Below, in pieces: positions 1 to 64,000 of a DNA stretch of 64,000 bases. The notes under the pieces were generated by a model that searched no databases, had not been told where the DNA came from, and saw nothing but the letters and a program-made list of their open reading frames with translations. The stretch's first letter is position 1, and the number at the start of each line of letters is the position of its first letter. Source of the stretch: Alphaproteobacteria bacterium (GTDB lineage: Bacteria; Pseudomonadota; Alphaproteobacteria; Rhodobacterales; Rhodobacteraceae); NCBI GenBank assembly GCA_030431825.1, contig JAUIIJ010000002.1, positions 1 to 64,000 of the forward strand, in the 5' to 3' direction. The translations under genes were made by a program, and so were the position numbers.

Positions 1-1
1 G

Positions 2-1717
2 ACCGAGGGCCCCGAGCGCGCGCCGCACCGATCCTACATGTACGCGATGGGCGTCAGCGACGAGGAAATCCATCAACCGCTGATCGGGGTTGCGACCTGC
101 TGGAACGAGGCCGCGCCCTGCAACATCTCGCTCAACCGGCAGGCCCAGGCGGTCAAGCTGGGTGTCAAGGCCGCGTCCGGCACGCCGCGCGAATTCACCA
201 CGATCACCGTGACCGACGGCATTGCCATGGGCCATGAAGGCATGCGCAGTTCGCTGGCCAGCCGCGAGGCGATTGCCGACACGGTGGAACTGACCATGCG
301 CGGGCATTGTTATGATGCGCTCGTCGGGCTGGCGGGGTGCGACAAATCCCTTCCCGGCATGATGATGGCAATGGTCCGTCTGAACACCCCGTCGGTGTTC
401 ATCTACGGCGGGTCGATCCTTCCGGGCAAGGCCCCTCAGGTCAACGAAATCCCGGAAGATTTCCGCACCCGCGACCTGACCGTTCAGGACATGTTCGAAG
501 CGGTCGGCCGCCATCAGAACGGCACCATGTCCGATGCCGCTCTCGACATGCTCGAACGCGTCGCCTGCCCGTCCGCCGGTGCCTGCGGGGGCCAGTTCAC
601 CGCCAACACCATGGCCTGTGTCTCCGAGGCCATCGGTCTCGCCCTGATGAACAGTTCCGGGATGCCGGCACCTTACGAGTCCCGCGACCAATACGCCGAG
701 GCATCGGGACAGGCGGTTATGAACCTGCTTGAAAAGAATATCCGTGCCCGCGATGTGGTCACCCGTAAGTCTCTGGAAAACGCCGCGCGCGTGGTCGCCT
801 GCACCGGCGGTTCGACGAATGCCGGGCTGCACCTGCCCGCAATCGCGCACGAGGCCGGCATCGATTTCTTCCTGCAGGATGTCTGCGACATCTTCCGTGA
901 CACGCCCTATTTCGTCGATCTCAAGCCCGGCGGACAATATGTCGCCAAGGATCTCTATGACGCCGGCGGCATTCCTGTCGTGATGAAGGAATTGCGCAAG
1001 GCCGGGCTTATCCACGAAGACTGCATGACCGCCACCGGCAAAACGATCGGCGAGGAACTCGACAAGATCGACCGCGAGGCCGATGGCCGCGTGATCTATC
1101 CCATCGAGAATCCGCTGACCAAAACCGGCGGCGTTGTCGGTCTCAAAGGCAACCTCGCGCCCGAAGGCGCCATCGTCAAGGTTGCGGGCATCCCGTCAAA
1201 CCACCAGCGTTTTGTCGGCCCGGCGCGTGTCTTTGAATGCGAAGAAGACGCGTTCGAGGCGGTCAAGGCCCGTGGCTATGAAGAGGGTGAAGTCATCGTG
1301 ATCCGCAACGAAGGGCCTTCGGGCGGTCCCGGCATGCGTGAAATGCTGGCAACCACGGCGGCACTTTCGGGTCAGGGTATGGGCAAGAAGGTCGCGCTGA
1401 TCACCGACGGGCGTTTCTCGGGCGCAACCCGCGGCTTCTGTGTGGGCCATGTCGGCCCCGAAGCCGCGCAGGGCGGGCCGATTGCCCTGATCAGGACGGG
1501 CGATATCATCACCATCGATGCGCCCAATGGCGAAATCAGCGTCGACCTGACCGACGACGAGCTGCAGGCCCGCAAGGCCGACTGGACAGGGCCGCGCGAA
1601 ACCATCTACGCCTCGGGGGCGCTCTGGAAATACGCCCAACTGGTCGGCGCGACCTACAAGGGTGCGGTCACGCATCCCGGCGGAGACGAGGAAAAACACG
1701 TCTACATGGACCTCTGA
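2..1717 (+). CDS. ilvD: Dihydroxy-acid dehydratase (5' end outside window)
   Basis: Dehydrates 2,3-dihydroxy acids to 2-oxo acids in the valine, leucine and isoleucine pathway; cytosolic Fe-S enzyme. The frame is open from base 2 and already reads PERAPHRSYMYAMG, the conserved region a few residues after the usual start, so only about ten residues lie upstream of the window; the ATG at 38 is internal. About 571 residues are visible. Conserved Fe-S and active-site segments are present: TCWNEAAPCN, GCDKSLPGM, SAGACGGQFTANTMA and, near the C-terminus, DGRFSGATRGFCVGHVGPEA. The stop is followed by a GC-rich hairpin. Family identification is firm. Confidence 0.96.
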   Translation, partial: TEGPERAPHRSYMYAMGVSDEEIHQPLIGVATCWNEAAPCNISLNRQAQAVKLGVKAASGTPREFTTITVTDGIAMGHEGMRSSLASREAIADTVELTMRGHCYDALVGLAGCDKSLPGMMMAMVRLNTPSVFIYGGSILPGKAPQVNEIPEDFRTRDLTVQDMFEAVGRHQNGTMSDAALDMLERVACPSAGACGGQFTANTMACVSEAIGLALMNSSGMPAPYESRDQYAEASGQAVMNLLEKNIRARDVVTRKSLENAARVVACTGGSTNAGLHLPAIAHEAGIDFFLQDVCDIFRDTPYFVDLKPGGQYVAKDLYDAGGIPVVMKELRKAGLIHEDCMTATGKTIGEELDKIDREADGRVIYPIENPLTKTGGVVGLKGNLAPEGAIVKVAGIPSNHQRFVGPARVFECEEDAFEAVKARGYEEGEVIVIRNEGPSGGPGMREMLATTAALSGQGMGKKVALITDGRFSGATRGFCVGHVGPEAAQGGPIALIRTGDIITIDAPNGEISVDLTDDELQARKADWTGPRETIYASGALWKYAQLVGATYKGAVTHPGGDEEKHVYMDL

Positions 1718-1725
1718 GCCCCCTG

Positions 1726-1750
1726 CCCGGACGGACGGAAACCGTCCGGG
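1726..1750 (+). terminator. Candidate terminator hairpin after ilvD
   Basis: A perfect 9-bp inverted repeat (arms 1726-1734 and 1742-1750, 7-nt loop) lies 9 nt after the ilvD stop. Only a short T tract follows (CCTTT about 5 nt on), so it is an imperfect intrinsic terminator. Confidence 0.5.
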
Positions 1751-1918
1751 CCAGCCTTTGGCCTTGATCGGGCAGCGCCGACGGATCGGTTGGAATGCGC
1801 GAGTGTCAGGGACGGCACCGGGCGTTGCATCACGCATCAACGCGAGATCGACATGCGGCACCATTGCCGGTTTATCCTCGTGCAACGAATTCGTTAAATA
1901 TGCGCCAGGGAGGCCGAC

Positions 1919-2698
1919 TTGGCAAAAGAACGAGCGATGCGCAGATTGATGAACCGGCTGCACAACACGCGTGTCCGCCGCCGCTGGCGACGCATTGCGA
2001 ATGCTGCCGACAAAACCGGGCCTGCGGAGTTGCGCCAGCAACGCGCCGAAGCACGCCGGCTGGCGGTCATACTCGATCGCCTGATGCATGTGGCGGATGG
2101 ACGGCTTGCCGTGCCAAAGCTCGGGTCGTGCTCTTTCCCCCGGCCACACGGCACCGACTGGGCCTGGCGTCCGGAGGTCTGGTGCGGTCCGCTGCCCTAT
2201 CCCGGGCTGAGCTCCGTGACCAGCGAGGCGGCGCTCGGCGGAGAAGTGCAGGTGTTTCACGATTGCTCGGCATCGGAACTGACCCTGCGCCAGTTGCGCA
2301 ACACGCGGGCTCAGGATCTGGCCCCGTTCGGTTTGCGGATGGATGTGTTCCGGTTTGACGGCTCGTTCCTTTCACTGGCGATCGACCTGCCGACGGCGGC
2401 GGCCGAAGACCTGCAACGCGATCACATCCTGCGCATCGAGAGCATCCTAGAAATCGAGTCCCCGCTGGACATCTACGCCCGCCTCAATATCGAGCACGGC
2501 CCCAACACCGAACAGATCAGTCGCAAACTGCCCTCGCATGACACGACGGCGCGCGTCGACTTCGATCTCGCCGGCACCCGGATCAATGAGAAGCGGATCA
2601 ACAAGATCTGGCTTGACCTGATTTTTGAAACTCCCGAGATGAACCAGGTCATCCTGCGTGACCTGACCTTCGCGCGTCATCGCCGTGCCGCGCTGTAA
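1919..2698 (+). CDS. DUF6478-like conserved hypothetical protein
   Basis: A 259-residue cytosolic-looking protein with no signal peptide or membrane segment. The N-terminus is very basic (RRLMNRLHNTRVRRRWRR), followed by a Trp/Pro-rich segment (TDWAWRPEVWCGP) and a beta-rich C-terminal half ending in DLTFARHRRAAL. I believe it belongs to the Rhodobacterales family named DUF6478, from memory of its size and motifs. The TTG at 1919 is chosen because a strong GGAGG-type ribosome site (about 1908-1913) sits 5-6 nt upstream; an ATG at 1937 is the alternative. It precedes a second unknown gene by 15 nt, so the two are probably co-transcribed. Function unknown. Confidence 0.75.
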   Translation: MAKERAMRRLMNRLHNTRVRRRWRRIANAADKTGPAELRQQRAEARRLAVILDRLMHVADGRLAVPKLGSCSFPRPHGTDWAWRPEVWCGPLPYPGLSSVTSEAALGGEVQVFHDCSASELTLRQLRNTRAQDLAPFGLRMDVFRFDGSFLSLAIDLPTAAAEDLQRDHILRIESILEIESPLDIYARLNIEHGPNTEQISRKLPSHDTTARVDFDLAGTRINEKRINKIWLDLIFETPEMNQVILRDLTFARHRRAAL

Positions 2699-2713
2699 CC
2701 GGAAAGTTCTGCG

Positions 2714-3103
2714 ATGAGTGATCTGATCCTGACCAAGATCCGCCTGTTGAACGGCCAATGGGAAGGCCGCGTCTCTGCCCCGGCGGGCGGGGCGAAACCA
2801 AGGATCGAAGTGCGTCACCTCGATCGGCTCCTGGACGGCGTGAAACTGAAGAAGGGCGCGGGCACCGGGCAATGGGATCTCGTCGTCCCGCTGCCCGAAT
2901 GGGCGCTGAGCGATGGCGTCCAGACTTTCATGGTCATGGATGTCGAAAGCAATGAAAAACTCGGAGAATTCACACTTGTCGCCGGGGACATCGCCGCCGA
3001 TAATCTGCGGGCCGAGGTCGATCTTCTGCGGGCAGAACTCGACGTACTCAAACGCGCATTCCGTCGTCATTGCCGCGAAACCGACCACACCGGCCGGGAG
3101 TGA
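2714..3103 (+). CDS. Conserved hypothetical protein
   Basis: A 129-residue protein, not recognised. The first 85 residues read as a beta-rich domain (LTKIRLLNGQWEGRV, QWDLVVPLPEWALSDGVQTF); the last 40 are a predicted amphipathic helix or coiled coil (LRAEVDLLRAELDVLKRAFRRH). No signal peptide or cysteine cluster. It starts 15 nt after the preceding DUF6478-like gene, so the two probably form a two-gene unit. The coiled-coil tail suggests oligomerisation or partner binding, which is inference only. Confidence 0.7.
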   Translation: MSDLILTKIRLLNGQWEGRVSAPAGGAKPRIEVRHLDRLLDGVKLKKGAGTGQWDLVVPLPEWALSDGVQTFMVMDVESNEKLGEFTLVAGDIAADNLRAEVDLLRAELDVLKRAFRRHCRETDHTGRE

Positions 3104-3460
3104 GCGCCGCACGCGCAGAAACTGGATTGCCGAAACTCTCCGTTCTCGCCGCGCTGCAAGTGCGCCAAGTCATCTGACGACGGAGACACTTGATCGACCA
3201 CATCGCAACCTGTCCGGATCGTGTTTGAAAACGCAAGCGAATCGGCGCGTCTGCGCCTGTGGCATTGTTCCGGCGATCAGCGGGAGCAGCCTTTGGCGGG
3301 CAAAAGATCGGAACCGCAGGGCACGCGTTTCCGCGCGGTCCCGTTCGATGCGCATTTTCACCGGGCCACCGAAGTCCGAGAGGACAAATGTGGCGCCTCC
3401 CAACTGCGCGCGGCAGAGATTTCCGTTTTCTTGCCCGCTTCATTCCCCTAAGACGCAGCC
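3104..3460. other. Gap of 357 bp without a recognisable gene
   Basis: No open frame here shows a recognisable product on either strand. The region precedes trmD, where related genomes usually carry rimM and rpsP; neither is present. It probably holds the trmD promoter, but I cannot point to clear -35/-10 boxes. Confidence 0.5.
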
Positions 3461-4285
3461 ATGACCGAGCCAACCAAAACTCCTTCAGCCAATCACCGGT
3501 CGCTGGGCCGCAAGACCATCCGCGCGTCGGCGCAGCCGCGTGAGTTGATCACCCCGACTCCTGATCTCAAGGGGGTCTGGAAGGCCAGGGTCATCACCCT
3601 GTTCCCCACTGCCTTCCCCGGCGTTCTGGGTGAAAGCCTGACCGGCAAGGCGCTGCAGGAAGGACTATGGCAGTTGGAAACGATCGACCTGCGCGGCTTT
3701 GGTATCGGCAGGCACCGCAACGTCGATGACACCCCGGCAGGCGGTGGCGCGGGCATGGTGTTGCGCGCCGATGTGGTCGGCCCGGCAATCGAGGCCGCGC
3801 AAAGCCATGCGACCGGGAACTGTCCGCTGATCTACCTGTCACCGCGCGGTCGCCCGATGACACAGGCCTTGATGAAATCGCTCGCCTCCGCGGATGGGGT
3901 CACCTTGTTGTGCGGCCGCTTCGAAGGCGTCGATGAACGGGTTCTCGAGGAATATGGCGTGCAGGAAGTCAGCCTCGGTGATTTTGTGATGACCGGGGGC
4001 GAAATCGCGGCACAGGCGCTGATCGATGCGACGGTTCGGCTGTTGCCCGGCGTGTTGGGCAACGATGCCTCGACCGAAGAGGAGAGCTTTTCCGACGGCC
4101 TGCTCGAACACCCGCAATACACCCGCCCCGCGACCTGGAAAGACCGTACGATCCCCGCGGTCCTGACCGCAGGAGATCATGCCAAGACCGCGCGGTGGCG
4201 GCGCGAGATGTCCGAACGGATCACCAGGCAGCGACGCCCTGACCTGTGGGCACGCCATCGGCAAGACACCGACTCGGAAAGCTGA
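3461..4285 (+). CDS. trmD: tRNA (guanine-N1-)-methyltransferase TrmD
   Basis: Methylates N1 of guanosine 37 in a subset of tRNAs using S-adenosylmethionine, preventing frameshifting. The 274-residue product has a roughly 40-residue N-terminal extension before the conserved core start KARVITLFPTAFPGVLG, longer than the usual ~245 residues. The SpoU/TrmD knot motifs are present: YLSPRGRP, LLCGRFEGVDERVLEEY and SLGDFVMTGGE, plus the late motif LLEHPQYTRP. It is followed by rplS and rpmE, the usual translation cluster, but the usual upstream partner rimM is absent. An internal start nearer the core cannot be excluded. Confidence 0.95.
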   Translation: MTEPTKTPSANHRSLGRKTIRASAQPRELITPTPDLKGVWKARVITLFPTAFPGVLGESLTGKALQEGLWQLETIDLRGFGIGRHRNVDDTPAGGGAGMVLRADVVGPAIEAAQSHATGNCPLIYLSPRGRPMTQALMKSLASADGVTLLCGRFEGVDERVLEEYGVQEVSLGDFVMTGGEIAAQALIDATVRLLPGVLGNDASTEEESFSDGLLEHPQYTRPATWKDRTIPAVLTAGDHAKTARWRREMSERITRQRRPDLWARHRQDTDSES

Positions 4286-4595
4286 CGAAACCCGATCGGC
4301 GCGGGGTTGGCGGCGCGCTGCGATCAATCCGGCCTCGCGCCGGACGATCTCCCCCTTGATCGCCACCTTCAAACCACCTATACCGCGCGAATTCCCGGTG
4401 GCGAAAGCGACTCGGGACCCTGTTGGCTGTTCGACCGTCTGTTTTCTTCGACATGCGCGGGGCTGGCAACAAGGACGTGACCAAGGAATGACGACCTGAT
4501 CTCTGGCGGGCACTGCGGTGGACCCGGTGAAGACCAAGAGCTCTGAGGACGCGCAAATCTTCGTGGATAAACCGCGAGCAATTAGGAGAGATGCG
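4286..4595. other. Gap of 310 bp between trmD and rplS
   Basis: No gene is supported here. A small 6-bp hairpin occurs at 4328-4344. The segment ends in the rplS ribosome-binding site (AGGAG at 4584-4588). The long gap suggests rplS has its own promoter or leader, but I see no clear regulatory structure. Confidence 0.5.
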
Positions 4596-4979
4596 ATGGA
4601 TCTTATCGCACAGCTTGAGGCGGAACAGATTGCCGCCCTGGGAAAAGACATTCCCGATTTCAAGGCCGGAGACACCATCCGTGTCGGCTATAAGGTGACC
4701 GAAGGGTCGCGCACCCGTGTGCAGAACTACGAAGGCGTCTGCATTTCGCGCAAGGGCGGCAACGGCATCGCCGGCGCGTTCACCGTGCGCAAGATTTCCT
4801 TTGGCGAAGGCGTGGAACGTGTTTTCCCGCTGCACTCGACCAATATCGAAAGCATCACCGTGGTGCGCCGTGGCCGTGTGCGCCGCGCCAAGCTTTACTA
4901 CCTGCGCTCGCGTCGCGGCAAATCCGCCCGTATCGCGGAAGATTCGAACTACAAGCCCAAGTCGGGCGCTCAGGCCTGA
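4596..4979 (+). CDS. rplS: 50S ribosomal protein L19
   Basis: Large-subunit protein at the 30S/50S interface. The 127-residue product carries the L19 core: [38 protein letters not shown] and a C-terminal basic stretch [14 protein letters not shown]. An open frame extends upstream to 4518, but the ATG at 4596 ([11 protein letters not shown]) is chosen because AGGAG lies 7 nt upstream and it matches the family start. It is followed 11 nt later by rpmE, so the two are one transcript. Confidence 0.96.
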
Positions 4980-4990
4980 GGAGCGGACAC

Positions 4991-5212
4991 ATGAAAAAAG
5001 ATATCCATCCCGACTATCACCTCATCGACGTCAAACTGACCGATGGGACCATGATCCAGATGAAATCGACCTGGGGCAAGGAAGGCGACTCGCTGGCACT
5101 TGATATCGATCCCAGCGTGCACCCCGCATGGACCGGTGGCGGCACCCGCCTGATGGACACCGGCGGTCGCGTGTCCAAGTTCAAGAAGAAATACGAAGGT
5201 CTCGGTTTCTGA
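4991..5212 (+). CDS. rpmE: 50S ribosomal protein L31 (Cys-free type)
   Basis: A 73-residue ribosomal protein beginning [19 protein letters not shown]. It contains no cysteine, so it is the zinc-independent (C-minus) form of L31. It lies 11 nt after rplS and is closed by a strong intrinsic terminator, making it the last gene of the trmD/rplS/rpmE cluster. Confidence 0.95.
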
Positions 5213-5239
5213 TCGAACCTATCGATCCTGTTCGATACA

Positions 5240-5266
5240 ACGCCGCGGCCCTCGCCGCGGCGTTTT
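5240..5266 (+). terminator. Intrinsic terminator after rpmE
   Basis: A perfect 10-bp GC-rich stem (5240-5249 with 5254-5263, 4-nt loop) is followed directly by TTTT. It lies 28 nt after the rpmE stop. Confidence 0.88.
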
Positions 5267-5360
5267 GTGTTCGGTGCCATCGGGTTTCGCCAAGACGGTG
5301 ACGATTTGGCAAGGCTTTGCTGCGACCCTGCGGTGAATCTGATGCAGCACCGGAAACGCC

Positions 5361-6992
5361 ATGTCCGTTCAAACCCAAACGCACGCGGAGCAACCCTCGC
5401 TGGATGTTCGCAAGATCCTCAGCCGTGCGGAAGGCGCGAGGCGCGCAGGCGACATCACCGGCGCGGCGCGCGATTATGGCGCCGTCCTGTCGCGGTTTCC
5501 CGGCAACCTGCGCGCGCGCAAGGCGCTTGCGGCAATCGGTCCGTCCGCCGCGTCGCTGCTTGCCGACAAGGCCCGGCATTGCCAGCACATCCGCCAGTTT
5601 CACGAGGCGGCACGGCACTGGGCCGATGCGGTCGCGCTCCGCCCCGGCCATGCGGGATTGGGCTTGTCACTGTGCCGCTGCCTGCTCGACTTGGGGCGCG
5701 GCAATGCGGCCCTGGAGGCGGTGAATGCGGTGTTGCAATATCATCCGGAAGACCCCGTGGCGCTGGACACCAAGGGGTGCATTCTGCGCGAACTCGGGCG
5801 GCTGGATGCGGCGCAAGACTGCCACATCGCGGCGATGCAACAGGATGGTGACCGGACCGGACCGCTCAACCACCTGGGACTCATCGCGCTGGCCAATGGC
5901 GACATGACACTGGCCGCCGACCATTTTGCCCGGGCCATCGCCCTCAGCCCGGATACCGCTTCGCTTCACAAGAACCTCGCCGGGTGCAAGACCTTCACTC
6001 CGGGCGATCCGCATATTCACCAGATGCAAGAGCTGCTGACACGCCACCATAAGGACGATCCCGACGTCGCAGCCCTGCATTTCGCCCTGTTCAAGGCGTT
6101 CGATGATACTGGTGAAACGGATACCGCCTTTGCTCACTTGCTGCACGGCAACCAACTGTGCAAGGCAGCATCCGGTTTCGACATCACACGCGAGGCGCGG
6201 CGGTTCGCGTGGTACAAATCCCTGTTGGCCGAACCGCCCGCCGCCCTGCCCTGCGACCATACCGACGCGCCGCGCCCTGTCTTTATCGTCGGCTTGCCCC
6301 GCTCCGGCACCACGCTGGTCGAACGCATCCTCGGGCAAACGGATGACACACAACCCGCCGGGGAGTTGTCGGTCGTGTCAAACGCCATCGTGCCGCTTCT
6401 GCGCAGGTTACAGGACGAAAACCGTCCGGCCCCGAGCCGCGACGACCTGCTTGAACTGCGCGCGCGGATCATCGACGGGATGGGGCGGCACTCGGACGGG
6501 TCGGCAGTGTTGATCGACAAGATGCCACTGAACTTCCGCTGGGCAGGGTTGATCTGCGCCGCGCTGCCCGAGGCGCGGATCGTCTCCTTGACGCGCGCGC
6601 CCATGCCCGTGGCGTGGTCGCTGTTCCGTCAACTGTTCGCGTCGCCGGGGAATGGCTTTGCTTACGACATGGCCGACATCGCCGCCTACACGCTGCTGCA
6701 CCGCGACATCATGCGCTTCTGGGCCGAGCGGTTCGCAAGCCAGATTTTCAACCTGGCCTATACTGACCTGATCAGCGACACGGAACGCACCGTCCGAAAT
6801 CTGGTGAACGCGTGCGACCTTGACTGGACCGATGCCTGTCTTGAGCCGCAAACCGCAAAGACGCCGGTCCTGACCGCCAGCGCAGCGCAGGTACGACAGG
6901 AAATTTACCACGACAGCGATCAGAGCTGGCACCGATACGAGGCGCAGCTGTCGCCACTGGTCACCGCATTCGAGGCTGCCGGACTGACCTGA
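5361..6992 (+). CDS. TPR-repeat sulfotransferase family protein
   Basis: A 543-residue protein with two halves. Residues ~20-260 are helical TPR-type repeats (for example the stretch ending FARAIALSPDTASLHKNLAG). Residues ~305-540 form a P-loop sulfotransferase domain: FIVGLPRSGTTLVERIL at ~308-324 is the PAPS 5'-phosphosulfate loop, followed by LIDKMPLNFRWAGLI and an ARIVSLTRAPM segment matching the 3'-phosphate region. By family it would transfer sulfate from PAPS to an unknown acceptor. No signal peptide or membrane helix is seen. It stands alone between the rpmE terminator and mipZ. The acceptor cannot be predicted. Confidence 0.85.
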   Translation: MSVQTQTHAEQPSLDVRKILSRAEGARRAGDITGAARDYGAVLSRFPGNLRARKALAAIGPSAASLLADKARHCQHIRQFHEAARHWADAVALRPGHAGLGLSLCRCLLDLGRGNAALEAVNAVLQYHPEDPVALDTKGCILRELGRLDAAQDCHIAAMQQDGDRTGPLNHLGLIALANGDMTLAADHFARAIALSPDTASLHKNLAGCKTFTPGDPHIHQMQELLTRHHKDDPDVAALHFALFKAFDDTGETDTAFAHLLHGNQLCKAASGFDITREARRFAWYKSLLAEPPAALPCDHTDAPRPVFIVGLPRSGTTLVERILGQTDDTQPAGELSVVSNAIVPLLRRLQDENRPAPSRDDLLELRARIIDGMGRHSDGSAVLIDKMPLNFRWAGLICAALPEARIVSLTRAPMPVAWSLFRQLFASPGNGFAYDMADIAAYTLLHRDIMRFWAERFASQIFNLAYTDLISDTERTVRNLVNACDLDWTDACLEPQTAKTPVLTASAAQVRQEIYHDSDQSWHRYEAQLSPLVTAFEAAGLT

Positions 6993-7134
6993 CGCAACCG
7001 TGGTTCGCCGACCATCGAAACTGCTGCGGCGGGAACCGAAAACTCGCCGTGGACGCTTTCCATCGCCCCACCCGCACCATATAGAGTGCCCAGCAAATTC
7101 TAAGCCGCGCCAAGCGGCAGCGGAAGGATCGGGC

Positions 7135-7944
7135 ATGGCACATATCATCGTTGTCGGGAACGAAAAGGGCGGAGCCGGCAAGTCGACGGTTTCGATGCAT
7201 GTTGCAACCGCCCTTGCGCGGCTGGGCCACCGGGTCAGCGCGCTCGACCTCGACCTCAGACAGCGTTCGATGGGCCGCTATGTCGAAAATCGTCGCGAGT
7301 ATACCGCGAAATCCGGCCTCGATCTGCCCGGGCCGTCCTGCCATGATCTGCCTCAGGTCGACGCCGACACTCTGGACCCCGGGGAAAACGTCTATGATCA
7401 GCGCCTGTCGGTGGCTGTTGCCGAGCTTGAAACCGACAGCGATTTCATTCTGATCGACTGCCCTGGCTCGCATACGAGGCTAAGCCAGGTCGCCCATTCG
7501 CTCGCCGACACGCTGATCACGCCGCTGAATGACAGTTTCGTGGATTTCGATCTGCTCGCACGGATCGATTCGGACGGCGAAAAAATACTCGGTCCCTCGG
7601 TCTATTCGGAAATGGTATGGAAGTCGCGACAACTGCGCGCCCAGGCTGGATTGCAGCCGATCGACTGGATCGTGATGCGCAACCGCGTCGGCACGCAGCG
7701 CATGGTCAACAAGGAAAAGATGGAGCGCGCGCTGCGCCTGCTCTCCGAGCGTATCGGTTTTCGGATCGCCCCCGGCTTCAGCGAGCGCGTGGTCTTTCGC
7801 GAGTTGTTCCCGCGCGGGCTGACCCTGCTCGATCTCAAGGATATCGGGGTGAAACAGCTGAACATTTCCAATGTTGCGGCCCGGCAGGAGCTTCGTGACA
7901 TGATGAAAGCGCTCAAGCTGCCCGGCGTGACACCCGACATCTGA
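7135..7944 (+). CDS. mipZ: Division-plane positioning ATPase MipZ
   Basis: ParA/MinD-superfamily ATPase that in Caulobacter binds the origin-proximal ParB complex and inhibits FtsZ polymerisation. The 269-residue product starts MAHIIVVGNEKGGAGKST, with the deviant Walker A (KGGAGKS) at ~11-17, LDLDLRQRSM at the A' position and FILIDCPGSHTRLS at Walker B. The extended C-terminal half (DWIVMRNRVGTQRM, FREVVFRELFPRGLTLLDL-type segment) is typical of MipZ rather than ParA. The ATG at 7135 is chosen over upstream frames because a GGAAGGA ribosome site precedes it and the Walker A position then fits. Confidence 0.92.
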   Translation: MAHIIVVGNEKGGAGKSTVSMHVATALARLGHRVSALDLDLRQRSMGRYVENRREYTAKSGLDLPGPSCHDLPQVDADTLDPGENVYDQRLSVAVAELETDSDFILIDCPGSHTRLSQVAHSLADTLITPLNDSFVDFDLLARIDSDGEKILGPSVYSEMVWKSRQLRAQAGLQPIDWIVMRNRVGTQRMVNKEKMERALRLLSERIGFRIAPGFSERVVFRELFPRGLTLLDLKDIGVKQLNISNVAARQELRDMMKALKLPGVTPDI

Positions 7945-7974
7945 CCTCCAGTCGCCCGCGCAGGGAATGCATGA

Positions 7975-8002
7975 TTGTAAAATTTTGCGTTGTTAGTTAC
8001 AA
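7975..8002. promoter_or_regulatory. Candidate operator upstream of hmgA
   Basis: Inverted repeat TTGTAA (7975-7980) and TTACAA (7997-8002) separated by 16 nt in an AT-rich patch just before the hmgA ribosome site. An internal element TTAGTTACAA resembles the dyad upstream of the marR gene at 25613. Regulator unknown; inferred from position and symmetry only. Confidence 0.35.
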
Positions 8003-8044
8003 AATCAACTATTACCTCTGCCTCTGACAAACGGAGGAACCGCG

Positions 8045-9406
8045 ATGAATCGTCCGACCGAGACCCATTCCATGATCCAGGCCGCCACCCCTACGGCGAC
8101 CAGCCCCGGCTACATGCCCGGATTCGGCAACGACTTTGAAACCGAGGCATTGCCCGGCGCCCTGCCCGAAGGCCGCAACAGCCCGCAGAAATGCAACTAC
8201 GGTCTGTACGGCGAACAGCTGAGCGGCACCGCCTTTACCGCGCCCAGCCACCAGAACGAACGGACGTGGTGCTATCGCATTCGTCCGTCGGTCAAGCATT
8301 CGGCGCGTTATCAAAAGATCGACCTGCCTTACTGGCGCTCGGCCCCGGACGTTGACCCGGATGTCATTTCCCTCGGCCAATATCGCTGGGATCCGGTGCC
8401 CCATTCCGATCAGGAGCTGACATGGCTCACCGGGATGCGGACCATGACCACCGCCGGCGATGTGAACACCCAGGTGGGCATGGCCAGCCATATCTACCTG
8501 GTCACCGCCTCGATGCAGGATGCCTATTTCTACTCCGCCGACAGCGAACTGCTGGTGGTGCCCCAGGAAGGCCGGCTGCGGTTTTGCACGGAATTGGGGA
8601 TCATCGACCTCGAACCGCGTGAAATCGCGATCATTCCGCGCGGTCTGCTGTATCGCGTCGAACTGCTGGACGGCCCCGCGCGCGGCTTCGTCTGCGAGAA
8701 TTACGGCCAGAAGTTCGAGCTTCCGGGCCGTGGTCCGATCGGTGCCAACTGCATGGCGAACCGCCGCGATTTCAAGACCCCCGTTGCCGCCTTCGAAGAC
8801 CGCGACGCCCCCAGCACGGTCACCATCAAATGGTGTGGCCAGTTTCACGAAACCCGCATCGGCCACAGCCCGCTCGACGTGGTGGCATGGCACGGCAACT
8901 ATGCGCCGGTCAAATACGATCTGAGCACATACTGCCCCATCGGTGCGATCCTGTTCGACCACCCGGATCCGTCGATTTTCACGGTGCTGACCGCTCCCAG
9001 CGGCGTACCCGGAACCGCGAATATCGATTTCGTGCTGTTCCGCGAACGCTGGATGACGATGGAAGATACCTTCCGTCCGCCGTGGTATCACAAGAACATC
9101 ATGTCGGAACTGATGGGAAATATCTACGGTCAGTACGACGCCAAACCCCAGGGGTTCGTGCCCGGCGGCATGAGCCTCCACAACATGATGCTGCCCCACG
9201 GCCCGGACAAGAATGCCTTCGAAGGCGCAAGCAACGCCGATCTCGGGCCAGAGAAGCTCGACAACACCATGTCGTTCATGTTCGAAACCCGTTTCCCGCA
9301 GCATCTCACGGCGTTTGCCGCCAGGGAAGCGCCGCTGCAGGACGATTATATCGATTGCTGGGACGACATCGAAAAGAAATTCGACGGAACCCCCGGAACC
9401 AAGTAA
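8045..9406 (+). CDS. hmgA: Homogentisate 1,2-dioxygenase
   Basis: Opens the ring of homogentisate to maleylacetoacetate using O2 and non-haem Fe(II). The 453-residue length fits the family. Hallmarks include the early [48 protein letters not shown] in the cupin region, [15 protein letters not shown] and the metal-site region [15 protein letters not shown] strong GGAGGA ribosome site lies 7 nt upstream of the ATG. First gene of a co-directional cluster with fahA, an MBL-fold gene, an FAD hydroxylase, a DUF2783 gene and maiA. Confidence 0.97.
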
Positions 9407-9456
9407 GCCGGAGTGGACAGAACCCGCCCCCGTGACACGACGACAAAGGAAGATAC

Positions 9457-10713
9457 ATGCCCCTGATCAAAAGCTGGGTAGAGAGCGCCAACGCAGCTGA
9501 CCATCCGTTTCCCCTGAACAACCTGCCCTACGGTGTCTTCTCCACCGCCGACACCGACCCGCGATGTGGCGTCGCCATCGGAGACATGATCCTCGACATG
9601 CAGGCCGCCGAGGAAAGCGGCCTGATCGCCCTATCGGACGTGGCACTCTTCGAGATGCCGTTCTGGAACGACCTGATGGAAGAAGGTCCGGCCGTCTGGG
9701 CGGCTCTGCGCGACCGTCTGACCGCGTTGCTCTCGGATGGCGCCACCGACCGCGACAGGGTTGAATCTCTGCTCGTGCCGATGGATCAGGCCACCCTTCA
9801 TCTCCCCTTCATGGTCAGCGAATACACCGACTTCTATGCCGGTCGGAATCACGCCTTCAACGTCGGAACCATGTTCCGCGGCCCGGAAAACGCCCTGCCG
9901 CCGAACTGGCTGCACATCCCGATCGGTTACAACGGGCGCGCGTCCTCGGTGGTGGTGTCCGGAACCGGTATCCGCCGCCCCTGGGGCCAGTTGAAGTCGC
10001 CGGATCACGACCTTCCGGCGTTCCTGCCCTGCCGGCGATTCGATCTCGAACTCGAAATGGGCGCCATCGTCGGTGTCGCCAGCGACGGGCCGATCACCGT
10101 CAAGGAAGCGGACGACGCGATCTTTGGCTACGTGCTCCTGAACGACTGGTCCGCACGTGACATCCAGGCCTGGGAATACCAACCGCTCGGACCGTTTCAG
10201 GCCAAGGCGACCGCCACCTCGATCAGCCCGTGGATCGTGACCAAACCGGCGCTCGAACCCTTCCGCACCGACACGCCCGCGCGCGAATTCGAGCTGCTGG
10301 ACCACCTCAGGGATTGCGGCCCGATGCTCTATGACATCGATCTCGCGGTAACACTCGCTCCGGAAGGCAAACCCGCCTCCACCATCGCGCGCACCAATTA
10401 CAAGGAAATGTACTACTCCTCGGCCCAGCAGCTGGCGCATCATACCACATCCGGCTGCCCGATGAATGTCGGCGACCTGCTCGGATCGGGCACCATTTCA
10501 GGCCCGACCAAACCCGAGCGCGGCAGCCTGCTCGAACTCAGCTGGGGCGGCAAGGAACCGTTGCAGCTGGATACCGGCGACGAGCGCAGCTTCCTGCTCG
10601 ACGGTGACACGCTCACCCTGTCGGGTCGTGCACAGGGCGACGGCTATCGCATCGGCTTTGGAGACTGCTCGGGCAAGGTTCTGCCGGCGCTCGAAGACCC
10701 CTACGCGCGCTGA
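9457..10713 (+). CDS. fahA: Fumarylacetoacetase
   Basis: Hydrolyses fumarylacetoacetate to fumarate and acetoacetate, the last step of the homogentisate route. The 418-residue product shows DFYAGRNHAFNVGTMFRG near residue 127, DLELEMGAIVGVAS (metal-binding acidic residues), NDWSARDIQAWEYQPLGPF and the terminal SGTISGPTKPERGSLLEL segment. An AAGGAAG ribosome site precedes the ATG. It lies 50 nt after hmgA. Confidence 0.97.
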   Translation: MPLIKSWVESANAADHPFPLNNLPYGVFSTADTDPRCGVAIGDMILDMQAAEESGLIALSDVALFEMPFWNDLMEEGPAVWAALRDRLTALLSDGATDRDRVESLLVPMDQATLHLPFMVSEYTDFYAGRNHAFNVGTMFRGPENALPPNWLHIPIGYNGRASSVVVSGTGIRRPWGQLKSPDHDLPAFLPCRRFDLELEMGAIVGVASDGPITVKEADDAIFGYVLLNDWSARDIQAWEYQPLGPFQAKATATSISPWIVTKPALEPFRTDTPAREFELLDHLRDCGPMLYDIDLAVTLAPEGKPASTIARTNYKEMYYSSAQQLAHHTTSGCPMNVGDLLGSGTISGPTKPERGSLLELSWGGKEPLQLDTGDERSFLLDGDTLTLSGRAQGDGYRIGFGDCSGKVLPALEDPYAR

Positions 10714-10715
10714 CA

Positions 10716-10749
10716 TTTCATCTTTGTCGAAAATACTCCCGCCGGAGGC
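10716..10749. repeat. Possible Rhodobacterales intergenic element
   Basis: The patch between fahA and the next gene contains CTTTGTCGAAAATACTCCC followed by GCCGGAGGC. From memory, GCCTCCGGCGGGAGTATTT-type strings recur in intergenic regions of Rhodobacterales. Only this copy was noticed in the window, so the call rests on recollection. Confidence 0.35.
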
Positions 10750-10792
10750 GCCCCACCCTGCCACCGGCACAGACCTCAAGAGGACATCATAC

Positions 10793-11743
10793 ATGGCCAA
10801 GGCATTCGCATCCCAGGGCGACATGAGCGAAAAGGAAATCAGCTTTACCGAAGTCGGTGAAGGTCTCTGGGCGTTCACCGCCGAGGGCGACCCCAACAGC
10901 GGCGTCATCATCGGCGATGACAGCGTGATGATCGTCGAGGCCCAGGCAACTCCGCGTCTGGCCAACAAGGTGATCGAAAAGGTGCGCGAGATTACCGACA
11001 AGCCCATCAGCCACGTGGCGCTGACCCATTACCACGCGGTTCGCGTGCTCGGTGCCTCGGCCTTCGGCGCCCCGCAGATCCTGATGTCGGACACCGCGCG
11101 CGCCATGGTGGTCGAACGCGGCCAGGAAGACTGGGACAGCGAGTTCCAGCGTTTCCCCCGCCTGTTCGAAGGCCACGAATCGATCCCCGGCCTGACCTGG
11201 CCGACCACCACCTTCAGCGACAGCATGACCGTCTATCTCGGCAACCGCCGGGTGGATCTCATGCATCTGGGCCGCGCCCATACTGCCGGTGATATCGTCA
11301 TCCACGTGCCCGATCAGAATGTCATGTTCACCGGCGACATCGTCGAATATCACAGCGCCTGCTATTGCGGCGACGGCCATTTCTCCGACTGGGGCGACAC
11401 GCTGGACGCGATCAAATGGTTCGACGTGGATGCCATCGCACCTGGGCGCGGCGACGCGCTGGTCGGTCCGGACATGGTGAATGCCGCGATCGAAAACACC
11501 CGTGACTTCGTGGAAAGCACCTATCGCCCCGCCGCGCGGGTTGCCGCACGCGGCGGTTCCCTGAAAGAGGCCTGGGACGCGGTGCGCGCGGAATGTGATC
11601 CGAAATTCGCCGATTACGCGATCTACGAACACTGCCTGCCCTTCAACGTCGCCCGCGCCTATGACGAAGCCCGCGGCATCGACACCCCCCGCATCTGGAC
11701 CGCACAGCGCGATCTGGAAATGTGGGATGCGCTGCAAGGCTGA
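10793..11743 (+). CDS. Metallo-beta-lactamase-fold protein lacking several metal ligands
   Basis: A 316-residue protein with the overall layout of the MBL superfamily: an early strand GVIIGDDSVMIVEAQAT, the motif region LTHYHAVRVLG, LGRAHTAGDIVIHVP and VMFTGDIVEYHSACYCGDGH. The canonical HxHxDH motif reads H79-x-H81-A-V83-R84, so the Asp and third His are lost, and the late His position reads R219 (APGRGD). H163 and D182 remain. Zinc binding must be altered or limited to one site. It sits between fahA and the hydroxylase, so a role in homogentisate or hydroxyphenylacetate catabolism is inferred. The ATG at 10793 fits the domain start; the frame extends further upstream without support. Confidence 0.85.
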   Translation: MAKAFASQGDMSEKEISFTEVGEGLWAFTAEGDPNSGVIIGDDSVMIVEAQATPRLANKVIEKVREITDKPISHVALTHYHAVRVLGASAFGAPQILMSDTARAMVVERGQEDWDSEFQRFPRLFEGHESIPGLTWPTTTFSDSMTVYLGNRRVDLMHLGRAHTAGDIVIHVPDQNVMFTGDIVEYHSACYCGDGHFSDWGDTLDAIKWFDVDAIAPGRGDALVGPDMVNAAIENTRDFVESTYRPAARVAARGGSLKEAWDAVRAECDPKFADYAIYEHCLPFNVARAYDEARGIDTPRIWTAQRDLEMWDALQG

Positions 11744-11868
11744 ACCGGAACCTGCGATGGTGCGCCGAACGGACATTCGCGTCGGCAAACCATCGTCCGT
11801 GACCAGGCCAGATGCCGCGATCACGGCACAGGCTGTCCGCGGACGGCCCATCGGAATGGAGGATACTG

Positions 11869-13488
11869 ATGGCTTATGATTACACCCCTTTCCCCTATGT
11901 CGCGCCTCCGGGGCTGACGGGGACCGAACCGCGCCATGCGGTGGCGATTGTCGGCGCCGGCCCCATTGGCCTGGCGATGGCCGTGGATCTCGCTCAACGC
12001 GGGATCAGATCGGTGGTGCTGGATGACAACAATGTGGTGTCGGTCGGCAGCCGTGCGATCTGCTGGTCCAAGCGCACGCTGGAAATTTTTGATCGTCTGG
12101 GTATCGGCCAGCGCATGCTGGAAAAAGGTGTCACCTGGAAGGTGGGCCGCCAGTTCTACGGCGACAGGGAGGTCTACAATTTCGACCTGCTGCCGGAAGA
12201 CGGGCACAAATACCCGGCCTTCATCAATCTCCAGCAATACTATGTCGAAGAATATCTCGTGGCTCGCGCAGGTGAATTCCCCGAGTTGATAGACCTGCGT
12301 TTCAAGAACAAGGTCGTCGGCCATCAGGACAAGGGCGATTTCGTCGCCTTGCAGATCGAAACGCCCGACGGTGAATACCAGATCGAAGCCGACTATCTGA
12401 TCGCCTGTGACGGGGCCGGTTCGGCAACCCGGCAACGGATGGGCCTTGAATTCAGTGGCCAGACCTTCGAAGAGCAGTTCCTGATCGCGGATATCGAAAT
12501 GGAACAAAGCCCCTTTGGTGACGAGGACGTACCCGAACGCTGGTTCTGGTTCGATCCCACCTTCCATCCGGGCAAATCCGCGCTGCTGCACATGCAGCCC
12601 GACAACATCTATCGCATCGACCTGCAACTGGACGCAGACGCCGACGGCAAGGCCGAAGCCGCCGAGGACAAGGTCGTCCCGCGGATCAAGGCGATCGTGG
12701 GCGACAAGCCGTTCAAGCTCGACTGGGTCAGCGTTTACAAATTCCGCTGCATCAAGCTCGATCAGATGGTACATAACCGGGTGATCTTTGTCGGTGACAG
12801 CGCCCATGTGGTCAGCCCGTTTGGCGCCCGTGGCGGCAATGGCGGCATTCAGGATGTCGATAATCTTGGCTGGAAGCTGGCCGCCGTGCTGACCGACAAC
12901 GCCCCGGCCTCGCTGATCCGCACCTACCACCAGGAACGCAGTCACGGAGCGGCGGAGAACATCAAGAATTCGTCTCGGTCGACAAATTTCATGACGCCGA
13001 AAACCCCGATCGAGGCGCTGTTCCGGGCCGAGGCGCTGACATTGGCGCAGGATCAACCTTTTGCCCAGAAACTGCTCAACTCGGGGCGGCTCTCGGTTCC
13101 ATGCTCGCTCGAAGGCATGGATCTGCAAACCCCCGGCACCGCCCAGGTCGCGCCCGGTCGGGCGTTGATCGACGCGCCGCTGGAGAGCGAAACCGGAAGC
13201 AGCTGGCTGCTGAACGAGGTCCAGGGGCAATTCACGCTGGTCGGTTTTGGTGATGTGGTGCTGCCTGACCTGCCGTCGGTACGCAGGATCGGCATCAACC
13301 AGAGGGCGGATTACCCGTGCTTCACGGCGACCAATGGCCATGCGATCCGGCGTTACGGGTCAGGCAAGGCCTATCTGTTCCGCCCGGACGGTCACGTTTG
13401 CGCGGTATTCGACCCGCCGACGGAGCAATCGGTTCTCGCCGCCCGTGCACGGGCCCTGGGTGCCGAACTCGAGGAGAACGCAGCATGA
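11869..13488 (+). CDS. FAD-dependent aromatic hydroxylase (MhaA-like)
   Basis: A 539-residue class A flavoprotein monooxygenase. The FAD GxGxxG motif VGAGPIGLAMAVDLA is at ~28-42, the DG motif ACDGAGSATRQ is central, and the GD motif VGDSAHVVSPFGARGGNGG follows. Such enzymes hydroxylate phenolic rings with NAD(P)H and O2. Immediately downstream and overlapping by ATGA is a 65-residue DUF2783 gene, and the surroundings are homogentisate genes. This matches the two-component 3-hydroxyphenylacetate 6-hydroxylase (MhaA flavoprotein plus small MhaB) of Pseudomonas, which makes homogentisate. GGAGGATA lies 7 nt before the chosen ATG. Substrate is inferred from context; an MhpA-type or hydroxybenzoate hydroxylase is the alternative. 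Confidence 0.85.
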   Translation: MAYDYTPFPYVAPPGLTGTEPRHAVAIVGAGPIGLAMAVDLAQRGIRSVVLDDNNVVSVGSRAICWSKRTLEIFDRLGIGQRMLEKGVTWKVGRQFYGDREVYNFDLLPEDGHKYPAFINLQQYYVEEYLVARAGEFPELIDLRFKNKVVGHQDKGDFVALQIETPDGEYQIEADYLIACDGAGSATRQRMGLEFSGQTFEEQFLIADIEMEQSPFGDEDVPERWFWFDPTFHPGKSALLHMQPDNIYRIDLQLDADADGKAEAAEDKVVPRIKAIVGDKPFKLDWVSVYKFRCIKLDQMVHNRVIFVGDSAHVVSPFGARGGNGGIQDVDNLGWKLAAVLTDNAPASLIRTYHQERSHGAAENIKNSSRSTNFMTPKTPIEALFRAEALTLAQDQPFAQKLLNSGRLSVPCSLEGMDLQTPGTAQVAPGRALIDAPLESETGSSWLLNEVQGQFTLVGFGDVVLPDLPSVRRIGINQRADYPCFTATNGHAIRRYGSGKAYLFRPDGHVCAVFDPPTEQSVLAARARALGAELEENAA

Positions 13489-13682
13489 GTATCGCACCCG
13501 ACAGGCTGAGCCCCGATCAGGATGATTTCTACAACACGCTGATCCAGGCCCACGAGGGGTTGAGCGAGGCCCAGAGTCACGCGATGAACGCCCGCCTGAT
13601 CCTGCTGATGGCAAACCGGATCGGTGATCTTGCGGTGTTGACCGACCTCATCGAGACCGCAAGAAGCTATGCCGATGGCTGA
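13485..13682 (+). CDS. DUF2783-type small partner protein
   Basis: A 65-residue, all-helical acidic protein without cysteines or signal peptide (DQDDFYNTLIQAHEGLSEAQ, NARLILLMANRIGDL). Its ATG overlaps the hydroxylase stop (ATGA) and its end overlaps the maiA start, so it is translationally coupled on both sides. I recognise it as DUF2783-like, a family found next to flavin monooxygenases. By position it may act as the small coupling protein of the hydroxylase, like MhaB; this is inference. Confidence 0.8.
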   Translation: MSIAPDRLSPDQDDFYNTLIQAHEGLSEAQSHAMNARLILLMANRIGDLAVLTDLIETARSYADG

Positions 13683-14310
13683 CGTCGTCCTGTATGACTA
13701 CTGGCGATCCTCGGCCAGCTACCGGGTACGGATTGCCCTGAACCTTGCCGGGATCGCGTTTGAAAGCACAACCGTCGATCTCGTGAAAGGCGAACAGCGG
13801 TCGGCAGAGCATCTCGCCCGCAATCCGCAGGGTCTTGTTCCGGCACTTGAAATCGATGGTTTGCAGCTGACCCAATCGCTCGCGATCATCGAGTATCTTG
13901 ACGAAACCCGCGGGCTGAACCTGCTGCCCGCGGACCCGGCCCTGCGCGCCCGTGTTCGCGCCCTGTCCTATGCCATTGCGATCGACATCCACCCGATCTG
14001 CAACCTGTCCGTGGCGAAACACGCGCGGGAAATCTCGGGGCAGGACGATGCGATGAAGCGATGGATGCAGCACTTCATCCGCCCCGGCATGCAGGCCTTT
14101 GAAACCCTGTTGGGCGGGTTCGAGCAATCGCCATATTGCTGCGGAGAAACACCCGGACTGGCCGATCTCTGCCTGATGCCGCAGGTTTACAACGCCCGCC
14201 GCTGGGGCGTCGGGATCGACGATCTGCCACGCGTCACGGCTGTCGAGGCAGCGTGCGCCGCCCATCCCGCCTTTGCCGCGGCCTTTCCAGACGCCTGCAA
14301 ACCCGCCTGA
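13675..14310 (+). CDS. maiA: Maleylacetoacetate isomerase
   Basis: Glutathione-dependent zeta-class GST that converts maleylacetoacetate to fumarylacetoacetate, between HmgA and FahA. The 211-residue product has the signature SSASYRVRIALNLAGI, NPQGLVPALEIDG, QSLAIIEYLDE and the C-terminal ADLCLMPQVYNARRWGV. The ATG at 13675 (MADVVLYDYWRSS) fits the family; an ATG at 13669 is in frame and possible. It overlaps the DUF2783 gene by 8 nt and completes the homogentisate operon. Confidence 0.95.
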   Translation: MADVVLYDYWRSSASYRVRIALNLAGIAFESTTVDLVKGEQRSAEHLARNPQGLVPALEIDGLQLTQSLAIIEYLDETRGLNLLPADPALRARVRALSYAIAIDIHPICNLSVAKHAREISGQDDAMKRWMQHFIRPGMQAFETLLGGFEQSPYCCGETPGLADLCLMPQVYNARRWGVGIDDLPRVTAVEAACAAHPAFAAAFPDACKPA

Positions 14311-14342
14311 GATACGCGACATCAGGCAAACATGACCACAAA

Positions 14343-14365
14343 GGGCCGCCCACATGGGGCGGCCC
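14343..14365. terminator. Hairpin between convergent maiA and sulfatase
   Basis: Perfect 9-bp inverted repeat (14343-14351 with 14357-14365). On the minus strand it is followed by TTTG; on the plus strand no T tract follows. It probably helps end the leftward sulfatase transcript, and perhaps also maiA. Confidence 0.5.
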
Positions 14366-14423
14366 CAAGCCTTCCCACGGATCCGACGATAACACTGTAC
14401 CGCCGGCATCGTCAGTTTCCGGT

Positions 14424-16022
14424 TTACTGAACCATTCCGCTCAGCTGCTTTTCAAGCTGTTCCTGAATCTGATCGACCGAGAAGCTCGCTGCCTTTTGTG
14501 ACGGCGGATATTCTTCGAATGTCGAAAAGAACCGCGCAACCTCAACCTGTGCCGGAGTCATCAGGAAAACGCGATCGAGCAGCCAGTCGTAATAGGTGTT
14601 CGACGTCCGGTCGGCCCGCTCATAGGGATCCGAGCGCAGGTCGAACAGTTTCGGCACACGCAACTGGGTGAAAGGTTCTGCCCAGATGTTCAAGGTACCC
14701 TTCGCGCGTTGCTCCTGGAAAACGAATTTCCAGTTTTCGTAGCGCAGGGCAACGAGAGCGCCATCGTCGTTGAAATAGAAGAATTCCTTGCGCGCGGTTT
14801 CGTCGGCTTCGCCGGTCAGATAGGGCAGCTGGTTGTAGCCATCCAGATGAACCTTGTACTCCTTGCCATCGACAGTCGTGCCTTCCAGCAGGCGCTGTTT
14901 GATGTCTGTATCGCCGGCGGCCGCCATCAGTGTCGGGAACCAGTCGAGCCCCGAGAACATACCGTTTCTGACCGTGCCTGCCTCGAACTTGCCGGGCCAA
15001 CGGATCATCGCGGGCACCCGGAACGCACCTTCCCAGTTGGTGTTCTTTTCACTGCGGAACGGCGTCGTACCGGCATCCGGCCAAGAGTTCTGGTGTGGGC
15101 CGTTATCGGTCGAATACATCACGATCGTGTTGTCTGCGATGCCCATCTCGTCCACCGCATCCAGGATTTGGCCGACGATACCGTCATGTTCGATCATGCC
15201 ATCCGCATATTCGGTCAGCGCGGTCAGGCCGGGGTCACTGCGGTTCTCTTTCTTGACATGCGTGCGGAAGTGCATCCGCGTGGTGTTCATCCAGACAAAG
15301 AACGGCTTGCCCTGCTCGACCTGCCGCTTCATGAAGTCGATGGCTGCGGCCGAGGTTTCCTCGTCCACGGTTTCCATGCGCTTCTTGGTCAGCGGCCCGG
15401 TATCTTCGATGGCCCCGTCAGCCGAGGATTTGATCACACCGCGCGGTCCGAAATTCTTGCGAAACTCCGGATCGGTCGGATAGTTGAAATTCTCGGGCTC
15501 TTCCTCGGCGTTCAGGTGATAGAGGTTGCCAAAGAACTCGTCAAAACCATGCGCCGTGGGCAGAAACTCGTCCTTGTCGCCCAGATGGTTCTTGCCGAAC
15601 TGACCGGTCGCATAGCCCAGATCCCTGAGTGCCGATGCAAGCGTCACATCGTCATCGCGCAGGCCGATATCGGCACCGGGCAATCCAACCTTGCTCAGCC
15701 CGGTGCGCAAGGTGGACTGGCCCGTGATGAAAGTCGACCGCCCCGCCGTACAGCTCTGTTCGGCATAGTAGTCGGTGAACATGATGCCTTCGTCGGCGAT
15801 CCTGTCGATATTGGGCGTTTCATATCCCATCAGCCCAAAGCTGTAGGTCGAAATATTGGTTTGCCCGATATCATCCCCCCAGATCACGAGGATGTTGGGC
15901 TTTTCCTCCTGCGCGTTCGCCGGTGCGGCAAGTGCAGCGGCAAGCGTAACCGTAATGGCGAGCGCGGCGACCCGCCCCGGCCGGCCCGCCCCGCGTTGCG
16001 GAACATAGGTTTCTGGTAACAT
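14424..16022 (-). CDS. Exported arylsulfatase-type sulfatase
   Basis: A 532-residue sulfatase. A signal peptide is evident (basic RPGRVAALAITVTLAAALAA, then APANAQ cleavage region at ~31-38). The mature start PNILVIWGDDIGQ is the metal-binding motif. CTAGR at Cys91-Arg95 fits the CxAxR formylglycine motif, so it needs a maturase or formylglycine-generating enzyme (none in this window). MYSTDNGPHQNSWPDAG supplies the second metal site. It should cleave sulfate esters in the periplasm; substrate unknown. Start at 16022 is chosen because a GGGGGA ribosome site precedes it and the signal peptide then begins properly. It is divergent from the Crp/Fnr gene. Confidence 0.92.
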   Translation of the reverse strand: MLPETYVPQRGAGRPGRVAALAITVTLAAALAAPANAQEEKPNILVIWGDDIGQTNISTYSFGLMGYETPNIDRIADEGIMFTDYYAEQSCTAGRSTFITGQSTLRTGLSKVGLPGADIGLRDDDVTLASALRDLGYATGQFGKNHLGDKDEFLPTAHGFDEFFGNLYHLNAEEEPENFNYPTDPEFRKNFGPRGVIKSSADGAIEDTGPLTKKRMETVDEETSAAAIDFMKRQVEQGKPFFVWMNTTRMHFRTHVKKENRSDPGLTALTEYADGMIEHDGIVGQILDAVDEMGIADNTIVMYSTDNGPHQNSWPDAGTTPFRSEKNTNWEGAFRVPAMIRWPGKFEAGTVRNGMFSGLDWFPTLMAAAGDTDIKQRLLEGTTVDGKEYKVHLDGYNQLPYLTGEADETARKEFFYFNDDGALVALRYENWKFVFQEQRAKGTLNIWAEPFTQLRVPKLFDLRSDPYERADRTSNTYYDWLLDRVFLMTPAQVEVARFFSTFEEYPPSQKAASFSVDQIQEQLEKQLSGMVQ

Positions 16023-16239
16023 GCGTGAATTCCCCCGTGGTTTCATTTCAATGGTCCAAGCCCATGTCAGGGCTTGTTGTTCCTGAGAGCGACGAAAGCG
16101 CATGGCTGGCAATATTGGCTGGCTGGGCCGGATTCTCTCCGCTCCGCATCACGTGGCGATGGGTGGACAGAACACAACCTGGCGCGATTTTACCTTTCGC
16201 CAAATCCCGTGAATGTTGTGCCACGAACCGGGGTTGCAG

Positions 16240-16262
16240 GAATTGATCATTTGATCCAATTC
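16240..16262. promoter_or_regulatory. Candidate Crp/Fnr-type dyad
   Basis: Inverted repeat GAATTG (16240-16245) and CAATTC (16257-16262) with an 11-nt spacer containing two GATC words, 15 nt before the Crp/Fnr ATG. It lies in the divergent promoter region (16023-16277) shared with the sulfatase, so it may be an autoregulatory site. Inferred from symmetry and location only. Confidence 0.33.
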
Positions 16263-16277
16263 TGGCAAAAAATTTTT

Positions 16278-16961
16278 ATGACAATTGACCTTGAAGCAGC
16301 CGATCGCCTCTTCAAATGCCGGGGATGGCTATCGGATTACCCGGCGCCCCTGCGGCGCAGACTTCTGGCCTGCGGTGGGCTGCGACGTTTCAAGGCCGAT
16401 GACACGATCTATTGCGTGGGTGACGTATCCGACGGGATTTACGGGATCATTGAGGGTCAGGTCACGCTTTCGATCCCGACTGACACCGGAACGATTTATG
16501 ATTGCTACGTAGCTCGCCCGGGTTTCTGGATCGGTGATCTGGCCTCATTTTCCAGAACCACCCGGCTGGTCACGCTGACCGCCGATACAGATGTCGCCTG
16601 CTGGTTCCTGCCTCAGGCGCGGCTGTATGACCTGATCCGCACCAATCCCAACCTCATCAGCCCGTTCTACGCACTCACGCATCGAAACATGGCCACCCTG
16701 ATGCGGTTGATGGCGATCCTCGCGATACCTGACAAATCGCGTCGGCTGGCCGCGTGGTTGCTGTTTTCCAACGACAATCTGCTGAAGATCGGGGGATGGA
16801 TTGATGCGTCACAGGAAGAGATCGGCATGAAAAACATCATGTCTCTGCCGACGGTGCGCCGCCTGTTGCAGCGGCTGGAAAACAAGGGTCTGATCGAACT
16901 GGGTTATGGCAAGCTACGCGTGACAGACCGGAAAGGGCTGCTCGCATTCAGTCGTTCGTGA
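16278..16961 (+). CDS. Crp/Fnr-family transcriptional regulator
   Basis: A 227-residue regulator. Residues ~25-130 form a cyclic nucleotide-binding-type beta roll (LRRFKADDTIYCVGDVSDGIYGIIEGQV, RPGFWIGDLASFSRTT); the C-terminal half holds a winged helix with SQEEIGMKNIMSLPTVRRLLQRLENKGLIEL as recognition region. There is no N-terminal Cys cluster, so it is not an Fe-S Fnr. The start is uncertain: the ATG at 16278 has no good ribosome site, while a TTG at 16251 has AGGA upstream. It sits just before the octaheme cytochrome gene and divergent from the sulfatase, both plausible targets. Confidence 0.85.
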   Translation: MTIDLEAADRLFKCRGWLSDYPAPLRRRLLACGGLRRFKADDTIYCVGDVSDGIYGIIEGQVTLSIPTDTGTIYDCYVARPGFWIGDLASFSRTTRLVTLTADTDVACWFLPQARLYDLIRTNPNLISPFYALTHRNMATLMRLMAILAIPDKSRRLAAWLLFSNDNLLKIGGWIDASQEEIGMKNIMSLPTVRRLLQRLENKGLIELGYGKLRVTDRKGLLAFSRS

Positions 16962-17029
16962 CCCGTCGGCGACTTGTTTCAAAAGGCGAGATGCCGGATA
17001 AGCGGATTGAAGCCAGGGCAGGGCCAATC

Positions 17030-18979
17030 ATGCGCATTACACCTCTGATCACGATTGCAGCCTTGTCGATCGCTGTTTTCAACGACGCGGCGATGGGACA
17101 GCAAGCCGACAACCATCCCGCATATATCGGCAGCGACACCTGCACGGGATGTCACGAGCAACAGGCCGAGGCCTGGCAAGGATCGCATCATCAACTGGCA
17201 TGGACCAGACCAGACAGCGACGCTCTGCTGGGCGCGTTCGATGGCCAAACGATCTCGTCCGCCGGGTTGCAGGCGCGGTTCCTCAGCCTCCCCGACGGCC
17301 CCGCAATCGAGACCGCCGGCCCGGATGGAAAAATGACAACCTTTCCCGTCGCGGGCGTCGTGGGGATCGAGCCGCTGCAGCAATATCTGCTCGAAACCGA
17401 ACCCGGACGGCAACAATCCTTTGATCTCGTATGGGACCGCGAGCGCAAGCGCTGGTATCATCTTTACCCGGATCAGGACCTGCGCCCCGATGACGGGCTG
17501 CACTGGACCGGCCCTTACAAGAACTGGAACGCCCGTTGCGCGGAATGCCATGCGACCGGTTTCGAAAAGAACTATGAGGCGCGCACAAAAACCTATTCCA
17601 GCACCCAGTCCGAAATCGGCGTGGGTTGCGAAGCCTGCCACGGACCCGGCGCGGCGCATCGCGACTGGGCCCTGGCGAATGGTAACTATGACGCAACGCA
17701 ATGGACCGGGCTGTCCGAAACCGGGCTGACCATGGATTTCAACGCCGGTGCGGAAGCGCAGGTTCAGCAGTGCGCCGGCTGTCATTCCCGGCGCGAGGCC
17801 TTTGCCGCCGGCAGCCCGCTCCCCGGGACACCGTTTCATGACTCGTATCGGCTCTCGACACTCAGGCCCGGACAATATCATCCCGACGGCCAGATCCTCG
17901 ACGAGGTGTATGTCTATGGCTCTTTCCTGCAATCGCGCATGTATGCCAAGGGCGTTGCCTGCACCGATTGCCACGATCCCCACACGGCCGGGCGGGTCGC
18001 CGAGGGCAACGCCGTCTGCACGCAATGCCACTCGCCCGCCGGGAATGACCGGTTTCCATCGCTGCGCCGTGCGCAGTATGACGATCCCACACACCATTTT
18101 CACGAGGCCGGCAGCGAAGGCGCGCAGTGCAAGACCTGCCACATGATCGAGCGCGTCTACATGGGAATTGACGGGCGGCGGGATCATTCGTTCCGCGTGC
18201 CGCGCCCGGATCTCAGCTCTGAAACCGGCGCACCCAATGCCTGCACCGACTGCCACAGCGACAAAACGGCGGAATGGGCTGCCGATGCCGTCGCGCGATG
18301 GTATCCGGACAGCACCCGGCGCGGTCCGCATTTCTCGCAGGTGATCGCCCCGGCCCGCCGAAACCCGGCCCAGCAGGTCGAGGGCCTGATCGGCATTGTC
18401 GAGCACGCGGAATTGCCTGGCATCGTGCGGGCAAGTGCGCTGGATTTACTGGCACAGGTGTCCTCGCCGGACATCGCGGCACGATTGGTGCCGGCCCTGT
18501 CCGACCCCGATCCGCTGGTGCGTGCGGCCGCCGTCTCGGTGCAACGCGGCGCGGAGCAGACCGATATTCTGGCGCGGATTGTCGGTCTGCTCGGCGACCC
18601 GGCCAAAACCGTGCGTATCGCGGCCGCGAGAGAGTTCCTCGCCCTGCGCATCGCGCGCATGCCGGACAGTTACACAAAGGCCCTGAACGGCGCGATGACC
18701 GAGTGGCAGCGCGCGCTGCTGGCCAACGCAGATTTCCCTGAAACCCAACTCGTCATGGCGGGGATCGGGTTGACCACGCGCAATATGTCTGCCGCGCTCG
18801 GTGCCTTTGGCGAAGCGGTGGACATGGACCCGCAGCTTGTCCAGGCCTGGACGATGATGGTGCGCATTCACGCCGCGCTCGGCGATCGCGAGGCGGCACT
18901 GGACACCGTGAACCGGGCGATTTCCGCCAATCCCGATGACGTGTCACTGGGCCTGATGCGCGCCGACCTTGGCGGCTAA
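17030..18979 (+). CDS. Exported octaheme cytochrome c with HEAT/TPR-like C-terminus
   Basis: A 649-residue protein. A signal peptide (MRITPLITIAALSIAVF, then AAMG before QQADN) directs export. Eight CxxCH motifs bind haem c, beginning at Cys38, 170, 200, 248, 311, 330, 367 and 405. Residues ~435-560 are alpha-helical HEAT-like repeats (EGLIGIVEHAELPGIVRASA, RLVPALSDPDPLVRAAAVSV), and ~590-645 look like TPR (ALGAFGEAVDMDPQLVQAWT). The front resembles the cytochrome c554 group. It likely moves electrons in the periplasm; the redox partner is unknown. An ATG at 16991 is also in frame, but the signal peptide fits 17030. It follows a Crp/Fnr gene by about 70 nt. Confidence 0.88.
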   Translation: MRITPLITIAALSIAVFNDAAMGQQADNHPAYIGSDTCTGCHEQQAEAWQGSHHQLAWTRPDSDALLGAFDGQTISSAGLQARFLSLPDGPAIETAGPDGKMTTFPVAGVVGIEPLQQYLLETEPGRQQSFDLVWDRERKRWYHLYPDQDLRPDDGLHWTGPYKNWNARCAECHATGFEKNYEARTKTYSSTQSEIGVGCEACHGPGAAHRDWALANGNYDATQWTGLSETGLTMDFNAGAEAQVQQCAGCHSRREAFAAGSPLPGTPFHDSYRLSTLRPGQYHPDGQILDEVYVYGSFLQSRMYAKGVACTDCHDPHTAGRVAEGNAVCTQCHSPAGNDRFPSLRRAQYDDPTHHFHEAGSEGAQCKTCHMIERVYMGIDGRRDHSFRVPRPDLSSETGAPNACTDCHSDKTAEWAADAVARWYPDSTRRGPHFSQVIAPARRNPAQQVEGLIGIVEHAELPGIVRASALDLLAQVSSPDIAARLVPALSDPDPLVRAAAVSVQRGAEQTDILARIVGLLGDPAKTVRIAAAREFLALRIARMPDSYTKALNGAMTEWQRALLANADFPETQLVMAGIGLTTRNMSAALGAFGEAVDMDPQLVQAWTMMVRIHAALGDREAALDTVNRAISANPDDVSLGLMRADLGG

Positions 18980-18981
18980 AA

Positions 18982-19076
18982 CGTTTCGCGATTAACTTGA
19001 AACATGTCGCATCAACTAACGCGTTGAAATCTTTGATTTCAGGCAGCGTTAGGTGATTCAGGTTTATCGCGAAACG
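18982..19076. repeat. Palindromic intergenic repeat (~95 bp)
   Basis: The outer arms CGTTTCGCGAT (18982-18992) and ATCGCGAAACG (19066-19076) pair perfectly. Inside, ACTAACGC pairs with GCGTTAGGT with one mismatch, and TGAAATC pairs with GATTTCA at the tip. The whole element can fold as one long interrupted hairpin. It lies between two convergent genes and may act as a two-way terminator. I recall similar palindromic elements in Rhodobacterales genomes, so it may be a dispersed repeat. Confidence 0.7.
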
Positions 19077-19109
19077 CTATGGAAGCTCAGCCCTGCATCC
19101 CCGCCAGAG

Positions 19110-19691
19110 TCAGCGCAGACCATCCTCGCCCCTGACGTCCTCGGCGGCCAGTCCGCCCATGCGGTGATGGATGCGCGGGCCCCGCGCCATTGCCAGCGCG
19201 AACAACAGTTCGGCGGCACGCGGTCCGTCCGGGACACCGACCTCCATTCCGTCAAAATGGCTGCGCACATACGCCGCGTTGATATGACCGAGCGGAATGT
19301 CGATCCGGGTGCCGACCCCGCCCATCTTCATCGACGAGGGCACGATTGCCCGGGCCTCGCCCAGACGCTCGCGCATCGCATAGCCGCCGGGCACGTGCCA
19401 CAACGCGGTGTGCTCCAGTTCTCCGCCTTCTCCCGCAAGCGACGCCTTGCCGTAAGCGTCGATGCCCTCGATCCCGCCCATCGCCTCGATCAGCCGGTCG
19501 GTCATTTGCAGGCCCAGCGGTTTCAAATCCTCCATCGCCGATTGCAGGTCCGCGGCATACTCTCCGGCGAACGGGTTGCGGACCAGGGCAACGATGGCCG
19601 CGCGCCGCCGCGGCAGCGCAGGCGCAGGCCCGCCATCGTGATGGATATCCTCGACAAAGAGCATCGTCTTGCGCAGGGCAAAGTCAGGCAT
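19110..19691 (-). CDS. DUF1185 (amino acid synthesis family) protein
   Basis: A 193-residue cytosolic protein of the family named 'amino acid synthesis' (DUF1185), whose biochemical role is not established. Recognisable parts are KTMLFVEDIHHDGGP, VALVRNPFAGEYAADLQ, YGKASLAGEGGELEHTALWH and KMGGVGTRIDIPLGH. The ATG at 19691 is chosen because the homologous start is MPDFALRKT; the frame runs further upstream into the UPF0280 gene. It is the last gene of the leftward molybdenum hydroxylase/6-hydroxynicotinate reductase-like unit and overlaps UPF0280 by 8 nt, so it likely serves the same pathway. Confidence 0.83.
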   Translation of the reverse strand: MPDFALRKTMLFVEDIHHDGGPAPALPRRRAAIVALVRNPFAGEYAADLQSAMEDLKPLGLQMTDRLIEAMGGIEGIDAYGKASLAGEGGELEHTALWHVPGGYAMRERLGEARAIVPSSMKMGGVGTRIDIPLGHINAAYVRSHFDGMEVGVPDGPRAAELLFALAMARGPRIHHRMGGLAAEDVRGEDGLR

Positions 19692-20538
19692 ACAATCTAT
19701 CCCTTTCCGGTTGTGTGAGATATTCCGTCGCGCCCACCACCCGTTCATGCGGTCCCAGTTGCAGGTGGGCGGAGATGATATGACCCCGCGACAGGCAGTC
19801 GGCGGCCAGTCGGGCGCCGGCGGTCAGCGCGGTCAGCATGTCGTCATGCGACAGCGGGCCGACATCCACGGTCACCAACCGCTCTCCCAGATCGCTGTCA
19901 GGCGCAATATCGCAGGCCCGCACCCGCCGGATCGCCGCATGCATGGGCAGGTCCACGGCGTTGGCAATCAGGGTTGCGGCGACATCCGCCTGTGCAGCCG
20001 TTCTGGCGAGCACGGTGACGCTGTCCGCGATGCCCAGCGAATGACTGCGACCCCGCCAACCCGATGTGGCAACACCGCGAACGGGGCTGTCGGCACAAAG
20101 TGTCAGACGTGGCGCCGAAGCGGCGGCGATGACCGAGGTCAGGCGTTCACCCGGCGCGAGGTAAAGGGCAACGTCGCCCCCGTTATTGACATAGGCCCGG
20201 CGCAACGGACCGGCGGCGCACAGCGCGGCCAGCATCTCGTCGGCAACGGCTCCGGCAACGGCGGCCATGGGCGTGACAAATCCCGGCAGATGCACCGACA
20301 CCGCGTCCTGCATCGCCCGAGCGATCCGACCCCGCGCAAACTCGGCGTGGCCAGCGGGGCGGCGCAGGATGTCGAGTTCAGAGGCCAGTTCGGACAGAAG
20401 CGTATCGAACCGCCTGACGGCCCCGTGCAGTGCCGCCTCGCGCGCCTGCCCTACCGCATCGACGATGAGATCGATGGGACCGTGATGGAAATGCCATCTG
20501 TGCCCATCCGGCAGGACCGATATCTGTGGCCCCTGCAT
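19684..20538 (-). CDS. UPF0280 family (ApbE-like) protein
   Basis: A 284-residue protein of the UPF0280/COG2122 group, related to the ApbE flavin transferase fold. Visible features are GPIDLIVDAVGQAREAALHGAV near the N-terminus, a Gly/Ala-rich central stretch MAAVAGAVADEMLAAL, YVNNGGDVALYL and GVATSGWRGRSHSLGIADSVTVLA. ApbE proteins attach or hydrolyse FMN/FAD; whether this group does is not known. The ATG at 20538 has GGAG upstream and follows the 6-hydroxynicotinate reductase-like stop by 1 nt, showing translational coupling in the leftward unit. Confidence 0.85.
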   Translation of the reverse strand: MQGPQISVLPDGHRWHFHHGPIDLIVDAVGQAREAALHGAVRRFDTLLSELASELDILRRPAGHAEFARGRIARAMQDAVSVHLPGFVTPMAAVAGAVADEMLAALCAAGPLRRAYVNNGGDVALYLAPGERLTSVIAAASAPRLTLCADSPVRGVATSGWRGRSHSLGIADSVTVLARTAAQADVAATLIANAVDLPMHAAIRRVRACDIAPDSDLGERLVTVDVGPLSHDDMLTALTAGARLAADCLSRGHIISAHLQLGPHERVVGATEYLTQPERDRLYA

Positions 20539-20539
20539 T

Positions 20540-21991
20540 TCAGCTCCGTTTCCGCGCCACGGCCCGTGAATCCGCCCCGTATGCGCCGCCGGTTTCCAGA
20601 ACATCGTCAAGGGTCCGAACCGCCCCGTCATGTCCGCCCAATGCGCGATAATCGTCACGGCGCAGGGTAAATTCCAGCGGGGCCACAATCGCCGGCGTCG
20701 GCACATAGCCAAAGGCATCATCGGGCATCTGGGTCACATCCGCCATCAGGGTAATACCGCCACCCGGCCAGACATAGGCCCGGGCCCCACCAACCGTCAC
20801 CTGTGTCTTGAGCGCCTGAACCGAACGGGTCAGCTGCACCGGGTTTTTCGTCACGCCCGAACGCAACGATCCGCCGGCCCCGCCCATGAACATCACCGTG
20901 CACATCGCGGGTTCGCAATTCTCGGCGATGAGATCGACCGAGGGTTTCAACGCGTCAGGCAGGTCGGCGGGCCGCGGCACGAGCGCGTCATCCAGCACGT
21001 AATACCCCCATTGCTCGCCCGTGGTCGACACCATCAGCAGCGTCAGACCGGGGTGTGCGCCCTTTTTCGGGTTCCAGTCGCCCAGGATGGTCAGCGGGTC
21101 GGTGATGTCGGTGCCACCCCATCCCAGCCCCGGCTCGGCGACCTGGAAATAGCGGCCGGGGGTCGAACGCCGTCCCTTGATCCGAATGCCAGTATCCGGC
21201 CAGCCCAGAACCTTGCCCGCCTGATGTTCGCTGACCACACCGGTGATGTGATCATCGACGACCACGACCTCGTCAACCAGCCCCTGCCACTGGACCGCGA
21301 ACATCCCGATTGTCGCCGATCCGCAGCCGACGCGCATCCGTTCTTCCCGGTGCCCGTCTACAACCGGTGCCTGCCCGGCCTGCACGACGACCGTCGCGCC
21401 GCCATCCACCTCGAGCGCGACCGCTTCGCGATTGCACAGCCGCATCAGGGTATCGCAGGTCACGCGGCCTTCGGGCTTGCTGCCACCGGTCAGGTGGTCG
21501 ACACCGCCCAGGCTCATCATCTGGCTGCCATATTCGCTGGTGATCATCAGGCCGACCGCTTCGCCTTGTGCCCGCACCACTGCGCCCTCGCGGCCGATAT
21601 GCCGGTCGGTGTCGATCTTAACCTTGACCCCGCAATAGGAAAAGATCGCTTCGGTCACCACGGTGACAAAGTCCACACCGTCGATTTCGCGGCTGACGAT
21701 GAAGGGCGCGGGCTTGTAGTCGGGATAGGTCGTGCCCGAACCCACCGCCGTCACAAAGAGATCGTCGCCAGCCACCAGCCCGCCATCCCAGTCGGATTTG
21801 AGAAATGGCCGAATTTCGCCGCCCTGTTCGATCCGCCGGTCCAGAACCGTCAGCGGATCGCAGCGGATGATCCGCCCGTCCCGGTTGGCATAGCGGTCGC
21901 AGGCCCCGATCTTGCCCTCCGCGATATAGCACATGACCGGGCAGGCATCGCAACGTATCTTGTCCGCCGGCGTGGTCCGTTGCCTATCCAT
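20540..21991 (-). CDS. 6-hydroxynicotinate reductase-like Fe-S protein
   Basis: A 483-residue protein resembling annotated 6-hydroxynicotinate reductases, which reduce 6-hydroxynicotinate to a tetrahydro-6-oxonicotinate in reductive nicotinate degradation. An N-terminal Cys cluster (C14, C17, C21, C31: CDACPVMCY then GACDRY) probably binds an Fe-S centre. The rest carries Gly-rich segments GSGTTYPDYKPAPF, SEYGSQMMSLGGVDHLTGG and PGGGITLMADVTQMPDDAFG. It overlaps the Mo-hydroxylase gene by 8 nt, which fits a hydroxylase-then-reductase order. The exact heterocycle is not determinable from sequence. Start chosen at 21991 (MDRQRTTPADKIRCDAC). Confidence 0.8.
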   Translation of the reverse strand: MDRQRTTPADKIRCDACPVMCYIAEGKIGACDRYANRDGRIIRCDPLTVLDRRIEQGGEIRPFLKSDWDGGLVAGDDLFVTAVGSGTTYPDYKPAPFIVSREIDGVDFVTVVTEAIFSYCGVKVKIDTDRHIGREGAVVRAQGEAVGLMITSEYGSQMMSLGGVDHLTGGSKPEGRVTCDTLMRLCNREAVALEVDGGATVVVQAGQAPVVDGHREERMRVGCGSATIGMFAVQWQGLVDEVVVVDDHITGVVSEHQAGKVLGWPDTGIRIKGRRSTPGRYFQVAEPGLGWGGTDITDPLTILGDWNPKKGAHPGLTLLMVSTTGEQWGYYVLDDALVPRPADLPDALKPSVDLIAENCEPAMCTVMFMGGAGGSLRSGVTKNPVQLTRSVQALKTQVTVGGARAYVWPGGGITLMADVTQMPDDAFGYVPTPAIVAPLEFTLRRDDYRALGGHDGAVRTLDDVLETGGAYGADSRAVARKRS

Positions 21992-24743
21992 CCGCCTGCC
22001 CCCCCTGCGCGGCCCGGATCGCCGCCAGAACCCGATGCGGCAGTGCCGGCAGCCGGGTGATCCGGGCGCCGCTGGCGTCACGGATCGCGTTCAGGATCGC
22101 CGGGGCGGTCGGGATCAGCACGTGCTCCCCCAGCCCCTTGGCCCCCATCGGTCCCTCCGGATCGGGTTTCTCGATAAGGATCGACCGTATTTCCGGCATG
22201 TCCCCGGTTGTCGGAATCAGGTAATCATGCAGGTTCTCGGTGCGCCCCGGTAGGTACTCCTCCATCAGCGCCATGCCGAGCCCCTGTGCTATGCCGCCTT
22301 CGATCTGGCCCTCGGCCAGCAGCGGGTTGATGACCTTCCCGAGATCATGCGCAGCCGTGATCCGCTGCACCCGGGCCGTGCCGAGTTTCATGTCGACATC
22401 CAGTTCGACAAGCTGGGCCCCGTAGCCATAGACCGCATAGGGGCTCCCCTGCCCGTTTTCATCCAGCGGCAATGTCGGCGGGTCATAGCTCTGCTCGGCC
22501 ATGATCGCGTAGCCACGGGAATTCACCGAAAGTTCCGACAAGGCGATGCTGCGCCGCTCTTCGCCGTCGGTCACATGCAACATCGTCCCCTCAAGCACGA
22601 TCCGCGCACCATCGCCCATGTTGCTGCGCGCCAGGATGTCCGCTCGCAGCGCGGCACCGGCCAACATCGCCGCCTTGCCGGTGATGACCGTCTGGCGCGA
22701 GGCCGAGGTCTTGCCGCAATCCGGTGTCATCGCGGTATCCGGGCCGATCAGGTCGATCTGCGCCACCGGCAGACCGATGGCATCGGCGCAGATCTGGGCG
22801 ATCACGGTATTCGACCCCTGCCCGATATCGGTGGCCCCCTGATGCAACACGAGCCGCCCGTCAGGCGTGAGTCCGACACGAATGGTCGAAGGGTTCGGCA
22901 GCGCGGTATTGCCGCAGCCATACCAACAGGCGGCAACGCCGATTCCGCGTCTGATGTGACCCCGGCGCGCATTCATCGCGGCCGCGACCCTCTGCGCCTC
23001 GCTCCACGGATCGCGCAGCGCATCGAGGCAGTCGACAATCCCGACCCCGTACAGTTCCTGACCGCAGACCGACCGGTCCCCGTCCTGCAGGGCATTGAGC
23101 CGCCGGAACGCCAGCCGGTCGATTCCAAGATCATTTGCCAGATCGTCAAACAGCGTTTCCTGCACGATTGCGGCCTGCGGCACGCCAAAGCCGCGAAACG
23201 CACCGGCAACCGGACCATTGGTATGAACGGCGCGCGCTTCGCTGTGATAATGCGGGATGCGATAGGGACCCGAGGCATGCACCGGCACACGCACCGCGAC
23301 CGTCGGCCCCCAACTGGCATAGGCACCGGTATCGAAATCTCCGTCGAACTGCATTCCGGTGACGCGGCCTTGCCCGTCTGCCGCGATCCGCGCGGTCATC
23401 CGCGCCGGGTGACGTTTGGTGGTCGAGCGCATGCTTTCGCTGCGCGAATAGACCATGCGCGCCGCACGTCCGGTCTTGAGCGCGACAAGCCCGATCAAGG
23501 GTTGCAGCGACAGATCAAGCTTGGATCCGAACCCGCCACCGGTTGCCGACGGGATGATCCGCACCTGCTCGGGCGGGAGCCCGAGAACGCGCGCGGTATC
23601 GTCACGGTCCATGACCGGCGCCTGCGTACAGGCCCGGATGACGAGGATCCCGTCATCCATCCAGGCGACACCGGCCTCGGGTTCGATATAGGCGTGTTCC
23701 ACATGGGTGGTCCGGAATTCAGCCGTCGCAACATGCGCCGCCCCGGCGATCGCAGCCGCCGGTTCCCCACACCGGACCTTGCCGGTGATCAGGATGTTGT
23801 CACTTCGCTCGGGATGCACCGACCGCGCGCCCGCCTGCCGCGCCGTTCCCGGTGTGGTCAGCTCTTTCTCCGGCTGCCATGTCACGGGAAAGCTGCCAAG
23901 GTCGAGCATTTCCATCAGTTCCGGGATGCCCGCGACGACGGCCACGGCCTCGCCCCGCATCCGGACATGACGTTCCGCGAGGGCCGGTTGATCGGCAAAG
24001 CTCGGGATCACGCCAAACCGGTTTTCGCCGGGGATATCGGCGGCGGTCAGGACAAGCAGGTCGCCGGCCTGGGCCGCAACCCATTCCGCGATGTCGCCGA
24101 AATGAAACCGCGCGGCGGCATGAGGCGAGCGGACCGCCCGCACCAGCAATGCACCCTCCGGGCAATGATCGGCACCGAACCTCTCGGACCCGGCAACTTT
24201 GGCGGCCCCGTCGAGCCGGGACATGCGGGCACCCACCGCAGCACCGGCACCTGGTGTCTCGGGCATCGCCTGCACCGCGGAGAGATCCACATCCATCACC
24301 GCGGCAATGATCTTGGAATAGCCGGTACACCGACACAACACTCCGCCAAGCGCCGCTTCGGCCTGACCGCGCGTGGGGTTGGGCGTTTCGCGCAACAGCG
24401 CGGTCGCCGCCATCAGCATTCCTGGCGTGCATATGCCGCACTGGGCCGCGCCGTGGCGCTGAAATGCCTGTTGCAGGCCGAGCAGTATTCCGTCGCGCGA
24501 CAAGCCTTCGACGGTTTCGATGCGACATCCGCGCGCCCGCGCCACCGGGGTCAGACAGGCGCAGACAGCGGCCCCGTCCAGAAGCACGGTGCAGGCACCG
24601 CAATCACCCGCGTCACAGCCGACCTTGGTGCCGGTCAGTCCAAGCTCGCCACGCAAGGCTTCGGACAATCGTCGCCCCGGCGCACAGCCGAGCGTGACCG
24701 GGGTGCCGTTGACCGTCATGTGCGGGGCGGCATGATCCTTCAT
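21984..24743 (-). CDS. Molybdenum hydroxylase, fused 2Fe-2S and Mo subunits (xanthine dehydrogenase family)
   Basis: A 919-residue fusion. Residues ~1-160 hold two [2Fe-2S] centres: plant-type C43, C48, C51 and C61/C63, then C102, C105, C137 and C139 (CGIC...CRCTGYSKI). Residues ~185-919 are the molybdopterin domain with GGGFGSKLDL, AGAFRGFGVPQ, ATDIGQGSNT and the C-terminal PMGAKGLGEH whose Glu is the likely catalytic base. Such enzymes add oxygen from water to a carbon next to a ring nitrogen. These parts are usually two polypeptides, so the fusion is notable. The start overlaps the FAD-subunit stop (ATGA). The neighbouring reductase suggests a nicotinate-like substrate. Confidence 0.9.
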   Translation of the reverse strand: MKDHAAPHMTVNGTPVTLGCAPGRRLSEALRGELGLTGTKVGCDAGDCGACTVLLDGAAVCACLTPVARARGCRIETVEGLSRDGILLGLQQAFQRHGAAQCGICTPGMLMAATALLRETPNPTRGQAEAALGGVLCRCTGYSKIIAAVMDVDLSAVQAMPETPGAGAAVGARMSRLDGAAKVAGSERFGADHCPEGALLVRAVRSPHAAARFHFGDIAEWVAAQAGDLLVLTAADIPGENRFGVIPSFADQPALAERHVRMRGEAVAVVAGIPELMEMLDLGSFPVTWQPEKELTTPGTARQAGARSVHPERSDNILITGKVRCGEPAAAIAGAAHVATAEFRTTHVEHAYIEPEAGVAWMDDGILVIRACTQAPVMDRDDTARVLGLPPEQVRIIPSATGGGFGSKLDLSLQPLIGLVALKTGRAARMVYSRSESMRSTTKRHPARMTARIAADGQGRVTGMQFDGDFDTGAYASWGPTVAVRVPVHASGPYRIPHYHSEARAVHTNGPVAGAFRGFGVPQAAIVQETLFDDLANDLGIDRLAFRRLNALQDGDRSVCGQELYGVGIVDCLDALRDPWSEAQRVAAAMNARRGHIRRGIGVAACWYGCGNTALPNPSTIRVGLTPDGRLVLHQGATDIGQGSNTVIAQICADAIGLPVAQIDLIGPDTAMTPDCGKTSASRQTVITGKAAMLAGAALRADILARSNMGDGARIVLEGTMLHVTDGEERRSIALSELSVNSRGYAIMAEQSYDPPTLPLDENGQGSPYAVYGYGAQLVELDVDMKLGTARVQRITAAHDLGKVINPLLAEGQIEGGIAQGLGMALMEEYLPGRTENLHDYLIPTTGDMPEIRSILIEKPDPEGPMGAKGLGEHVLIPTAPAILNAIRDASGARITRLPALPHRVLAAIRAAQGGQADG

Positions 24744-25579
24744 GGCGTCCCCACAATTCCCGCCAGCGCACGATTGATGAGTTCGGCAGCCGCCTCGCTT
24801 CGATAGGATGCATCCGCACGGATATCGGAGATCGGGGACAGGCACGCCGCCACCTGTGCGACGCCGACGCCACCGGCAAGTTCCTGCACCGGGCGACCGA
24901 TCAACTCACGTTCCAGATCGCGCAGACGAACGGCCACGGCACTGCAGGACCCGACAGCAAGCGCGAGATCGCTGATCGTGTCATCGTCCACCACCACCCT
25001 GACGGCAACCATCGCGATCGAAATGACCAGGTATTTTCGCGCACCGAGTTTGAGAAACCTGCTGTTGCCGTGACCTGCCCGCGCGGGAACATGAACCGCC
25101 GTCAGCAATTCGTCCGGGCGGCGGCAGGTCTGGCGAACATCGACGAGAAACTCCGCAAGCGGCAGGCGCCGCGCGCCGCTCGCACCGATCAGTTCCACCT
25201 GCGCATCCAGCGCCAGCAATGGCGGCACACCATCCGCCGCGGGCGACGCGTTGCAGAGATTTCCCGCCACCGTCCCGGCATTCTGGATCTGTCGCGAACC
25301 AACTTCGACTGCGGCCTGTTTCAGCATGTCAAAGGCGGCCGGCAACGCAGCGACACGTAAATCCGACCATGTCGTTGTCGCGCCGATACGCCAGCCGTCC
25401 TCCGTCTGCGTGATACCGCGCAAAGTGTCTATCGCGGTTATGTCGAGGATCGGACCCGTCAGTTCCGGATATTCGGTCGCCGGAAACAGATCGGTGCAAC
25501 CGGCCGCAACCACCGCGCCCGTCTCGGCCAGCACGCCGAGCGCATCGGTCAGTGTGTCGGGCCGGTGATAGCTGGACAC
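24740..25579 (-). CDS. FAD-binding subunit of molybdenum hydroxylase
   Basis: A 279-residue CoxM/XdhB-type subunit that passes electrons from the 2Fe-2S centres to the acceptor. The FAD motifs VVAAGCTDLFP (~24-34) and QIQNAGTVAGNLCNASPAAD (~97-116) are present, followed by a C-terminal CO-dehydrogenase flavoprotein domain. The start is GTG at 25579 with AAGGA upstream. It is the first gene of the leftward unit and is divergent from marR. The stop overlaps the next start by 4 nt. Confidence 0.9.
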   Translation of the reverse strand: MSSYHRPDTLTDALGVLAETGAVVAAGCTDLFPATEYPELTGPILDITAIDTLRGITQTEDGWRIGATTTWSDLRVAALPAAFDMLKQAAVEVGSRQIQNAGTVAGNLCNASPAADGVPPLLALDAQVELIGASGARRLPLAEFLVDVRQTCRRPDELLTAVHVPARAGHGNSRFLKLGARKYLVISIAMVAVRVVVDDDTISDLALAVGSCSAVAVRLRDLERELIGRPVQELAGGVGVAQVAACLSPISDIRADASYRSEAAAELINRALAGIVGTP

Positions 25580-25610
25580 GATAAATCCTTGGTGTTTGGA
25601 GCCGTAATCT

Positions 25611-25626
25611 TGTTAGTGTACGAACA
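25611..25626. promoter_or_regulatory. Candidate MarR operator between marR and the Mo-hydroxylase unit
   Basis: The dyad TGTTAGTGTACGAACA matches its own reverse complement at 12 of 16 positions, with core TTAGTGTACGAA at 25613-25624. It sits in the 115-nt divergent promoter region, where a MarR repressor controlling both directions would bind. Inferred; not a database match. Confidence 0.45.
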
Positions 25627-25694
25627 GATTTTGCGGCACGGCCCGTGACCTGTCAATAAAAACTCAGAAGCGAACCAAGAGGGAGACCCCGTGA

Positions 25695-26126
25695 ATGGCA
25701 CAACAGCCCACCGATGACGCGGATTACGTGCTTGACCGACAGGTCGGCTTCATCATGCGGCAAGCCAATCAACGGCATCTCTCGATCTTTGCCCGTCATA
25801 TCCCCGAGTTGACTCCGATGCAGTTCGCCGCCCTTGCACAGCTTTGCGCATTGGGCCCGGTGTCGCAGAATGCCCTCGGACGGGCGACCGCGATGGATGC
25901 GGCGACGATCAAGGGCGTGATCGACCGGCTGCGCCTCAAGGGCTACATCGCCTCTGCCGCCGATCCCGACGACCTGCGGCGGGTCCTGCTGACGGCAACC
26001 GTCGAAGCCCGGGCGGCCTTTGACGCGCTGGTGCCCCTGGCCCACGGGATAACCGCCGAAACGCTGGATCCGCTGGACCCGGCCGAACGTGTCGAATTCC
26101 TGCGTCTGCTGTCCAAGCTGCGCTGA
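25695..26126 (+). CDS. MarR-family transcriptional regulator
   Basis: A 143-residue winged-helix regulator: DRQVGFIMRQANQRHLSIFARH dimer helix, LTPMQFAALAQLCALGPVSQNALGRA, and the recognition helix and wing MDAATIKGVIDRLRLKGYIASAADPDDLRRVLL. It resembles the subgroup that senses aromatic or N-heterocyclic acids and controls catabolic genes. It is divergent from the FAD subunit gene and its stop lies 3 nt from the livF stop, so it is enclosed by the island and is its likely repressor. Confidence 0.9.
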   Translation: MAQQPTDDADYVLDRQVGFIMRQANQRHLSIFARHIPELTPMQFAALAQLCALGPVSQNALGRATAMDAATIKGVIDRLRLKGYIASAADPDDLRRVLLTATVEARAAFDALVPLAHGITAETLDPLDPAERVEFLRLLSKLR

Positions 26127-26129
26127 GCC

Positions 26130-26825
26130 TCAGACCCCGAGATGCCGCTCGAGTATCGCGTGATCCTGGCGCAGGGTGGCTGCGTCGAGCGTTTCGAGAT
26201 TCTGGCCGTTCTCGATAAAGCACACCCGGTCGGCAACGGACAGGACCGCATCGACACGCTGCTCCACCAGCAGGATCGCGACACCACGATCCCGCATCAC
26301 CGTGATGACCTCGCGGATCGCCTCGATCATCGACGGCTGTAGCCCTTCGGTCGGCTCATCCAGCAAAAGCACCTTGGGCTGCAGGCACAGTGCGCGGGCG
26401 GTGGCAAGCATCTGCTGCTCGCCGCCCGACAGGGTTTCCGCGCGCTGTTGCAGGCGTTCGCGCAAGCGCGGAAACAGCGTCAGCACGTCCTCCAGCACCT
26501 CGGGTCCGGAGCCGCGCGCCATCAGGCCAATCTCGAGATTCTGCGCCACGCTCAATTCGGTGAACAGCCGTCGGCCCTGCGGGATATAGCCGATCCCGGC
26601 TCTGGGCACGTGATGCGCCGGCAACGCACCGATGCTCCGCCCGTCAAGACGGATGTCCCCCGAGAGCAGCGGCAACAGACCCATGATCGCCTTCATCGTC
26701 GTGGTCTTGCCCGCGCCGTTCCGCCCCAACAGGCAAAGAATCTCGCCCGCGCGGACCGAGAAACTCAGGTCACGCAGGATTTGCGCCGGGCCATAGGCCA
26801 CGTCTATCCGAGATACATCGAGCAT
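26130..26825 (-). CDS. livF: ABC transporter ATP-binding protein, LivF type
   Basis: A 231-residue ATPase of a branched-chain amino acid-type importer. Walker A GRNGAGKTTTM (~35-45), signature LSGGEQQMLATARAL, Walker B VLLLDEPTEGLQP. It overlaps livG by 1 nt. The livF-livG-livM-livH order runs leftward with each stop overlapping the next start. HAAT-type importers often take up organic acids and amides, so this set may serve the neighbouring catabolic genes. Confidence 0.93.
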   Translation of the reverse strand: MLDVSRIDVAYGPAQILRDLSFSVRAGEILCLLGRNGAGKTTTMKAIMGLLPLLSGDIRLDGRSIGALPAHHVPRAGIGYIPQGRRLFTELSVAQNLEIGLMARGSGPEVLEDVLTLFPRLRERLQQRAETLSGGEQQMLATARALCLQPKVLLLDEPTEGLQPSMIEAIREVITVMRDRGVAILLVEQRVDAVLSVADRVCFIENGQNLETLDAATLRQDHAILERHLGV

Positions 26826-27532
26826 CAGCCGGTCCCCAGATAGGCAGCCTGAACCGCCCGATCTGCCCGAATTTCGCCGGGCGTACCTTCGGCAAGAACC
26901 TGACCGAAATTCAGCACCGTGATCTGGTCGGCGGTCTCCATCACCACCGCCATGTTGTGTTCGATCAACAGGATCGTGGACGTGGCCGAGAGATCGCGCA
27001 CCAGCGTCTTGAACGCCTCGATCTCGCTGTCCGCAAGCCCCTGTGTCGGTTCGTCCAGGATGAGCAGGCGGGGCTGCTGCACGACACCCATGGCGATTTC
27101 GAGCAGCCTTTGATGTCCATAGGAGAGATCGCTGGCATTCTGTTCAGGCGGTTCGTGAAGGCCGACACGTTCCAGCGCATCGGCCACCGCGACATCCACA
27201 TCCGCGCCGCGCAGACTGCGCCGCGCCGCCAGTGCGACATTCTCGGCAATCGTGAGATTGGCAAAGACCGAGGTGATCTGAAACGTGTAGGCGATGCCGA
27301 GATTGATACGCTTGTGCGCGGGCAGGTCCGAAATGTCGCGATCGTCGAAACGAACCGTGCCCGCCGTCGGTTCGACCCGCCCACAGAGCATGCCGACAAA
27401 GGTGGTCTTGCCGGCCCCGTTGGGTCCGATCAGCGCGCGCACCTGCCCCCGGGGCAAATCGAAATCCACGTTCTCGACCGCGTGCAGGCCGGCGAATTGC
27501 TTGGTGAGCCCACGGGTCTCAAGCAGGGTCAT
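26825..27532 (-). CDS. livG: ABC transporter ATP-binding protein, LivG type
   Basis: A 235-residue ATPase, second nucleotide-binding subunit. Walker A GPNGAGKTTFVGML (~36-49), the family-specific IAYTFQITSVFANLTIAENV, Walker B LLILDEPTQGLADSE and the H-loop LIEHNMAVVMETAD. Starts within the livM stop (4-nt overlap). Confidence 0.93.
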   Translation of the reverse strand: MTLLETRGLTKQFAGLHAVENVDFDLPRGQVRALIGPNGAGKTTFVGMLCGRVEPTAGTVRFDDRDISDLPAHKRINLGIAYTFQITSVFANLTIAENVALAARRSLRGADVDVAVADALERVGLHEPPEQNASDLSYGHQRLLEIAMGVVQQPRLLILDEPTQGLADSEIEAFKTLVRDLSATSTILLIEHNMAVVMETADQITVLNFGQVLAEGTPGEIRADRAVQAAYLGTG

Positions 27533-28473
27533 GGCAGGCCCCGCCAGAACCGCTTGCGAATTTCACCCACCAGCCCCTGCGGCGCGAACAGCGTCAGCGC
27601 CACCAGCACCACACCGGCAATCAGCATATAGGCCGTGGTGACACCGCTTGAGAGGTCGATCAGGTAGAACATGAACAGTGTCCCGATGAATGGCCCCAAT
27701 ACGGTGCCCGCCCCGCCCAGGAGCACCCAGAGCAGCGGAAAGATCGAATACTGCACCGAGGCAAAGCTGGCCCCGACATATCCGAACAGCAGGCCATACA
27801 CCGCCCCCGCCATCGCCGAGAGCGTACCCGAGAGCACCACGGCCCCCAGTTTGTGCGCGAACACGTCATAGCCCAGCATCCGCGCCCGCTCTTCGTTCTC
27901 GCGGATCGCGACCAGCACCTTGCCGAACGGAGCCCGCACCAACCACAGCGTCAGCAGCAGGCAAAGCGCGAAGAGCGCAAATGCCGCGAAATAGCGGTTG
28001 GTCGGATCGGAAAGATCCAGCCCCCAGAGAATCCGCTCTGCCTGTTGAATGACGAAGCCTTCGTCGCCGCGCGTGTATTCCCCGAAATAGAGCAGCGTGA
28101 GATACCCAGCCTGCGCGAACATCAGGGTCACGATCATGAAACCGACCCCGACAGTGCGCAGCGCGAGCAGCCCCGCAATCGTGGAAATCGCCACCCCCGC
28201 CGCAAGACCGCAGAGCAGGGCCGCCGAAGGCGACAGGCCGAGATGGCGGATCGCAAGCCCCATGCCATACATCCCGGCGGCAAAGAACAGCGCATGACCG
28301 AGGCTGAGCAGCCCGGTGTATCCAAAGAGAATGTTGAAGCCGATCGCATAGCTGGCCAGCACCATGATTCGTGCCAGATTGCCGTGGTGATAGGCCGGGA
28401 GCAGGAATTGGAGCACGAAAAGCAGGACCAGCAATCCGGCATGCAGGATCAGCGTCTTGGTCCTGTCACTCAT
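27529..28473 (-). CDS. livM: Branched-chain-type ABC permease LivM
   Basis: A 314-residue inner-membrane permease with about nine to ten hydrophobic segments and the family signature GYTGLLSLGHALFFAAGMYG near residue 51, plus the EAA-like cytoplasmic loop AIRENEERARMLGYDVFAHKL. Overlaps livH by 4 nt and livG by 4 nt. Confidence 0.93.
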   Translation of the reverse strand: MSDRTKTLILHAGLLVLLFVLQFLLPAYHHGNLARIMVLASYAIGFNILFGYTGLLSLGHALFFAAGMYGMGLAIRHLGLSPSAALLCGLAAGVAISTIAGLLALRTVGVGFMIVTLMFAQAGYLTLLYFGEYTRGDEGFVIQQAERILWGLDLSDPTNRYFAAFALFALCLLLTLWLVRAPFGKVLVAIRENEERARMLGYDVFAHKLGAVVLSGTLSAMAGAVYGLLFGYVGASFASVQYSIFPLLWVLLGGAGTVLGPFIGTLFMFYLIDLSSGVTTAYMLIAGVVLVALTLFAPQGLVGEIRKRFWRGLP

Positions 28474-29396
28474 GCGCGGCGCACCCCGAACAGGCCCTGT
28501 GGCCGGAAGACCAGAACCAGCGCCACCAGTAGCGTCGCGAGAATTTTTGCAAGGGTTGGCGAGAAGAAGACCGAGATGATGCCGTCGGACAGGCCGATCA
28601 GGATCGCGGCAACCACGGTGCCCGGCAGGCTGCCCAGACCGCCGATGATGACCACGACGAACGACAGCAAGAGCGGATCGCCCCCCATCAGGTAATGCGC
28701 CTGCTGGATCGGCACGATCAGCACCGCCGCCAGCGCCGCCAGCCCGGCGCCGAGGCCGAAGACCAGCGCATAGACCCGTTCGACCGGGATACCGAAGGCC
28801 AGAGCCATGTCACGGTCAAGCTGTGTCGCGCGCATGATCAGGCCGATCTTGCTGCGCGCCATCAGCAGCCAGACGCCGACCAGAACCAGCGCCGCCGCAG
28901 CGATCACGCCGAGCTTGTAGGTTGTCGTCGACAACCCCCAGGGCCAGTAGATCCGGGGCTTGCCCTCTACGAACTCGAACCACGGTATCGCCAGCCGTGT
29001 GTTGAACGGGGGCTCGACCGGACGGGCATCCGGGCCATAGGTCATCAAGGTAACCTGCTGGATTATGTAGAGTATCCCGATCGTTGCAACGATCGTGCGT
29101 TCCGGGTCATAGGAAATCCGCTTGAGTATCGTCATGTCTGCGAGCGCCGCCAACCCGCCCACGAGCAAGGGCACGACGAGCAGCGCCACGGCGAACCCGA
29201 GCGAGGGGTGGCCCGCGACCTGGCTGCTGATCCACCAGGCCAGCACCGCACCCAGCATGAAGAACTCGCCATGCGCGACGTTGACCACGCGCATGACGCC
29301 GAACACCAGCGAAAGCCCGACCGCCGTCAGGGCGAGCACCGCGGCTGTCACTGCGCCTTCCAGCGAGGCAAGCAAGAGATAAGGACCGATTTCCAT
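28470..29396 (-). CDS. livH: Branched-chain-type ABC permease LivH
   Basis: A 308-residue inner-membrane permease. Signature segments are GLSLVFGVMRVVNVAHGEFFML near residue 25 and the EAA-like loop MRATQLDRDMALAFGIPVERVY, with a C-terminal VIIGGLGSLPGTVVAA. The ATG at 29396 (MEIGPYLLLASLEG) is chosen because the hydrophobic start then matches the family. It is first in the leftward livHMGF order. The binding-protein gene lies upstream on the same strand but is separated by an opposite-strand gene. Confidence 0.92.
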   Translation of the reverse strand: MEIGPYLLLASLEGAVTAAVLALTAVGLSLVFGVMRVVNVAHGEFFMLGAVLAWWISSQVAGHPSLGFAVALLVVPLLVGGLAALADMTILKRISYDPERTIVATIGILYIIQQVTLMTYGPDARPVEPPFNTRLAIPWFEFVEGKPRIYWPWGLSTTTYKLGVIAAAALVLVGVWLLMARSKIGLIMRATQLDRDMALAFGIPVERVYALVFGLGAGLAALAAVLIVPIQQAHYLMGGDPLLLSFVVVIIGGLGSLPGTVVAAILIGLSDGIISVFFSPTLAKILATLLVALVLVFRPQGLFGVRRA

Positions 29397-29535
29397 TGCC
29401 GCGCACGATTGCCCAGGAACGCGGATTGGGCAAGGGCAAGCAGCGATCCGTTGTTGGAAAAACCCGCATCCTGTTGTGTACTGGTCGCTGTCCGGGCATC
29501 GGACCGGTCGGCTGTCACAGGGGAGGATTGTTCGC

Positions 29536-30405
29536 ATGGCGAGGGTTTTGGGTTGGATCGCAGTGCTGATACTTGCCGGGCTGGCCCCCGCGTCGGCGCA
29601 ATCGCCGGAAGAGATCGTGCGCTGGATGTACACGTCGCTCTCCGCACCCCCGGATGGCACGGCCAGGGGGCTGGCCTATCTGACTGCGCCCGAGCGGCGG
29701 CGCGACTATCTCTCGCGCGATCTCGTTCAACTCTACGACGCCAACGATGTGAACAGCGATCACGGCGACAACCTTGCAACCGCCTGTTTCGAACCGGGCT
29801 TCGAGATTCCAGGCAACGACTATGACGCGGCCGAGATCGCACGGAGCCTGAACGTGACCACCGAGGGCGACACCACGCGCCAGCGGGTCACGGCGCGGTT
29901 CACGAGCTTTGGAGAGCCCGCGGTTATCCATTTCGATTTCGTCGTCGAAGACGGATTCTGGCGCATCGAAAACATGGGATATCCCGGTTGGGACATTTCG
30001 GATGTCGATTGCGCCCCCCGATCGGCGACCGGGACCGGCGGCGCGGCGGGCGGAAGCGGAGCCAGCTATTGTTATCGCCGCGATGCGGATGATTTTCGCA
30101 TCTATGTCGATGCGGGTGGCGTCGCGGACTTTCGGCTCGAAAGCTGGCAGGCCAACGGTCATTCCTGCTTCGTGCAGGGCAAGGCCCAGCCGAACGCGAA
30201 CGGCTGGACCTACCGCGATCAAAACGGCGGACAATCCTGCCAACTCGAACTCGGCATCACGCCAGAGGGCGGCATCCGTCTGGGCGACGCCGGCCACGCC
30301 TGCAAAATGACAAGCTGCGGACAGCGCGCGGTGCTGGATGGTCTGACATACACAAGGGCGGAGCAGGTCGATTGCACGACCCTGCCACCGCCGGCGCAGT
30401 ACTGA
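29536..30405 (+). CDS. Exported hypothetical protein
   Basis: A 289-residue protein with a clean signal peptide (MARVLGWIAVLILAGLAPASA). The mature N-terminal half (EEIVRWMYTSL, VIHFDFVVEDGFWRIENMGY) looks like a small alpha+beta domain of the DUF3828/NTF2-like sort. After a Gly-rich linker near residue 175, the C-terminal half carries several cysteines (GHSCFVQG, GQSCQLEL, HACKMTSCG), suggesting disulfides. A GGAGG-type ribosome site precedes the ATG. It lies opposite to and between livH and the ABC binding-protein gene; a link to transport is unproven. Not recognised. Confidence 0.75.
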   Translation: MARVLGWIAVLILAGLAPASAQSPEEIVRWMYTSLSAPPDGTARGLAYLTAPERRRDYLSRDLVQLYDANDVNSDHGDNLATACFEPGFEIPGNDYDAAEIARSLNVTTEGDTTRQRVTARFTSFGEPAVIHFDFVVEDGFWRIENMGYPGWDISDVDCAPRSATGTGGAAGGSGASYCYRRDADDFRIYVDAGGVADFRLESWQANGHSCFVQGKAQPNANGWTYRDQNGGQSCQLELGITPEGGIRLGDAGHACKMTSCGQRAVLDGLTYTRAEQVDCTTLPPPAQY

Positions 30406-30411
30406 GCGCGT

Positions 30412-31701
30412 TCAGAAGCTCTGCTGTGTGTAATCGACCTCGTCGGGATAGAGCGTATCCTCGATCGACGTGGTGTGTTGCAGCACCATTTTCCCGTCGA
30501 TCACCTTGCTGATATATTGATGGCCGAACACCTGGTGGGTCTTGCCATTGAAGAGCTTGTCCCCCTGCGGATGCGCGTTTGACGCCGGAATTTCGGTCAT
30601 CGCCTCCACCGCCTCGATCAGCTTGGCCCGATCAGCGGTCCCGGCGTAGCCGGCGGCTTCCATACCCGCCTTGACGGTATACAGCGTTTCCCAGCACCCG
30701 AACATGTGCGCATAGGTCGAGATGTCCTTCGGGTCACTGACCGATGCACCGTTTGCATCGACGCCCACGGCGGCACGGTAATGCTTGTCGAACTCGGTCT
30801 GCTCGGCCTGCGCATAGCGCGGCATGCCCTCCCAGAAATACGTGCCTTCAAGGAACTCGAGACCCGGACTGGAGAGGTCCACCGCCTCAAGCGAATCGAT
30901 GAAGCCGAACATTTCAGGCCGGCTGGGGCCAAAGAACTCGCCCATTTCCTTGACGAAGGTCAGAACGGCGGGTCCGACCATCACGTGATAAATCACTTCG
31001 GTCTCGCGGGGGATCTTCGGGAAATACTTGGTAAAGCTGGTTTCGGTGGGCGGGATCGCGATCTGCGCCACCACTTCGCCCCCCTGCGCCGCGAGCGCCT
31101 CGGTGAAATAGTCACGGTGGTCGTGGCCAAAGGCGAAATCCGGATAGATCATGGTGACCTTCTTGCCGAGATTTGACGACACGAATGGCGCCATCGCCAG
31201 AACCTGGCTCTTCACATCGGTGATGCCGGGCTGCACCGTCCAGCGGTTGAGCATCCCGCTCGCGACGTGGTGGCCTTCGGACACCACGAAATAGGGCAGT
31301 TTCAACTCTCCCGCGCGCGGGGCCGACCCGATCACCACATGGGAAAACAGGGTCCCGAAGCCGATATCGCAATTGTGCTGGGTCGCGAATTTCTCGACCA
31401 CTTCCGCGCCCCGCTTGGGATCGGTCCCGTCATCTTCGGCGACGATCTCGACCATGCGACCATTGATTCCGCCTGCCTCGTTGATCAGCTTGACGGCAGC
31501 ACTGGTGGTGCGGTCATACCAGCGCCCGTAGGCGGCGCCGATCCCGGTGCGGTGTACCTGGAAACCGATGCGGATCGGCTCGGATGTCTGTGCCTGCGCA
31601 TAGCGCGCCCAGAGCGGCAGGCTGCCCGCCGCCGCCCCCGCGGCAAGCGTTTTCAGCGCGCCGCGGCGCGTCGTGCCGGTGATGTTGGTGTCCTTGGTCA
31701 T
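30412..31701 (-). CDS. ABC transporter substrate-binding protein (Tat-exported)
   Basis: A 429-residue periplasmic binding protein of the leucine/urea/amide type. A twin-arginine signal is visible: TRRGALKTLAAGAAAGSLPLW then AQA before QTSEP. The mature part begins PIRIGFQVHRTGIGAAYG and contains GGINGRMVEIVAEDDGTDP, typical of the family. It is the evident partner of LivHMGF, from which it is separated by an opposite-strand exported-protein gene. The ATG at 31701 is set by the Tat signal; the frame continues upstream without support. Confidence 0.9.
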   Translation of the reverse strand: MTKDTNITGTTRRGALKTLAAGAAAGSLPLWARYAQAQTSEPIRIGFQVHRTGIGAAYGRWYDRTTSAAVKLINEAGGINGRMVEIVAEDDGTDPKRGAEVVEKFATQHNCDIGFGTLFSHVVIGSAPRAGELKLPYFVVSEGHHVASGMLNRWTVQPGITDVKSQVLAMAPFVSSNLGKKVTMIYPDFAFGHDHRDYFTEALAAQGGEVVAQIAIPPTETSFTKYFPKIPRETEVIYHVMVGPAVLTFVKEMGEFFGPSRPEMFGFIDSLEAVDLSSPGLEFLEGTYFWEGMPRYAQAEQTEFDKHYRAAVGVDANGASVSDPKDISTYAHMFGCWETLYTVKAGMEAAGYAGTADRAKLIEAVEAMTEIPASNAHPQGDKLFNGKTHQVFGHQYISKVIDGKMVLQHTTSIEDTLYPDEVDYTQQSF

Positions 31702-31778
31702 GGCAAATGTCCCTGTAAAACCGTTTTGGCCTGTTCCCGTGCTTGCAGTCTTCAATGTTTTCCGGGCGGCGGCAATGG

Positions 31779-33194
31779 TTATAGTCCGCGCGGCGCCGCA
31801 AGCAACCAAAGGCCGAACAGAGTATAGAGCACCATGAAGCCGGCCAGAGGCAATTGGCTCAGCATCGCGCGGCGGGCATTCCCGAGATGATTAAGCGCGA
31901 TGAGATGTGCCATCAGGATGGCCAGCACATGCCCGGCCACAACCGCCGCCGCCTGGCACAACCAGATCAGCCGCACGCTGTCCTGCGTGTTGAAGAAGCC
32001 GGTCGTGACATAAAATGTTTCCATGCCCAGCAGACTGTCGCCCCGCGCCAGCGGATCGTTCAGCGCGGCAAGCGCGTATTGCCCGTTGACCAACAGGCTC
32101 GTGAGATAGTGACCGACATGATATCCGAGCGCAATCGGCAGGATGGACGGCGCATAAATGCAAAACGCATGTCGCCATGTCATGTCGGTGCCCGCAAGCG
32201 CCAGCCCCATCCGAACGGAAACCCCATAGGCGACGATCAGCGCAAGGTTGGCAACGATCAGTCCCGCGGTATTCTGAATGACGACAGCGGTTCGGCCGGG
32301 AAATTCGAGCGGGTTGAGTCCCAGAAGGTCAAGCCACCAGAATGTCTCGTTCAGCCCGTCAAAGCTGCCACATCCCAGAATCACCAGCATGAAAACCGCC
32401 GCGCCCAGACCTGGCGCACGTCGGCGCATCGCCTGCCATCCGAACAGGCCCGCGGCAAACCAGCGTCCCCTGCGACCGAATAGCCCCACCGCCGCATAGC
32501 AGCGCATCAGCATCGCGATGCCTTCGCCGCGCAATGCCCAGCGCGGCCCGAAGAGCAGCAGCGCCACATATGTGAACAGCCAGTAGCCCCCGACATAGCG
32601 GGCCAGCCGCGCCGGATCGGATGGTGCGGGATCGGCCAGCAAGACAATCACGAACCCGAGATAGGTCAGGATCGCGACGGAATGCCCGAGTTGCACAGGC
32701 AAGCGCAGGGGCGGCCCGCGCCACAACGCCCACCGGCTCAGGGCAACCGGCCCGTGCCAGGGGTCGATCCAGCGCCAGAGATCGCCGAACAGCCCCTGTA
32801 CCGTGACCAGTGCGATCCACCACACCGTCCAGATCATCAGCGGCAACGGATTTGTCAACGGATCACGCGGACCGCTCAACCCCAGCCAGACCAGCGCACA
32901 GAGGATCAGGAAAGAGGCAGAGCTGGTCAACAGGCGCGCCGCCGGTGCCCGGTGCCAGCGCCACAGATCCAACGGTCGAAACAATCCGCGCAGCAGCGGT
33001 GCAGGCAGGACCGACAGCAAGACAACGGTCATCACGACGCTGGCCACGCCCGCCGAAATATAGATATCGGTAGGAAGCAGCAGTACGAAACCCTGCTCGG
33101 CAGCATGCGCATCGGCCTGCGTCGCGCAGAACGGCAGCCAAAGGATCGTGTTTGCCAGTCGGGGAAATCGACGTCTATATTGCAAAATGCTCAT
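31779..33194 (-). CDS. Polytopic membrane protein of unknown function
   Basis: A 471-residue protein with an N-terminal signal-like segment and about eleven transmembrane helices. Notable are HAAEQGFVLLLPTDIYISAG after the first segment, a Trp-rich WTVWWIALVTVQGLFGDLWRW, and a histidine-bearing helix LPIALGYHVGHYLTSLLVNG near residue 370, then AVVAGHVLAILMAHLIAL. Intramembrane histidines could bind haem or metal. It is divergent from a PCu(A)C-like exported protein (30 nt apart) and lies 77 nt upstream of the ABC binding-protein gene on the same strand. I do not recognise the family. Confidence 0.8.
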   Translation of the reverse strand: MSILQYRRRFPRLANTILWLPFCATQADAHAAEQGFVLLLPTDIYISAGVASVVMTVVLLSVLPAPLLRGLFRPLDLWRWHRAPAARLLTSSASFLILCALVWLGLSGPRDPLTNPLPLMIWTVWWIALVTVQGLFGDLWRWIDPWHGPVALSRWALWRGPPLRLPVQLGHSVAILTYLGFVIVLLADPAPSDPARLARYVGGYWLFTYVALLLFGPRWALRGEGIAMLMRCYAAVGLFGRRGRWFAAGLFGWQAMRRRAPGLGAAVFMLVILGCGSFDGLNETFWWLDLLGLNPLEFPGRTAVVIQNTAGLIVANLALIVAYGVSVRMGLALAGTDMTWRHAFCIYAPSILPIALGYHVGHYLTSLLVNGQYALAALNDPLARGDSLLGMETFYVTTGFFNTQDSVRLIWLCQAAAVVAGHVLAILMAHLIALNHLGNARRAMLSQLPLAGFMVLYTLFGLWLLAAPRGL

Positions 33195-33224
33195 GTATTG
33201 CGATGATACCCGGAGGAGGTCCGG

Positions 33225-34016
33225 ATGAAAGCTGCAAAACCCCTTGTTGCCATTGTCATTCTGATCGCGATTGCCGGGGCGGCCTATGCTCTGATTTCAC
33301 GGGCAGTGCAGACCGACATCCTGCTTTCCGATGTTGTCGCCACCCCGATCCAGGAGGCAAAGGGCAGCGTCGCCGTGTTCATGACCATCCGCAATTCCGG
33401 AGGGCCCGACCGGCTGGTATCCGCGCGCTCCATCGTGGCGCAGCGATCCCGGCTCGATCATGCGGTGGCGGATGCCGGCCTGCCGATCCCGGCGGACAGC
33501 ACCCCGGCGCTGGCACCGGATGGCGCGTTCATCCTGATGGACGGCATGGGCGGCGATCTGCAGGAAGGGCGCATGATTCCCGTCACCCTGCGCTTCGAGA
33601 ACGCCGGCGAGTTTCGCACACAGGCCCGCTTGGCGCCGCCGCGAAGCCGGGGAGATGTCGGCGATTTCGGTCTCTACGGCATTGGCGACATCTGCCGGGT
33701 GGAAGAAGGCGAACCGCTCCCGCAGGTCGAGATCGCGGTCGAGCCGGATGGCGATGGCTGGCGGGTGCGCGTGCAGGCCGAGGATTTCACCTTTGCACCC
33801 GATCTCGTGGACGAGGCGCATGTGCCGGGCACCGGTCATGGGCATCTCTATCTGGGCGGGCTGAAGCTGCAGCGACTGTATGAACCCGAAGCGCGGATCG
33901 GCGCCCTGCCCCCGGGCAAGCACCAGGTCCGCGTGACGCTGAGTACCAACGATCACCGCGCCTACGTGGTAGATGACCTGCCGGTCTCCGCCACCGCCGA
34001 GATCATCGTGCGTTGA
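33225..34016 (+). CDS. Exported/anchored PCu(A)C-like protein with GHH-type C-terminal domain
   Basis: A 263-residue protein with an N-terminal membrane anchor or signal (PLVAIVILIAIAGAAYALI). Residues ~35-135 resemble the DUF461/PCu(A)C copper chaperone fold (SVAVFMTIRNSGGPDRLVSA, FILMDGMGGDLQEGRMIPVTL), but the usual HxM ligand pair is not intact. Residues ~165-263 resemble a DUF4399-like domain (GTGHGHLYLGGLKLQRLY, IGALPPGKHQVRVTLSTNDH). GGAGG lies 7 nt upstream. Divergent from the polytopic membrane protein, suggesting a shared metal or redox role, which is inference. Confidence 0.72.
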   Translation: MKAAKPLVAIVILIAIAGAAYALISRAVQTDILLSDVVATPIQEAKGSVAVFMTIRNSGGPDRLVSARSIVAQRSRLDHAVADAGLPIPADSTPALAPDGAFILMDGMGGDLQEGRMIPVTLRFENAGEFRTQARLAPPRSRGDVGDFGLYGIGDICRVEEGEPLPQVEIAVEPDGDGWRVRVQAEDFTFAPDLVDEAHVPGTGHGHLYLGGLKLQRLYEPEARIGALPPGKHQVRVTLSTNDHRAYVVDDLPVSATAEIIVR

Positions 34017-34077
34017 CAACAAGGGCCGCTTGCGGACACCATTTGCACACAAACAATCTCGGGAGCCGGAAAACCTG

Positions 34078-36138
34078 ATGGTGGGCAAATCTTCGGGCGC
34101 GGTTGTGGGGGTGGATGTCGGCGGCACCTTCACCGATCTTGTGGAACTGGACCAGTCGAGCGGGCAGGTGCGGCTCGCCAAGGTCCCCAGCACGCTCGAC
34201 AATCAGGCCTTTGGCGTGCTTGCGGCCCTGGACATGGCCGGGTGCGAACTGGCCGCTCTCGATCTGATCGTGCACGGCACGACGACGACGACGAACGCGG
34301 TTCTGGAACGCAAGCTGGCCCGGACCGGTCTGATCACCACACGCGGGTTCCGCGACGTGCTTGAACTGGGCCGGCGCACCCGCCCGAACGCCTATGGCAT
34401 GACCGGAACGTTCACACCGCTGATCCCGCGCAACCTGCGGCTCGAGGTGCCCGAACGGATGGACGCGGCGGGCCAGGTCGTGACGCCGCTTGACGAAGAG
34501 GCCGTGCGCAACACCGCACGGGCGCTGATCGAGGCCGGATGCGAATCGGTGGTGATCCACTTTTTGCACGCCTACGCGAACCCCGCGCATGAACGCCGCG
34601 CCGCCGAGATCGTTGCGGAGATATGGCCCAACGATCACATCACCATGGGCCATGCCCTGCTGTCCGAAAGCCGCGAATTCGAGCGTGGCGTCACGGCCGC
34701 GGCCAATGCCGCCGTACAGCCATTGCTCGACCGCTATATTCGCCGCCTGGTGCAGGAATTGCAGGGCGGAGGTTATGCCGGTGATGTGCTGGTGATGAAC
34801 GGCAATGGCGGTATGGTAAGCTCCGCGCAGGTGGCGAAAGAGGCCGCCAAGACGGTGATGTCCGGCCCCGCGTCCGGCGTGATGGCCGCCGCCTATACCG
34901 GACGCAAGGCCGGGATCGGCAACCTGATCACCTATGACATGGGCGGCACGTCGACCGACGTGGCCCTGATACGCGATGCCGAGCCTTCGGTCAGCAACGA
35001 GATCGAAATCGAGTACGCCATGCCGATCCACGTGCCGATGGTCGATGTGCGCACCGTCGGCGCGGGTGGCGGATCGATCGCACGGGTCAACGCCGCCGGT
35101 TTGCTCGAAGTCGGCCCCGACAGCGCCGGGGCAGAACCCGGGCCGATCTGCTATGGGCGCGGCGGCACCGAGCCGACGATCTCGGATGCCAACCTGCTTT
35201 TGGGCCGGCTCGATCCGGCGGGGCTGAACGCGGTGACGGGCGGTGTGTCACTCGAACATGTGCGCGATGTGTTCGCGGGCAGGCTGGGCGATCCACTGGG
35301 GCTGAGCGCCGAGGACGCGGCGGCCGCCGTGATCGGGATCGCAAACATGAAAATGGCTGGCGCGATCCGCATGGTTTCGATCTCGCTCGGTGCTGACCCG
35401 CGCGATTTTGCATTGTTTGCCTTTGGCGGCGCGGGCCCGCTGCACGCCACGGCGCTGGCGCGAGAGTTGCACATTCCACGCGTACTGGTGCCCAGCCGGC
35501 CGGGCATCACCAATGCCATCGGCTGCGTGGTGGCCGATCTGCGGCACGATTTCGTCAACACCGTCAACACCCCGCTCGATGCCCTGCAACAAGGACAGCT
35601 GGCCCGCGTTTTCGCCGACCAGAGCAAGCAGGGAGAGGCACTGATCGCACGGGAATCCGTCGAGATCCGGGATGTGCGGCATCTGTACAGCGTCGACATG
35701 CAATTTGTCGGCCAGACCCATTTGCTGCGCGTGGCGCTGGAACGACCGGACGTGACCGCCGGAGAATTGCAGGCGTTGTTCGAAGCGGCCTATTTCCGCC
35801 GGTTCCGGGTCGAACTCGATGATATCCGGGCGAACGTCGTGAATGCCAACTGCTCGGTCATCGGCACGCGCGCGGAACTGGATCTCGGCTCTCTGATCGA
35901 TCCCGCCGGTCGCAAGGCGACACTGCAAGAGGCACGAACAGGGCAGCGGCCGGTCCATGTGAACGGGGCCTGGCATGACACCCCGATCTACTGGCGCGAT
36001 CACCTGCCGCTGGATTTTACCTTGCCGGGTCCGGCCATCGTGCAGCAGATGGACACGACCCTGTTGATCGAACCCGGCGACACCGCCAGCGGCGATCGTG
36101 ACGGCAACATCCTCGTGCAGATCGGAGCCCGTGCATGA
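34078..36138 (+). CDS. hyuA: Hydantoinase/oxoprolinase subunit A
   Basis: A 686-residue ATP-dependent amidohydrolase subunit with an actin-like ATPase fold. Motifs: VVGVDVGGTFTDLVEL (phosphate 1, ~10-25), HGTTTTTNAVLERK, ITYDMGGTSTDVALI (phosphate 2) and GAGGGSIARV. Together with HyuB it hydrolyses cyclic imides or lactams such as N-methylhydantoin or 5-oxoproline. The ATG at 34078 is used because the ATPase motif then starts ~10 residues in. Its stop overlaps the hyuB start by 4 nt. Confidence 0.92.
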   Translation: MVGKSSGAVVGVDVGGTFTDLVELDQSSGQVRLAKVPSTLDNQAFGVLAALDMAGCELAALDLIVHGTTTTTNAVLERKLARTGLITTRGFRDVLELGRRTRPNAYGMTGTFTPLIPRNLRLEVPERMDAAGQVVTPLDEEAVRNTARALIEAGCESVVIHFLHAYANPAHERRAAEIVAEIWPNDHITMGHALLSESREFERGVTAAANAAVQPLLDRYIRRLVQELQGGGYAGDVLVMNGNGGMVSSAQVAKEAAKTVMSGPASGVMAAAYTGRKAGIGNLITYDMGGTSTDVALIRDAEPSVSNEIEIEYAMPIHVPMVDVRTVGAGGGSIARVNAAGLLEVGPDSAGAEPGPICYGRGGTEPTISDANLLLGRLDPAGLNAVTGGVSLEHVRDVFAGRLGDPLGLSAEDAAAAVIGIANMKMAGAIRMVSISLGADPRDFALFAFGGAGPLHATALARELHIPRVLVPSRPGITNAIGCVVADLRHDFVNTVNTPLDALQQGQLARVFADQSKQGEALIARESVEIRDVRHLYSVDMQFVGQTHLLRVALERPDVTAGELQALFEAAYFRRFRVELDDIRANVVNANCSVIGTRAELDLGSLIDPAGRKATLQEARTGQRPVHVNGAWHDTPIYWRDHLPLDFTLPGPAIVQQMDTTLLIEPGDTASGDRDGNILVQIGARA

Positions 36139-37877
36139 CCATTGACCCGATCACCCTGTCAGTCATTCAGGCGGGCCTGCAACAGGTCTGTGACGAGATG
36201 GACCTGACCTTTTCCCGCGCCGCGTTCTCACCGGTGATCGCCGAAGCGAACGACCGAAGCGATGGCATCTATGCCGCCGATGACGGCGCGCTGATCGCGC
36301 AGGGGGCTGGCGGATTACCGGTGTTTGTCGGCACCATGCAGGAAAGCACGCGCATCCTGATCGAGATGATCCGGGATGGACGGGCGGCAGAGCCCCGGCC
36401 CGATGACATCTATATCGTCAACGATCCCTATCTGGGCGGTACGCATCTCATGGACGTGCGTTTTGCCCGCCCGTTCTATCGCAAGGGCGAGATCTTCTGC
36501 TGGCTGTCCAACACCGGGCATTGGCCCGACACCGGCGGCGCGGTCCCGGGCGGCTTTTCCGCCAGCGCAACCGCAGTCGAACAGGAAGGCCTGCGGCTGC
36601 CGCCGGTCCGCCTGTTCAAGCAGGGAAAGCTCGATCCCGAGATCATGGCGATCATCGCCTCCAACATCCGGGTGGCCGATCAGCGGATCGGCGATGTCAA
36701 GGCGCAGGCGGCGGCGCTGCTGGTTGGAGAAGACCGGTTGAACGCGCTGCTGGATCGCTATGGCGATGACACGGTGGCCGAGGCCATCGCCGAACTGCGC
36801 GACCGGGCGTCGACCCAGATGCGCGCCTGTATCGATCGGATCCCGGCCGGAGCGTATCAGGCCACCGCATGGATCGACAGCGACGGCGTGGTCAACGAAC
36901 CGCTGGCGATCCGGCTGAACGTGGTACGCGATGACGCCGGCCTGACCTTTGATTTCAAGGGCAGCAGCCCGCCCTGCACCGGGCCGATGAATTCGGTTCG
37001 GGCCACCACGCTCAGCGCGGTCTATCTCGCCATGCGCCACATATTTCCCGAAGTCCCGATGAGCGCCGGCGCGTTTCAGCCGCTGCATGTTACAGGCATA
37101 GAAGGCACGTTTCTCGATGCGCACTATCCGCGCCCGGTATCGGGTTGTGCCGCCGAGGTCAGCCAGCGCATCGCCGAGGCGGTGTTCGCCGCTCTGGTCG
37201 AGGCGCTGCCCGAGCGTGTCACCGCCGCGCCCGCCGGCACCAGCGGCAATTTCGCGCTCGGCGGACAGGATCCCGACAAGGGGCGCGGCTTCGTCATGTA
37301 CCAGATTTCCGGCGGTGGTTACGGCGGCAATGCGGACCATGACGGGCTGAGCAACGGGTGTTCGACCATCGGTATCTCCAAGGCGCCGCCAATCGAGATC
37401 ATGGAACAGGCGTTTCCGGTGCTCTATCACCACTATGCGCTGCACGAGGGATCCGGGGGGGCCGGGCTGCATCGCGGCGGGTTCGGGCTCGACTACATGG
37501 TCGAACTGCGGCGCGGCGTTGCCACCGCCAGCTTCGTGATGGATCACGGGCGTTTCGGTCCGCAGGGCGTGCGCGGCGGCGGCGATGGCGGCGTGAACAG
37601 GGTGACGGTCTGGCAATCCGGACAGCCCTATTCGCCCGCGCACCTGTCCAAGGAACAGGACATTCCGATGTCTCCGGGCGACCGTGTGCATGTGCGCACG
37701 CCGGGGGGTGGGGGCTATGGCGACCCCCTTGCCCGCCCGCCCGAAGCCGTGCGGCTCGATGTGGAACTCGGGCGCTATACACCGGATCAGGCCCGCGAGC
37801 TGTTCGGTGTCGTGCTCCACGGCTCTCCCCCGGAGATCGACCCGGACGCGACCGCCACCTGCCGCGCAAATCGGTGA
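36135..37877 (+). CDS. hyuB: Hydantoinase B/oxoprolinase subunit
   Basis: A 580-residue partner of HyuA. Family motifs are present: EANDRSDGIYAADDGALIAQ, YIVNDPYLGGTHLMDVRFAR, NTGHWPDTGGAVPGG, GSSPPCTGPMNSVRAT and the Gly-rich end PGDRVHVRTPGGGGYGDPLAR. ATGA overlap with hyuA indicates coupling. In this island the pair is a good candidate for opening a lactam ring after oxidation and reduction of an N-heterocycle. Confidence 0.93.
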   Translation: MTIDPITLSVIQAGLQQVCDEMDLTFSRAAFSPVIAEANDRSDGIYAADDGALIAQGAGGLPVFVGTMQESTRILIEMIRDGRAAEPRPDDIYIVNDPYLGGTHLMDVRFARPFYRKGEIFCWLSNTGHWPDTGGAVPGGFSASATAVEQEGLRLPPVRLFKQGKLDPEIMAIIASNIRVADQRIGDVKAQAAALLVGEDRLNALLDRYGDDTVAEAIAELRDRASTQMRACIDRIPAGAYQATAWIDSDGVVNEPLAIRLNVVRDDAGLTFDFKGSSPPCTGPMNSVRATTLSAVYLAMRHIFPEVPMSAGAFQPLHVTGIEGTFLDAHYPRPVSGCAAEVSQRIAEAVFAALVEALPERVTAAPAGTSGNFALGGQDPDKGRGFVMYQISGGGYGGNADHDGLSNGCSTIGISKAPPIEIMEQAFPVLYHHYALHEGSGGAGLHRGGFGLDYMVELRRGVATASFVMDHGRFGPQGVRGGGDGGVNRVTVWQSGQPYSPAHLSKEQDIPMSPGDRVHVRTPGGGGYGDPLARPPEAVRLDVELGRYTPDQARELFGVVLHGSPPEIDPDATATCRANR

Positions 37878-37955
37878 TCGGGCGTGAATCCGCTGGACAA
37901 CCGTCACGCCACTTGCCGAAACTCGGACGGCAATCAACAGGGAGCAGAGGCCGAC

Positions 37956-40262
37956 ATGACACGACAAATGCCGCTGACCGCGACCCATTGGGGCGTTTAT
38001 CGCGCCGAGGTATCCGAGGGGCGCGTCGTCGCCCTGCACGACTTCGAACAGGACCCTGATCCATCTGAGATCGGCCACGGCATCGTCGACACCCTGACCG
38101 CACCCAGCCGCATCACCGCCCCGATGGTGCGCGAAAGCTGGCTTCATCACGGGCCCGGCGCATGCACGGACCGGCGCGGCAAGGACGCGTTTGTCGAAGT
38201 CAGCTGGGACGAGGTCACACGGCTGGTTGCCGATGAAATCGCCCGCGTGCGCGACACCCACGGCGCCCAGGCGATCTTTGCCGGGTCCTATGGCTGGGCC
38301 AGTGCCGGCCGCTTTCATCACGCGCAAAGCCAGATGAAGCGGTTCCTGAATTGTGCCGGCGGCTTCACCCGGTCGCTGTTCACCTATTCCTTCGCAGCCG
38401 CAGAGGCGATGATACCGCATGTACTGGGCAGCTATCGCGCGTTCATGAACACCACGACCGGCTGGCGCTCGGTCGCGGATGCGGGAGAACTGGTGGTCGC
38501 GTTCGGCGGCATTCCGGTCAAGAACGCGCAGATCGACAGCGGCGGGCTGGGCGCCCACGTCCAGCGCGAGGGGCTGCGTGCGGCGATCGAGGCCGGTGTA
38601 GACTTTGTGAACATCAGCCCGCTGTCCACCGACATGATCCCGGAACTGAAGGCGCGCTGGATGGCCGCGCGTCCGAACAGCGACGTGGCGATCATGCTGG
38701 GACTGGCCCACACGCTCTATACCGAGAGCCTGCATGATCCGGATTTCATGGAGCGCTATTGCGTCGGCTTCGATCGCTTCCTGCCCTATCTGACCGGCGA
38801 GATCGACGGCCAGCCCAAGAGTGCGGACTGGGCCGCAGAGATCAGCGAACTGGCGGCCGAAGACATCCGCGCCCTGGCCAGACGCATGGCGAAACAGCGC
38901 ACGATGATCTCGGTCAGCTGGTCGCTGACCCGTGCCGATCACGGGGAACAGCCGTTCTGGATGGGCATCACCCTGGCCGCGATGCTGGGGCAGATCGGCC
39001 TGCCCGGCGGCGGCATCACCTTTGGCTATGCCGCCAGCAACAGCATCGGCGGAGATTATCGACAGATGCCCGGCGCGTCGGTGCCGCAGGGACAGAACCC
39101 GGTGGACCGTTATATTCCCGTGGCCCGGATCAGCGACATGCTGGAAAACCCCGGCGGACGCTTTCATTTCAATGGCCGCGCCCTGCGGTATCCCGACATC
39201 CGGCTGATCTGGTGGGCCGGCGGCAACCCCTATCACCACCATCAGGATCTGAACCGGCTGGCGCGGGCGTGGGAAAAACCCGAAACCGTGATCGTCAATG
39301 ACTGGTGCTGGACCGCCACCGCCCGGCGTGCCGATATCGTCTTGCCCACCACGACGCATCTGGAGCGCGACGACCTGATGATGTCGCTGCGGGATCCCTA
39401 CGTGATCGCCATGAAAAAAGCCGCGGCGCCGCCCGAGGGCGTGCGCAATGACCACGATATCTTTCGCGCCATTGCCGCGCGCATGGGCTTTGAAGAGGAA
39501 TTTTCAGGCGGCATGGACGAGGGCGAGTGGCTGCGCTGGCTCTACGACAAGACGCGCCAGAACGCGGATGCGGATGGGCTTGGCCTGCCCGACTGGCAAG
39601 AGTTGCAGGACCGGGGCTGGCACCGCACGCCGCCGCCCGAAACCGCCACCGTGATGCTGCAGGCGTTTCGCGAAGACCCCGAGACACACGCGCTGGCCAC
39701 CCCGTCCGGCAAGATCGAGGTTTTCTGCCGCAGCGTTGCGGATTTCGGGTATTCCGATTGCCCCGGACATCCGGCGTGGATGGAACCCTATGAATGGTTG
39801 GGCAGGCCGGGAAAGTATCCGCTGCACCTCATTTCGAACCAGCCGTCGAAAAAGCTGCACTCCCAGCTCGATCAGGGATCGGTCAGCCGGGGTGGCAAGA
39901 TCGATGGGCGCGAACCGGTGCTGCTCAATCCCGCCGACGCGGCAGAGCGTGGCATTTCCGAGGGCGATCTTCTGCGCCTGTTCAATGATCGTGGGGCCTG
40001 TCTGGGCGTGGCGCAAGTGTCAGACAGCATCCGCCCCGGTGTCGTGCAGATCAGCACCGGGGCCTGGTGGGATCCGGACGAAAACGGCACCTGTCGCCAC
40101 GGCAACCCAAACGCGCTGACCCGGGATATCGGCACCTCGTCCCTCGGCCAGGGACCGACCGCACACAGCTGCCTGATCGAGGTCGAACGCCTTGAAGGGA
40201 CGCCACCGCCGGTTCGGGCGTTCGAGCCGCCAGAAATCCGGTGGCGCGACGCTTCGGTGTAA
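37956..40262 (+). CDS. Molybdopterin oxidoreductase, DMSO reductase/BisC type
   Basis: A 768-residue molybdoenzyme. It has no N-terminal Fe-S cysteine motif and no Tat signal, which fits the cytoplasmic biotin sulfoxide reductase-like branch. S116 in SYGWASAGRFHHAQSQ matches the serine Mo ligand of the DMSO/TMAO/BSO group. Other MGD-binding segments are QNPVDRYIPVARISDML, IWWAGGNPYHHHQDLNRL, WTATARRADIVLPTTTHLERDD and NQPSKKLHSQLDQGS. Such enzymes reduce S- or N-oxides, or run in reverse. It follows hyuB by 78 nt. Substrate unknown. The ATG at 37956 is preceded by AGAGG; an in-frame upstream start at 37884 lacks support. Confidence 0.9.
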   Translation: MTRQMPLTATHWGVYRAEVSEGRVVALHDFEQDPDPSEIGHGIVDTLTAPSRITAPMVRESWLHHGPGACTDRRGKDAFVEVSWDEVTRLVADEIARVRDTHGAQAIFAGSYGWASAGRFHHAQSQMKRFLNCAGGFTRSLFTYSFAAAEAMIPHVLGSYRAFMNTTTGWRSVADAGELVVAFGGIPVKNAQIDSGGLGAHVQREGLRAAIEAGVDFVNISPLSTDMIPELKARWMAARPNSDVAIMLGLAHTLYTESLHDPDFMERYCVGFDRFLPYLTGEIDGQPKSADWAAEISELAAEDIRALARRMAKQRTMISVSWSLTRADHGEQPFWMGITLAAMLGQIGLPGGGITFGYAASNSIGGDYRQMPGASVPQGQNPVDRYIPVARISDMLENPGGRFHFNGRALRYPDIRLIWWAGGNPYHHHQDLNRLARAWEKPETVIVNDWCWTATARRADIVLPTTTHLERDDLMMSLRDPYVIAMKKAAAPPEGVRNDHDIFRAIAARMGFEEEFSGGMDEGEWLRWLYDKTRQNADADGLGLPDWQELQDRGWHRTPPPETATVMLQAFREDPETHALATPSGKIEVFCRSVADFGYSDCPGHPAWMEPYEWLGRPGKYPLHLISNQPSKKLHSQLDQGSVSRGGKIDGREPVLLNPADAAERGISEGDLLRLFNDRGACLGVAQVSDSIRPGVVQISTGAWWDPDENGTCRHGNPNALTRDIGTSSLGQGPTAHSCLIEVERLEGTPPPVRAFEPPEIRWRDASV

Positions 40263-40273
40263 CCTCCATCGTC

Positions 40274-41176
40274 CTACAGCAACCTCGCGACCTCGTCCCA
40301 TTGCGGCATCGACGCGGCTGCGCCGGCGCGCGTGACCGAGAGGCCAGCGGTTGCACAGCCGATCCGGACCGCCTGCACCGGTGTTTCCCCGCGCGACAGG
40401 GCGGCGGCGAAGCCACCGTTGAACGCATCCCCTGCACCGGTGGTTTCAACGACCTTGCCCGCCCGCACCGCCGGAACCATGCCGTAGCCGTGCAGATAGG
40501 CGCCCTGCTCGCCCATCGTGATGATCGGCGTCCCGACACCCATTTCACACAGGCGCATGGCCGCCCGCGCGGCATGCTCGGGCGCTGTGACCGCGATACC
40601 GGTCAAAGCTTCGGTCTCGGTTTCATTCGGCGTCAGATAGTCGCAAAGCGCCAGCATCCCGTCCGGCAGTGGCGCGGCGGGGGCCGGATTCAGGATCGTG
40701 GTCACACCGGACTCCCGCGCGATTTGCAGGCCCCGCACCGCCGCCTCCATCGGCTGTTCAAGCTGTGTGACAAAGGCGCTCGCGCCCCGGATCAGATCGG
40801 CCTGCGCCTCCATGTCCGCCGCTGTGATCCGGGCACCCGCACCCGGCGCCACGATGATCGCATTGTCGCCCGTGTCTTCCTGCACGAAAATGAACGCCGC
40901 CCCCGTATAGCTGTCGGCGGATCGTTCGGCATGGGCGATCACACCGGCATCGTCCCACAACGTCTGCGCCATGCTGGCGAAATCATCCTGCCCCAGGCGG
41001 GTGACGAAATGTGTCTCTCCGCCCGCGCGGGCGCAGGCGACCGCCTGGTTCGACCCCTTGCCGCCGGGACCGAGCGCAAAGGAATTGCCCAGCAGGGTCT
41101 CTCCCATGCGCGGCATCCTGTCCGCCCGGAACCCGGCATCCGCGACGAAAACCCCCAAGATGACCACCTTGCCCAT
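40274..41176 (-). CDS. rbsK: Ribokinase-like PfkB-family sugar kinase
   Basis: A 300-residue PfkB kinase with LGPGGKGSNQAVACARAGG at ~36-54 and the ATP/anion-hole motif TTGAGDAFNGGFAAAL near residue 245. Ribokinase is the closest named member, but nucleoside or other sugar kinases share these motifs. The ATG at 41176 (MGKVVILG) is preferred because GAGGG lies upstream; the in-frame ATG at 41194 has none. It is convergent with the molybdoenzyme gene (11 nt between stops) and has no transporter for a sugar next to it. Confidence 0.82.
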   Translation of the reverse strand: MGKVVILGVFVADAGFRADRMPRMGETLLGNSFALGPGGKGSNQAVACARAGGETHFVTRLGQDDFASMAQTLWDDAGVIAHAERSADSYTGAAFIFVQEDTGDNAIIVAPGAGARITAADMEAQADLIRGASAFVTQLEQPMEAAVRGLQIARESGVTTILNPAPAAPLPDGMLALCDYLTPNETETEALTGIAVTAPEHAARAAMRLCEMGVGTPIITMGEQGAYLHGYGMVPAVRAGKVVETTGAGDAFNGGFAAALSRGETPVQAVRIGCATAGLSVTRAGAAASMPQWDEVARLL

Positions 41177-41392
41177 TTCCAGACCCTCTTGCATCGATGG
41201 CCCGCAGTTGGTCGGCCCTTCAGGGGCATGTCAAGCTGAGACAAACCTGTTGACTCTGCTCCGCTCGCGTCTATAAGCGCGGCTTCATTGGTGTTGGTGG
41301 CCCCTGCAAGGGGATGCCTGTCAGGAGCAATCCAGAGGACAACGCCCTTCATAGTGGCCCGCTCGGGCCTCGCTTTCGGAAGGAGATCAGCC

Positions 41393-42013
41393 GTGACCAA
41401 ACGCACGTCTGCCAAGTACAAACTCGATCGCCGCATGGGCGAAAACATTTGGGGCCGCCCCAAATCCCCCGTCAACCGCCGTGAATACGGCCCCGGCCAG
41501 CACGGTCAGCGCCGCAAGGGCAAACTGTCCGATTTCGGCATCCAGCTGCGTGCCAAGCAGAAGCTCAAGGGCTATTACGGCGACCTGACCGAGAAACAGT
41601 TCCGCCGCATCTATTCCGAAGCCGAGCGTGTCAAGGGTGACACCGGTGAGAACCTGATCGGCCTGCTGGAACGCCGTCTGGATGCGGTCGTGTATCGCGC
41701 CAAGTTCGTTCCGACCATCTTCGCCGCACGCCAGTTCGTGAACCACGGCCACGTCAAGGTGAACGGCCAAAAGGTCAACATCCCCTCCTACCGCGTCAAG
41801 GAAGGCGACGTGATCGAGGTGCGTGACCGGTCCAAGCAGATGACGACGCTGCTCGAAGCCGTAGCCCTGCCCGAGCGTGATGTTCCCGACTATATCGATG
41901 CGGATCACTCGAAGATGACCGCCACTTTCGTGCGCACCCCGCAACTGGGCGATGTGCCGTATCCGGTCATGATGGAACCGAACCTGGTCGTCGAATTCTA
42001 CGCCAAGAACTGA
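41393..42013 (+). CDS. rpsD: 30S ribosomal protein S4
   Basis: Primary 16S rRNA-binding protein that nucleates 30S assembly. The 206-residue product starts with GTG ([21 protein letters not shown]), with AAGGAG 7 nt upstream, and shows [20 protein letters not shown] and the S4 RNA-binding domain [20 protein letters not shown]. Stand-alone gene with its own terminator. Confidence 0.97.
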
Positions 42014-42033
42014 CGCTGCCAGAATACCGAAAC

Positions 42034-42069
42034 AAGGGGTTGTGCCGAATCGGCGCGACCCCTTTCTTG
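42034..42069 (+). terminator. Intrinsic terminator after rpsD
   Basis: A 14-bp stem (42034-42047 with 42051-42064) with two G-U type pairs and a 3-nt loop is followed by a T-rich TCTTG. It lies 21 nt after the rpsD stop. Confidence 0.8.
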
Positions 42070-42091
42070 TTCCCGCCACCGCGCACAACAG

Positions 42092-43525
42092 ATGGATCCC
42101 GTGATGAGCACCTCCCACCCAGTTTATGGCCGCATCGACGGCCCCATCGTCATCATCGGCTTCGGGTCGATCGGCAAGGGCACCCTGCCCCTGATCCAGC
42201 GGCATTTCGACTTTGACGCGGACAAGCTGGTTGTGATCGACCCCAATCCGGAAACGCACCTGTTCCTGTCCCAGCACAATGTCCGGCACGAACAGATTGC
42301 CATCACGCCTGACAACTACAGGGACGTGCTTGGCCGGCTGTTTCCCGATGGCACCGGCTTCTGCGTCAATCTCAGCGTCGATACCTCGTCGCTGGACCTG
42401 ATGAAGTTCTGCCGCGAGCTTGGGGTTCTCTATATCGATACCGTGGTCGAACCCTGGGCAGGCTATTACTTTGAAACGCAGGACAATGCCGAGCGCACCA
42501 ACTATGCGCTGCGCCAGAAGGTGCGCGATGAAAAAGCCGCCAATCCCGGCGGCACCACCGCGGTCAGCTGCTGCGGCGCCAATCCCGGCATGGTCAGCTG
42601 GTTCGTCAAGGACGCGTTGCTGACATTGGCAAGGGATACCGGGCGCGACGTCACCGCCCCCACGGACAAGCCCGGATGGGCCGCCCTGATGCAAGAGCTT
42701 GGCGTCAAGGGCGTCCATATTGCCGAACGTGACACCCAGGCCCGCCGCCAACCCCGGCCGCGCGGTACATTCGTCAACACCTGGTCGGTCGAAGGGTTTA
42801 TTGCCGAGGGCTTTCAGCCGGCCGAGCTTGGCTGGGGCACGCATGAAACCTGGTTTCCGGAAAACGCCCATCGCCCGACCACCGGCTGCATGGCGGGCAT
42901 ATGGCTCGACCGGCCCGGCGCGATCACCCGAGTGCACACCTGGTGCCCCACCCCCGGACCACAATTCGGGTTCCTTGTCACGCATAACGAGGCGATTTCT
43001 ATCTCCGACTACTACACCGTTGGCGATCCCGCCGCGCCAGAGTATCGCCCGACCTGCCACTATGCCTATCATCCCTCCGATGACGCGGTTCTGTCGCTGC
43101 ACGAAATGTTCGGTTCGGGCCGTCAGCAGACCCGGTTCGAGATCCTCGATGTGGACGAAATCGTCGAAGGCATCGACGAGCTTGGTGTATTGCTCTACGG
43201 CCATGAAAAGAATGCGCTGTGGTACGGCTCGCGCCTGTCGAACGCGGAAACGCGCAACCTTGCCCCCTTCCAGAACGCCACCGGACTGCAGGTAACCAGC
43301 GCGGTGCTCGCCGGGATGGTCTGGGCGCTGGAGAATCCCCAGGCGGGGATCGTCGAAACCGACGAGATGGACCACGCCCGGTGCCTGGAGGTACAACGCC
43401 CCTATCTGGGCCCGGTCGAGGCGCATTATACCGACTGGACGCCGCTTCAGGATCGTTGGGAGCATTTCCCCGAGGACATCGACGACTCCGATCCGTGGCA
43501 GTTCCGCAACGTGCTTGCCACCTGA
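42092..43525 (+). CDS. hss: Homospermidine synthase
   Basis: NAD-dependent enzyme that makes homospermidine from putrescine (two putrescine, or putrescine plus spermidine). The 477-residue product closely follows the bacterial HSS pattern: YGRIDGPIVIIGFGSIGKGTL (Rossmann start, ~12-32), CVNLSVDTSSLDLM, DTVVEPWAGYYF, TTAVSCCGANPGMVSWFVK, HIAERDTQ, NTWSVEGFIAEGFQPAELGW and the end EDIDDSDPWQFRN. Full length. The ATG at 42104 is an alternative start; neither has a strong ribosome site. Confidence 0.95.
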   Translation: MDPVMSTSHPVYGRIDGPIVIIGFGSIGKGTLPLIQRHFDFDADKLVVIDPNPETHLFLSQHNVRHEQIAITPDNYRDVLGRLFPDGTGFCVNLSVDTSSLDLMKFCRELGVLYIDTVVEPWAGYYFETQDNAERTNYALRQKVRDEKAANPGGTTAVSCCGANPGMVSWFVKDALLTLARDTGRDVTAPTDKPGWAALMQELGVKGVHIAERDTQARRQPRPRGTFVNTWSVEGFIAEGFQPAELGWGTHETWFPENAHRPTTGCMAGIWLDRPGAITRVHTWCPTPGPQFGFLVTHNEAISISDYYTVGDPAAPEYRPTCHYAYHPSDDAVLSLHEMFGSGRQQTRFEILDVDEIVEGIDELGVLLYGHEKNALWYGSRLSNAETRNLAPFQNATGLQVTSAVLAGMVWALENPQAGIVETDEMDHARCLEVQRPYLGPVEAHYTDWTPLQDRWEHFPEDIDDSDPWQFRNVLAT

Positions 43526-43538
43526 GCGGGCTCTGCAA

Positions 43539-43569
43539 GCCGCCCCTTCGCCGGGTCGTGAGGGGCGGC
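43539..43569. terminator. Hairpin between convergent hss and lrp-type gene
   Basis: A 9-bp perfect inverted repeat (43539-43547 with 43561-43569, 13-nt loop) sits between the two convergent stops. There is no T tract on either side, so it is a weak candidate. Confidence 0.4.
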
Positions 43570-43580
43570 AACAGGCACGG

Positions 43581-44042
43581 TCAAAGCGGCAGCGGACGGT
43601 TCTCGGCGATAGCCTCCATCGCGAAATACGAGGTCACGCTGTCCAGCTCGACCCCCTCGATCAGCCGCTGATAGACCCGGTCATAGCTGGCCATGTCCTC
43701 GGTGACGACCTTCAGCTGATAGTCGTAATCCCCGCCGATCCGGTGAAAATCCACAACCTCGGGAATGGTCAGCACGTGTCGCCGGAAGGCGCGCAGCCAA
43801 TCGGTCGAATGATGCCGCGTGCGCAGCATGACAAAGACCACGAGACTCAGTCCAAGCCTGCGCCGGTCGATACGCGCGCTTGAGCCGCCCAGCACACCGC
43901 GATCCGTCAGCGCCCTGAGCCTGCGCCAACAGGCATTTTGTGAAATCCCCACCCGGTCGGCCAGCTCACGCTGTGACAACGAGGCGTCCTTTTGAAGCTC
44001 GCGCAGGATGTTCCTGTCTATATGATCTACATTTTCAACCAT
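43581..44042 (-). CDS. Lrp/AsnC-family transcriptional regulator
   Basis: A 153-residue regulator. The N-terminal helix-turn-helix is LSQRELADRVGISQNACWRRLRAL and the C-terminal RAM ligand domain includes IPEVVDFHRIGGDYDYQLKVV. It is divergent from the class V aminotransferase-like gene, whose promoter it probably controls together with its own. An inverted repeat spans its start region. Confidence 0.92.
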   Translation of the reverse strand: MVENVDHIDRNILRELQKDASLSQRELADRVGISQNACWRRLRALTDRGVLGGSSARIDRRRLGLSLVVFVMLRTRHHSTDWLRAFRRHVLTIPEVVDFHRIGGDYDYQLKVVTEDMASYDRVYQRLIEGVELDSVTSYFAMEAIAENRPLPL

Positions 44043-44054
44043 ATAAGATCATAT
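44020..44054. promoter_or_regulatory. Candidate Lrp operator (inverted repeat)
   Basis: ATATGATCT (44020-44028) and AGATCATAT (44046-44054) form a perfect 9-bp inverted repeat with a 17-nt spacer. It straddles the Lrp-type gene's start codon and faces the divergent aminotransferase gene, which suits autoregulation. Inferred. Confidence 0.4.
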
Positions 44055-44144
44055 GACCCAAAATAGCCGCGGAATCCAGATAGAATGGTAAGGATTATTG
44101 AACTCTGACCCATCATGATGGCCTTGCAACAAGAGGCCTGCTTC

Positions 44145-45575
44145 ATGTCACTGACCGACTTTCGCAAAACCATCCAATCCGCCACTCACGACGACAGTCT
44201 GCGAAAGAGCGTGATTGGTGACAACGTCCGCATCCCGGGATTGAACGGGGACGTGCCGCTAGTCTACGCGGATTACGTCGCCTCGGGACGGGCTTTGCAG
44301 CAGGTCGAGACCTATATCGCCACCGAGGTCCTGCCCTATTACGCCAACAGCCATACCGAAGCCTCCTATTGCGGAGCGTTCATGACACGGCTGCGTGCGG
44401 ATGCGCGGGCCGAGATCGCGCGGCAGGTCGGTGCGGGACCGGACGACGCGGTGATCTTTGCGGGATCCGGTGCGACGGCGGGTCTCAACCGTCTGGTCGG
44501 TCTGCTTGGGCTGGAGCAGGCCAGCAATCCCGTGGTGTTCATCGGCCCGTATGAGCATCACTCCAACATCCTGCCCTGGCGCGAGAGCAAGGCGGAGATC
44601 GTGGAAATTCCCGAATCGCCCGAGGGTGGCCCGGATCTGGACTACCTCGAGCAGGCGCTGACGCGCCACGCCGGCAGCGATTTGATGATCGGCAGTTTTT
44701 CCGCCGCTTCGAACGTCACAGGCATCGTGACCGACACCGGCCCGCTGACGCGGATGCTGAAGCGGCACGGCGCGCTTGCGATCTGGGATTATGCCGGGGC
44801 CGGTCCCTACCTGCCGATCGACATGGCCGAGGACAACGGGTGCCGCAAGGATGCCATCGTGGTGTCGCCGCACAAGTTTCCGGGCGGTCCCGGAGCCTCG
44901 GGCATCCTAGTGGTCAATACCGGCGCTGTGCGCCGCAACACCCCGTGCTGGCCCGGCGGCGGCACCGTCAGTTTTGTTTCGCCCTGGCGGCACGATTACT
45001 CGACCAATCTTGCGGTTCGCGAAGAGGCGGGGACGCCGAACGTGATCGGCGACATTCGGGCGGCGCTGGCCTTTATCGTCAAGGACGCGGTCGGGGCCGA
45101 AACCATCGCCGAGCGCGAAGCGCGCTTCAACCAGATGGCACTCGCCGCGTGGGGCGACAACCCGCACCTCACGCTGCTGGGAACCGACAAGGCGCATCGG
45201 CTGCCGATCTTTTCCTTCATGGTGCGCGATGCAAGGGGCGCGGCGGTGCATCAGCAGCTTTTCACCCGCATGCTGAGCGATATCTATGGCATTCAGGCGC
45301 GCGGCGGCTGCGCCTGCGCCGGGCCTTATGCGCACCGCCTGCTGGGTATAGACGAGGCCGAGTCCCGTGCGCTGCACGCTGATCTGCGCGCCGGCAAGGA
45401 ACTGCGCAAGCCGGGCTGGGTGCGGCTGAATTTCAGCTATCTGATGGATGACGCCACGGTGCGCTATATCATCGACAGCGTTTCCGAACTCAGTCGTTCC
45501 ACCGAACGCTACGCCGATCACTACCGGGTGGATCCTGCGACTGCGCGGTTCCGGCACGACATGATCGCGGCCTGA
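44145..45575 (+). CDS. Class V aminotransferase / cysteine desulfurase-like PLP enzyme
   Basis: A 476-residue fold-type I PLP enzyme. Visible are [51 protein letters not shown], the PLP-lysine region [17 protein letters not shown] and late [15 protein letters not shown]. Related proteins are annotated as selenocysteine lyase or cysteine desulfurase, but the reaction is not settled. AAGAGG lies about 9 nt before the ATG at 44145; an ATG at 44115 lacks a ribosome site. Divergent from an Lrp-type regulator, so likely amino acid-responsive. Confidence 0.87.
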
Positions 45576-45639
45576 TCTTTGCGGGTTTTCTCTGCGCCGC
45601 TCTGACGCTATGAGGGGACAGTTTTCTGGGAGCCCCGAC

Positions 45640-46725
45640 ATGAGCCTGATCACGCCGCAACCCGGTATCTTGGACATCGCCTTGTACCAGGGCGGGGCCT
45701 CGCACGTGGCGGGCATCAGCAATGTCATCAAGCTGTCGAGCAACGAAAACCCGCTCGGGCCCAGTCCGAAGGCGGTGGAGGCGGTGCAGAACAGCGCCGC
45801 CCAAATTCACCGCTATCCCCCGACGGACCACGCCGCGCTGCGCCGGGCCATCGGTGAGGTGCATGGCCTGAAACCGGAGCAGATCATCTGCGGCGTTGGC
45901 AGCGACGAGATCATCACATTTCTCTGCCAGGCCTTTGCCGGTCCCGGCGACGAGGTCGTGCATACCGAGCACGGCTTTGCCATGTACCGGATCAGCGCCC
46001 TGGCGGCGGGGGCCACGCCGGTCGAGGTGCGCGAGCGCGATCGTGTCACCGATGTCGACTCGATCCTCGCCGGCTGCACCGAACGCACGCGGCTGGTGTT
46101 CATCGCCAATCCGAACAACCCGACCGGCACGATGATCGGCGCGGCCGAGGTTGCACGGCTGGCGGATGGATTGCCGCCGCAGGCCATTCTCGTGCTCGAC
46201 GGTGCCTATGCCGAGTTCGTGGACGGATTCGACGGCGGCGCCGCGCTGGTTTCCGGGCGCGACAACGTGCTGATGACCCGCACGTTTTCCAAGCTTTACG
46301 GTCTGGGCGGTCTGCGCGTCGGCTGGGGCTATGGACCGCAGGCCATCATCGACGTGCTCAACCGCGTGCGCGGGCCGTTCAACCTGTCGGGCACCGCGCT
46401 CGCCGCCGCAGAAGCCGCGATCCGTGATACCGCGTATGTCGAACACTGCCGCGCCCAGAATGCCAGGTGGCGCGTCTGGCTGGCCGAAGCGCTGGCCGAG
46501 ATCGGCGTCCCGTCCGACACCTCCTGCGCGAATTTCATCCTCGCCCGCTTTGCCGACCAGGCCGAGGCCGAGGCCTGTGACGGGTATCTGCAATCACAGG
46601 GGCTGATCGTGCGCCGTGTCACCGGCTACAACCTGCCGCAATGCCTGCGCATCACGGTCGGCGACGAAATCGCCTGCCGGCGCGTCGTGGCCGCCATCGC
46701 CGAGTTCAAGGGCGGCGCGAGATGA
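45640..46725 (+). CDS. hisC: Histidinol-phosphate/aromatic aminotransferase family protein
   Basis: A 361-residue class I/II PLP aminotransferase: [18 protein letters not shown] (~30-47), [22 protein letters not shown] and [19 protein letters not shown] with the PLP lysine. HisC makes L-histidinol phosphate, and homologues also transaminate aromatic keto acids. The ATGA overlap with tyrC suggests that here it may make phenylalanine or tyrosine, or both pathways. GGGAG lies 7 nt before the chosen ATG. Confidence 0.88.
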
Positions 46726-47645
46726 ACGGAATCGTTTACGAACGCGTGGCCCTCATCGGGCTGGGTCTTATTGCCTCTTCGATGTTCTGGGCCATCAGGC
46801 GCGCCGGCCTCGCGACCGAGGTGACCGGCTATGCCCGCACCCACGAAACCCGCGACACCGCACGGCGGATCGGCCTGTGCGACCGGGTTTGCGATGACAT
46901 TGCCGACGCGGTCAGGGATGCAGACCTTGTCGTTCTGGCGGCTCCGGTCGGCGCCATGGGCGAGATTGCACGCCAGATCGCACCACATCTGAAACCCGGT
47001 GCCACGGTAACCGATGTCGGATCGGTCAAGCGTGCGGTCATCGACGCGGTTGCGCCGCACCTTCCGGACAATGTGCATTTCGTTCCCGGTCACCCGCTGG
47101 CCGGAACCGAGCATTCGGGGCCGGAAAGCGGCTTTGCCGAATTGTTCGACGATCGCTGGTGCCTGATCGTACCCGTGGACGGGTCGGACGAAACGGCGAT
47201 TGCACGGCTGCGCGATCTCTGGCTTGGCATCGGTGCCCATGTGGAAATCATGGAACCCGATCACCATGATCTCGTGCTGGCGGTGACCAGCCATGCGCCG
47301 CACCTGATCGCCTATACGATGGTGGGCGTCGCGGACGACCTGCGCCGGGTGACCGACAGCGAGGTCATCAAGTATTCCGCAGCGGGCTTTCGTGACTTTA
47401 CCCGCATAGCGGCAAGCGATCCGACCATGTGGCGCGACGTGTTTCTGAACAACAAGGATGCAACGCTCGAAATCCTCGGGCGGTTCACCGAGGAACTGTT
47501 CGCGTTGCAACGCGCAATCCGCACCGGCGACGGCGATCACCTGTACGATTATTTCACCCGTACCCGTGCCATCCGCCGGGGGATCATCGAAGCGGGGCAG
47601 GATACCGATGCTCCGGACTTCGGTCGAAAGAAGAAACCGAAATGA
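46722..47645 (+). CDS. tyrC: Prephenate/arogenate dehydrogenase
   Basis: A 307-residue NAD(P)-dependent dehydrogenase of tyrosine synthesis that oxidatively decarboxylates prephenate or arogenate. Rossmann motif [11 protein letters not shown] (~10-20), [36 protein letters not shown] and [16 protein letters not shown] are typical. It overlaps hisC and the next gene by 4 nt each, forming a tight operon. The preferred substrate cannot be read from sequence. Confidence 0.93.
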
Positions 47646-48469
47646 TATGGCCGCGCGCGTCCGCGATCGTCGCCCTCGCGCTCTGGGCGTTTCCGCTCGC
47701 CGCTGAGGCGCTTGATGCATCGCTGCGCCCGCAACCTCGTCCGGACACCGGCACAGCCACCGCCGCGAACCTGCTTGTGACGGTCGCTCGGATGCGTCCC
47801 AATCTGCGGCCGGTATCCGAACAGATACTCGATGCCGCGGCACGGCCGGAGCAGCTTGCGCTGTCCTCGCCCGACACCTCGGCCCGTCCCTGGCCACGCC
47901 CGCCATCGATCGAGAACAAGGCGATGGCCAAGCGCAAGATGCGCCGCAAGGGCGCGGTCTGTGGCGATCTCAAGATCCAGGGCGAGACGGTCGGCCATGT
48001 TCCCGGCCGCATCAAGGCCTGCGGCATCCGGGACGCGGTGCGCGTGAACACGGTCGCGGGCGTGCGTCTGAACCCGCCCGCGCTGATGAACTGCAAGACC
48101 GCCTCGGCGCTGCGCGAATGGACCGAACTGGGGTTGAAACCCGCGTTTCGCCAGCGTGGACCGGTCGTTGAAATGAAAGTAGCCGCCCACTACGCCTGTC
48201 GGACCCGCAACAACAAGCGCGGCGGACGGATCTCGGAACATGGCAAGGGCAACGCCATCGACCTGTCGGCCTTTACCATGATGGATGGCGAGGTGATCAC
48301 CGTCCTCAAGGGCTGGGGCCAGGGAACGACCCTCAAACCCCTGCGCAAGGCGTATACACGCGCCTGCGGCACTTTTGGTACAACACTCGGCCCGGCATCG
48401 GACAGGTATCACCGCGACCATTTCCATTTCGACACCGCCAGCTATCGCAGCGGACCGTACTGCCGCTAA
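47642..48469 (+). CDS. Exported extensin-like C-terminal domain protein
   Basis: A 275-residue protein with a signal peptide (AIVALALWAFPLAAEA) and a Pro/Arg-rich linker to ~100. The C-terminal domain has CGDLKIQGETVGHVPG, NPPALMNCKTASALREW, GRISEHGKGNAIDLSAF and HRDHFHFDTASY, the His/Asp pattern of the extensin-like family, which resembles metal-dependent D-Ala-D-Ala peptidases (VanY/MepA-like). It likely acts on the cell wall. Overlaps tyrC by 4 nt. Confidence 0.88.
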   Translation: MIWPRASAIVALALWAFPLAAEALDASLRPQPRPDTGTATAANLLVTVARMRPNLRPVSEQILDAAARPEQLALSSPDTSARPWPRPPSIENKAMAKRKMRRKGAVCGDLKIQGETVGHVPGRIKACGIRDAVRVNTVAGVRLNPPALMNCKTASALREWTELGLKPAFRQRGPVVEMKVAAHYACRTRNNKRGGRISEHGKGNAIDLSAFTMMDGEVITVLKGWGQGTTLKPLRKAYTRACGTFGTTLGPASDRYHRDHFHFDTASYRSGPYCR

Positions 48470-49467
48470 CGCAGATAGAGATAGGGGGCCGGACCCAGCG
48501 GAAACGGCCCGAGCGTGACCATCCCGTCGCGCAGACCCAGCGTGACATCCAGCGTGTCGGGATTGCCGCTCATGTTGGCGAGCATATTCAGAACACGTTC
48601 CGCCGGGCCGATGGCATAGTCCGGAACCGCGCCCGACCCCTCTACGGCCGCCAGCATGTCGCGCCAGTTCTCGGCCTTGACCGACAGCTCACCGGTCGGC
48701 AGGCCAGTGGCGTCAACGGTGACCTGACCGGCGGCAAAAAGCGCGAGCGCGCCCCACTTCGCCTGCGCCAGCCTGAGGTCGATTTCCACCGGCTGCGGGC
48801 GGCGATCCTCGAGGGCACGACGATCCCAGGGACGATCAAAGCGCACCGTCATGTCGAGTTCGAGGCTCTCGAAACTCTCGGGCAGCGCCGTGTTGGGACG
48901 CAGCAACCGGCGCAGAGCCGCCCCGGGCACAAATTGCGGCGCATCGATGTTGAACTGATAGGTCTCGGTCTGATCCGTGCCCTGCATCGCCAACACCAGC
49001 CCGTCTGCGGCCATCGCCTCGCCGGTGGCGTCCTCGACCTGCCATGGCCCCGAGGTCAATGCCATCCGCTCGACAACAAGATCCCGCCCGGGCTTGAGAT
49101 GCAGATCGGCGCTCATGCCCTCGGCGCGCAAGCTGATCGTCTGATCGAAATACGACAGTAACTGCGCCGTTTCCGGAAACATCAGCGTCTGCCGCCCCGG
49201 CCAGATCGCGGGGCTGTCCATGTTCAGCCAATCGGCCTGCCACGCCGCTCCGGTCGCGGGATCGGCCAGCGCCGGATTGACCAGAGTCGTGATGTGGCGC
49301 AAGGGATAGCCCGATGTATAGATCTCGGCGTAATCGGCCTGCCAGCCGCGCCCGGCCTGTTCAGCGAACCATGTGCTTACGCCCCGGCGCAGCATATATC
49401 CGGCCCCGTACCAGTAGGCGGACCAGACAAGGCCAAGAACCACCAGAATATTCAGCAACCTGCGCAT
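48466..49467 (-). CDS. DUF2125-containing exported/anchored protein
   Basis: A 333-residue protein with one N-terminal hydrophobic segment (LLNILVVLGLVWSAYWYGAGYML) and a long beta-rich periplasmic part. SGYPLRHITTLVNPALADP and the tail LGLRDGMVTLGPFPLGPAPYL fit the alphaproteobacterial DUF2125 family; function unknown. Its stop overlaps the convergent extensin-like gene by 4 nt. Confidence 0.87.
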   Translation of the reverse strand: MRRLLNILVVLGLVWSAYWYGAGYMLRRGVSTWFAEQAGRGWQADYAEIYTSGYPLRHITTLVNPALADPATGAAWQADWLNMDSPAIWPGRQTLMFPETAQLLSYFDQTISLRAEGMSADLHLKPGRDLVVERMALTSGPWQVEDATGEAMAADGLVLAMQGTDQTETYQFNIDAPQFVPGAALRRLLRPNTALPESFESLELDMTVRFDRPWDRRALEDRRPQPVEIDLRLAQAKWGALALFAAGQVTVDATGLPTGELSVKAENWRDMLAAVEGSGAVPDYAIGPAERVLNMLANMSGNPDTLDVTLGLRDGMVTLGPFPLGPAPYLYLR

Positions 49468-49532
49468 GTCCTGCCCCTTTTACCCGGCACCGCTTTGTTG
49501 TTTATAGGGCGAAATCGGCAAGGACCAGCAAG

Positions 49533-50063
49533 ATGACGATGTGGGTATTCGGATATGGCTCATTGTTGTGGAATCCCGGCTTTCCGGTGGCCCGCAGCGT
49601 GATCGCGACTTTGGACGACTATGCCCGGTCGTTCTGCATGCGCTCGATCCACCATCGCGGAACCGAGGCCGAACCCGGTCTGGTGCTTGCGCTCGACGAA
49701 ATGCCCGGTGCCCGTTGCCGGGGCATGGCGCTTGCCGTCGAACAGGGGCAGGAAGCGCAGACCCTCGATTACCTGCGCGAGCGCGAACTGATCTCGTCGG
49801 CCTATCTTGAAAAGGACCTTGCAATCACGCTGGCGGATGGACAGACCGTCACCGCCGTCACCTATGTGATCGACCCGCATCACGTTCAATATTGCGGCGG
49901 TCTGCCGCTGGAGGACCAGGCCCGGATCATCGCGCGCGCCGTGGGCGGGCGCGGTCCGAATACGGAATACCTGTTCAACACTACCTCTCATCTGGCGGAA
50001 ATCGGGCTGCATGACCCCGATCTGGAATGGCTGGCACAGCGCGTGCGTGCGCTTGCGGCATAA
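49533..50063 (+). CDS. Gamma-glutamylcyclotransferase (ChaC-like)
   Basis: A 176-residue enzyme of the ChaC group, which in characterised members cleaves glutathione to 5-oxoproline and Cys-Gly. MWVFGYGSLLWNPGF is the substrate-binding loop, and EREL in YLRERELISSAYLEK includes the catalytic Glu. The ATG at 49533 has AAGGA upstream; 49539 is possible. Confidence 0.9.
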   Translation: MTMWVFGYGSLLWNPGFPVARSVIATLDDYARSFCMRSIHHRGTEAEPGLVLALDEMPGARCRGMALAVEQGQEAQTLDYLRERELISSAYLEKDLAITLADGQTVTAVTYVIDPHHVQYCGGLPLEDQARIIARAVGGRGPNTEYLFNTTSHLAEIGLHDPDLEWLAQRVRALAA

Positions 50064-50114
50064 ACGCTTGGCGCGGCCCCCAATTCTTCTATAGTCTCGC
50101 CGGGGAGCAGATAA

Positions 50115-51311
50115 GTGTCAGGACCGGGGCATATGGCCGAACCAGACCGCAAACCCAGGCCGCAATTCAGCCAGCCTGTGCGACAGATTTTGATGATGCT
50201 GACCGCGCTCGGGCTGTCGGGGTTCGGCGTGTTCGTCGCCCTGCCACGCGTTTTGCCGGTATTCGAGGCCAATCCCTATCTGAACGGCTTCATCCTGATC
50301 GTGTTTGTCGTCGGCGTCGTCGCCACATTCTACCAGGTGCTGCAACTGATCGGCTCGGTGCGATGGATCGAACGCTTTGCCTCGGGCCAGATGGACACCG
50401 CCACCAGACCGCCGCAATTGCTGGCGCCGCTCGCGTCTCTTTTGCGGGCACGGGGTGCCCGGATGCAACTCAGCGCATCATCCACCCGGTCGATCCTCGA
50501 CTCCGTCGCCACCCGCATCGACGAAGAACGGGACATCACCCGCTATATCGTCAACCTGCTGATCTTTCTCGGGCTGCTCGGCACCTTTTACGGGCTCGCC
50601 ACCACGGTTCCCGCCGTGGTCGAAACCATCCGCAGCCTGGCCCCGCAAGAGGGCGAACAGGGGCTGGACGTGTTCAATCGGCTGATGACCGGGCTTGAAA
50701 AGCAGCTCGGCGGCATGGGCGTTGCCTTTGCCAGTTCGCTGCTTGGCCTCGCCGGGTCGCTGATCGTCGGCCTGCTGGAACTCTTCGCCGGGCATGGGCA
50801 GAACCGGTTCTATCGCGAACTCGAGGAATGGCTGTCCTCGATCACCCGCGTCGGATTTTCGTCGGGCGACGACCCTGGCAGCGACAGCGGTGCCGTTCCC
50901 GGTGTGCTGGGCCATATGGCCGAGCAGATGGACGGTCTGCATCAACTCATGGAACGCGCCGAAGCGAGCCGCGCCGAGGTCGATCAGAAACTCGCCATGC
51001 TGCTTGAGAGCATGTTGCAGCAGGAGCGGTCCGACCGCATCGCCACCACGCTTGATCGTCTGGCCAGCGGGCAGGATGCCCTGCACGACACCCTGCGCGA
51101 GCAGGCCGCAGACGGGATCGATGCCGAAAGCCGGATGCGCCTGCGTTCGATCGACGTGCAGATGTTGCGCATCCTCGAAGAAATCTCGGCCGGCCGTCAG
51201 GAAAGCCTCGCCGCACTGCGAAAGGATATCGAACTTCTGGCCAAGGCGCTGGACCGTCCACGCGGCGACGGTCGCAAACCCAGATCGGACAGCGAAAGCG
51301 ACGGGGTCTAG
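50115..51311 (+). CDS. MotA/ExbB-like stator subunit with coiled-coil tail
   Basis: A 398-residue inner-membrane protein with four predicted transmembrane helices (~24-48, ~57-80, ~141-165, ~195-225). NLLIFLGLLGTFYGLATTVPAVVETI and GMGVAFASSLLGLAGSLIVGLLEL resemble the MotA/TolQ/ExbB proton channel. Residues ~250-398 are charged and helical (GLHQLMERAEASRAEVDQKL). The GTG start at 50115 has GGGGAG 7 nt upstream. The next gene, 3 nt later, encodes its MotB/OmpA-type partner. No flagellar or Ton genes are near. Confidence 0.85.
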   Translation: MSGPGHMAEPDRKPRPQFSQPVRQILMMLTALGLSGFGVFVALPRVLPVFEANPYLNGFILIVFVVGVVATFYQVLQLIGSVRWIERFASGQMDTATRPPQLLAPLASLLRARGARMQLSASSTRSILDSVATRIDEERDITRYIVNLLIFLGLLGTFYGLATTVPAVVETIRSLAPQEGEQGLDVFNRLMTGLEKQLGGMGVAFASSLLGLAGSLIVGLLELFAGHGQNRFYRELEEWLSSITRVGFSSGDDPGSDSGAVPGVLGHMAEQMDGLHQLMERAEASRAEVDQKLAMLLESMLQQERSDRIATTLDRLASGQDALHDTLREQAADGIDAESRMRLRSIDVQMLRILEEISAGRQESLAALRKDIELLAKALDRPRGDGRKPRSDSESDGV

Positions 51312-51314
51312 CCC

Positions 51315-53636
51315 GTGGCACTCTCGCGTCGCTCCTCCAACCGGTTCCAGGCTTCGATCTGGCCGGGATTCGTGGACGCGATGACCGGGCTGCTCCTGGT
51401 GCTGATGTTTCTTCTGACCATATTCATGGTGGTGCAATATGTGCTGCGCGAAACCATTTCCGGCCAGGAAAGCGAACTCGATGTGCTGTCTGCAGAGGTC
51501 AGCGCACTTGCCGACGCACTGGGGCTGGAAGAACGGCGTTCGGACGAGCTGTCGGCACAGGTCGGCGCGCTGAATGCCACCTTGACGCAAACCGAGGCGT
51601 TCCTCGCGCAGGCGCGTCAACAGATTGCCAACCAGACCTCGATCATCGCCACGCTGACGTCGCAGAGCGATCGTCAGGCCGCCGCTCTGGAGCAGGCACA
51701 AACCCGGATCACCGAATTCGAGGCGCAAGTGGCGACGCTGCTCGCCGATCAGGCGCGGGCGCAACAGAAGATCTCGGACCTCGAGACCGTGCAAACCGAC
51801 CTCTCATCCGAGCGCGACGCGCTGACCCTCGCGCTGGCCCAGAGCCGCAGCGAGATCGACGCCCAGTCGGAAGCGGCCCGGCTCGCGGCGGCGCGACGCG
51901 AAGCTCTGGAAGCGATGATCGCCGACCTGCAACGCGACCAGGCTCAGGGGAGCGAACAGATCGCGGCGCTGCAGCAGCAATTGTCCGACGAAGAAGCCGC
52001 CCGTCTCGCCGATGCCGCCGCTGCCGAAGCGCTGCGCAACCGCCTGCAAAACGCCGATGCCGAACTCACCGCGATGACCCTGTCGCTCGAGAGCCAGCGG
52101 CAGGAGGCCGAGAACACGCTGACGCTGCTGGCGGCCGCCGAAGCCGCACGCGACAGGTTGGATACAGAATTGACACAGGCGCTGGCCGCCATCGCCGCCG
52201 CACGGACCGAAGCGGGCAAACGTGACGAACTGGTCGACCGCCTGACCAACGTGCTGAACCAGATGGAAGTGAGCCAGGCCGAGAACAGCCGGTCGCTGGC
52301 CGCGCTGGAGAGCGATCTTGCACGGGTACGCGGGGAAAGCGCGACGGTCGAAGCCGAATTGCGCGAGCAGCTCGCGTCGGCACAGGCCCTCGCCGCCGAT
52401 ACCCGCGATGCGCTTGAGACCGAACTCGCCCGGCAACGGGCACGATCGGTGCAGAGCCAGTCGGACTACGAAGCAGAACTTGCGCGGCTCCAGCGTGAAA
52501 GCACCGAGGCGCGGCGCGGTTTGGAAACCCGCCTCGCCGCGCTGCAGGAGGAACACGACAAGACGCAAGCGGCGTTGCGCGCAGAGCTGACCGACGCCAA
52601 AGCCACGCGTGACGATTTGCAGGCCGAACTCGACCGGACACGCGCCGATCTTGATGCCACGCGGCAATCCGCGTCCACAAGCGCGCAGGATCGCGCCGAC
52701 GTGGAAGCGCGCCTGCTCAAGGCGCTGGAAGCGTTGGAACGGGCACAGGTTGCCGCCACCGATCAGGAGGTCCTGCAGGCCCGGCTCGCCGCCGCGCTCG
52801 CCGCGCAGCAACAGGCGGAGACCAGCGCCTCGGAACGCGACGGGCTTCTCGCGCAGGCACAAAAGACCCTGTCGGAAGAGCGCGAGATCTCGGCCCGCGC
52901 ACAGCGCCAGACTGCGTTGCTCAATCAACAGATTGCGGCGTTGCGAACACAGCTGGGCGGGCTTCAGGCGTTGCTGGATGATTACGAAGAACGCGATGCC
53001 GCCGCCAAGGTGCAACTTGAAAACCTCGGGGCCGATCTGAACGCCGCACTGGCCCGCGCGGCGTCAGAGGAACGCCGTCGCCGGCTGCTCGAAGAATCCG
53101 AACGCAAAAGGCTGGAAGAAGAAGCGCGCGCCTTGCAGGCCAAGAGCCGGGAGTTGGAAGCACAGGCGCAGGACCTGCAGAGGTATCGGTCGGAGTTTTT
53201 CGGTCGGCTGCGCGATCTTCTGGGCAACCAGGATGGGGTGCGCATTGCAGGTGACAGGTTCGTCTTTTCCTCGGAAGTGCTGTTTCCGCCCGGCGGTGCC
53301 GAGTTGTCGCTCGAAGGCCAGGCCGAGATTGCCAAGGTTGCGCGCATCCTGCGCAGCGTCGCAACGGAAATTCCCCCCGAACTGGACTGGGTGATCCGTG
53401 TAGACGGCCATACGGATGATGTGCCGCTGATCGGCAACGGGCGTTATCGCGACAATTGGGAACTCAGCCAGGCGCGCGCCCTGTCGGTGGTGCGATACAT
53501 GGTCGATTTCCTCGGCATTGCACCAGACCGCCTGTCCGCGAACGGCTTTGGTCAATACCAGCCGATAAATCCCGAGAACACGCCCGACGCACGGGCGCAG
53601 AACCGGCGGATCGAATTGAAACTGACCGAAAAGTGA
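51315..53636 (+). CDS. MotB/OmpA-like protein with very long coiled coil
   Basis: A 773-residue protein. One transmembrane helix (GFVDAMTGLLLVLMFLLTIF, ~18-38) carries Asp21, at the place of the proton-channel aspartate of MotB. Residues ~48-600 are an almost unbroken heptad-rich coiled coil. The C-terminus (~625-773) is an OmpA-type peptidoglycan-binding domain: FSSEVLFPPGGAELSLEG, VIRVDGHTDDVPLIG, LSQARALSVVRYMVDFLGI and ARAQNRRIELKL-type end. GTG start. With the preceding gene it should form a proton-driven unit reaching across the periplasm to the wall. Role unknown. Confidence 0.87.
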   Translation: MALSRRSSNRFQASIWPGFVDAMTGLLLVLMFLLTIFMVVQYVLRETISGQESELDVLSAEVSALADALGLEERRSDELSAQVGALNATLTQTEAFLAQARQQIANQTSIIATLTSQSDRQAAALEQAQTRITEFEAQVATLLADQARAQQKISDLETVQTDLSSERDALTLALAQSRSEIDAQSEAARLAAARREALEAMIADLQRDQAQGSEQIAALQQQLSDEEAARLADAAAAEALRNRLQNADAELTAMTLSLESQRQEAENTLTLLAAAEAARDRLDTELTQALAAIAAARTEAGKRDELVDRLTNVLNQMEVSQAENSRSLAALESDLARVRGESATVEAELREQLASAQALAADTRDALETELARQRARSVQSQSDYEAELARLQRESTEARRGLETRLAALQEEHDKTQAALRAELTDAKATRDDLQAELDRTRADLDATRQSASTSAQDRADVEARLLKALEALERAQVAATDQEVLQARLAAALAAQQQAETSASERDGLLAQAQKTLSEEREISARAQRQTALLNQQIAALRTQLGGLQALLDDYEERDAAAKVQLENLGADLNAALARAASEERRRRLLEESERKRLEEEARALQAKSRELEAQAQDLQRYRSEFFGRLRDLLGNQDGVRIAGDRFVFSSEVLFPPGGAELSLEGQAEIAKVARILRSVATEIPPELDWVIRVDGHTDDVPLIGNGRYRDNWELSQARALSVVRYMVDFLGIAPDRLSANGFGQYQPINPENTPDARAQNRRIELKLTEK

Positions 53637-53748
53637 CGCGATTCAGCTTGACGTCACGTCGATCCACTTCGGTATCGTCACGCGTAAAAATTGCCGTACC
53701 CTTATAAGCTCCGCTTGATCAGAACGCTATAAAACAGCGATTCCAGAC

Positions 53749-53784
53749 GAAAATCGCCCGCCGCAAGGGTGATTGCGGCGGGCG
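53749..53784 (-). terminator. Intrinsic terminator of clpA
   Basis: Perfect 11-bp stem (53755-53765 with 53774-53784, 8-nt loop). On the minus strand it is followed by ATTTTC, giving a T tract, 30 nt after the clpA stop. Confidence 0.82.
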
Positions 53785-53814
53785 ACAGCGATATACCGGA
53801 CATGGCTGCCCGCG

Positions 53815-56136
<2,322 letters not shown>

Positions 56137-56308
56137 GCGCGCGCTCCTTTTATCTGGGTCGGACGGACAGCTGGCGATGCTGATCCGTTATCCAACCATG
56201 TCCTCATAGTGTTAGAGTTTGGTTGATCAGGCCCCGGCTTCAAGGCTTTTCTCACTTTTTTTACATAATTGCCCGATCAACGTTTTCAAAGCGTGCACAA
56301 TAGATGCA

Positions 56309-57076
56309 TCAGAAACTGTCTTTTCGCCTGCGGATCTCTGCAAAAACCTCGACAGGATCGCCGCCCGGCATGCCTACGACCTGCTGCACGTTTGCGTCAG
56401 TGGCGCGCAGGAACGGGTTTGTCGCGAGTTCCAGCGACAACAATGACGGCACGGTCGGTTCGGACCGGGCACGGCTTTCGGCGATATCCCTAACCCGCGC
56501 GGCAAGTTCCGCATTGTCCGGGTCGACGGTCAGCGCAAAGGCACCGTTCGCCTGTGTATATTCGTGCCCCGAATAGACCACCGTGTCCGCGGGCAGTGCC
56601 GCGAGCTTGCCAAGCGAGGCCCACATCTGCGCCGGGGTGCCCTCGAACAGCCTGCCGCACCCGAGCGCCATCAGGCTGTCGGCCGTGAACACGGCCTTGC
56701 TCTCGGGAAAGTGAAAGGCGACATGACCGACCGTGTGGCCCGATACATCCAGAACCTGCCCGGTTTCGCTTCCGATCCGGACCTCATCCCCCTCGGCCAG
56801 CGCGACATCCAGTTTCGGCAGACGATGCGCATCGGCCGCCGCGCCCAGAACCCTGGCGGGGTGGCTGGCCAGGATCCCGTCCAGCCCCTGCACGTGATCC
56901 GCGTGATGATGCGTCAGGAAAACCTGGCTCAATGTCCAGCCCCGCTCGGCAAGGACTGCTAGGATCGGCTCGGCCTCGGGCACATCGACCAGCGCGGTTT
57001 CACCGCTGGCGGCATCATGGGCAACAAAGGCGTAATTGTCGGTCAGACAGGGGATCGTCAGTATCTCAAGAGGCAT
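56309..57076 (-). CDS. gloB: Hydroxyacylglutathione hydrolase (glyoxalase II)
   Basis: Hydrolyses S-lactoylglutathione to lactate and glutathione. The 255-residue length is typical. The intact HxHxDH motif is in [14 protein letters not shown], with [32 protein letters not shown] and [14 protein letters not shown] completing the metal and glutathione sites. The ATG at 57076 has AAGG upstream. It is divergent from a methyltransferase gene. Confidence 0.95.
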
Positions 57077-57137
57077 GGTCATTCGCCTTTTCATTGTTAG
57101 ACTAAGGCCAGATTGGCCCATCGGACGGACGCCCGCA

Positions 57138-57905
57138 ATGCATCTTGATGTGCAGGATCTTCGCAACTTCTATTACCGCAGCACGCTGGGGCGTGCGGCG
57201 CAATCCTCGATCCGGGGGCGCATGCTGAAACTCTGGCCGGAAGCCAAGGGGCAGACCGTTGCCGGATTCGGCTTTGCGGTGCCGTTGCTGCGGCCCTATC
57301 TCGCGGATGCCCGGCGCGTGATCGCGTTGATGCCGGCACCGCAGGGCGCAATGCCGTGGCCCGCCGGAATGCCCAATGTGTCGGTGCTGGCCGAGGAAAC
57401 GCTGTGGCCGATCGAGACCGGGCATGTCGACAAGCTGGTCGTGATGCACGGGCTGGAAACCTCGGAACACCCGACGCGCCTTCTTGAGGAATGCTGGCGC
57501 GTTCTGGGCCCCGGCGGCAAGGCGCTTTTCATCGTCCCGAACCGCGCCGGCCTGTGGTCGCGCAGCGATCGCACCCCGTTCGGATTTGGCCGTCCCTACA
57601 CGCTCAGCCAGTTGGAAACGCAACTCAAGCGTCACCATTTCCTGCCCGAGGGATATGCGGCCGCGCTGTACCAACCTCCGTCCGCCAGGCGTTTCTGGCT
57701 GAAATCGGCACCGCTGTTCGAGAAATACGGCAGCCACGTGCCCCGCGCCTTCCCCGCCGGAGCCTTCATGGTCGAAGCCACCAAACGCGTGCAGCCCCCG
57801 ACGGGCACCATTGTCCGCGATATTGCCAAGAGTCCGATCAAGGCACTCGAAGGGCTGGCCAAACCCGCCAATGCAATGGTTTTGCCGAAACCCGACCCGC
57901 GATAG
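57138..57905 (+). CDS. SAM-dependent methyltransferase-like protein
   Basis: A 255-residue class I methyltransferase-like protein. [18 protein letters not shown] replaces the usual Gly-rich SAM loop, and [39 protein letters not shown] is the typical post-core region. The altered loop leaves catalysis unproven. Substrate unknown. Divergent from gloB. Confidence 0.82.
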
Positions 57906-58109
57906 GTGTTAGCGCCGATCATTCAAGATCTCGCGCTCAGGAATCGCGCAAGCGGGCCAAATACCTGCATTTTTTACCCGCCTATTTCCGCGCAAACCGT
58001 CGCAGTCGGGCTAAAACCCTGCAATCACGCGATTTTTCGCAGGCACTTGAATCGCTATAGTATGTTGCGGGCAAGAGTACGCTCTGCTACATCCTCGCTG
58101 ATTTTGACG

Positions 58110-58126
58110 CCTTGCGGGCCGCAAGG
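58110..58126. promoter_or_regulatory. 17-nt palindrome in the atp leader
   Basis: CCTTGCGG and CCGCAAGG flank a single central G, a perfect dyad 67 nt before atpH. It could be an operator or a leader hairpin. A possible -10 TATAGT lies upstream at 58056-58061 without a convincing -35. No regulator is identifiable. Confidence 0.35.
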
Positions 58127-58193
58127 TAGCTTCACGCCCCCGGAGATCGCGGAATTCTGCGGCAAACCGGGGCCAAATATCGGAAGGGTGGAC

Positions 58194-58754
58194 GTGTCCG
58201 AACCAGCTTCGATTTCCGCAGGCATAGCCGCGCGCTATGCCACGGCGATCTTTGAGATCGCACAAGAGAACCAGAATCTCGACAGTCTCGAAACCAGTAT
58301 CAACGATCTGGCAGCCGCTCTGGGTGAAAGCTCCGACCTGCGCGACCTGATCCACTCGCCTCTTGTGTCGCGCAGCGACCAGGAAGCGGCCATCACGGCA
58401 ATTGCCGCCAAGATGGACCTGACCGAAGTGCTTGCCAAGTCGCTCGCGCTGATGGCTCAGAAACGGCGCCTGTTCGTCGTCCCGCAGCTGATCAGCGCTC
58501 TGCGCGAACAGATTGCCGAAGAGCGGGGCGAAGTGACCGCAGACGTTATAAGTGCCAAGGCCCTCACCAAGGCACAATCAGAAAAGCTTGCCGCGACACT
58601 CAAGGAGCGCGTCGGCAAGACCGTCACCATCAATTCCACCGTCGATGACTCGCTCATCGGCGGTCTTATCGTAAAAGTGGGTTCGAAGATGATCGACACG
58701 TCGATCCGCTCCAAGCTCAACTCCCTTCAGAATGCAATGAAAGAGGTCGGATAA
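58194..58754 (+). CDS. atpH: ATP synthase F1 delta subunit
   Basis: Peripheral stalk subunit linking F1 to Fo. The 186-residue product starts with GTG (MSEPASISAGIAARYATAIFE), with GGAAGG 6 nt upstream, and ends with TVDDSLIGGLIVKVGSKMIDTSI. Frames continue upstream, but this start matches the family. First gene of atpHAGDC. The Fo genes are elsewhere, as is usual in alphaproteobacteria. Confidence 0.94.
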   Translation: MSEPASISAGIAARYATAIFEIAQENQNLDSLETSINDLAAALGESSDLRDLIHSPLVSRSDQEAAITAIAAKMDLTEVLAKSLALMAQKRRLFVVPQLISALREQIAEERGEVTADVISAKALTKAQSEKLAATLKERVGKTVTINSTVDDSLIGGLIVKVGSKMIDTSIRSKLNSLQNAMKEVG

Positions 58755-60293
<1,539 letters not shown>

Positions 60294-60305
60294 GGGGGCT
60301 GTCAG

Positions 60306-61181
60306 ATGCCAAGCCTCAAGGACTTAAAAAACAGGATCGAGAGTGTCAAAAGCACTCGCAAGATCACCAAGGCCATGCAAATGGTCGCCGCGGCGAAACT
60401 TCGCCGCGCGCAGGAGAGTGCCGAACAGGCACGTCCCTATACGGAACGCTTCAATGCCGTAATGGGACAGCTCGCAGCATCGGCGGGCGGATCTGATTCC
60501 GCCCCCAGGCTGCTCAGTGGCACGGGCAGCGATCAGGTTCACCTGCTGGTCGTGATGACGGCCGAACGCGGCTTGTGCGGCGGCTTCAACGGCAACATCG
60601 CCAAACGGGCCCGCGCCAAGGCGCAAGAGCTTCTGCAGGCCGGTAAGACCGTCAAGATCCTGACCGTCGGGAAAAAGGGCCGGGATCAGCTGAAGCGTGA
60701 TCTGGCGGATAAATTCGTCGGCCATGTCGACCTGAGCGACGTCAAGCGCGTCGCCTATTCCGATGCCCAGGGGATCGCCAAGGACATCCTGAGCCGGTTT
60801 GACGCCGGCGACTTCGATGTCGCGACGATCTTCTACTCCCAGTTCGTGAACGTGGTCAGCCAGATACCCACGGCACAGCAGATCATTCCTGCCGATTTCG
60901 ACGCGCCCGAAGGCGACTCGGGCGGCACGCTCTATGACTACGAGCCGGACGAAGAGGCCATCCTGGCCGATCTTCTGCCGCGCGGCGTGGCCACGCAGAT
61001 ATTTGCTGCCCTGCTGGAAAACGGTGCCGGCGAACAAGGTGCGCGGATGTCTGCAATGGACAACGCAACCCGGAACGCGGGCGAGATGATCGACAAACTG
61101 ACCATCCAGTTCAACCGGTCGCGTCAGGCGGTGATCACCAACGAGCTTATCGAAATCATTTCGGGCGCGGAAGCGCTCTAG
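60306..61181 (+). CDS. atpG: ATP synthase F1 gamma subunit
   Basis: Rotor shaft subunit, 291 residues. The terminal helices are typical: [20 protein letters not shown] at the start and [28 protein letters not shown] at the end. [17 protein letters not shown] and [12 protein letters not shown] are conserved. 12 nt after atpA. Confidence 0.97.
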
Positions 61182-62624
<1,443 letters not shown>

Positions 62625-62635
62625 GGAGCAGCCTG

Positions 62636-63052
62636 ATGGCAGATACAATGCAATTTGACCTGGTCAGCCCCGAGCGGAGCCTTGCTTCGCTCGAGGTGAG
62701 CTCGGTCCAGATCCCGGGTGCGGACGGTGACATGACGGCGATGCCCGATCACTCACCGCTGATCACCACCCTGCGCCCCGGCGTATTGCGGATTGATGGC
62801 CCGTCCGGGCAGGCGGAGTATTTGGTTTCCGGTGGCTTTGCCGAGATCAATGCAACCAGCCTGTCCGTGCTTGCCGAACGGGCGATGCCGCTCAACGAAG
62901 TGACCCGCGCCCATATCGACGAAATGATTGAAGAGGCCCGTGCCGAACACGAAGCGGCCAAGGAAACCTTCAAGAACGAGCCGGGCCCGGTTGACGACGC
63001 AGCCAAGCTGCTCGCCGACATGGTGGCACTGGGCGATCACATCAACGTCTGA
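62636..63052 (+). CDS. atpC: ATP synthase F1 epsilon subunit
   Basis: Central stalk and regulatory subunit, 138 residues. The beta-sandwich domain includes [22 protein letters not shown] and [18 protein letters not shown], followed by a helical C-terminus. Last gene of the atp operon, closed by a strong terminator. Confidence 0.96.
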
Positions 63053-63079
63053 TCGGTTCGTATATCGCAACAATGAACG

Positions 63080-63107
63080 AGCCGGCCCCGCTGAGGGCCG
63101 GCTTTTT
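63080..63107 (+). terminator. Intrinsic terminator of the atp operon
   Basis: Perfect 9-bp stem (63080-63088 with 63095-63103, 6-nt loop) followed by TTTTT, 28 nt after atpC. Confidence 0.9.
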
Positions 63108-63207
63108 CGTGGCTTAATGTCGTGATTTTGCGCATCAACCGCCTAGCAATGGCGCGCGTTCGACTATATCGAAGGCAGATCACAAGTCGCGAATTCAAAA
63201 GACCCGA

Positions 63208-63558
63208 ATGAAAAGACTCGAATCCCATCTGCTTGGCATCGATCATGGCGACGTCGTGTTGTTTTCCGATTTCGAGAATGACGGGGAGATGTGGACCGGC
63301 AGCGGCCCCCGCGAATGCCGCAAACATATCATGTTCGATCAACGCTATCGCGAACCGCCGATCGTGCAGGTTTCAATCTCGCTCTGGGATGCCAAGGCGT
63401 CAACCGCCCTGCGCGCCGAACTCGTGACCCGCGATGTGACAACGCAAGGTTTTGATATCGTGTTCCGCACATGGGCCGATACGCGCTTTGCCCGTATTCG
63501 CGCCGCCTGGACCGCGATTGGCGCGCTGCCTCACTCGGACGATTGGGAACTCTACTGA
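63208..63558 (+). CDS. H-type lectin domain protein
   Basis: A 116-residue cytosolic-looking protein that is almost entirely an H-type lectin-like domain: VVLFSDFENDGEMWTGSGPRE, FDQRYREPPIVQVSISLWDA, RAELVTRDVTTQGFDIVFRTW and a C-terminal DTRFARIRAAWTAIG. In animals such domains bind N-acetylgalactosamine; the bacterial role is unknown and no signal peptide is seen. Located between the atp operon and prs. Confidence 0.82.
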   Translation: MKRLESHLLGIDHGDVVLFSDFENDGEMWTGSGPRECRKHIMFDQRYREPPIVQVSISLWDAKASTALRAELVTRDVTTQGFDIVFRTWADTRFARIRAAWTAIGALPHSDDWELY

Positions 63559-63573
63559 GCTTCCCCTGCCCGA

Positions 63574-64000
63574 TCACGCCGCCGAGTAAAGCGATTCGTA
63601 GATCGGGGTCAGCGTCGAATCCTCGAAGAGAGACGACACGGACGTGCCGTTCCAGATGTTCAGGATCGCCTGCGCAAAGACCGGCGCCGTGGGCACGATC
63701 CGGATGTTCTTGGCGGCGAGCACCGCTTCGCTGGGCTGGATCGTGTCGGTGATGACCAGCGATTTCATGACCGAATTGGTAACGCGTTCGACTGCCGGTC
63801 CGCTCATCACGCCATGGGTGATATAGGAATGCACCTCGCGCGCGCCGTTTTCCAACAGAACCTGTGCCGCCTTGCAGAGCGTTCCGGCGGTATCGCACAT
63901 GTCGTCCACGATCAGGCAGATCTTGTCCTCGACATTGCCGATCACGGTCATCTCGGCGATTTCACCGGGCTTTTCACGGCGCTTGTCAACGATCGACAGC
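63574..64000 (-). CDS. prs: Ribose-phosphate pyrophosphokinase (5' end outside window)
   Basis: Makes PRPP from ribose 5-phosphate and ATP. Only the C-terminal ~141 residues are in the window; the frame stays open to the right edge (LSIVDKRREKPGEIAEM). The PRPP loop CLIVDDMCDTAGTL is intact and the end ISSLFEDSTLTPIYESLY-like sequence is typical (here VSSLFEDSTLTPIYESLY). Convergent with the lectin gene. Confidence 0.95.
   Translation of the reverse strand, partial: LSIVDKRREKPGEIAEMTVIGNVEDKICLIVDDMCDTAGTLCKAAQVLLENGAREVHSYITHGVMSGPAVERVTNSVMKSLVITDTIQPSEAVLAAKNIRIVPTAPVFAQAILNIWNGTSVSSLFEDSTLTPIYESLYSAA

Follow-up and report, generated by a model that had tools for sequence, protein, structure and literature searches.

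Nicotinate degradation through 1,4,5,6-tetrahydro-6-oxonicotinate (THON) has already been described in Azorhizobium and in Bradyrhizobiaceae, and in Eubacterium barkeri, Azorhizobium caulinodans and Bradyrhizobiaceae SG-6C the cluster is described as encoding a hydroxylase, a 6-hydroxynicotinate reductase (HNR), an enzyme for the third step and an ABC transporter, together with two proteins that are conserved but uncharacterised (PMC3511419). The reductive route is therefore not new in aerobic alphaproteobacteria, and the novelty that a sequence-only reading of the present DNA had attached to such a route in an aerobe is not supported.

Organization of the locus

The window, which is the whole stretch of 64,000 nucleotides analysed here, carries a unit of five minus-strand genes, all with open frames, encoding a two-subunit Mo hydroxylase, an HNR-like protein, UPF0280 and a DUF1185 protein (Table 1). 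Successive junctions comprise a 4-nt overlap (FAD gene with the fused 2Fe-2S/Mo gene), an 8-nt overlap, a 1-nt gap and a further 8-nt overlap, confirming the leftward, overlapping unit of five genes proposed in the sequence-only reading. Domain content assigns the hydroxylase to the xanthine dehydrogenase family. The top solved relatives of its 2Fe-2S/Mo subunit are aldehyde oxidoreductases (1dgj and 1sij), and nicotinate dehydrogenase (3hrd) also matches with a lower score. The flanking region contains a Liv-type ABC transporter, proposed as the uptake system, in which the start of LivH is uncertain. On the plus strand, HyuA and HyuB (33973-37877) constitute a probable ring opener that the sequence-only reading had overlooked; homology to the HyuA family begins near residue 45, suggesting that the true HyuA start lies downstream.

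Table 1. Genes of the HNR locus, with positions in the window
Feature	Position	Strand	Evidence and remarks
DUF1185 / AA_synth protein	19110-19691	-	PF06684; 8-nt overlap; proposed to act on ring-opened product
UPF0280 (COG2122)	19684-20538	-	NF003322; ApbE-like fold (model); 1-nt gap after HNR; proposed HNR maturation factor
HNR (6-hydroxynicotinate reductase-like Fe-S protein)	20540-21991	-	Relatives annotated hnr; 8-nt overlap with 2Fe-2S/Mo gene
Mo hydroxylase, fused 2Fe-2S/molybdopterin subunit	21984-24743	-	PF00111, PF01799, PF02738, PF20256 (Fer2, Fer2_2, MoCoBD_1, MoCoBD_2)
Mo hydroxylase, FAD subunit	24740-25579	-	GTG start; PF00941 (FAD_binding_5), PF03450 (CO_deh_flav_C)
MarR-family regulator	25695-26126	+	PF12802, PF01047; divergent from operon; recurs in related loci
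LivF, LivG, LivM, LivH branched-chain-type ABC transporter	26130-29660	-	LivF and LivM by family models; all four recur in related loci
Periplasmic substrate-binding protein	30412-31809	-	PF13458; start uncertain
Hydrophobic protein	31779-33194	-	No Pfam match; recurs beside Liv genes
HyuA, hydantoinase/oxoprolinase A	33973-36138	+	PF01968, PF05378; proposed ATP-dependent ring opener
HyuB, hydantoinase B	36135-37877	+	PF02538; 4-nt overlap with HyuA

HNR and its accompanying genes

Neither Pfam nor NCBIfam gave a match to the HNR-like protein at E ≤ 0.001, and its name is based on the annotation of its relatives (“hnr”, “6-hydroxynicotinate reductase”). It stands in the same tree as HNRs from clusters that contain enamidase. 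Cys 44, 47, 51 and 61 (numbering from the GTG at 22081) are invariant across 55 aligned rows. The structure model presents a mean pLDDT of 74.9, with residues 1-36 and 89-125 below 50, and its best PDB match displays a Z-score of 4.6 over 67 residues, a weak likeness to the glycine-cleavage T-protein that is echoed by Pfam, below cut-off, in two other HNRs. A missing structural match to the model does not prove a new fold.

A survey of genome neighbourhoods revealed that HNR relatives are accompanied by UPF0280 in 163 of 165 loci and by DUF1185 in 132. The two loci lacking UPF0280 are L065 and L060, whose contig ends inside HNR. Four further loci (L235-L238) were kept out of the 165, as they come from genomes of the window's genus or of close relatives that the set of loci already covers, and some further overlap between contigs and genomes is possible; at least 45 of the 165 lie on contigs that end early, so a gene missing from a locus does not equate to absence. 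At the genome level, after weak matches had been set aside (HNR in G077 and G206; UPF0280 in G123, G133, G145, G167, G335 and G347), HNR and UPF0280 occupied identical sets, the same 68 of 385 genomes, while DUF1185 was present in 59 of the 68. The grouping of HNR, UPF0280 and DUF1185 is far above chance.

DUF1185 belongs to PF06684 (AA_synth, formerly DUF1185; 215.5 bits, cut-off 27), and its solved relatives are BB2672 (3byq; E 8e-53) and SPO0826 (2qtp; E 5e-43). The genes of these two structures are also found near branched-chain-type transporters (PMC2954203); they represent the same family as the window's gene, which is tied to an HNR operon. The sequence-only reading had left UPF0280 and DUF1185 as uncharacterised steps or maturation factors, a statement that can now be sharpened: DUF1185 is a looser partner of HNR than UPF0280 and behaves like a variable later step, whereas UPF0280 behaves as an obligate HNR accessory. 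The shared set of 68 genomes and the ApbE fold described below lead us to propose that UPF0280 matures HNR.

UPF0280 resembles ApbE flavin transferases

UPF0280 passes the NCBIfam equivalog NF003322 (336.5 bits, cut-off 290). Its structure model (pLDDT 95.1) aligns with 2o34 (Z-score of 20.7 and rmsd of 3.1 over 213 residues) and with ApbE/Ftp proteins (Z-scores of 14.2-15.8 and rmsd of 3.1-3.8 over 202-215 residues), with the next fold at a Z-score of 7.7; as modelled, UPF0280 has the ApbE flavin transferase fold. Comparison by hhalign with 19 ApbE proteins, kept by phmmer search (the motif filter alone kept 1 of 25 loci), gave 95.3% at E 2e-8 with controls at 0.1%, and 57.5% when a single ApbE was used. 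The ApbE motifs GGD, TSG and ADxxxT line up with UPF0280, whose S154 and D180 do not vary across 62 rows and are aligned to TSG and ADxxxT. The catalytic set of ApbE is described as Ser/His/Asp, including V. cholerae His257 (PMC12052999). This His is not conserved in UPF0280, where the ApbE loop aligns to a gap; His161 of the window's protein is near the equivalent position but outside the conserved columns. No invariant Cys was observed in UPF0280, and its score against Pfam ApbE (PF02424) is 13 bits, under the cut-off of 25.6. Thus, UPF0280 is similar to the ApbE/Ftp FMN transferases in fold and motifs, while differing in the catalytic His loop and in Pfam score.

The same source gives the ApbE target motif in the partner protein as D-x-x-[ST]-G-A-[ST] (PMC12052999). 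HNR does not present this motif; the nearest is GAGGSLR[SA]G[VA][TAV], with Thr at the final position in 158 of 168 sequences. Thr411 (motif GSLRxGVT) was rejected as a universal flavin site, being replaced by Ala in nine and Val in one of the 168. The motif also contains Ser405, which all 55 aligned rows share, but nothing singles it out.

COG2122 proteins of Desulfovibrio and methanogens (DVU1097, which is 2o34; DvMF_0044; MA1715) belong to the same family as the window's UPF0280 (profile E 5e-12), but their partner is DUF39, in homocysteine synthesis, and a sulfur role has been proposed. DUF39 (PF01837) was found in none of 100 sampled genomes of the window's phylum, the window's own included, and three HNRs gave no match to it in Pfam up to E 10. 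The name UPF0280 was not found in the literature searched, where work on COG2122 deals with homocysteine.

HyuAB, a proposed ring opener, alternates with enamidase

HyuA and HyuB exceed the Pfam cut-offs (PF01968, 291 bits; PF05378, 184; PF02538, 520) and share these domains with caprolactamase CapAB, N-methylhydantoinase and 5-oxoprolinase of the ATP-dependent hydantoinase family. Among named NCBIfam models, HyuA comes closest to caprolactamase alpha (496 bits) and HyuB to caprolactamase beta (306 bits), each with a cut-off of 1000, and the pair is thus not a caprolactamase by the NCBIfam standard. The solved relatives of HyuA are 7hk5 and 6yra, the best of which is labelled N-methylhydantoinase. 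Enamidase (2vun), of the amidohydrolase superfamily, is unrelated to HyuAB, which is proposed to perform the same task, the opening of THON; two enamidase-type example proteins match the E. barkeri enzyme over its full length (E 1e-106 and 2e-111).

Among the 68 alphaproteobacterial HNR genomes, 29 contain only an enamidase orthologue, 37 only a HyuA orthologue and two neither (G250, 70% complete; G337, 86% complete), and in no genome do both orthologues occur; the Fisher value of 3e-17 ignores kinship. The 165 loci display HyuA/B in 58 cases, enamidase in 27, both in none and neither within the examined stretch in 80. In Sagittula stellata E-37, a culturable strain of the HyuAB type, the cluster is located on a plasmid (L095). 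Both openers pair with either hydroxylase type (Mo/Fe-S with Hyu, 45 loci, or enamidase, 19; NicAB with Hyu, six, or enamidase, six). The line for a HyuA orthologue (≥790 bits) was set after the data were seen and is not sharp, as HNR-negative genomes reach 763 (G035) and 759 (G119) bits and paralogues 753 (G146) and 726 (G313), while no enamidase genome exceeds 630. Above this line, HyuA is present in just two of 80 HNR-negative genomes. HyuA paralogues are abundant, with up to 16 matches per genome, and HyuA itself is often distant from HNR (~77 kb in G159; a separate contig in G146). Three HyuA genomes (G128, G313 and G088) encode a remote member of the enamidase family (37-41% identity, 173-297 bits), and a similar one is an extra copy in seven enamidase genomes. 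No enamidase match was identified in the window's genome at E ≤ 0.001, which at 85.7% completeness is weak evidence.

The HNR tree (106 rows) requires at least eight opener changes, six of them forced by starred branches, and the Mo-subunit tree (82 rows) requires six, four of them forced; the former is a quick tree and the latter a FastTree, both without bootstrap. No HNR column separates the Hyu from the enamidase group, and in 171 of 482 columns the two groups agree on one residue, each at a frequency of 95% or more. Of the 940 Mo-subunit columns, a single one does separate the openers. From the exclusive distribution in 68 genomes and the repeated opener changes on the HNR tree, we infer that HyuAB takes the place of enamidase in HNR clusters. 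Hydantoinase was not found in the literature searched on enamidase, 6-hydroxynicotinic acid and nicotinate catabolism, and novelty is limited to that literature.

Substrate and proposed pathway

Ten of the 165 loci contain a nicotinamidase gene, exceeding the curated cut-off in every case, at a distance of no more than 9 kb from HNR; the window's own HNR neighbourhood contains none. The opener is of the Hyu type in two of the ten (L220 and L222), enamidase in three and outside the locus in five, and five of the ten loci (L218, L219, L220, L222 and L223) come from one family code, f174. The presence of this gene beside HNR in both opener types favours nicotinate, raising the odds of the nicotinate/THON reading and lowering those of N-methylated substrates and homarine. 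Elsewhere, the trio of HNR, UPF0280 and DUF1185 is accompanied by enamidase homologues, NicAB-type hydroxylases and, in these ten loci, nicotinamidase, which supports the sequence-only reading in its idea that a hydroxylase and a reductase act together on an N-heterocycle; the further suggestion of that reading that the heterocycle is wholly unknown is not supported.

Judged from homology and gene context, the island probably serves the catabolism of nicotinate, or of a very close 3-carboxypyridine, by a HyuAB variant of the reductive THON route. Under MarR regulation, the substrate would be imported by the Liv-type transporter and converted by the FAD and 2Fe-2S/Mo hydroxylase to the 6-hydroxy (6-oxo) compound, in which HNR would reduce one ring double bond to yield THON. 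HyuAB would then hydrolyse the lactam at the cost of ATP, leading through an enamine to 2-formylglutarate and ammonia. The next conversion, of this formyl dicarboxylate or of a semialdehyde in the direction of glutarate, may be aided by DUF1185. UPF0280 would stand outside these steps as an obligate maturation factor, most likely for the flavin of HNR.

Alternative interpretations

The best match of HyuA among solved structures is labelled N-methylhydantoinase. A HyuAB of that kind would be suited to a lactam with an N-methyl group, and the HyuAB variant could degrade a related but different pyridine, such as N-methylated trigonelline, yielding methylamine rather than ammonia. Many HyuAB-type carriers are marine, and TgnF, a DUF1185 relative, is cited from the trigonelline pathway (PMC7913881). 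We consider this unlikely: the openers swap within one HNR tree that has no diagnostic column, NicAB-type hydroxylases occur with either opener, nicotinamidase is found in two HyuAB-type loci, and no methylamine genes were observed among the eight annotated representatives of 14 recurrent neighbour families, the other six being partly shadow frames. It is rather improbable that HyuAB is a frequent neighbour acting on another lactam or hydantoin while an unrecognised enzyme opens the ring; the many HyuA paralogues and the variable distance to HNR would be so explained, but 66 of the 68 HNR genomes each contain one of the two opener orthologues and never both, at least six swaps are forced, and HyuA orthologues are rare in genomes that lack HNR, all of which argues against it. 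An operon for homarine (N-methylpicolinate) has reportedly been found in Rhodobacterales and SAR116, taxa that overlap the carriers of the HNR unit, and its pathway is said to yield N-methylglutamate and glutamate. Hydroxylation, reduction and lactam opening would not directly give these products, and the enamidases and nicotinamidases of sister clusters point to nicotinate, making picolinate or homarine a very improbable substrate, even though a bacterial homarine pathway, published in 2026, is cited in PMC13390433.

The E. barkeri Hnr reportedly contains a covalent flavin, and the modelled fold, with the Ser and Asp positions kept, suggests that UPF0280 probably matures HNR by flavin attachment. 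A sulfur- or Fe-S-related role in HNR maturation, which concerns UPF0280 only and is compatible with any of the above readings, is a serious though lesser possibility: HNR has several conserved Cys residues, the catalytic His of ApbE is not conserved and a trafficking function in sulfide assimilation has been described for MA1715 (PMC12068725). The lack of an invariant Cys in UPF0280, together with the fold and the reported flavin of Hnr, argues against this role. A broader proposal, tentative when taken as a whole, is that UPF0280/COG2122 forms a cytosolic lineage within the ApbE superfamily, using a different general base and placing covalent flavin onto one dedicated partner (HNR in the present unit and, if the idea is extended, the DUF39 enzyme of homocysteine synthesis in methanogens and sulfate reducers), and that HyuAB and enamidase have replaced one another, in either direction, at least six times.

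Comparison with known systems

If correct, these proposals would provide a gene-level marker set by which marine Rhodobacterales and SAR116 that degrade nicotinate aerobically could be recognised, and a clean example of one catabolic step repeatedly swapped between unrelated enzymes, ATP-free and ATP-dependent, in an otherwise fixed operon. HNR would also be a tractable aerobic partner for direct tests of the function of UPF0280/COG2122, which sulfate reducers and methanogens need, for reasons yet to be explained, when they make homocysteine. Three related loci (L166, L225 and L227) combine NicAB, HNR, UPF0280, DUF1185, a transporter and enamidase. The window resembles the THON clusters in its hydroxylase, HNR-like protein, putative third-step gene, ABC transporter and two conserved uncharacterised proteins (PMC3511419). 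It differs in having HyuAB, with enamidase not found in a genome 85.7% complete, and in a hydroxylase built from an FAD and a fused 2Fe-2S/Mo subunit. With HyuAB present and no enamidase match found, the unit is classed as a variant of the THON cluster rather than a member; what is known is the reductive THON route, and what is new is the proposed HyuAB variant at the ring-opening step.

Organisation of the operon and its surroundings

The five closely packed genes described in the sequence-only reading are confirmed. Starts and stops give overlaps of 4 nt (FAD/Mo), 8 nt (Mo/HNR) and 8 nt (UPF0280/DUF1185) and a 1-nt gap (HNR/UPF0280), and domains and equivalogs back every identity except that of the 6-hydroxynicotinate reductase-like Fe-S protein (HNR), which matches no Pfam or NCBIfam model and is so named because its relatives are. 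On the upstream side come a divergently oriented MarR regulator, the LivFGMH genes, a periplasmic substrate-binding protein and a membrane protein with no Pfam match, followed by the hydantoinase-type pair HyuA/HyuB (HyuAB), which that reading had not mentioned. These genes are found together repeatedly in relatives, and in Fuscovulum ytuae the MarR-to-HyuB set forms a single contiguous plasmid block. The molybdopterin S/N-oxide reductase gene starting 6 nt past HyuB has a relative in only two other loci among 165 (L051, L079). The genes following the operon are preserved in near relatives L003, L235 and L238, and in part in L236.

Coordinates of the features discussed
Feature	Location	Strand	Description
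Five-gene operon	window 19110-25579	minus	FAD subunit, fused 2Fe-2S/Mo subunit, HNR, UPF0280, DUF1185
HyuA/HyuB	window 33973-37877		past the MarR/LivFGMH/binding-protein stretch
Molybdopterin S/N-oxide reductase	window 37884-40262	+	bisC family, 954 bits vs subfamily cut-off 1018
Genes after the operon	window 14424-18979		sulfatase-like gene, Crp-type regulator, long protein with many CxxCH motifs
Second DUF1185 copy, window's genome (L267)	G000:C5:27722-28129		profile positions 39-175, one internal TGA; TPP-enzyme, alpha/beta-hydrolase and cyclase neighbours
Two-frame HNR (L216)	G052:C1:2969796-2971231		4-nt overlap near profile residue 254, one-contig genome; split enzyme or else frameshift

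UPF0280 is strictly paired with HNR

UPF0280 is present in 163 of 165 HNR-relative loci (the window, 80 named contigs, 8 plasmid regions and 76 other genome regions). Among 385 alphaproteobacterial genomes, HNR and UPF0280 each give a strong match in 68, and the two sets are identical, weak matches (2 and 6, respectively) being excluded. DUF1185 is more loosely associated with HNR, occurring in 132/165 loci and in 82 genomes, 59 with HNR and 23 without (one of the 23 below cut-off). A MarR gene separates HNR from UPF0280 in L097 and L230, and their adjacency is therefore not obligatory. In SAR116 loci L040-L042, L044 and L047-L050, no DUF1185 lies inside the fetched stretch, and UPF0280 (~30-34% identity) and the transporter genes are more distant.

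The predicted UPF0280 structure (pLDDT 95.1) resembles DVU1097, a COG2122 protein (2o34; Z 20.7), and the flavin transferases ApbE/Ftp (Z 14.2-15.8; next fold 7.7). Its profile matches 19 ApbE proteins at 95.3% over 92 columns, against 0.1% for the controls HNR and DUF1185. Invariant positions include the TSG-motif Ser and the ADxxxT Asp and Thr, although conservation does not extend to the general-base His of ApbE. A covalent flavin has been reported for Hnr of E. barkeri. UPF0280 is a candidate maturation factor of HNR, probably through flavin attachment, a reading to which we give close to an even chance. Its main rival is a sulfur or Fe-S role in place of flavin attachment. In Desulfovibrio, COG2122 is needed, with DUF39, for homocysteine synthesis, and has been described there as a distant ApbE relative.

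Two proposed ring openers alternate around HNR

The proposed openers of 1,4,5,6-tetrahydro-6-oxonicotinate (THON) are HyuA/B, present in 58/165 loci, and an enamidase homologue, present in 27; no locus carries both. Two enamidase homologues compared with solved structures display a full-length match to E. barkeri enamidase (2vun). Enamidase orthologues (at least 549 bits; next best match 327) occur in 29 of the 68 HNR genomes and HyuA orthologues (at least 790 bits) in 37, with no genome shared and two carrying neither. The HyuA line is blurred above 750 bits, enamidase genomes all lying at or below 630. Counting against exclusivity, three HyuA genomes also carry a distant enamidase-family protein (37-41% identity); seven enamidase genomes carry one as an additional copy. 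The 790-bit line is passed in just two of 80 genomes lacking HNR, G138 and G407, both from one genus. Their HyuAB orthologues (L265, L266) adjoin another Mo hydroxylase subunit, joined in L266 by a MarR-like regulator, MFS transporter, beta-keto acid cleavage enzyme and Rieske oxygenase, and perhaps reflect another heterocycle pathway.

Across a tree of 106 HNRs whose opener is known, at least eight opener changes are needed (starred branches force six of them), and at least five changes between hydroxylase types (NicAB or FAD + Mo/Fe-S); the tree of 82 Mo subunits calls for at least six opener changes, four of them forced. No HNR alignment column distinguishes enamidase-type from HyuAB-type proteins, and one of 940 does so for the Mo subunit. 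Exchange of both openers and hydroxylases around a constant HNR is expected if intermediates are common to them, and is the main argument for HyuAB as the predicted opener of THON. The nearest named relatives of HyuAB, at scores well under cut-offs, are both subunits of caprolactamase, an ATP-dependent lactam opener.

DUF1185 occurs in 29/29 enamidase and 29/37 HyuA genomes and is often duplicated (two copies in 27/38 enamidase-type and 10/68 HyuAB-type loci). Its relatives include solved structures without assigned function and TgnF, cited in PMC7913881 as a stimulator of succinate semialdehyde oxidation during trigonelline degradation. DUF1185 may act on a formyl or semialdehyde product once the ring is opened, which fits both lines of evidence but is the model's weakest part. 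A class III CoA-transferase near HNR in 10 loci (L190 and 9 others; no model cut-off reached) could serve glutarate activation. In 15/165 loci (14 within L054-L077, and L208), HNR has a 700-residue old yellow enzyme family flavoenzyme 6-8 kb away, whose nearest model is mycofactocin OYE 2, with a score under the cut-off.

Comparison with the known nicotinate route

A nicotinamidase, always above the curated cut-off, lies within 9 kb of HNR in 10/165 loci, with HyuAB (L220, L222), with enamidase (L169, L213, L214) or with the opener beyond the locus (L218, L219, L223, L029, L018). Roughly estimated, chance would give fewer than one, assuming one gene per 4-5 Mb genome and ~20 kb examined, although five of the ten come from one family code; none lies in the window's own neighbourhood. 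These neighbours, the enamidase of sister clusters and the reductive nicotinate cluster via THON described in PMC3511419 jointly favour nicotinate as the predicted substrate. The sequence-only interpretation is partly supported: a coupled hydroxylase-reductase route fits, but a wholly unknown heterocycle is not supported. Judged from sequence comparison, the window holds a predicted variant of that known reductive route rather than a pathway for an unknown heterocycle; within the literature searched, what is new is the strict UPF0280-HNR pairing and the apparent repeated replacement of enamidase and HyuAB by one another.
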